Made by a program: the position numbers and the translations under genes
Assembly: GCA_947594675.1 (NCBI GenBank)
Contig: CANQEF010000005.1
Span: 1-22,265, forward strand
Length of the DNA stretch: 22,265 nucleotides
Direction: 5' to 3'
Source: an uncultured Bacilli bacterium
GTDB lineage: Bacteria; Bacillota_I; Bacilli_A; RF39; UBA660
Shown here: positions 1-22,265 of the stretch, piece after piece
How positions within the stretch are numbered: position 1 is the first letter of the stretch
Layout: every line of letters starts with the position of its first letter
The notes under the pieces: generated by a model
Seen by the model: the letters and a program-made list of their open reading frames with translations, nothing else
Databases searched by the model: none
What the model was told of the DNA's origin: nothing

Positions 1-1119
1 AGCAAGTTCTATTACACTTGTTATACTTGCACTCATAGAAGATGGATTTAAATAAGCTGCTACATCTCTTATCGTGTCACCTGGCTGCATATTTATTATT
101 GGCACAGCCTCACCTATACCATTATTCCAAGACTTAACTTTTTCAGCATTATAAACAACTTTTGGAAAGGCTGTTAACATTAAATGATATATCACCATTG
201 CAAACATCTTATTTATTGCTATTTGATTTGGAATTAAGCCTGTTGTTTCAGCTCTACCATGATAACTTCCTTTTACTGTTTCCCAGTTGTTAAAAGCTAT
301 TGGATAGTAATTATAATCTGTAGCCTTATCTTGATAAATATATGCATTCTTTACACACTTATTAGCATATATTTTTCTATCTTTTCCACGATAATATTTA
401 ATTATGTATAAAGCTTTACCATAATTATCTGTTTCTATTTCAATTTTGTTATAATCTCCAGCGAAATACTCATTATCATAGTCTTGTTGTATATTTATGT
501 CTTCTTTACCATTATTTTTTCTGTATTCTTCTTGCAAATTCTTAGTAAGATCTCTCCCAACTATAATTATGTAAGGTTGTTTTTCAACATCTCTTACATT
601 GGGATTTCCAAACAATATATTAGTGCAATCTATTATTTCAGCATCGAGTACACCTTTTATCTCTGGTTTCGTTTTAAAAGGTGTTTTATTAGTGTCAAAA
701 AAGAAATGTAAGCACCAATCACCTGTATCAAAGCCATCACTTAACAATTGTCTGCTTTTAGCATCAAAGTTGATGTTTTCTAATATATTCTTTATTTCGG
801 CATTTGCTAAATCAGTTTTGTGTATATTAGATTTCATAGTTTCGTCTTCATCAATAGTTCTATATTCCATTGGTTGAATATTTATAGCAAAATTACTTGA
901 TTTTAAAGATGCTATTTTAAATTGTTTAACACGTTTAATTATATTAAAAACTGGCTTTGGCAGTCCTTCACCTTTAACGTTTCTCCACTGATCACCAGCT
1001 GCAAAAGCTATATTAGTATCTATGACATCATAATAATTTTTACCATTACTATTTAGGTCATTGTTATATTTAATTCCAGCCTCATATAGTTTCCAATCTT
1101 TAGTAACATCATTATTCAT
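1..1119 (-). CDS. Phage portal protein, P22-like family (partial, N-terminal 373 aa)
   Basis: The reverse strand is open from an ATG at 1119 to the window edge, giving 373 residues without a stop; the C-terminus lies outside. Portal proteins form the dodecameric ring at one capsid vertex through which the terminase pumps DNA. The call rests on position (third gene after TerS and TerL) and on an N-terminal region with an AAGDQW segment near residue 40, then LPKPVFNIIKR, then an IASLKSSNFAINIQP stretch. This order is typical of P22-type portals in Bacillota phages. The start overlaps the stop of the small membrane gene upstream by 8 bp, so the two are translationally coupled; its own ribosome site is weak. 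Family assignment is from memory of the motif pattern. Confidence 0.75.
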   Translation of the reverse strand, partial: MNNDVTKDWKLYEAGIKYNNDLNSNGKNYYDVIDTNIAFAAGDQWRNVKGEGLPKPVFNIIKRVKQFKIASLKSSNFAINIQPMEYRTIDEDETMKSNIHKTDLANAEIKNILENINFDAKSRQLLSDGFDTGDWCLHFFFDTNKTPFKTKPEIKGVLDAEIIDCTNILFGNPNVRDVEKQPYIIIVGRDLTKNLQEEYRKNNGKEDINIQQDYDNEYFAGDYNKIEIETDNYGKALYIIKYYRGKDRKIYANKCVKNAYIYQDKATDYNYYPIAFNNWETVKGSYHGRAETTGLIPNQIAINKMFAMVIYHLMLTAFPKVVYNAEKVKSWNNGIGEAVPIINMQPGDTIRDVAAYLNPSSMSASITSVIELA

Positions 1120-1321
1120 TATTACCACCACCTAAAGCTTTATCGTAATCATATTCCATTAATTCATTAAAAGCTTTCTTTACTTTCTCATATTCTTCTT
1201 TAGTTTTCTTGTCTTCTTCGCTCTCAACACTTTTCTTTCTATGAATTACAATGTTTGATTTATTACCTACTAAATAACCAATGATAAAACTTAATAGCAT
1301 AATTATTATTACTTCTAACAC
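1112..1321 (-). CDS. Small single-pass membrane protein between TerL and portal genes
   Basis: A 69-residue protein starting with GTG at 1321. The GGAGG ribosome site lies in the last codons of TerL seven bases upstream, which makes this start convincing. Residues 3-19 form one hydrophobic segment (VIIIMLLSFIIGYLVG), followed by a Lys/Glu-rich cytoplasmic tail predicted to be helical. No family was recognised. Its place inside the packaging operon, with both flanking genes abutting or overlapping, implies co-expression with late genes. A lysis role such as a holin is possible from size and topology, but nothing specific supports it. Confidence 0.7.
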   Translation of the reverse strand: MLEVIIIMLLSFIIGYLVGNKSNIVIHRKKSVESEEDKKTKEEYEKVKKAFNELMEYDYDKALGGGNNE

Positions 1322-1324
1322 TTT

Positions 1325-2806
1325 CTAACCTCCATACATAATAAAAGAACTGGTTGCTTCAGCTCCTCCTATTGTTTCTATATTTTCTCTATATTTCTTT
1401 AATTTGTATTCTTGCAGCTCTTTTTGCTCTTCTGTCATTTCTTCAGCTGTAATTATTCTTAATCTATTCAAAGCTTGTGTTGTGCAGTCAACTTCATCAT
1501 CATGTTCTGCATTTGGAAATGAAACAAGCTCTTTAATGTAATCACTTACCCATTCTTCTTTTTCTGGTAAATATACATTTCCACTTTCAAAAGATGGACT
1601 TACTGCATTGGCTCTTGCCACTTTTCCTCCCTCTGGGTTAATTGGTATTACACCAGAAAATTCTTTGCTTAACACTTGTATTACTGCACTACCATTGGCT
1701 TTATCTTCAATCAAAATAGCACTTGCATCATTGTGCTTATTTTTAAGTTGTCTTATAGCTTGCAATGTCGTTGTGAAGTCCATATGATCTTTTATTCGTT
1801 CAATTAAATAAAAATCAGCATTTCTTTTTCCCCACACTTGAATCGCAACATAATCATTGTCCTCTTTGTCTTTAAATGTTGCATCTACACTTATTAACTT
1901 GTAAGGCATATTTGGAAGTGTTTGGTAATATTTCAACCATTTTCTTTTGAAGATATTACCTTCATCTGGTGTAGGCTCTCCTTGATATAAAGCATACCAA
2001 GTCCTTTTTCCTTCCTTTGTTGTGTAACTCTGTTTAAAATCTTTTAACCAGTTATTGTCTTTACCTATTTCAGAAAATAATGCATCCCCTTTTTTTCTTC
2101 CAAGTATATCATTATCATCAGCTTCACACTTTAAGTTAATTACAGTAACATGTTTTTCATTTTTGATAATTCTACCAGCAAAGTCATCTTCGTGCCATCT
2201 TGTTTGTATTATTATTACTTTTGCACCAAAAGCAAGTCTTGTTTTTAAACTATCATTCCATTCTTGAGAATTCCTCTCTCTATATGTTTTGCTATCAGCT
2301 TCTTGTCTGTTTTTAATTGGATCATCTATTATTATTAAATCGGCAGGTCTTCCTGTTACACCAGATAAAATACCCCTTGAAATCATGCCACCGATTTCGT
2401 TATCTAATTCAAATTCAGTATTATTAGCAATCTTTCCTAATCTTATATTAAAAATTTCTTCTCCAAATTGCTTAATCTTTCTTAAATTGCGTCTACCAAA
2501 TAGCTGTGCAAAATCTTCATTGTAAGATACTTCTATTACCCTTTTCTTTGGATATTTTCCTAAGAACCAACTAGGCAATGTTTCTGTTATTGTCATAGAT
2601 TTGCCATGCTGTGGTGGCATAGAAATAACCAATATGTCAAAAGCATGTCCTGTGTTTGTTTCAATAAACTTTTGAACCTCATCACATAAAAAAGTAACTG
2701 CTTTTCCGCTTATCCATCTACCTTCGTGAACATACTCTACATAATCACGATAATGCCTTCTACATAGCTCTTTTTTCGCTTGAATTTGTACATATTCTGG
2801 TATCAT
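1325..2806 (-). CDS. terL: Terminase large subunit (packaging ATPase/nuclease)
   Basis: A 493-residue protein of full family length. The N-terminal ATPase shows a Walker A motif (MPPQHGKS, residues 63-70), a Walker B motif (LIIIDDP, 157-163) and a coupling motif (TRWHEDD, 202-208). The C-terminal RNase H-like nuclease shows SVDAT (Asp308), IEDK (Glu367/Asp368) and HDDEVD (435-440) as likely metal ligands. TerL cuts concatemeric phage DNA and drives it into the prohead through the portal. Its ATG overlaps the TerS stop in an ATGA arrangement, so the subunits are translationally coupled. All expected motifs are present and no damage is visible. Confidence 0.97.
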   Translation of the reverse strand: MIPEYVQIQAKKELCRRHYRDYVEYVHEGRWISGKAVTFLCDEVQKFIETNTGHAFDILVISMPPQHGKSMTITETLPSWFLGKYPKKRVIEVSYNEDFAQLFGRRNLRKIKQFGEEIFNIRLGKIANNTEFELDNEIGGMISRGILSGVTGRPADLIIIDDPIKNRQEADSKTYRERNSQEWNDSLKTRLAFGAKVIIIQTRWHEDDFAGRIIKNEKHVTVINLKCEADDNDILGRKKGDALFSEIGKDNNWLKDFKQSYTTKEGKRTWYALYQGEPTPDEGNIFKRKWLKYYQTLPNMPYKLISVDATFKDKEDNDYVAIQVWGKRNADFYLIERIKDHMDFTTTLQAIRQLKNKHNDASAILIEDKANGSAVIQVLSKEFSGVIPINPEGGKVARANAVSPSFESGNVYLPEKEEWVSDYIKELVSFPNAEHDDEVDCTTQALNRLRIITAEEMTEEQKELQEYKLKKYRENIETIGGAEATSSFIMYGG

Positions 2807-3375
2807 TTGTTATCAGCTAGTTTTCTTAATTCTTCTTCGCTTAAATTTGCATATGGATTAACAAAATTATTTATTGTAGGTGCATCATCTTTAAACATTC
2901 CTAAATACTTACCTAATAATTCTAAAGCTTTCATTTTGTCATAAGTTTCAACAGCAAAGCCACTTTGTGTTTTTTTATACCCAGCTATTACTTTTTTTGT
3001 GTTTTCATCTAGCTCACTTGTTTCGGCAAATATAACATTATCCTCAAAGTATTCTTTTTTATTTCCGTCTTTTTCGTCTAGTAATATTCTATTTCTTACA
3101 TTTTTACTTATTTTTGTTCTATCAACAAAAGCTATAGCAGTAAGTTCTTTAACTATATCTTCAACACTAACAATGGCTTTTTCTTCTACTTTGTTCTGTA
3201 ATTCACTTATATACTCTTGTATGCTAGCCTTTGTTAGCAATCTACTAGCATTAGTTCTAGCGGTTGTTTCTTTCTTACAACTCTTATATACTTTTAAATA
3301 AGCTTGTGTCCCATTCATACCTAATTTTAAGTATTGTTGACAAAATGCTTTTTGATTATTACTTAAGGCATTCAT
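2803..3375 (-). CDS. terS: Terminase small subunit (Terminase_2 type)
   Basis: A 190-residue protein beginning LSNNQKAFCQQYLKLGMNGTQAYLKVY, a phrase characteristic of the Terminase_2 family: an N-terminal helix-turn-helix that recognises the packaging site on phage DNA. A helical central part follows, ending in a C-terminal NPYANLSEEELRKL segment usually involved in contact with TerL. A strong ribosome site (GAGGTGAT at 3381-3388) precedes the ATG. This is the first gene of the late operon, 155 bp after the late regulator gene, with the probable late promoter between them. The assignment combines sequence pattern with the 4-bp overlap to TerL. Confidence 0.93.
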   Translation of the reverse strand: MNALSNNQKAFCQQYLKLGMNGTQAYLKVYKSCKKETTARTNASRLLTKASIQEYISELQNKVEEKAIVSVEDIVKELTAIAFVDRTKISKNVRNRILLDEKDGNKKEYFEDNVIFAETSELDENTKKVIAGYKKTQSGFAVETYDKMKALELLGKYLGMFKDDAPTINNFVNPYANLSEEELRKLADNK

Positions 3376-3405
3376 ATGTTATCACCTCATTTAAAGATAG
3401 TCTTG

Positions 3406-3424
3406 GTTTAGATTATCTCTAAAC
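3406..3424 (-). repeat. Perfect 7-bp inverted repeat in the terS leader
   Basis: GTTTAGA and TCTAAAC are separated by 5 bases, about 30 bp upstream of the terS start and about 20 bp before its Shine-Dalgarno site. On the minus strand a T-run precedes rather than follows the hairpin, so it is not a classical terminator. It could be a protein-binding dyad or a leader hairpin in the late mRNA. Function is not evident. Confidence 0.5.
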
Positions 3425-3480
3425 AAAAAAAAGAAACTATCAATAGCTCCTTTCACCCAACCAGTTTTCATTTGTTCACA

Positions 3481-3509
3481 ATACTAATATATCACTTTTA
3501 AAGTGTCAC
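3481..3509 (-). promoter_or_regulatory. Probable late promoter with activator-like direct repeats
   Basis: On the minus strand GTGACA (3504-3509) and TAGTAT (3481-3486) are separated by exactly 17 bp, a moderate sigma-A promoter match. Overlapping the -35 is TGACAC, repeated exactly 10 bp further upstream (3513-3518), so the copies lie on the same helix face. A 6-bp-arm palindrome (CACTTT/AAAGTG, 3493-3505) overlaps the spacer. The site lies between the late regulator gene and terS, where ArpU/RinA-type activators are known to act. The promoter call is inference from this geometry. Confidence 0.55.
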
Positions 3510-3530
3510 GTGGTGTCATAAAATATTTTT

Positions 3531-3980
3531 TTAATCAATACTTCTTATTTTCTTGTATTTCCTATATACATTTCTGCAAAATGATTTACTCCAGTGTACT
3601 TTGGCTGCTATTTCTTCCCAAGTAAGCTCTCTATACTTCCCAGTATTTTTATCTTTTATAAAACCTGTTTCTTTTAGTTCTATAATAGCGCTTTCTACTT
3701 TTCCATACTCTAGCATTATTTTTAATTCGTTTTCTACCCATTTTATTAAATTTTGTTGTTTTTTAAATATATAATCTAAAGTCTCGTCAATTTTCTTTAA
3801 ATCTAATAGATTAACATACTTTAATAATCGGTCTTCTTTTTTACCGCCGCTTACTTTTTCTAATTGTATATCATTTGCTTTCGGGTAGACTAGACATTGC
3901 AATTGTTCTTTTTCGTTTAGATAATAATTATAATCATTTTCTAACTTTTTTAATTCATAATTAGCCTCTTTTAATGTCAT
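3531..3980 (-). CDS. ArpU/RinA-like phage late transcription regulator
   Basis: A 149-residue protein. The ATG at 3980 is chosen over an upstream TTG (4004) because an AAGAGGT ribosome site lies just before it and inside the longer reading. The N-terminal half is a coiled coil rich in Lys/Glu/Leu. The C-terminal part carries a sigma-70-region-4-like helix-turn-helix (LTWEEIAAKVHWSKSFCRN, about residues 118-136) preceded by the acidic-basic stretch common in these regulators. Proteins of this type (DUF1492, ArpU, RinA) sit as the last early gene next to terS and activate packaging and structural genes. Position, length and the HTH all agree; the exact family needs a profile search. Confidence 0.75.
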   Translation of the reverse strand: MTLKEANYELKKLENDYNYYLNEKEQLQCLVYPKANDIQLEKVSGGKKEDRLLKYVNLLDLKKIDETLDYIFKKQQNLIKWVENELKIMLEYGKVESAIIELKETGFIKDKNTGKYRELTWEEIAAKVHWSKSFCRNVYRKYKKIRSID

Positions 3981-4004
3981 TTTTAATCTACCTCTTTTCA
4001 ACAA

Positions 4005-4259
4005 TTAATCTTCTTTATATTTTTTTCTTCGCTCCCACTCTTTGTCGTAACATGATTCGCATACTGCATAACCTAAACCAAAAGCATTATGTACTTCCAT
4101 TGATGTATAACTATCTCCAAATGCCATATCTTTTAAACATTGACAGCAATTTACTATTTCATCCATATCTTCTGTTAACAAGCATAACTTTTTATCTTCT
4201 GGTACTAGATAAGGCAAATATTCGTGTTTTTCATAATACCATTTTCTATATTCTTTCAT
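4005..4259 (-). CDS. Small phage protein with two Cys pairs (probable zinc site)
   Basis: An 84-residue protein with a GAGGT ribosome site before its ATG. NCCQC and VCESC, about 28 residues apart, offer the four thiols of a zinc ribbon. No family was recognised. It lies just upstream of the late regulator in the early transcript, 24 bp from it. A small adaptor or nucleic-acid-binding role is conceivable from the zinc-ribbon layout, but that is inference only. Confidence 0.7.
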   Translation of the reverse strand: MKEYRKWYYEKHEYLPYLVPEDKKLCLLTEDMDEIVNCCQCLKDMAFGDSYTSMEVHNAFGLGYAVCESCYDKEWERRKKYKED

Positions 4260-4273
4260 ACTTACCTCTTTCT

Positions 4274-4558
4274 TTATATTTCTATATTTAATTTTTTATA
4301 TCTAATAGGGTCGTCCCAATCAATTTTAATTAATTCATTTTCCTTAAAATAAGCTGCTGTTTTATCTTCAAATTTAACATTAAATATACAATCTTTTTTT
4401 GCATAATTAACATCCACTATATAGCCTAATTGACCATTATATCTTTTGTAATTTTCTTCCATTACATTTTTTATCTTAACCATGTCTCCTCGCTCAAATT
4501 TATGTTCATTTTTTATAAAATTTATTGTCCTCATTATTTTACTTTTATATAATTTCAT
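4274..4558 (-). CDS. Small phage protein with KOW/SH3-like barrel pattern
   Basis: A 94-residue protein. The central part (RGDMVKIKN, then YNGQLGYIVDV, then FNVKFEDKTAAYFKENELIKI) has the alternating strand pattern of SH3-like barrels of the KOW or Hfq-stabilising type, often seen as tiny phage proteins of unknown role. The start at 4558 overlaps the stop of the preceding ASCH gene as ATGA, supporting it over an internal Met at residue 9. No enzymatic motif is visible. It probably binds nucleic acid or protein; this is inferred from fold pattern alone. Confidence 0.65.
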   Translation of the reverse strand: MKLYKSKIMRTINFIKNEHKFERGDMVKIKNVMEENYKRYNGQLGYIVDVNYAKKDCIFNVKFEDKTAAYFKENELIKIDWDDPIRYKKLNIEI

Positions 4559-4863
4559 AATTTAATCTCCTCAACACTTAATATTCTTAATACATAATAT
4601 AGCTTTCCTGGTTCAGCTCCCCATTCTTCTTTACCATAATCTCTGGTTATAAGAACTTCACATTTTATAGTTGGACTTTTAATACTATATCCATTTCTAA
4701 ACAAAATTGTCATAAGTCTTTTTTGAAGAGATGGACCAATTTTCAATTTATAATTTAATTTAAATCTACTATCATAATATGGTTTTATCTCTCTATATTC
4801 TTCTTTCTTTTCACCAGATAGAATCATATCAAACCATTTCTTTTTTATTGGTAGTATTAACAT
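4555..4863 (-). CDS. ASCH domain protein
   Basis: A 102-residue protein that is essentially one ASCH domain (a PUA-like fold). The opening ILPIKKKWFDMILSGEKKEEYRE is the signature: a basic strand, an aromatic helix with SGEK, then EYRE. The C-terminal strands include CEVLITRDYGKEEWG and KLYYVLRI. ASCH proteins are thought to bind RNA, and a few hydrolyse modified nucleosides such as N4-acetylcytidine; many phage versions have no assigned role. An AGGAGG site precedes the ATG. It is coupled to the KOW-like gene downstream by a 4-bp overlap, suggesting the two small RNA-type domains are made together. Confidence 0.8.
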   Translation of the reverse strand: MLILPIKKKWFDMILSGEKKEEYREIKPYYDSRFKLNYKLKIGPSLQKRLMTILFRNGYSIKSPTIKCEVLITRDYGKEEWGAEPGKLYYVLRILSVEEIKL

Positions 4864-4874
4864 TGTTCTGCCTC

Positions 4875-5225
4875 CTAATCAAATAAATTCATTTGTTTAT
4901 ATTTTCTTTGACTACAAAATTCACTCAAAAATTTATCTATATTTGAATAATTATTTTCTTTATATTCTTCTGAGTAACCTCCACCGTGATAATCCAATTC
5001 ACTTTTGTATTTTTTATTTGCATTAAACCCAAAAGATAATGCATATTGACATTTACCATATAAATAATGTTTTTTACCTGGTATTATTAACTTTATTTCT
5101 AAATCATACTTTTTAGATGGAATATATATGGTATAAGGATAATTTAAAACATTTGGTCTAATTATTGCTTGTTCTTCATAATTTTCATTTATGTAAGATA
5201 AAATTTTATTTAATTGAAAAATCAT
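4875..5225 (-). CDS. Unknown phage protein ending in a sliding-clamp-like motif
   Basis: A 116-residue protein without a recognised family. It appears alpha/beta, with strands such as YTIYIPSK and DLEIKLIIPGK and an HGGGYSEEY loop. Its last six residues are QMNLFD, close to the bacterial beta-clamp binding pentapeptide (Q-L/M-x-L-F) and placed at a free C-terminus as in many clamp partners. The ATG follows a GAGG ribosome site and overlaps the upstream nuclease-like gene by 20 bp. This suggests a partner of replication or repair. The clamp link is inference from the motif only. Confidence 0.7.
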   Translation of the reverse strand: MIFQLNKILSYINENYEEQAIIRPNVLNYPYTIYIPSKKYDLEIKLIIPGKKHYLYGKCQYALSFGFNANKKYKSELDYHGGGYSEEYKENNYSNIDKFLSEFCSQRKYKQMNLFD

Positions 5226-5766
5226 TATTTGCCTCTTTAGCTAATACATCTTCATATTCAAATCTTCTTCCTCTATTTAAATCTCTTTGCATACTTCTTA
5301 ACATAGAGGATAATATTACCTCTTTATCGGCTTTTAAATCAACTCTCTTTGCTGATTTAATACAATATAATTCTTTCATACCATTAATTGGTTCAGCCCA
5401 ATAAGTTTTTCTTTTTGTACCATATTCATTAATAGCATTAGTAGATTCTTTTTCTTCTAATCTATCAATGGCAACATAGCAACCTATTTCGTATGGTATT
5501 TCATTTTCTACTTTTTTATATAAATCATAAGGCATTACAAAGTAATTTTTATTGCCAAAAAAACTTAATTTATTTTTTGAATGAAAATCTTGAATTGATT
5601 GTTTTATTTCAAAGCACACTACTTCCCTTTGACAATTATACATAACACAATCGACTATTTCTTTACCATACCAACCTAGAGTACATTCAAATACATAAAA
5701 ATCATTTCTATCGTTAAAATGCTTTTCAAGTAATCTTTCTAAATTTTTAGTTGTTTCTGTTTTCAT
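5206..5766 (-). CDS. MmcB-like PD-(D/E)XK nuclease-family protein
   Basis: A 186-residue protein. IVDCVMY (Asp39) is followed by CFEIKQSIQDF (Glu53, Lys55) after a hydrophobic strand, the D-x(n)-ExK core of the PD-(D/E)XK fold. The next stretch, with KLSFFGNKNYFVMP and later EIGCYVAID, matches the layout of MmcB-type DNA-repair proteins, where the EVK is followed by a D(F/Y) helix and a YFAVP-like strand. The C-terminal third is charged and helical. An AGAGGT site precedes the ATG. It could be a nuclease or a non-catalytic DNA-binding relative. The fold call is fairly firm, the specific family moderate. Confidence 0.65.
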   Translation of the reverse strand: MKTETTKNLERLLEKHFNDRNDFYVFECTLGWYGKEIVDCVMYNCQREVVCFEIKQSIQDFHSKNKLSFFGNKNYFVMPYDLYKKVENEIPYEIGCYVAIDRLEEKESTNAINEYGTKRKTYWAEPINGMKELYCIKSAKRVDLKADKEVILSSMLRSMQRDLNRGRRFEYEDVLAKEANNDFSIK

Positions 5767-6097
5767 TTTTACCTCTTTCTAATGTTTCTAATAATTCTGT
5801 ATATTCTTTATATTCATTAATACGATAATACATATCAGCATCAGGTTGTTTTCCCCATTTTATTAGATATTTTGTTGCCTTATCAATAATCTTGTCTTTT
5901 TCTTGTAATTGATTTCTTAATTTTTTATTTTCTCTAAGCAATTCATCACTTGTTGGAATTTTTTTAAATTGTTTTATACTATCCATCAAATCATCTAAAT
6001 TTACACTTTCAAAAGTAGAAATAGGAATTGTAGGTTCTATTTTAGGCAATTTATCTTTTAAATATGTTTCTAAGCTATCTATTTCTTCTTTATTCAT
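5747..6097 (-). CDS. Coiled-coil phage protein of unknown function
   Basis: A 116-residue acidic/basic protein. A flexible Pro-containing N-terminal half is followed by a coiled coil (LLRENKKLRNQLQEKDKII, about residues 53-71) and a short motif ATKYLIKWGKQ. Similar coiled-coil proteins with an internal I-x-W segment occur elsewhere in this early operon (positions 3531-3980 and 7606-7962), hinting at a shared origin. The ribosome site AGGTGAT lies in the last codons of the upstream gene. No function can be named. Confidence 0.7.
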   Translation of the reverse strand: MNKEEIDSLETYLKDKLPKIEPTIPISTFESVNLDDLMDSIKQFKKIPTSDELLRENKKLRNQLQEKDKIIDKATKYLIKWGKQPDADMYYRINEYKEYTELLETLERGKNENRNN

Positions 6098-6286
6098 TTA
6101 CACATCACCTATTTTTTCTTTATTTTTGAAATTATTAAATTCTTTTATAATTTCCTTTTTTAATTCCATCTTTCTTTTATCTGACTTTTTTACTAAATTT
6201 AAATCATTTTCTAATTCCTGGATTTTCTTTTTAAGCTGTTTTATTTCATATTGTGAATCATAATATAATTGTTCATAATCGATCAT
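6098..6286 (-). CDS. Very small coiled-coil phage protein
   Basis: A 62-residue, nearly all-helical protein: YEIKQLKKKIQELENDL forms a heptad-repeat segment followed by a Lys-rich tail. It begins inside the 3' end of the HNH gene (14-bp overlap) and ends one base before the next gene, so it reads as a coupled member of the early transcript. The gene is short, but the heptads and its tight packing between neighbours make it credible. No family was recognised. Confidence 0.6.
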   Translation of the reverse strand: MIDYEQLYYDSQYEIKQLKKKIQELENDLNLVKKSDKRKMELKKEIIKEFNNFKNKEKIGDV

Positions 6287-6698
6287 TTTTCGCTTTATTG
6301 GTTTTGTCTATTACCTTTGCTACCATAGAGGCTGTTTTAGTTAATTCCTTATCTTCAAATCTTAAATGTCGCTTATTCATAATAAGTTCTTCAGAATTAG
6401 AAACTAAAATTAAATTTTCAAGATCAAAATTAAATCTATTTCCATCAGCAAATATTACCTTATGTTTTGGTGGGATTTTTCCATAATGCATCTCATAAAT
6501 TAATTTGTGTTTAGGTACCCAGTTTTTATTTCCTTTGCCATCACAAACTTTTACACATAAATAACCAAGATTGGGATTACTTCCAGAATATCGCATTCGT
6601 TCTGTTCCAATATCTACAGCATTAGATGGCTTACTTCCTTTTTTAAATGTCGTTTTGCGACTTCTTTCTTGTTGTTCTTTTGTTAAATAATCTCCCAT
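6273..6698 (-). CDS. HNH endonuclease, C-terminal (catalytic) part of a split gene
   Basis: A 141-residue ORF that looks like the nuclease half of a phage HNH protein. KHKLIYEMHYGKIPPKHKV is followed by IFADGNRFNFDLENLILVS, the HNH_3-like core (His of the first strand, N-F-D-L-E-N-L end). The usual HxD position reads FAD, as in several phage members. Intact relatives are single chains of roughly 180-220 residues, with a DNA-binding head, a KGHxPxNKGKK linker and this core. Here the head is a separate ORF upstream in another frame (overlap 6683-6698). One extra base in the A6TGGG run would fuse them. The internal ATG has AAGGG nearby and may be a functional start. Nicking or homing activity is expected if intact. 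Confidence 0.8.
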   Translation of the reverse strand: MGDYLTKEQQERSRKTTFKKGSKPSNAVDIGTERMRYSGSNPNLGYLCVKVCDGKGNKNWVPKHKLIYEMHYGKIPPKHKVIFADGNRFNFDLENLILVSNSEELIMNKRHLRFEDKELTKTASMVAKVIDKTNKAKNDRL

Positions 6699-6949
6699 TT
6701 TTTACCCTTATTCATCGGAGTATGTCCTTTTTTAATACGTCCATCGTTACGGGCTGGCTCGAAAATAAATCCATCTCTTTTGTTAATTGTTCTTTTCAAA
6801 TTTTGAATACGATCTGGATTAGAAGTGATGCCAAAAATTTTATTAACTTCATTACACAATTCAATAGTAGATTTTCCTTTATGATTTTTTTTAATATAAT
6901 CAATTATTTCCTGAGAATACTTAATTCTTTTATTTTTAATTATCCTCAT
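6683..6949 (-). CDS. HNH endonuclease, N-terminal (DNA-binding) part of a split gene
   Basis: An 88-residue ORF with an AGGAG site before its ATG. SQEIIDYIKKNHKGKSTIEL is the usual N-terminal helix-turn-helix of phage HNH endonucleases. The ORF ends with KKGHTPMNKGKKWEII, the linker that normally continues straight into the nuclease core. The reading frame breaks right there, and the next frame (the 141-residue ORF) continues the family sequence. This is either a one-base deletion that split a single gene, a recoding site, or a stable two-gene form. The head alone has no catalytic residues. Confidence 0.75.
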   Translation of the reverse strand: MRIIKNKRIKYSQEIIDYIKKNHKGKSTIELCNEVNKIFGITSNPDRIQNLKRTINKRDGFIFEPARNDGRIKKGHTPMNKGKKWEII

Positions 6950-7190
6950 TTGAAGTAGCTCCTAATAGCATTTTTGGAACATCTCTTGAAACTGTACCAT
7001 ACTCATTTTGTTCATGAATTGCTTTAAGCATTAAACTTGCATTATTTATTATTTTTTCGCTAACATCTGATAAAGCTTTAGCTCGATCTAATTCTTGTTG
7101 TAATTCATCACCTTTTAAATCTTCATCATTTAATCGCTCTAATTCTGCAAATAAGTGATCATTTAAATCTATTAATTTATTTTTTGACAT
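6936..7190 (-). CDS. Conserved small phage protein upstream of the HNH gene
   Basis: An 84-residue, all-helical acidic protein (LNDHLFAELERLNDEDL, then ELQQELDRAKALSDVSEKII). This pattern, including the K/R-A/S-K/L-ALSDVSEKIINNA region, recurs in Bacillota prophages as a hypothetical protein near HNH or replication genes; I do not know a function. A GGAGG site lies nine bases before the ATG, and the gene overlaps the HNH head ORF by 14 bp. Its helical, dimer-like character would fit a small structural or regulatory partner, but that is a guess. Confidence 0.75.
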   Translation of the reverse strand: MSKNKLIDLNDHLFAELERLNDEDLKGDELQQELDRAKALSDVSEKIINNASLMLKAIHEQNEYGTVSRDVPKMLLGATSNEDN

Positions 7191-7206
7191 TCATTTCGCC
7201 TCCACT

Positions 7207-7260
7207 TTATTCAACTACCTCATATCCTAAATCTTCCAATGTTATATCTTTAGCACTCAT
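7207..7260 (-). CDS. 17-codon mini-ORF with a strong ribosome site
   Basis: ATG at 7260 opens MSAKDITLEDLGYEVVE and then a TAA. A perfect AAGGAG lies seven bases upstream, inside the last codons of the preceding gene, which it overlaps by 11 bp. The LEDLGYE phrase resembles the N-terminus of a common small phage protein family whose members continue for 60-80 residues, so this may be a truncated remnant. It could also be a short translated leader that couples the neighbouring genes. Translation is likely; function is unknown. Confidence 0.4.
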   Translation of the reverse strand: MSAKDITLEDLGYEVVE

Positions 7261-7606
7261 TATTTAACTCCTTGATAATTCCATTAATAAGTTCCGTTAA
7301 TTTTTCTACAGATTCGTCTAATCTACTATTAAATAATTTTTCTGCAATATAACTTGGATGCTTTTCTTGATCTGTTTTAAATCCAAAAGCTCCTATTCTC
7401 ATAATACTTATAAATAAATCGTTTGCTCTTATTCCACCTTGAACATATCCATTTTTATTTACTTTATAATCAAATAAGACATCATAATGAGTTGCTTTTT
7501 CATCAGTCCAACCTATTAAAGTTGGTATTCCTTCTACAAGATTTTTGGCAATAATCTTATATGTATCTTTTCCGTTTATGACTTCATCATATTCGTTATA
7601 ATTCAT
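7250..7606 (-). CDS. Phage protein of unknown function
   Basis: A 118-residue soluble alpha/beta protein. The N-terminal part carries GIPTLIGWTDEKATHYDVLFDY and a GYVQGGI strand-turn; the C-terminal third is helical and ends in KELNNEC. Its start overlaps the previous stop by one base (TAATG), so expression is coupled. I do not recognise a family or catalytic motif. The context is the accessory stretch of the early operon, where many genes are dispensable or host-directed in related phages. Confidence 0.7.
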   Translation of the reverse strand: MNYNEYDEVINGKDTYKIIAKNLVEGIPTLIGWTDEKATHYDVLFDYKVNKNGYVQGGIRANDLFISIMRIGAFGFKTDQEKHPSYIAEKLFNSRLDESVEKLTELINGIIKELNNEC

Positions 7607-7962
7607 TATTTATCACCAATCTTCCTTTTGCTAATAATTATTTCGGGAATTATTATTGTTTCTTCTTTTATTCTTCCAACTTCATTTATATTGTCAAAAG
7701 ATGGTGTAGATGATAATTTATAAATTGGTATTTGTACTCTATTTCTGTTAGATACTTCAAAAACATCAAAAGCTTCTATTATTTTTTCTATCCATTGAAT
7801 TAATTTTTTGTTATCTTTATAAATCATTTCTGAACTATTAGAAATATTTTTGTACATTTTTTCTAAAAAATCATTTCTTGATTTTAATTCCTTGACTAAT
7901 ATTTCTTTTGCTTTTATTTCTTCTTGGAATATTTTTATTTTTTTGTTATTAAATAAATCCAT
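7606..7962 (-). CDS. Coiled-coil phage protein of unknown function
   Basis: A 118-residue protein with a long N-terminal coiled coil (KIFQEEIKAKEILVKELKSR, about residues 10-29), a KKLIQWIEKIIEAF helix near residue 53, and a C-terminal beta-rich tail (ETIIIPEIIISKRK). The I-Q-W-I-E helix is like the one in the late-regulator ORF (LIKWVENELKIM) and the 5747-6097 ORF. Stop and start overlap with both neighbours by one base. No function can be assigned. Confidence 0.7.
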   Translation of the reverse strand: MDLFNNKKIKIFQEEIKAKEILVKELKSRNDFLEKMYKNISNSSEMIYKDNKKLIQWIEKIIEAFDVFEVSNRNRVQIPIYKLSSTPSFDNINEVGRIKEETIIIPEIIISKRKIGDK

Positions 7963-8312
7963 TATTTCCTACCTTCTTTCAATTCTTGTAATTTATATAA
8001 ACATTGTTGAAATCTACACATTGTATTTGTTGTAATTTCAATATCGTGTTCAGTAAATTGTTTGGGGTTGGTCTCTTTTTCACATCTCTTTATTTGAGAT
8101 TTAAGCCAATCTTCAAATTCGGTTAAAATATTATTCATTCTTTGATGTTCTTCTTCATCAAAACAATGTGTTGTTCCTTTTATAGTTTCCTTTAATTTTT
8201 CAATATAATCTAAAAATTCTCTTACAGTGTCTTCTGGTGGATATAAACCAGGTATACCACCATTTGAATATTCTTTTAATTCTTCTAAAAAGTCTTTAAC
8301 ATCTTTACTCAT
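7962..8312 (-). CDS. Helical phage protein of unknown function
   Basis: A 116-residue protein. The ATG at 8312 is preferred to an in-frame Met at 8366, because AAGGTGG lies five bases before it and the longer form would be buried in the upstream gene. The protein is mainly helical and acidic (VKDFLEELKEYSN, then VREFLDYIEKLKETI), with a GGIPGLYPPE turn in between and scattered Cys and His. It overlaps the DUF7694-type gene upstream by 8 bp. The family is unknown to me. Confidence 0.7.
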   Translation of the reverse strand: MSKDVKDFLEELKEYSNGGIPGLYPPEDTVREFLDYIEKLKETIKGTTHCFDEEEHQRMNNILTEFEDWLKSQIKRCEKETNPKQFTEHDIEITTNTMCRFQQCLYKLQELKEGRK

Positions 8313-8760
8313 CTTTTCCACCTTTTTTATTATCATTATAATTCCATTTATTGACTTGAATTCCAAATTTATCAGCTATTTTTAGAAACTCTTCTTGTTC
8401 TTCTTTATTTTTAAAGCCGACTAAAATATGTGGTGGTATAGGTAAATATTCTTCTGTTGATCTCCATATGTGTAAGCAATGTGGGTGCATATTAACATAG
8501 TCTTCTTCTTTAGGATGATATTCAACGCAAGCTTCATCCTTATTCCAAAAAATATCCTTCATTCTACACATTTGCTCCCATGTAGGAGTCCTACTAGGCA
8601 TACTTACTGATAAATGTTCCCAACCTAGTTGATAACTAAATATAAAATTTAAGTTTTTTCCACTAATTGAATCATAATAGTAGCCTCCCATTCCATCATT
8701 TAAGGTTTCAGCTTTTATGAATAAATTTCTAGTTTGTCTTATTTCTTCTAAATTTTTCAT
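8305..8760 (-). CDS. DUF7694-type phage protein
   Basis: A 151-residue protein whose core matches, from memory, a widespread phage family (DUF7694). It has FIFSYQLGWEHLSVSMPSR, then PTWEQMCRMKDIFW, then a VEYHPKEEDYVNMHPHCLHI block and an IPPHILVG end. The conserved YHP, HP and CLH residues could form a metal or active site, but no biochemical role is known to me. An AAGGAG site precedes the ATG. The family is typically found in early regions near replication or HNH genes, as here. Confidence 0.8.
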   Translation of the reverse strand: MKNLEEIRQTRNLFIKAETLNDGMGGYYYDSISGKNLNFIFSYQLGWEHLSVSMPSRTPTWEQMCRMKDIFWNKDEACVEYHPKEEDYVNMHPHCLHIWRSTEEYLPIPPHILVGFKNKEEQEEFLKIADKFGIQVNKWNYNDNKKGGKDE

Positions 8761-8768
8761 TTTTCTCC

Positions 8769-8984
8769 TTACCTATTTATCTCACAATCTTTTACCTGGT
8801 CTTGTATGCTTAAATTCTCTTTCAATAACTTGCAATATTCAAAACCATCTTTAATATCAAAATACCTACAGGGCTTTGCACAAACTGTTCTTAACTTTTT
8901 ATCATATTTAAATCTATGATGACAATATGGTGTCCTCTTTGGTATAAATATACTTGCTATCAATTTTTTAACATTCCAAAACAT
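8769..8984 (-). CDS. Small Cys/His-rich phage protein
   Basis: A 71-residue basic protein with YCHHRF, TVCAKPC, EYCKLL and DCEI, giving five Cys and two adjacent His residues that could bind one or two zinc ions. The N-terminus is mildly hydrophobic and basic (VKKLIASIFIPKR). AGAGG stands before its ATG, and it ends 8 bp before the DUF7694-type gene. It may be a small zinc finger; the family is not recognised. Confidence 0.7.
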   Translation of the reverse strand: MFWNVKKLIASIFIPKRTPYCHHRFKYDKKLRTVCAKPCRYFDIKDGFEYCKLLKENLSIQDQVKDCEINR

Positions 8985-8997
8985 TTTATTTCTACCT

Positions 8998-9360
8998 CTA
9001 ACTTTTTTTAATTACTTTTGAATACAAGTAACTACACCATTCTACAAAAGCCATAATAAAAGGTATTATATTTGTCATATCAGCCCAACCTGCAAAGCCA
9101 ATCCAACCATCTTCATTAAAAGTTATTGCTTCTCTATCATCAAAATAAGTGCCTTTTACTTTTAATTCTACAAACTTTATTTTTTTATTTTTATCTAATA
9201 CTATATTGTTAGGTTCTTTTATCATAATCATACAGTTAGAAAAATCACTTATATGTTTATTAAGTAATTTTATTAAAATATTTAATTCTTCTATTCCTAT
9301 ATCTTGATATGTTAAACCATATAGATTAAAACATTCTCTTGCTAAATCTCTTTTATTCAT
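8998..9360 (-). CDS. Phage protein of unknown function
   Basis: A protein of 120 residues from ATG 9360 (GGATGG six bases upstream), or 122 from ATG 9366. The N-terminal half is helical (LTYQDIGIEELNILIKLL), followed by strands KFVELKVKGTYFDDREAI and an FNEDGWIGFAGWAD turn, and a hydrophobic C-terminal helix (IIPFIMAFVEWCSYLYS). The helix is probably packed in the core rather than membrane-spanning, although an amphipathic membrane contact cannot be excluded. No family was recognised. It abuts the Cys-rich gene downstream. Confidence 0.7.
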   Translation of the reverse strand: MNKRDLARECFNLYGLTYQDIGIEELNILIKLLNKHISDFSNCMIMIKEPNNIVLDKNKKIKFVELKVKGTYFDDREAITFNEDGWIGFAGWADMTNIIPFIMAFVEWCSYLYSKVIKKS

Positions 9361-9387
9361 AATCATCCATCCATTTCTAAAATCGTT

Positions 9388-9657
9388 TTATTTTGTTTCA
9401 AATTTAACAAACTGATTATAAGCATTGATGCAATTTTTAATACCTCTGTCATCATTTGTTTTTATTTTTCCTTTAGGCACTCTTAAAAAAATAAATTTTC
9501 CTGTTCTTGCCCAAAAACTCATTATTGGGACTTCATTGTAATAAATATTAATATGACCTATTTCTTTCTTTTTAACTTCATGCCTTATATTATTTTTAGT
9601 TAATAATTGACTTGCATAATCGCACATTTCAATATTTTCTTTTTCTTTATCACTCAT
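9388..9657 (-). CDS. Small phage protein of unknown function
   Basis: An 89-residue alpha/beta protein with a GGAGGG site before its ATG. A helical acidic N-terminus leads into strands HINIYYNEVPIMSFWAR and KFIFLRVPKGKI, then a C-terminal helix. The size and strand pattern suggest a compact nucleic-acid- or protein-binding domain, but no known motif is seen. It sits between a small membrane protein gene and the 8998-9360 ORF in the same transcript. Confidence 0.7.
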   Translation of the reverse strand: MSDKEKENIEMCDYASQLLTKNNIRHEVKKKEIGHINIYYNEVPIMSFWARTGKFIFLRVPKGKIKTNDDRGIKNCINAYNQFVKFETK

Positions 9658-9671
9658 ATTAACCCTCCAAT

Positions 9672-9839
9672 TTATTTTTTCCAGTACCTCTCACATATTG
9701 TTGATTCATAAAAATCATTTGGCTGCAACTGATAACATTGATGATCTATTAACATATCTATTATTTGCCATACTAAACCTATAATTATTAAACTTAGTCC
9801 AGCTAAAATTAAAGTTATTACTAAAATATTCTTATTCAT
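9672..9839 (-). CDS. Small phage membrane protein (55 aa)
   Basis: Reverse-strand reading from the ATG at 9839 gives 55 residues: a hydrophobic N-terminal helix (ILVITLILAGLSLIIIGLVW, residues 5-24) and a short outside or periplasmic-like tail with two Cys (HQCYQL, STICERYW). Similar tiny proteins with a single helix and a CY..NxFxxxxxCE tail recur in Bacillota prophages, as far as I remember. The gene fills the otherwise empty space between its neighbours, and its stop is 12 bp before the GGAGGG of the next gene's start region. Its role is unknown. Confidence 0.75.
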   Translation of the reverse strand: MNKNILVITLILAGLSLIIIGLVWQIIDMLIDHQCYQLQPNDFYESTICERYWKK

Positions 9840-9855
9840 AAATAACACTTCTTTC

Positions 9856-10143
9856 CTAATTTTTATCTAATATTCCATGATGTTGATACCACTTTATATC
9901 ATTTCCTTTTTGAATATTCAAATCATATTTAATATCTTCTTTATTATAATTTTCACAACGTTTTAGCCACTTTTTAAAGCATTCATTGCAATATATGTCA
10001 CCTAAAACAAATATTAGTTTTGCTTTGTCGCTGATTTTATCGCAACCAGCACAAATTACCAAACCTCCCCAATTCATACAATCAGTTAAATCAACATCTA
10101 TATAACTAAAACCTTGTGGTGTATATTTAATTTTTGACATCAT
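9856..10143 (-). CDS. Small phage zinc-site protein
   Basis: A 95-residue protein. ICAGC and YCNEC lie 25 residues apart and form a probable treble-clef or ribbon zinc site in the middle of the protein, flanked by a beta-rich N-terminus (FSYIDVDLTDCMNWGG) and a charged C-terminus. AGGTGG lies four bases before the first ATG and seven before a second (10140), so either start is possible. Spacing of Cys pairs is like that of the 4005-4259 ORF, although the sequences are not obviously related. No family was identified. Confidence 0.7.
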   Translation of the reverse strand: MMSKIKYTPQGFSYIDVDLTDCMNWGGLVICAGCDKISDKAKLIFVLGDIYCNECFKKWLKRCENYNKEDIKYDLNIQKGNDIKWYQHHGILDKN

Positions 10144-10151
10144 TACACCAC

Positions 10152-10424
10152 CTAATAACTCATAATGTCATAAGTAACTACTTCTTGTTTTTTCTTATCA
10201 TTTGTTTCTATATTTTTTCTATAAGCTTTAGAATTTAATAAATAGTCTTCATTACATATGCCATTAATCCTATCTATTAATACATTTATTCTTTGTATAT
10301 CATATTGAGTTGTATCAAATTTTTCACTTCTAGTTACTTGTTCTATTAGTTTTCTTGACTTGGCATATTCTAAATATCTTAATAATTCTTGTCTTTCATA
10401 AGGATTTAACTTTATTGTTACCAT
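10152..10424 (-). CDS. Small helical phage protein
   Basis: A 90-residue basic protein, helical throughout (PYERQELLRYLEYAKSRKLI, then YDIQRINVLIDRINGI). It follows the NinB-like gene with 3 bp between, and a GGGGGA ribosome site is formed by that gene's last codons. No family was recognised. Its place directly after recombination genes suggests an accessory to DNA metabolism; this is inference from neighbours only. Confidence 0.65.
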   Translation of the reverse strand: MVTIKLNPYERQELLRYLEYAKSRKLIEQVTRSEKFDTTQYDIQRINVLIDRINGICNEDYLLNSKAYRKNIETNDKKKQEVVTYDIMSY

Positions 10425-10427
10425 ATT

Positions 10428-10886
10428 CTAATTCCCCCAATCCTTAATTAGTTGCTCTATTCGATAATCTTCTAAAGTCGGTATTTCTAACTCTTTACAA
10501 TCTTCTACTATTCCATTTAATAAAATTGACATTTCTCTTGTATCATAATTACTTGTACCCTTATATACTTTGTACCAATCTGCTAACTTACCATTTAATT
10601 TACTGGTACCAACATAGTCATAATATTTAAAATAACCATCTGGAATAGTTCCTTTTTCTACCGGAATAAGCAAGGTTTGACCATACTTTTTTAATTCTTG
10701 CAAATATATTTCCTCTTTGCTAGTATTTAATAATTCAGCTATATTACTTACTAACTTCCATAAATATGAATTGGCATTTAAACTTCTCTTATTTCTAAAA
10801 TCAGTAATTTCCACTTGATATTCTTTGTTAGGATCTAATTTAAAAAGCTGTCTTTTAATATCAATTTTCTTCCCGTGAAATATCAT
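10428..10886 (-). CDS. NinB-like phage recombination protein
   Basis: A 152-residue protein with KRSLNANSYLWKLVSNIAELL near residue 33, which is the hallmark of NinB-like proteins (RSL-x-AN-x-YxW). Later segments include YDTREMSILLNGIVEDCKEL and ELEIPTLEDYRIEQLIKDW, matching their C-terminal helix pair. Lambda NinB assists recombination pathways by binding single-stranded DNA. Here the gene follows SSB and a membrane protein in the early operon. A GAGG site precedes the ATG, and the gene overlaps the upstream ORF by 26 bp. The family call is good; the molecular role is by analogy. Confidence 0.75.
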   Translation of the reverse strand: MIFHGKKIDIKRQLFKLDPNKEYQVEITDFRNKRSLNANSYLWKLVSNIAELLNTSKEEIYLQELKKYGQTLLIPVEKGTIPDGYFKYYDYVGTSKLNGKLADWYKVYKGTSNYDTREMSILLNGIVEDCKELEIPTLEDYRIEQLIKDWGN

Positions 10887-11334
10887 TTTTGCCTCTGTTT
10901 ATACTTCTTTTATAGCACTCATCTATTTCTAATAATTCAATTTTGTCATTGTGAATTCTTATTGCGTTATAAATTAATAAACCTATGGCACAACCTAAAT
11001 TAATTCCACCAAAAACACCATCAAGATATTTATTTTTAAAAACCAATATATTAATATGTTCAAATATTAAAAGTAATAAAAGTGATGATAAAATTGTAGG
11101 AAACGCAAAGTTGCAATAATTCCACTTATGATGTTTTTTAGCAAAATCTAATAACTCATTTAAACTGTTTTGTTTGCTCGACATGATAGGTTTATTATCT
11201 TCACTAAAATATATTTCACTATCTATGTATTTCTTGAATAGAATCCATTTTATAGATCCATCATATTTTAATGATAAGCGATAATCACTTCCTAATAATT
11301 TTATAATCTTTTTTATTTTTTCTTTATCAGTCAT
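10861..11334 (-). CDS. Phage membrane protein with two predicted transmembrane helices
   Basis: The ATG at 11334 (start MTDKEKIKKII) is preferred over 11382, which would lie well inside ssb; it overlaps the ssb stop by 8 bp. The product is 157 residues. A charged N-terminal domain of about 75 residues is followed by two hydrophobic helices (FAFPTILSSLLLLLIFEHI and LDGVFGGINLGCAIGLLIYN, about residues 77-95 and 105-124) and a charged tail. Such a hairpin membrane protein between ssb and the NinB-like gene is not a usual part of a recombination module. It may act on the host envelope or in exclusion. No family was recognised. Confidence 0.65.
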   Translation of the reverse strand: MTDKEKIKKIIKLLGSDYRLSLKYDGSIKWILFKKYIDSEIYFSEDNKPIMSSKQNSLNELLDFAKKHHKWNYCNFAFPTILSSLLLLLIFEHINILVFKNKYLDGVFGGINLGCAIGLLIYNAIRIHNDKIELLEIDECYKRSINRGKNDISREEN

Positions 11335-11758
11335 AGTTGAATGGTAACTCTTCTTGACTAATTTCTTCAGCAAACTCTTCATATGGACTTTTTTCCTCCT
11401 TTACTTCTTCTTTTAATAATTCTTCCACGTGTGATGTATTTGATTTAATCTCATTTGACTTTGATTTTTCTAAGAAGGTAACCTTTTTTGCTATAAAATT
11501 GTAATCATAATGTTTTTTACCACTATTATCTTCCCAATTATTATTTCTAACAAATGCCTCAACACAAATTAAATCACCTTTAGAACAGTACTTTGCTGTG
11601 TTTTCAGCCGATACACCAAAAACCAACACATCTACAAAAGTACTTTCTTGATTTCTTTCATTTATAGCAAGAGGTACACGTGTTATTGATTTTCCTCGAG
11701 AAGTTTCTTTAACTTCAATGTCTCTTACTATTCTTCCAACAAAAATTATTTGTTGCAT
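11327..11758 (-). CDS. ssb: Single-stranded DNA-binding protein
   Basis: A 143-residue protein starting at ATG 11758 (MQQIIFVGRIVRD); a TTG five codons upstream is less likely. The OB fold shows the family pattern IFVGRIVRDIEVK, FVDVLVFGVSAENTAKYC, KGDLICVEAFVRNNNW and KKVTFLEK. A linker of about 35 charged residues ends in EELPFNYD: the acidic -LPF tip that recruits partner proteins is present, with three extra residues after it. It coats single-stranded DNA during phage replication and supports the ERF/exonuclease pair encoded upstream. Confidence 0.93.
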   Translation of the reverse strand: MQQIIFVGRIVRDIEVKETSRGKSITRVPLAINERNQESTFVDVLVFGVSAENTAKYCSKGDLICVEAFVRNNNWEDNSGKKHYDYNFIAKKVTFLEKSKSNEIKSNTSHVEELLKEEVKEEKSPYEEFAEEISQEELPFNYD

Positions 11759-12168
11759 ATTATCCACTTCCAATTTTCACCATATAAATAGCTTTTAAAA
11801 GGTTCTTCACAATACGAAACCAATTTAAAATCTTTGTTGCTATATGTAGTTGTGCAATATTCTTTTGTATAAAAGCTTTTGCCCCAATTTTTGTATAGAT
11901 CTAGCAATGTTTTATTTTCTAAAGGTTTTGCATACTCTCCTATAGTTTCATCTAAAAATTTATCTTCTACATCAAATACAGCGCATATTTCACCATTTAC
12001 TACACCACTCAAAAAATTCATTGCGTATTCTGGTACATATTCAGCCATTTTCATAAAACAAAAGCCTTTTGAAGTTGTTCTTGCCTTATGTTCTGTCCTG
12101 TTAATTAAAACTTCCCCAACTCTATACTTTTGAAATTCATTCTTTGACATGAATCTAAATACTTTCAT
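11746..12168 (-). CDS. Conserved phage protein of unknown function
   Basis: A 140-residue protein. The opening VFRFMSKNEFQKYRVGEVL, a TSKGFCFMKM strand, a GEICAVFDVED strand and the EYCTTTYSNKDFKLVSYC block recur together in Bacillota phages as a hypothetical protein near recombination genes. The fold looks alpha/beta. The opening arginine strand and compact size are loosely like small ADP-ribosyltransferase-type folds, but no catalytic triad can be pointed to. A GGAGGTGG site precedes the ATG within the upstream nuclease gene; the gene overlaps it by 14 bp and ssb by 13 bp. Confidence 0.75.
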   Translation of the reverse strand: MKVFRFMSKNEFQKYRVGEVLINRTEHKARTTSKGFCFMKMAEYVPEYAMNFLSGVVNGEICAVFDVEDKFLDETIGEYAKPLENKTLLDLYKNWGKSFYTKEYCTTTYSNKDFKLVSYCEEPFKSYLYGENWKWIICNK

Positions 12169-12739
12169 AATTGTTTGCCACCTCCAATAATAAGTTTTTT
12201 TCTATTCTTTCTACTTTTTCTAGTTTTCCTAAGTGACCTTTTGGCAGCCACAAGCAATAATGTTCTTCTACTTCTTCATCAGCTAATTCATAATAAGATG
12301 TTTGCCAAGCTACATAGTCTCTATCTAGCTCTGCTGTAGTTTTTACATCTATAATTGCTTTTTTACCATTAACTAAAGCCTTAATATCAAGTGTTCCACC
12401 ATATAAGTTTTTATAGAAAACTATCTTCTCTACTTCTAAAACTTCTATGTTAAATTCTTGTTTTATTCTTAAGTATTCTTTTAAACTTTCTTCTTGATAT
12501 ATGTTAGGACTAAAATATCTTTTTATATAAACTAAAGGTCTCCTAGGCTTTTTTCTTTCAATTACCTCAATATATTTGTGCAACTCAGTTCCATAGACAC
12601 TTTTTTCATCAAGTATTTTTTGTGGTATTCCACCGTATTTATCAGGGAATACTTGATTTAATATTTGCGTTACACTTGGAACTAATACACCATTAACAAG
12701 ATATTGATGTGTCTCTTCTATAAATTCTACTGTTTCCAT
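12155..12739 (-). CDS. PD-(D/E)XK exonuclease of the phage recombination module
   Basis: A 194-residue protein with the RecB/Cas4-type nuclease arrangement. VYGTELHKYIE (48-58) is the N-terminal helix, LEVEK follows at 101-105, GGTLD (Asp118) and IIDVKTT (Asp131, Lys133) form the metal site, and DYVAWQTSYYE (141-151) supplies the QxxxY motif. Such proteins resect DNA ends 5' to 3' and hand single strands to the annealing protein. The ERF gene lies 310 bp upstream, with one small ORF between. Start and stop overlap by one base with the upstream gene. All key residues are present. Confidence 0.85.
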   Translation of the reverse strand: METVEFIEETHQYLVNGVLVPSVTQILNQVFPDKYGGIPQKILDEKSVYGTELHKYIEVIERKKPRRPLVYIKRYFSPNIYQEESLKEYLRIKQEFNIEVLEVEKIVFYKNLYGGTLDIKALVNGKKAIIDVKTTAELDRDYVAWQTSYYELADEEVEEHYCLWLPKGHLGKLEKVERIEKNLLLEVANNYESI

Positions 12740-13056
12740 TAATTAAACTTTACGTATGCCTTTTTAGGTGAAACAGTAGTGTATTTTTCATATATTGTAG
12801 GCTCTTCTTCTTTTAGTTTCTTACTATCAATTTTTGATTGTGTAGTTGCTGCATAATAAGTAACTTTGAATGTACCATCTGGACTAGTATAATTTTTAAT
12901 GTTGTTTTCTTCCATTTTTTCTAGAAAAGCCTGTTTTAATTTTTCATTCATCATATTTAATTCAACTGTTGCTTTTTGTATTTTCTTTATTAGTTTTATT
13001 CCTTCTTGAGTTGCTACTATATTGTTGTCTTCTACTTTGATTATTTCATTATTCAT
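12739..13056 (-). CDS. Small phage protein between ERF and exonuclease genes
   Basis: A 105-residue protein. An N-terminal coiled coil (GIKLIKKIQKATVELNMM, then EKLKQAFLEKMEENNIK) is followed by TSPDGTFKVTYYAATTQSKI and a basic end. This layout (helices, then a two-strand xFKVTYY region and a D-x-K-K-L helix) resembles small proteins often found beside phage single-strand annealing genes and sometimes called Gam-like or gp157-like, but I cannot fix the family. It overlaps the ERF gene by 8 bp. A helper role in recombination is inferred from position. Confidence 0.7.
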   Translation of the reverse strand: MNNEIIKVEDNNIVATQEGIKLIKKIQKATVELNMMNEKLKQAFLEKMEENNIKNYTSPDGTFKVTYYAATTQSKIDSKKLKEEEPTIYEKYTTVSPKKAYVKFN

Positions 13057-13705
13057 TTCCTTTTTTTACCTCATATTCATGTATTTTTTTTATTAAAGCA
13101 CTTGCTTTTTCTATTGATAATTCCTCTAAAGAATTAATTTTATGTTTTGTTAATAATTTTTCTAAGTTTTCATCTTTGTAGTAATGATTTAATATTTCTA
13201 GTTGACTTTTAGTTGCTGTTTTTGTTATTTTTTTGTAGCCATTTTCTGGACTAGGATCTTTATCAGGATCATCACCAGTTGCTATTTTATAAGCTTTCAT
13301 TAATGCATATTTATCAGCATATGTCATTGCTTTACCTGGCGCTTTATCTCCGGTGTCCATACCATCTCCATAAGATTTAACATCGATAAATTCGCTAGGA
13401 TTATCTATATTTATGAAACGATATGTAATTTCTAGTCTTAAAAATAATGTGTTAGTAGTCGTTATTTTATCATTATATTCTGTTTCTTTTGTTAGAACAT
13501 CTGCATCTACTATTTTTCTATCTACTGGATAAGAATAAATTCTATATTTTTTTTCTAAAGGTTTTACTGCCTCTAAAATTGTTTTTTCATCAACTGCTTT
13601 ATAGCTTTTATCTTTATTTATTTTTACTTCTAGTTTCTTCTCTAGTGTTTCTAATTCGCTAGTAATTAGCATTAATTTTTCATATAAACTTTTATCTTTT
13701 TCCAT
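13049..13705 (-). CDS. erf: ERF-family single-strand annealing protein
   Basis: A 218-residue protein of normal family length. The ERF core is clear: KTILEAVKPLEKKYRIYSYP near residue 41, LFLRLEITYRFIN, then the signature GDGMDTGDKAPGKAMTYAD with DKYALMKAYKIATGDDPD (residues 113-148). The C-terminal 60 residues are a linker plus a small helical domain (KSQLEILNHYYKDENLEKLL) seen in many members. ERF proteins form rings that anneal complementary single strands, used for genome circularisation and recombination. It pairs here with the exonuclease at 12155-12739 and SSB. A GAGGTAG ribosome site stands before the ATG. Confidence 0.94.
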   Translation of the reverse strand: MEKDKSLYEKLMLITSELETLEKKLEVKINKDKSYKAVDEKTILEAVKPLEKKYRIYSYPVDRKIVDADVLTKETEYNDKITTTNTLFLRLEITYRFINIDNPSEFIDVKSYGDGMDTGDKAPGKAMTYADKYALMKAYKIATGDDPDKDPSPENGYKKITKTATKSQLEILNHYYKDENLEKLLTKHKINSLEELSIEKASALIKKIHEYEVKKGNE

Positions 13706-14060
13706 CTTCTTCTACCTCTTCAATATTTTTAATTGTTTGCTCTATCCTTGTTCTCATATAATTAAAAAGTTCTAAAGTGTCTTGCTTATTTTTTAAAATT
13801 GGTAAAAAGAAAAATATCAATTTAAAAAATGCTTCAAAATTTGCTTTTTCAAATGTTATTTTGTCTTTATCCTTTACTTTTTTTAGTATGTTTTTCCTAG
13901 AAGTTTCATCCATCAAATTAATTTCTTCAATTTTATCTTTTATAGTTTCTTTATCATTTACATAACCATAAATAAACTTTGCTCCTACTTTGCTAGGTAT
14001 TCTTTTTCTTGTTATTTCTATCCTTGTTTCTAATTTTTCAATATCAATAAAGTTTTTCAA
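13692..14060 (-). CDS. Phage protein of unknown function upstream of erf
   Basis: A 122-residue protein read from a TTG at 14060 with a strong AGGAGG eight bases upstream; no ATG gives a sensible alternative. It is basic, largely helical and contains EAFFKLIFFFLPILKNKQDT, a hydrophobic segment too short and broken to be a sure membrane span. The C-terminus ends in NIEEVEEDGKR and overlaps erf by 14 bp. No family was recognised. It is coupled to the replication genes upstream and recombination genes downstream. Confidence 0.65.
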   Translation of the reverse strand: MKNFIDIEKLETRIEITRKRIPSKVGAKFIYGYVNDKETIKDKIEEINLMDETSRKNILKKVKDKDKITFEKANFEAFFKLIFFFLPILKNKQDTLELFNYMRTRIEQTIKNIEEVEEDGKR

Positions 14061-14074
14061 ATTTTTCCTCCTAA

Positions 14075-14509
14075 TTATTTATATTTTTCATAAAGTAAAT
14101 TAAATTTTTCTTCGCTTAGATTATAAAGCTCTTCATATGATAATTTTTCTTTGTATTTTTTCTCAAGTACATTTTGTAAGTATATTATCGCCAAACATCT
14201 ATCATAATGCTTTTCATACTCACTTAATCTCATAGTCTTTTGACATAAGTTGCAGTCTATTAAATGATTTTCTGCAGGCTTTAATTTTTCATTTATTGTT
14301 TTTAAATATCTTGTAATAAAACTTGGCTTTGGTGGGTTATTTTTAAAGTCACCATTTAGATGTTCTTCAAGTTTCATATAAACATCATAAGATTCATAAT
14401 CTTTTAGGGCTCTGTACCATTCTTCAATAAAATACTTTTCTTTGATAGGTAACATTGGATATTCTACTTTTAATTTTTCTAGAAATTCTGCAGTTTCTCT
14501 TTTTGTCAT
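14075..14509 (-). CDS. G39P-like helicase loader with a C-terminal zinc finger
   Basis: A 144-residue protein. Residues 1-75 match the G39P/helicase-loader pattern: a short helix, EYPMLPI, FIEEWYRALKDYESYDVYMKL, then NPPKPSFITRYLK. Residues 80-110 add a C-x2-C-x11-H-x3-C motif (Cys86, Cys89, His101, Cys105), probably a small zinc finger not present in the SPP1 prototype as I know it. The C-terminal 35 residues are helical and acidic. The ATG overlaps the stop of the DnaD-type gene by 4 bp, so initiator and loader are coupled. Its expected role is to bring host DnaB-type helicase to the phage origin. Confidence 0.75.
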   Translation of the reverse strand: MTKRETAEFLEKLKVEYPMLPIKEKYFIEEWYRALKDYESYDVYMKLEEHLNGDFKNNPPKPSFITRYLKTINEKLKPAENHLIDCNLCQKTMRLSEYEKHYDRCLAIIYLQNVLEKKYKEKLSYEELYNLSEEKFNLLYEKYK

Positions 14510-15255
14510 CTATCTTCTTCCTCTTCTAAAAATTCTTTTTTTACTTCCTCCCAAGTATTTTTTGATTTTAATTCTTTTTGTGGTCTACTATTTAAGTAGC
14601 TTTCAAATTTACTTCCAAATAAAGTAGATGGTCTTAAGTAATCTTCCATACTGGTATTCAACCATTTGCTGCTTTGATTATCTATCACTTTTTTAAAATC
14701 ATCCAAAGTATAACCATCACTAAGTCGAGCATTAATGTGTCTTACAGTATCTTTTGAATTGGTTTTGAAATTTTTATTTACTTTTTGATTTAGGTAATCA
14801 ATAACTTGCTCGACAATATATTTACTATTTTCTTTCATTCTTATATTCTTACATTCTTTAATAGTGAGCACTCTTTGTTTTTTTATTGTCGAAGTATCGC
14901 CCATTGGTCGTTCAATTTGTTGTTCATAATTTTGATACTTATTCCAATTTACTATTGTAATTAAACGACCTTTGTTACTTTTTTGTTGTTCAATTTGTTG
15001 GTCGTTTTCAAACCACTTTAAAATTCGTTCTGCTTTAGTTTCAGAAATGCAACAAGCGGTTGCTATTATTTTTCTTCCGGTAATAAATTGTCCTGGTAGC
15101 ACTTCAATTTTTTCATTTTTGAAGATTGCAAATTGAGATGTGTGATTGGCATTATATAGCAAATGATGCCATACTCTAAAATAATCATTGTCTTTACATA
15201 CAACTGGGTTATTTTCTACTTTTCGATACATTTTTATCCAACCATCTCTATCCAT
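14506..15255 (-). CDS. DnaD-type phage replication initiator
   Basis: A 249-residue protein. The N-terminal winged helix (residues 1-110) reads WIKMYRKVENNPVVCKDND, then WHHLLYNANH and GQFITGRKIIA, as in phage replisome organisers. After a polar linker comes the conserved phage C-terminal domain (about 148-222): VIDYLNQKVNKNFKTNSK, INARLSDGYTLDDFKKVID, then YLRPSTLFGSKFESYLN. That domain (TIGR02220-like) is associated with origin binding or DnaD-type remodelling. AGGAG lies seven bases before the ATG. A helicase loader follows directly. The replication origin may lie within this gene, as in related phages, but no clear iteron set was seen. Confidence 0.9.
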   Translation of the reverse strand: MDRDGWIKMYRKVENNPVVCKDNDYFRVWHHLLYNANHTSQFAIFKNEKIEVLPGQFITGRKIIATACCISETKAERILKWFENDQQIEQQKSNKGRLITIVNWNKYQNYEQQIERPMGDTSTIKKQRVLTIKECKNIRMKENSKYIVEQVIDYLNQKVNKNFKTNSKDTVRHINARLSDGYTLDDFKKVIDNQSSKWLNTSMEDYLRPSTLFGSKFESYLNSRPQKELKSKNTWEEVKKEFLEEEEDR

Positions 15256-15347
15256 TCGAGTACTCCTAGCTTTTTGATTTTTTCTTCATTTTGTGCTAAA
15301 ATGTAACTGAGAAAATTTTTGCGGGTTTTCTCTTTTTTTGTGTCCAT
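15234..15347 (-). CDS. Tiny basic phage protein (37 aa)
   Basis: ATG at 15347 opens a 37-residue frame (MDTKKEKTRKNFLSYILAQN, ending LEWIEMVG) with a GGAGG ribosome site nine bases upstream, supplied by the 3' end of the preceding small gene. It overlaps the DnaD-type gene start by 22 bp in another frame, and that gene's AGGAG lies within it, suggesting coupling. No family was recognised. Confidence 0.5.
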   Translation of the reverse strand: MDTKKEKTRKNFLSYILAQNEEKIKKLGVLEWIEMVG

Positions 15348-15354
15348 ATAATTT

Positions 15355-15507
15355 TTACCTCCATATGTTTTTTGGTATTTTCCAATTACTATCTTCCTTA
15401 AATTTATATCTTAAATTTAAGTTGTATTGACTGGCATAAAGAAATAGTAAATAATCTATAACTTCTTCTTCTCTACCTTTAAATGCTTCACCATTTTTAA
15501 ATTGCAT
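15355..15507 (-). CDS. Small phage protein (50 aa) at the start of the replication operon
   Basis: ATG at 15507 with a very good GAGAGGTGAT ribosome site opens a 50-residue frame: MQFKNGEAFKGREEEVIDYL, an LFLYASQYNLNLRY helix and a basic NWKIPKNIWR end. Its stop overlaps the ribosome site of the 37-residue ORF. It lies 47 bp after the Cro-like gene and so is the second gene of the early transcript, or the first from the internal promoter candidate. No family was recognised; translation is likely from the ribosome site alone. Confidence 0.65.
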   Translation of the reverse strand: MQFKNGEAFKGREEEVIDYLLFLYASQYNLNLRYKFKEDSNWKIPKNIWR

Positions 15508-15554
15508 TTAATCACCTCTCTTAATTTTATGTAATTAGTTAGTCGCTTTTATAT

Positions 15555-15791
15555 TTATTCCTCAATATAAGACTTAAAGTCTTGTGTTAAGGCATCAAAA
15601 AAGTCTGCAATTTCAGTTGTAGATAAATCCAAATTATTTAGAATTGAAAATATTGTATCTAATTTACAAGCAAGCAAATTATTTTCATAGCTGACATATA
15701 TTTGTCTACTAATATTATTTTTTTCGCTAAATTCTTCTTGACTTAAATTTCTTTTTGCCCTAAAACTTTTTAGCATATTTGTTGATTTCAT
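15555..15791 (-). CDS. Cro-like XRE-family regulator
   Basis: A 78-residue protein, nearly all helix-turn-helix: LKSFRAKRNLSQEEFSEKNN, then SRQIYVSYENN and TIFSILNNLDLSTTEI, the five-helix XRE fold. It is the first gene after the early promoter, transcribed away from the repressor gene, with a consensus AGGAGGTG ribosome site at 15796-15803. By position it should act as Cro, shutting the repressor promoter and committing to lytic growth. Its last codons (encoding LTQDFKSYIEE) also hold a third near-copy of the switch operator, so this gene may be both source and target of regulation. Confidence 0.85.
   Translation of the reverse strand: MKSTNMLKSFRAKRNLSQEEFSEKNNISRQIYVSYENNLLACKLDTIFSILNNLDLSTTEIADFFDALTQDFKSYIEE
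15562..15590 (-). promoter_or_regulatory. Third operator copy in a promoter-like frame inside the cro-like gene
   Basis: AAGACTT and AAGTCTT flank one base at 15569-15583, extended to ATAAGACTT on the left. On the minus strand the dyad fills a 17-bp gap between TTAACA (15585-15590) and TATTGA (15562-15567). This is the same geometry as the main early promoter, but the -10 match is poor. It lies over the last codons of the Cro-like gene, about 250 bp downstream of the main operator. It could drive or repress the rest of the early operon, or help looping. Confidence 0.55.
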
Positions 15792-15813
15792 GTTTCACCT
15801 CCTGTTTAAATCA

Positions 15814-15842
15814 ATTATATAAGACTTTAAGTCTTATGTCAA
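15814..15842 (-). promoter_or_regulatory. Early (lytic) promoter with operator filling the spacer
   Basis: On the minus strand TTGACA (15837-15842) and TATAAT (15814-15819) are separated by exactly 17 bp: a perfect sigma-A consensus. The spacer is occupied by the palindrome ATAAGACTT-T-AAGTCTTAT (15819-15837), touching both hexamers, so a bound dimer would block RNA polymerase completely. Transcription should start near 15807, giving a leader of only about 15 bases before the Cro-like ATG. Confidence 0.88.
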
Positions 15843-15850
15843 CTTTTTTT

Positions 15851-15890
15851 GACTTTTAGTCTTGTTTTTTAAACTTTAATATTTTATAAT
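15851..15890 (+). promoter_or_regulatory. Repressor promoter with adjacent partial operator
   Basis: On the plus strand TTGTTT (15862-15867) and TATAAT (15885-15890) are 17 bp apart, upstream of the XRE repressor gene. The operator-like GACT-TTT-AGTC (15851-15861), whose right half extends to the AGTCTT half-site of the main operator, lies immediately upstream and touches the -35. Binding here would repress or, if weaker, stimulate repressor synthesis, as in lambda-type switches. The -35 is weak, which fits a promoter needing help. Confidence 0.7.
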
Positions 15891-15908
15891 GTTTATACGG
15901 AGGGAAAT

Positions 15909-16139
15909 ATGGAAAATTTTTTTGCTTCAAATTTAAAATATTTAAGAAAAAAGAATGGTTGGACACAAGATTTTATTGGTAAAAAAATTAAAAAAGATTA
16001 TTCGACTATTGGAAAATATGAGCTTGGTCAAAGAACACCTTATATGAATGAAGTTTTAACATTAGCAAGTTTATTTAATGTTACTTTAGAAGAATTTATT
16101 ACTAAAGATTTGAGGAAAGGAGAGAATAATGAAAAATAA
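15909..16139 (+). CDS. Short XRE-family repressor (CI-like)
   Basis: A 76-residue protein: LKYLRKKNGWTQDFIGKKIK, then YSTIGKYELGQRTPYMNEVL and FNVTLEEFI, a complete XRE helix-turn-helix with almost nothing else. GGAGGG precedes the ATG. Divergent orientation to the Cro-like gene and the operators between them make it the likely prophage repressor. Unlike CI of lambda it has no peptidase or dimerisation domain, so SOS self-cleavage is not possible, and induction must use another route such as an antirepressor or the downstream membrane proteins. It overlaps the next gene by 11 bp. Confidence 0.85.
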   Translation: MENFFASNLKYLRKKNGWTQDFIGKKIKKDYSTIGKYELGQRTPYMNEVLTLASLFNVTLEEFITKDLRKGENNEK

Positions 16140-16458
16140 ACTTATTAAATGGTTTTTTAATTTTGGAAATGTTATAGCAATATTTTATATGTTTATACCT
16201 TTATATATGATATATAATTATAAACAATATCGTTTTGGTGATTTGTCCTTTACTATCGAATTGTTTAGTTCAATAGCATATAGTATATTTTTTTATAAAA
16301 AAGTAATGTGTAAAAAAGAATTTTTAGAAGAAAAGAAAAAAACTTTTGAAGATTTATACAAAAGAGAACATCCCATATTTGAAAATCAAAGTTATGAAAG
16401 CAAATATAATAGTTTAATGAATTTTACTAATAGTTTATTCGATGATGAAATAATATAG
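16129..16458 (+). CDS. Membrane protein coupled to the repressor
   Basis: A 109-residue protein whose ribosome site (AGGAAAGGAG) lies inside the repressor gene; the frames overlap by 11 bp, so the two are made together from the lysogenic transcript. Two hydrophobic helices are seen (FFNFGNVIAIFYMFIPLYMI, residues 9-28, and FTIELFSSIAYSIFFY, about 41-56), followed by a charged tail of about 50 residues with KKEFLEEKKKTFEDLYK. No family was recognised. Expression in the lysogen suggests superinfection exclusion or signal sensing that affects the repressor; both are inference. Confidence 0.75.
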   Translation: MKNKLIKWFFNFGNVIAIFYMFIPLYMIYNYKQYRFGDLSFTIELFSSIAYSIFFYKKVMCKKEFLEEKKKTFEDLYKREHPIFENQSYESKYNSLMNFTNSLFDDEII

Positions 16459-16511
16459 TGAAAAAAATTTTGTTACTACAATTTTGAAAGAATTTGAAAA
16501 GGCTGGTAAAT

Positions 16512-16973
16512 ATGAAAATAAGTAATGGCAGTACTGGAGAATTTGTTATTGCAATTTTTTTGGTAATTGGTGGTCTTTCTAGCATAGGCACTCTATTTAG
16601 TTATGTGAGTATCTTATGTGGCATATTAATAATAGGACATTGTATTTATTTGTGGTCACAAATTAGAAAGAAAAATACAGAAAATAAACTTTCTACATCA
16701 ATGCAAAACACAAATATTAATCAGCCTATTGAAAACAATACGCAACAAGACAATCAAAAAAAACAACAAGCTTATCAAATGCTAGGTGAAATGCAACAGC
16801 GAGCCAGAAAAGATTTAGAAACTTGTGTTTCTAGGAAACAATTAAAAGATATGCTAGAAAAAAATATAATCACTAAAGAGCAATATGACAAATATATAGA
16901 TAATATCGAATCACTAGAAATGTTAGCATACTATGACTATAAAAAAATTTTTAATAATGATCAAAAGCAATAA
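16512..16973 (+). CDS. Lysogeny-module membrane protein with SHOCT-like C-terminus
   Basis: A 153-residue protein from ATG 16512 (an AAGG-containing site precedes it; a TTG at 16494 is less likely). Two hydrophobic helices near the N-terminus (FVIAIFLVIGGLSSIGTLF and VSILCGILIIGHCIYLW) are followed by a Gln/Asn-rich linker of about 40 residues, and then a charged region with KQLKDMLEKNIITKEQYDKY. The latter resembles a SHOCT motif, a short helical pair common at the ends of membrane and phage proteins and thought to mediate oligomerisation. It follows the repressor-linked membrane gene by 53 bp on the same strand. Its function is unknown; an exclusion or sensor role is possible. Confidence 0.75.
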   Translation: MKISNGSTGEFVIAIFLVIGGLSSIGTLFSYVSILCGILIIGHCIYLWSQIRKKNTENKLSTSMQNTNINQPIENNTQQDNQKKQQAYQMLGEMQQRARKDLETCVSRKQLKDMLEKNIITKEQYDKYIDNIESLEMLAYYDYKKIFNNDQKQ

Positions 16974-16999
16974 AAAAAGACCTAGTGCAGCAACACTAG
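16972..16999 (-). terminator. Rho-independent terminator for leftward transcription
   Basis: On the minus strand, CTAGTG-TTGCTG-CACTAG forms a perfect 6-bp stem with a 6-base loop, followed by GTC and seven T residues. It faces transcripts coming from the recombinase side. It would stop leftward (antisense) read-through from the broken host gene before it reaches the lysogeny genes. It lacks a U-tract on the plus strand. Confidence 0.6.
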
Positions 17000-17038
17000 A
17001 TCAAAATGAAAAACTACTTTAGCGACTAACTAAAAACT

Positions 17039-17112
17039 ATAAAATTATAAAGGTAGCAACCAATACAATGATATAGGAGTTTTTCTATATCATTGTAGCA
17101 TAAAATTATAAA
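17039..17112. repeat. Direct repeat pair flanking a long hairpin upstream of the recombinase gene
   Basis: The 13-bp sequence ATAAAATTATAAA occurs at 17039-17051 and again at 17100-17112. Between them lies a 13-bp-stem hairpin (17064-17097). The repeats are AT-only and could arise by chance, but the symmetrical bracket is notable. They are a candidate control element or a small insertion footprint in the recombinase leader. Confidence 0.5.
17064..17097 (+). promoter_or_regulatory. 13-bp perfect hairpin in the recombinase leader
   Basis: TACAATGATATAG and CTATATCATTGTA pair perfectly around the loop GAGTTTTT, ending about 20 bp before the AAAGGAAG ribosome site. Neither strand has a U-tract after the stem, so it is not a classical terminator. 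It may be an operator dyad or an mRNA stem that shapes recombinase translation or stability. Confidence 0.55.
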
Positions 17113-17128
17113 AAAAGGAAGTGTTGCA

Positions 17129-18496
17129 ATGACAAATATTGTAAACAATGAAGTTATATCTGTTGCTTTATATATAAGAGTTTCAACAGAAGAGCAAGTA
17201 AAACATGGCTACTCTTTGGAAAGCCAAGAAAATAGATTAAAAGAATACTGTAAAAGTAAGAATTATAAAATTATTGATATTTATAAAGATGAAGGAAAAT
17301 CAGCAAGGAGTAAATTAAAACAACGTACAGAATTATTAAGATTAATAGAAGATGCCAAATTAAAAAAATTTGATAGAATTGTTTTTTGGAGACTAGACAG
17401 ATGGTTTAGAAATATAGCTGACTACTATAAAACGCAAGAGATATTAGAAACTAATAATATTAATTGGGAATGCAGTGATGAAGAATATAATACAACTACT
17501 TCTAATGGTAGACTGCATTTAAATATTAAACTATCTATCGCTCAAAATGAAAGCGATCAAACCAGTGATAGAATCAAATTTAACTTTGAAAATATGATAA
17601 AAAATAAAAAAGCTGTATATGGTTCTCACTCTTGCCCTTTAGGCTACATGGTAGTTGGTGAAAAAGGCAATAAACATATAGTAAAAAATGAAAAAGAAAG
17701 TGAAATCGTTGAATTTTTATTTAAAACATATCCATTAACTACATCGTATAGAAAAACTTCTATTTTAATAAATGAAAAGTTTAACTATTATGTTGATCCA
17801 CTTGTTATAAAAAGAATCTTAAAAAATCCTTTATATTATGGAAAATTTAGAGAAGTTGATAATTATTGTGAGCCATATATAACTAAAAACATTTTTGATG
17901 AAGTACAAACCTTACTACCAAAAAATAATAGACAGAACAAAAAACATGAGTACTTATTTACAGGCTTAATGATTTGTGATGAATGTAACAAAAAAATGGC
18001 TGCTAATATGAAGAACAGTAAAAAAGTATATAGATGTGCTTCCTATTGCAATAATAGAAAATGTAATAACTCTAAGTATATAGCAGAAAATAAAATTGAA
18101 GAATACTTGTTAGAAAATTTAGAAAACATAAAAAATACTTTTATACAAGAAAATGAAAAGAACACCTTAAAAATAGATTATTTATCAAAAATCAAATCAT
18201 TAAATGCAAAAAAAGACAGACTTAATGATTTATATATTGACGGATATATTTCGAAAGAAAAATATCTTAATGATATTAATAAAATCAGTGAAGAAATAAA
18301 TGAATTATTAAAGTTACAAAAAAAGATAAAAACACCTAAGAAAATTACAAAATTAGATGAAAATATTTTAAATATATATAATTCATTAAATAATGAGTTA
18401 AAAAGAAATTTTTGGCTTAAATATATTGATCATATTAATTTTAAACCTGTTAATAATAAAAATTTGAATGAAAGGATAAATATTTTTTGGAAATAA
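17129..18496 (+). CDS. int: Large serine recombinase (phage integrase)
   Basis: A 455-residue protein. The N-terminal resolvase domain has ALYIRVSTEEQ with catalytic Ser19, a Q-G-Y-S-L-E-S-Q type GYSLESQENRL segment, the DRIVFWRLDRWFR strand-helix (about 80-92) and the long E helix. A recombinase domain follows (CPLGYMVV, then RILKNPLYYGKF), then a zinc ribbon (CDECNKKMAAN and Cys pairs, about 275-312). A coiled coil (SLNAKKDRLNDLYIDGYIS, then ISEEINELLKLQKKI) controls directionality. The length is normal for the family. Such enzymes recombine attP with a chromosomal attB. Its gene ends 10 bp from a broken host gene, as expected for the prophage end. An AAAGGAAG ribosome site precedes the ATG. 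Confidence 0.97.
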   Translation: MTNIVNNEVISVALYIRVSTEEQVKHGYSLESQENRLKEYCKSKNYKIIDIYKDEGKSARSKLKQRTELLRLIEDAKLKKFDRIVFWRLDRWFRNIADYYKTQEILETNNINWECSDEEYNTTTSNGRLHLNIKLSIAQNESDQTSDRIKFNFENMIKNKKAVYGSHSCPLGYMVVGEKGNKHIVKNEKESEIVEFLFKTYPLTTSYRKTSILINEKFNYYVDPLVIKRILKNPLYYGKFREVDNYCEPYITKNIFDEVQTLLPKNNRQNKKHEYLFTGLMICDECNKKMAANMKNSKKVYRCASYCNNRKCNNSKYIAENKIEEYLLENLENIKNTFIQENEKNTLKIDYLSKIKSLNAKKDRLNDLYIDGYISKEKYLNDINKISEEINELLKLQKKIKTPKKITKLDENILNIYNSLNNELKRNFWLKYIDHINFKPVNNKNLNERINIFWK

Positions 18497-18499
18497 AGT

Positions 18500-18530
18500 G
18501 TATTAACTAAACAATTCCTGGGGCAATGGC
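18500..18530. other. Probable prophage attachment junction
   Basis: The recombinase stop (18494-18496) is separated by 10 bp from the stop of the truncated host dehydrogenase (18507-18509). In that gene the family sequence is normal up to the APG motif (near 18515-18523), and then two unrelated codons and a TAG follow. The crossover should lie in or next to the CCAGGA stretch that encodes the Pro-Gly. The other junction is outside the window, so the exact core cannot be fixed. Confidence 0.65.
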
Positions 18531-19244
18531 ATTTACTCTTATATTTTTCAAAGCCAAATTTCTAGCAAGTGATCTAGTAAATCCTACTATTGCGCCTTTT
18601 GATGTAACATAATCAATTAATTGAGGCTCACCATAAAAAGTAGTTATAGATGTCAAATTTATTATTGAAGAACCTGATTTTAAATAAGGTAATACTTCTT
18701 TTGTCAAGTAGAACATACCATAAACATTAACTTTCATTGTCCTATCAAATTGCTGATCCGTAATGCTACCAAGTTCATCTTGTTGGTATTGTACACCAGC
18801 ATTATTAACTAACACATCAATTTTACCAAATCTTTCTAATGTTTTTCTTACAATTTCACGACAAAAGTTTTTATCAGTAATATCTCCTGCCATCAATAAG
18901 CATTCTCCACCTAAACTTTCAATATAATTTTTAGTATCGTTTGCATCTTTATGCTCATCATAGTAAGGAATTACTACTTTTGCTTTTTCCTTCGCAAAGG
19001 CAATTGCGGCTGCTCTACCTAGACCACTATCTCCTCCAGTTATAATAATTACTTTGCCTTTTAATTTGTCACTGCCTTTATAATTCGGATTATCAAAAAT
19101 AGGTCTTGGTCTCATCAAATATTCCATTCCAGGTTGTCTTTCTTGAGATTGTTCTGGTGCTAGGATATTATATTTGGTACTTTTTATACCATATTTTTCA
19201 TAATAATTATAGCCTTGATTTCCATAGACATAATCAAAATTCAT
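18507..19244 (-). pseudogene. Short-chain dehydrogenase, C-terminally truncated by prophage insertion
   Basis: A 245-residue open frame similar to YhdF/YdaD (general stress protein 39) dehydrogenases, which normally have about 285-300 residues. It has the leading PGMEYLMRPRP region, TGGDSGLG for NADP binding, NNAG, and the catalytic Ser with YVTSK (Tyr-x3-Lys). It then stops after RVNAIAPGIV, where relatives continue APGP-x-W-T-P-L with the substrate loop and final helix, about 45 residues. A GGAGGAG site precedes the ATG. The prophage recombinase gene lies immediately downstream, so loss of the end is best explained by integration. The remnant may fold but is probably inactive or altered. 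Confidence 0.85.
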
Positions 19245-19276
19245 TATATCTCCTCCACTGATAACATATGCCTATG

Positions 19277-19311
19277 AAAAATTTTTGCGCTTAAGCAACT
19301 AAAAAATTTTT
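19277..19311 (-). terminator. Possible weak terminator after the phosphodiesterase gene
   Basis: On the minus strand AAAAATTTTT near the stop codon can pair with AAAAATTTTT 25 bases later, with TTGC/GCAA pairing inside the loop, ending in a T-run. The stem is all A-T apart from the inner part, so it is weak, and it overlaps the stop of the upstream gene. The same 54-bp gap must also hold any dehydrogenase promoter, and no good one was seen. Confidence 0.3.
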
Positions 19312-21119
19312 CTAACTAATTTAACATATTCATTTATTAAATTGCTTGTTTTACTAGAATAAATTGTATCTTTAGCTAAAGTAATATCATCTGTAATTAT
19401 ATTATCAACATTTAAATCAATCATGTTATTAATGCTTTCTTTAGTATTAACAGTCCAAGCATATAATTGTTTTCCTTCGTTATGGACGGATTTAACTAGT
19501 TTTCTAGTTACACTCATCGCTTCAATACTAAAATTATCGGCATCCTTTAAGGATGTTATATCACCATAAGCAAGACTCATAACATAAACAGTTTTTACCT
19601 TTTTATCATATTTTTTTACTTTCTTTAAAACATCATAAACTTGTGAAGTAATAACGCAACTATCTTCAAAATTTTCTTCCTTAATTATATCCACAACTTC
19701 TTTTTCTAGGTCTTTTTCATGACCTGTAGGTTTAATTTCAATATTAAGTCTGATATTATTTTCTTTAGCAAACTCGACTACATCTTTTAGTAAAGGGATT
19801 TTTTCACCTTTATATTTCTTGGAAAAAAAACTTCCGGCATCTAATTTTTCTACTTCAAAAGAAGATAATTCCCATGTATTTTTATCTACTTTTGTTGTTC
19901 TTTTAAAATTTGTATCGTGAATAACAATAACTTCTTTGTCTTTTGTTTCTTGAACATCTAATTCAATCCAATCTGCTCCTAATTTCTTAGCCCCTATAAA
20001 AGCACTCATTGTATTTTCTGGATAAAATACTGATGCTCCTCTATGAGCAGTAACTTCAAGTGTCCTTGTATATTCTATATTTAGATTATATTCACCTTTA
20101 TATAATCCATATGTAAAGAAAAATCCTAATATTAAAGCAAGGCAACTTAACATCCAAGTAATTCTTTTTAACCACTTATTTGTGTTTTTGTTTTTATTTT
20201 CATCAATAACTATATGCTTTATCTTTTCTTTTTGCTCATCTTTATGTAAATAGTACAATACACTTATAGTTGCATAACTAATTGGCGTTGTCAAAAGTAC
20301 AAAGACAATAAAAGTAAAGGCAATAAATAGCCAAATAATTGTCGTTGTCAAGCTTTTTATAATTAAAGCTTTTTCAAATACTTTACTCATAAGCATTACT
20401 AGCAGAATTCCTATAATTAGTAGTAGAAAGTATAAAACAAATATTACTAATTGTATAGTAATTAGAGTAATTAAATCTTTTAAATGTGTTTTTTTGCTTA
20501 ACTTGATACTATCTTTTCTAGATTCTAAAAAGCTTTTATCTTCAACTACATGGTAATGAAATATATATAAAAAGCGAAGTAATAATATTAAAAGTAAAAT
20601 ATATAAAGAAATAATCAAAGTCAAAAGAAAGCTATTTTTTATAATATACTCCATTATAAACTCTGGTATTTTTATTGTCGCAATTAAACTAGAGGAAACA
20701 CCAATATTTAAAAAGGGAATTAAAAACAATACTAAAAAAACAACTGTAATATTTTTTATCTTAAAAAAGCCTTGACATTTTTTTAAAGCAATACTACAAG
20801 CATCGCTTATTTTTATTTTTTTCTTTTGATAAGATGCATCAAGTATGACGATAATTGCGGCTATATCAAACAGTGTATAAACAGTCATAAGAAGAAATAA
20901 AATTATTAGTAATACTATAACTATGGGATTTAATAGAAAAGATAAAAAATTTTCTAATGTCAAATAATTATAGCCTGTTAGTTTTGTAATTAAATTAAAT
21001 AAATTAAAAAAAAGTGGCATGAATATTAGTAAGGTTAAAATTTTATATAGAGCCTCAAACCCTACTAGTGTTTTTAAATTATAATTTATTAAGCTAATTA
21101 CTTTTTTTACTTTTTGCAT
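19299..21119 (-). CDS. Membrane-anchored glycerophosphodiester phosphodiesterase
   Basis: A 606-residue protein from ATG 21119 (an in-frame GTG at 21128 lies too close to the AGGA site). Residues up to about 340 hold roughly eight hydrophobic helices of the GPDPase membrane domain type (for example IVLLIILFLLMTVYTLFDIA and FVLYFLLLIIGILLVMLM). The rest is a GDPD catalytic barrel: AHRGASVFYPENT near residue 360, ELDVQETKDKEVIVIHD with the paired metal Glu/Asp and His, LNIEIKP, and a final AWTVNTKE with NIITDD. It hydrolyses glycerophosphodiesters to sn-glycerol 3-phosphate and an alcohol, probably outside the membrane, in lipid or teichoic acid turnover. It has its own promoter region and is a chromosomal, not a phage, gene. 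Confidence 0.93.
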   Translation of the reverse strand: MQKVKKVISLINYNLKTLVGFEALYKILTLLIFMPLFFNLFNLITKLTGYNYLTLENFLSFLLNPIVIVLLIILFLLMTVYTLFDIAAIIVILDASYQKKKIKISDACSIALKKCQGFFKIKNITVVFLVLFLIPFLNIGVSSSLIATIKIPEFIMEYIIKNSFLLTLIISLYILLLILLLRFLYIFHYHVVEDKSFLESRKDSIKLSKKTHLKDLITLITIQLVIFVLYFLLLIIGILLVMLMSKVFEKALIIKSLTTTIIWLFIAFTFIVFVLLTTPISYATISVLYYLHKDEQKEKIKHIVIDENKNKNTNKWLKRITWMLSCLALILGFFFTYGLYKGEYNLNIEYTRTLEVTAHRGASVFYPENTMSAFIGAKKLGADWIELDVQETKDKEVIVIHDTNFKRTTKVDKNTWELSSFEVEKLDAGSFFSKKYKGEKIPLLKDVVEFAKENNIRLNIEIKPTGHEKDLEKEVVDIIKEENFEDSCVITSQVYDVLKKVKKYDKKVKTVYVMSLAYGDITSLKDADNFSIEAMSVTRKLVKSVHNEGKQLYAWTVNTKESINNMIDLNVDNIITDDITLAKDTIYSSKTSNLINEYVKLVRKIF

Positions 21120-21158
21120 CTTTTCCACATCCTAAATATTCATATTTCTTTGTTAATA

Positions 21159-21187
21159 AGTATAACATATTTTTAAACATATTAAAA
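21159..21187 (-). promoter_or_regulatory. Candidate promoter of the phosphodiesterase gene
   Basis: On the minus strand a good -10 (TATACT, 21159-21164) lies 17 bp from a poor -35 (TTTTAA, 21182-21187), about 40 bp before the gene start. No other better pair is seen in the 166-bp gap. The -35 coincides with the T-tract of the upstream terminator. Confidence 0.4.
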
Positions 21188-21209
21188 CTCGTTTCAAATT
21201 ATAAACGAG
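21182..21209 (-). terminator. Rho-independent terminator of the ABC transporter operon
   Basis: Minus strand: CTCGTTT and AAACGAG (7-bp stem, 8-base loop) followed by TTTTAAT. It lies about 85 bp downstream of the ABC ATPase stop and upstream of the phosphodiesterase, so it should separate the two transcription units. Confidence 0.65.
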
Positions 21210-21254
21210 CTTTAATTACTATCCTCTTTATCTATTGTAATTTAAAATAAGAAG

Positions 21255-21271
21255 TGCACAATTGTTGTGCA
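21255..21271 (-). repeat. Inverted repeat downstream of the ABC ATPase gene
   Basis: TGCACAA and TTGTGCA (7 bp, 3-base loop) form a strong stem. On the minus strand the following bases are CTTCTTATTTT, an imperfect U-tract, so it may act as a first, leaky terminator or mRNA 3' stabiliser before the better terminator at 21182-21209. Confidence 0.45.
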
Positions 21272-21294
21272 AAAAAATTTTAATCTTGCACTAA

Positions 21295-22101
21295 TTATTT
21301 TTCTTTAACCTTTTTTAAATCATATATTTTATCAACTGTATCACATACATTTTGTGAATGAGTTACAATAATAACACACTTATTTTCTTCATGAGCCAAT
21401 TTTTTAAATATTTCTAAAATTTCAGTTTCTGTTTGCTTATCAAGATTTCCAGTTGGTTCATCTGCAATTATCATTTTGGGATTATAAGATAAACTTCTCG
21501 CAATGGCAACTCTTTGTTGCTCTCCACCTGATAATCTCAATACTTTACGGTCAGCATAACTGGCTTTTAAGCCTACTTTTTCCATAAGTTCAATAGCTTT
21601 TTCTTTTTTATTTTTTATTTTTAATCCGTTCGCATCCATGGAAAGAATTATATTTTCACTAGCTGTCATAAAAGGCAATAAATTATAGCTTTGAAAGACA
21701 ATGCCTATATCACTATTACGATACTTATCTAAATTCATATCTTTTAGGCTTTTACCATCAAATATAATTTCACCTTCAGTACACTTTTCTAGTCCACTTA
21801 TAAGTGACAAAAGCGTTGTTTTACCTGTTCCACTTCGACCTCTTATGGCATATAATTTTCCACTTTCAAAATCAAAGCTAACATCTTTTAAGGCATAATC
21901 ATTTTCTTCAGCATCACTATATCTATAACTAGCATTTTTAATACTTAAAATAATATCTTTTGGAGAAGGAGTTTTTGCTTTAACTTCTTGTTTTTCTTTT
22001 AACTCTTTATCTTCTTTATTTTTAATCTTTTTCTCTTTTTTAGAAATACTCTTTCCAAGGTTATCTTTTGAAACGTAGTTATTCTTTTTATTATTTGCCA
22101 T
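21295..22101 (-). CDS. MacB/LolD-type ABC transporter ATP-binding protein
   Basis: A 268-residue protein. Walker A (GRSGTGKTT, about 89-97), Q-loop (FQSYNLLPFMTASENI), signature (LSGGEQQRVAIARSL), Walker B (MIIADEPTGNLD) and H-loop (VTHS) are all intact, so the ATPase should be active. The order and the NLD extension fit the MacB/LolD/BceA group that powers FtsX-like permeases. Ahead of the domain is an unusual Lys/Glu-rich extension of about 50 residues (KSISKKEKKIKNKEDKELK). The upstream gene's end (22104 onwards) is the permease, two bases away. The substrate cannot be deduced: lipoprotein, peptide or antibiotic export, or cell-wall signalling, are all possible. Confidence 0.93.
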   Translation of the reverse strand: MANNKKNNYVSKDNLGKSISKKEKKIKNKEDKELKEKQEVKAKTPSPKDIILSIKNASYRYSDAEENDYALKDVSFDFESGKLYAIRGRSGTGKTTLLSLISGLEKCTEGEIIFDGKSLKDMNLDKYRNSDIGIVFQSYNLLPFMTASENIILSMDANGLKIKNKKEKAIELMEKVGLKASYADRKVLRLSGGEQQRVAIARSLSYNPKMIIADEPTGNLDKQTETEILEIFKKLAHEENKCVIIVTHSQNVCDTVDKIYDLKKVKEK

Positions 22102-22103
22102 TT

Positions 22104-22265
22104 CTAAGACCTCTCTTTCAATATTGTAAGTGGGGAAAATCTTTGAATACTAACCATTGAGGCAATTGAGCTTACTAATACTAGTGAAAGTCCAATACTA
22201 AGTAATTCTAATAAAACTTTAATATCTACTACTGCATCAATAGAGTCATATGCTTGAACAACAGG
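22104..22265 (-). CDS. FtsX/MacB-like ABC permease, C-terminal end (partial)
   Basis: The reverse strand is open from the window edge to a TAG at 22104-22106, giving the last 53 residues of a larger protein. A final transmembrane helix (LLELLSIGLSLVLVSSIASM) is followed by RFSPLTILKERS. This helix plus a Pro-x-x-h-L-(K/R) end is the hallmark C-terminus of FtsX/MacB permeases (normally PVKALR). It abuts the matching ATPase gene, whose GAGAGG ribosome site overlaps its last codons. The rest of the gene lies to the right, outside the window. Confidence 0.85.
   Translation of the reverse strand, partial: PVVQAYDSIDAVVDIKVLLELLSIGLSLVLVSSIASMVSIQRFSPLTILKERS

Follow-up and report, generated by a model that had tools for sequence, protein, structure and literature searches.

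A prophage very probably inserted by its serine integrase into a short-chain dehydrogenase gene of an uncultured Bacilli bacterium

A truncated dehydrogenase gene beside an integrase gene

We analyzed 22,265 nucleotides of DNA from an uncultured Bacilli bacterium (contig CANQEF010000005.1; we refer to this whole stretch as the window). Its main features are listed in Table 1, together with those of a related prophage in another genome, G003.

Table 1. Features of the window and, in the last three lines, of the comEC prophage on contig C3 of genome G003.
Feature	Position	Strand	Evidence and remarks
Right-hand part of prophage	1..18519		PHROGs, Pfam; left end beyond the window
Portal	1-1131		PHROGs
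Terminase large	1325-2806		PHROGs, Pfam terminase
Terminase small	2803-3375		PHROGs
Large serine integrase, 455 aa, intact	17129..18496	+	Pfam, phrog_95
Phage-side half of attachment site, GTGTATTAAC...CC, TAA-N10-CC spacing	18498..18519	+	Junction spacing; attP palindromes of relatives
Putative crossover, in Pro242 of the SDR	18519..18521		Palindrome centre in 7 relatives, carried over
Truncated SDR gene, 245 aa	18507-19244	-	ORF; Pfam adh_short and adh_short_C2; comparison with 306-aa homologues
Host glycerophosphodiester phosphodiesterase with membrane domain	19299..21128	-	Pfam GPDPase_memb, GDPD; adjoins the SDR in L001 too
Host ABC transporter ATPase	21295..22101	-	Pfam ABC_tran
G003, comEC N-terminal part	10683-12236		
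G003, integrase	12253-13686		
G003, comEC C-terminal part	50245-50787		

The left-hand part of the window carries phage genes. Besides the portal and the terminase, PHROGs matches left of the junction include NinB/Orf, SSB, an exonuclease, an Erf-like annealing protein, replication initiation, HNH, and the integrase, and Pfam identified two HTH regulators in the prophage part. (The nearest phage records for the terminase are Bacillus phages, at about 49% identity, which says nothing about integration.) The window ends inside the prophage, and the left junction lies outside it. The contig that carries this SDR gene has a listed length of 22,265 bases, equal to that of the window, so the window is probably the complete contig.

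The integrase matches phrog_95 (E = 9e-102), and its three Pfam domains (PF00239, Resolvase; PF07508, Recombinase; and PF13408, zinc beta ribbon) all score above the curated cut-offs. Ser19, in the motif YIRVST, is invariant in 15 aligned rows, and we take it to be the catalytic serine. The best NCBIfam match is to the XisF-type fdxN element recombinase (NF041201; E = 2e-44), but the integrase is not a member of that family (its score is 152, versus a cut-off of 375). The integrases of phiCD27 (Clostridioides) and phiFL (Enterococcus) are of the same kind and match over 83-96% of the length (tblastn), but they are only about 32-37% identical to the window's integrase. All 462 of the matching phage records are below 60% identity (tblastn).

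Ahead of the integrase gene is a leader (16974-17128) that can be aligned in seven relatives (the window included). By eye, it seems to contain a hairpin with co-varying arms (CTAGTG/CACTAG and the like). RNAalifold gave only a weak other helix for this leader, whose two Rfam matches both scored under the gathering thresholds.

The short-chain dehydrogenase (SDR) gene and the integrase gene lie tail to tail, with a gap of 10 bp. The SDR frame ends in RVNAIAPGIV and a stop (junction region 18507-18530). The ORFs thus agree with the original prediction, in which the dehydrogenase ended two codons after its APG motif, 10 bp from a serine recombinase gene. The hallmarks of SDRs are the cofactor motif TGxxxGxG, NNAG, and YxxxK; NNAG and the tyrosine and lysine of YxxxK have roles in SDR function. 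All of these motifs are present in the 245-residue ORF (TGGDSGLG, NNAG, and YVTSK with Tyr212 and Lys216), as had been expected for the catalytic tyrosine and lysine, and the frame has no other damage.

What is missing is the C-terminus. The window's SDR fills only positions 5-176 of the 236 in adh_short_C2, versus 5-234 for the 306-residue homologue in a sister metagenome-assembled genome (L001). By comparison with 306-residue homologues, about 61-63 residues were lost (306 minus 243-245), roughly the final fifth of the gene, so the earlier figure of about 45 was too low. The best named model is PRK06701 (SDR family oxidoreductase), with a match below the curated cut-off. Among solved structures, the short chain dehydrogenase 3i3o, from Bacillus anthracis, is the closest in sequence.

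The dehydrogenase gene in related genomes

We then scanned GTDB genome contigs for homologues of the SDR gene, kept the best 80 of 234 relatives, and read each from its start codon. Most of these 80 loci (75) are intact, with lengths of 306 codons (69 loci), 307 (5 loci), or 308 (1 locus), which means that the empty site is known. Another three run off their contigs beyond residue 243. No phage-free relative with the same 245-residue gene and stop was found: none of the best 80 of 234 loci ends like the window's form. (Two loci, L025 at 9396-10127 and L059 at 168-899, have in-frame stops at codons 61 and 32, respectively. If read through the stop, both have the native C-terminus and end at codon 306; they are possibly pseudogenes or sequence errors.)

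The closest empty relative is L001, which is among the intact loci. Its SDR gene is uninterrupted, encodes 306 residues, and has the same GDPD neighbour as in the window. The empty site is thus taken from a sister species (90% identical DNA), which is another strain than the window's host. The window and L001 are 89.8% identical over 2714 bp (18509-21222), and the blastn alignment stops at 18509. Read in the sense of the gene, bases 601 to 740 (up to codon 247) form seven 20-bp blocks with 14-19 identical bases each, while each of the next five full blocks has only 2-6 of 20. So, when compared to a phage-free relative with an intact 306-residue gene, the window loses homology sharply at the junction. 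Because the homologues have 306-308 residues, none of them ends like the window's form, and similarity stops at the junction, we consider the 245-residue truncation to be the derived state.

Protein searches gave a similar picture. Among 120 of 4115 matches listed, the window's SDR is the sole one with 245 residues. Other short proteins among those 120 have 242 and 270 residues, and the 242-residue one, which stops at NAIAP, is probably cut by a contig end. The C-terminal piece (residues 244-305) is present in 103 of 243 family genomes. In 101 of these it lies in an open frame of at least 298 codons, which implies, from frame length, that it is contiguous with the N-terminal part. The frame of G246 is interrupted by the end of its contig, and the match in G206 is incomplete and lies at the end of a contig; in both, the upstream part of the SDR is contiguous with the C-terminal piece. 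A second insertion into the SDR gene was not seen at any of the 80 loci or in any of the 103 genomes that carry the C-terminal piece.

Among eight genomes of L001's genus, five have the SDR (at E = 1e-60), and each match spans residues 1-305. No integrase of the window's kind was found in these eight genomes at E = 1e-70. Two pattern-based scans of limited sensitivity found no viral contigs that carry the SDR.

Could the 245-residue protein be a functional variant that is maintained by selection? The stub does retain Tyr212, Lys216, TGGDSGLG, and NNAG, in a frame that is otherwise undamaged. But the lost part is highly conserved: across 17 homologues, 48 of its 63 columns are invariant, versus 144 of the 243 columns before it, and it aligns end to end with 3i3o. 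In SDRs generally, the C-terminal part holds the substrate loop, the last strand, and oligomer contacts. Together with the lack of the 245-residue form among the best 80 relatives, this makes a selected variant highly improbable. Because the lost part is conserved, aligns to 3i3o, and would hold the substrate loop and the last strand, the stub is probably inactive, judging from the sequence. (An AlphaFold2 model of the full SDR, built from 17 rows, had a mean pLDDT of 53, which is too poor to use.)

Targets of related integrases

To see where related integrases lie, we searched 193 and 386 genomes of the family (the 386 with the integrase P0121), 385 of the order, 395 of the class, and 8 of the genus, which are overlapping draws, as well as 10 single genomes or records and viral contigs. 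The relatives that we used have best-segment identities of 45-62%. Among the 193 family genomes, 35 have integrase matches at E = 1e-40, and junctions were read in the two closest (L092 and L093). The contig ends at the integrase region in L128 and L181, and L146, L152, and L153 have no sequence past the integrase. The junction targets leave out L145, L158, and L159-L180.

The window's integrase is most similar to P0121-P0128, at 56-59% identity across the full alignment; these are stand-alone sequences with no flanking DNA. When viral contigs were scanned, P0121 picked up 2 loci and P0125 picked up 9, all relatives with best-segment identities of 34-58%, and P0121 had 6 matches in the 386 family genomes (50-53% identity at E = 1e-110).

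Four of the related integrases lie next to comEC, two as judged by profiles and two by short tails. First, L083 (in G003) and L093 (in G199) run into comEC at an LTHGD-type motif. Pfam's Competence family matches both of them, and NCBIfam's ComEC/Rec2 matches L083 below the cut-off. Their comEC frames have 517 and 495 codons, respectively, versus 675-704 in six other genomes searched. Second, in L197 (from G813), 35 residues match the comEC of G006 just ahead of the same motif (E = 5e-6), and in L156, a viral contig, only seven residues (LIITHGG) precede the contig end. ComEC is the DNA-uptake channel, and the insertions in comEC fall at its metallo-beta-lactamase motif.

In three other cases, the target is probably an ABC ATPase. 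L129 (G316, about 1334-1460) runs into an ABC ATPase that ends in GENGA (Walker A), with PDB matches to ABC proteins at E = 6.5e-6. The contig of L092 (G189, 1-15) ends in the letters NGA, so this target is only probable. In L127 (G267, about 1100-1445), an ABC ATPase (EAFSALD...LVTHD) adjoins the integrase, with PDB matches to ABC proteins at E = 2e-8. (Pfam had no match to two short ABC fragments, which were placed by the PDB sequence search.) The insertion in L127 lies just before the D-loop of the ATPase.

In G003, both ends of the prophage are on one contig (C3; L126, L130, and L131; 10683-50787). The 38-kb prophage splits comEC, the C-terminal fragment of comEC lies at the far end, and CATGG is found at both junctions. 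This is the arrangement that had been predicted for the SDR gene, here seen in a relative. The integrase of G003 is 49% identical to the window's integrase in protein sequence.

In a maximum-likelihood tree of 33 integrases, the comEC cases L083, L093, and L156 fall in one clade of 8 (support 100/100), and the window falls in another clade of 9 with P0121-P0128 (support 100/99). L129, L092, and L127 are elsewhere in the tree, and L197 is absent from it. From these placements, it appears that a single group of integrases includes members with different conserved genes as their targets.

The attachment site and the proposed insertion

We examined candidate attP sites in seven relatives on viral contigs that appear to be uninserted: L147, L148, L150, L151, L154, L155, and L157. 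(L149 is nearly identical to L148 and was left out; L150 and L081 are one and the same contig.) The palindrome scores at these sites were reached by 0, 0, 1, 0, 0, 2, and 39 of 500 base shuffles, respectively, so an inverted repeat directly behind the integrase's stop codon is clear in six of the seven and weak in L157. The central dinucleotide of the palindrome lies 14-15 bases past the TAA (AAA in L151) in five of the seven and 13-14 bases past it, or one base off the rule, in L147 and L148.

The junctions have a similar spacing. TAA or TAT, ten bases, and CC are found at 7 of 9 junctions (the window, L083, L093, L156, L129, L092, and L197). L127 has CA in place of CC, and L128 has too little sequence for a reading. 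Behind the integrase's stop, the window reads TAA-CTAAACAATT-CC-T-GG. The window thus holds one att half-site, with a spacing that fits the attP of the relatives.

Because the phage side of the window has the relatives' spacing, we infer by analogy that the crossover was in the proline codon of APG (18519-18521). The +14/+15 rule would place it at the GG at 18520-18521, and the +13/+14 rule would place it at 18519-18520. If the crossover was in this codon, then the SDR is probably host-derived up to about residue 242, and the last codons (Gly-Ile-Val-stop) are probably phage-derived.

One pair of contigs looks like the integrated and free forms of one element. The integrases of L156 and L157 are identical, and the sequences downstream agree up to CCTCCATG; L156 ends in its seven comEC-like residues, and L157 runs into an attP-like repeat. 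A check by eye for an excess of contig ends at the att site in metagenome-assembled genomes showed nothing convincing.

Another explanation is that the window is an assembly chimera, in which phage and host contigs that do not belong together were fused at the SDR gene. The window does resemble a metagenome contig, and its left end is absent. But the junction lies directly behind the integrase's stop, as in the relatives, with the same TAA-N10-CC spacing, and a related integrase lies at a real junction in G003, where both halves of the gene are present. A chimera therefore seems extremely unlikely.

Instead, a temperate phage's serine integrase very probably inserted the phage into the SDR gene and split it, with the remainder at the other end of the prophage. 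The sister species' empty site, the sharp loss of homology, the phage genes, and the spacing of the attP half-site all bear out the prediction that a prophage integrated into the coding part of the dehydrogenase. In this scenario, the host is an uncultured Bacilli bacterium of gut type, and its temperate phage would have entered the SDR gene in the codons of the conserved motif Asn-Ala-Ile-Ala-Pro-Gly. The phage's attP, an inverted repeat immediately after the integrase's stop, would recombine with the host site in the SDR gene. The first 242 or so codons would be left beside the integrase, and the remaining 61-63 or so codons would lie at the other end of the prophage, beyond the window. The enzyme's activity would presumably be lost in the lysogen, and excision would be expected to repair the gene. 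Restoration of the SDR on excision is plausible; a regulatory role for the insertion is unsupported.

Some phages do act as switches. In Listeria, comK is interrupted by a phage, as a reversible switch. Similarly, hlb (in Staphylococcus) is described as split by a phage-like element whose excision restores the gene, and the elements in gerE and yabG as interruptions that are reversed by excision. The SDR gene resembles those genes in being split by something phage-like, but nothing here points to programmed excision. Could regulated excision restore the SDR under some condition? The intact integrase and the position of the insertion within a coding sequence would fit, and reversible switches are described at other genes. 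But the insertion in the SDR was seen just once, regulated excision is without support here, and serine integrases often disrupt coding genes in PMC10083194 without being cast as switches in the accessible part of that article. We consider this kind of active lysogeny to be very unlikely. We give about as little credence to a broader proposal, that a clade with a fixed attP moved among codons for motifs (the metallo-beta-lactamase motif of comEC, the Walker A motif or D-loop of ABC ATPases, and APG in the SDR) and that the SDR site is a reversible off-switch for a host stress enzyme.

The mechanism at the SDR junction is ordinary, and its interest comes mainly from the relatives: the window's prophage is a fresh case of a known type of insertion, and its relatives strike other genes, including comEC. 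As far as the available text of PMC10083194 goes, serine integrases are found inside conserved coding sequences, with families that share one target gene, and DNA competence genes are strongly enriched among the targets. Those elements lie inside coding genes, like the window's, whose target is the SDR at its APG motif; neither "dehydrogenase" nor "comEC" occurs in the main text of that article. PMC4774983 reports prophages that lie in comYC and cites a case of an island in the comEC of pneumococcus, and PMC12637031 reports that prophages of pneumococcus occupy sites where they inhibit transformation. The disruption of competence genes in PMC4774983 is matched by the related integrases in comEC, while the window's prophage has a target outside the competence genes. 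In literature searches on attB, short-chain dehydrogenases, and prophage integrases, we did not find the SDR described as an attB. For comEC with prophages and serine integrases, titles and the starts of abstracts mentioned nothing about the present case.

With this junction, a specific attachment site can be assigned to a phage whose host belongs to an uncultured lineage of the gut. The window and the relatives form a small natural series in which serine integrases change targets while the attP layout stays the same. With the comEC cases, the known pattern in which mobile elements disable DNA uptake extends to one more lineage.

Finally, the window and the comEC prophage of G003 share 1.1 kb of DNA (6105-7205 in the window) at 91.8% identity over 1104 bp, a segment that contains a gene for an HNH endonuclease. 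The other DNA that the two phages have in common is a 455-bp match in the integrase (72.5% identity) and matches of 54 and 65 bp. Because this segment is so similar while the phages share little other DNA, it probably reflects a recent exchange of a module.
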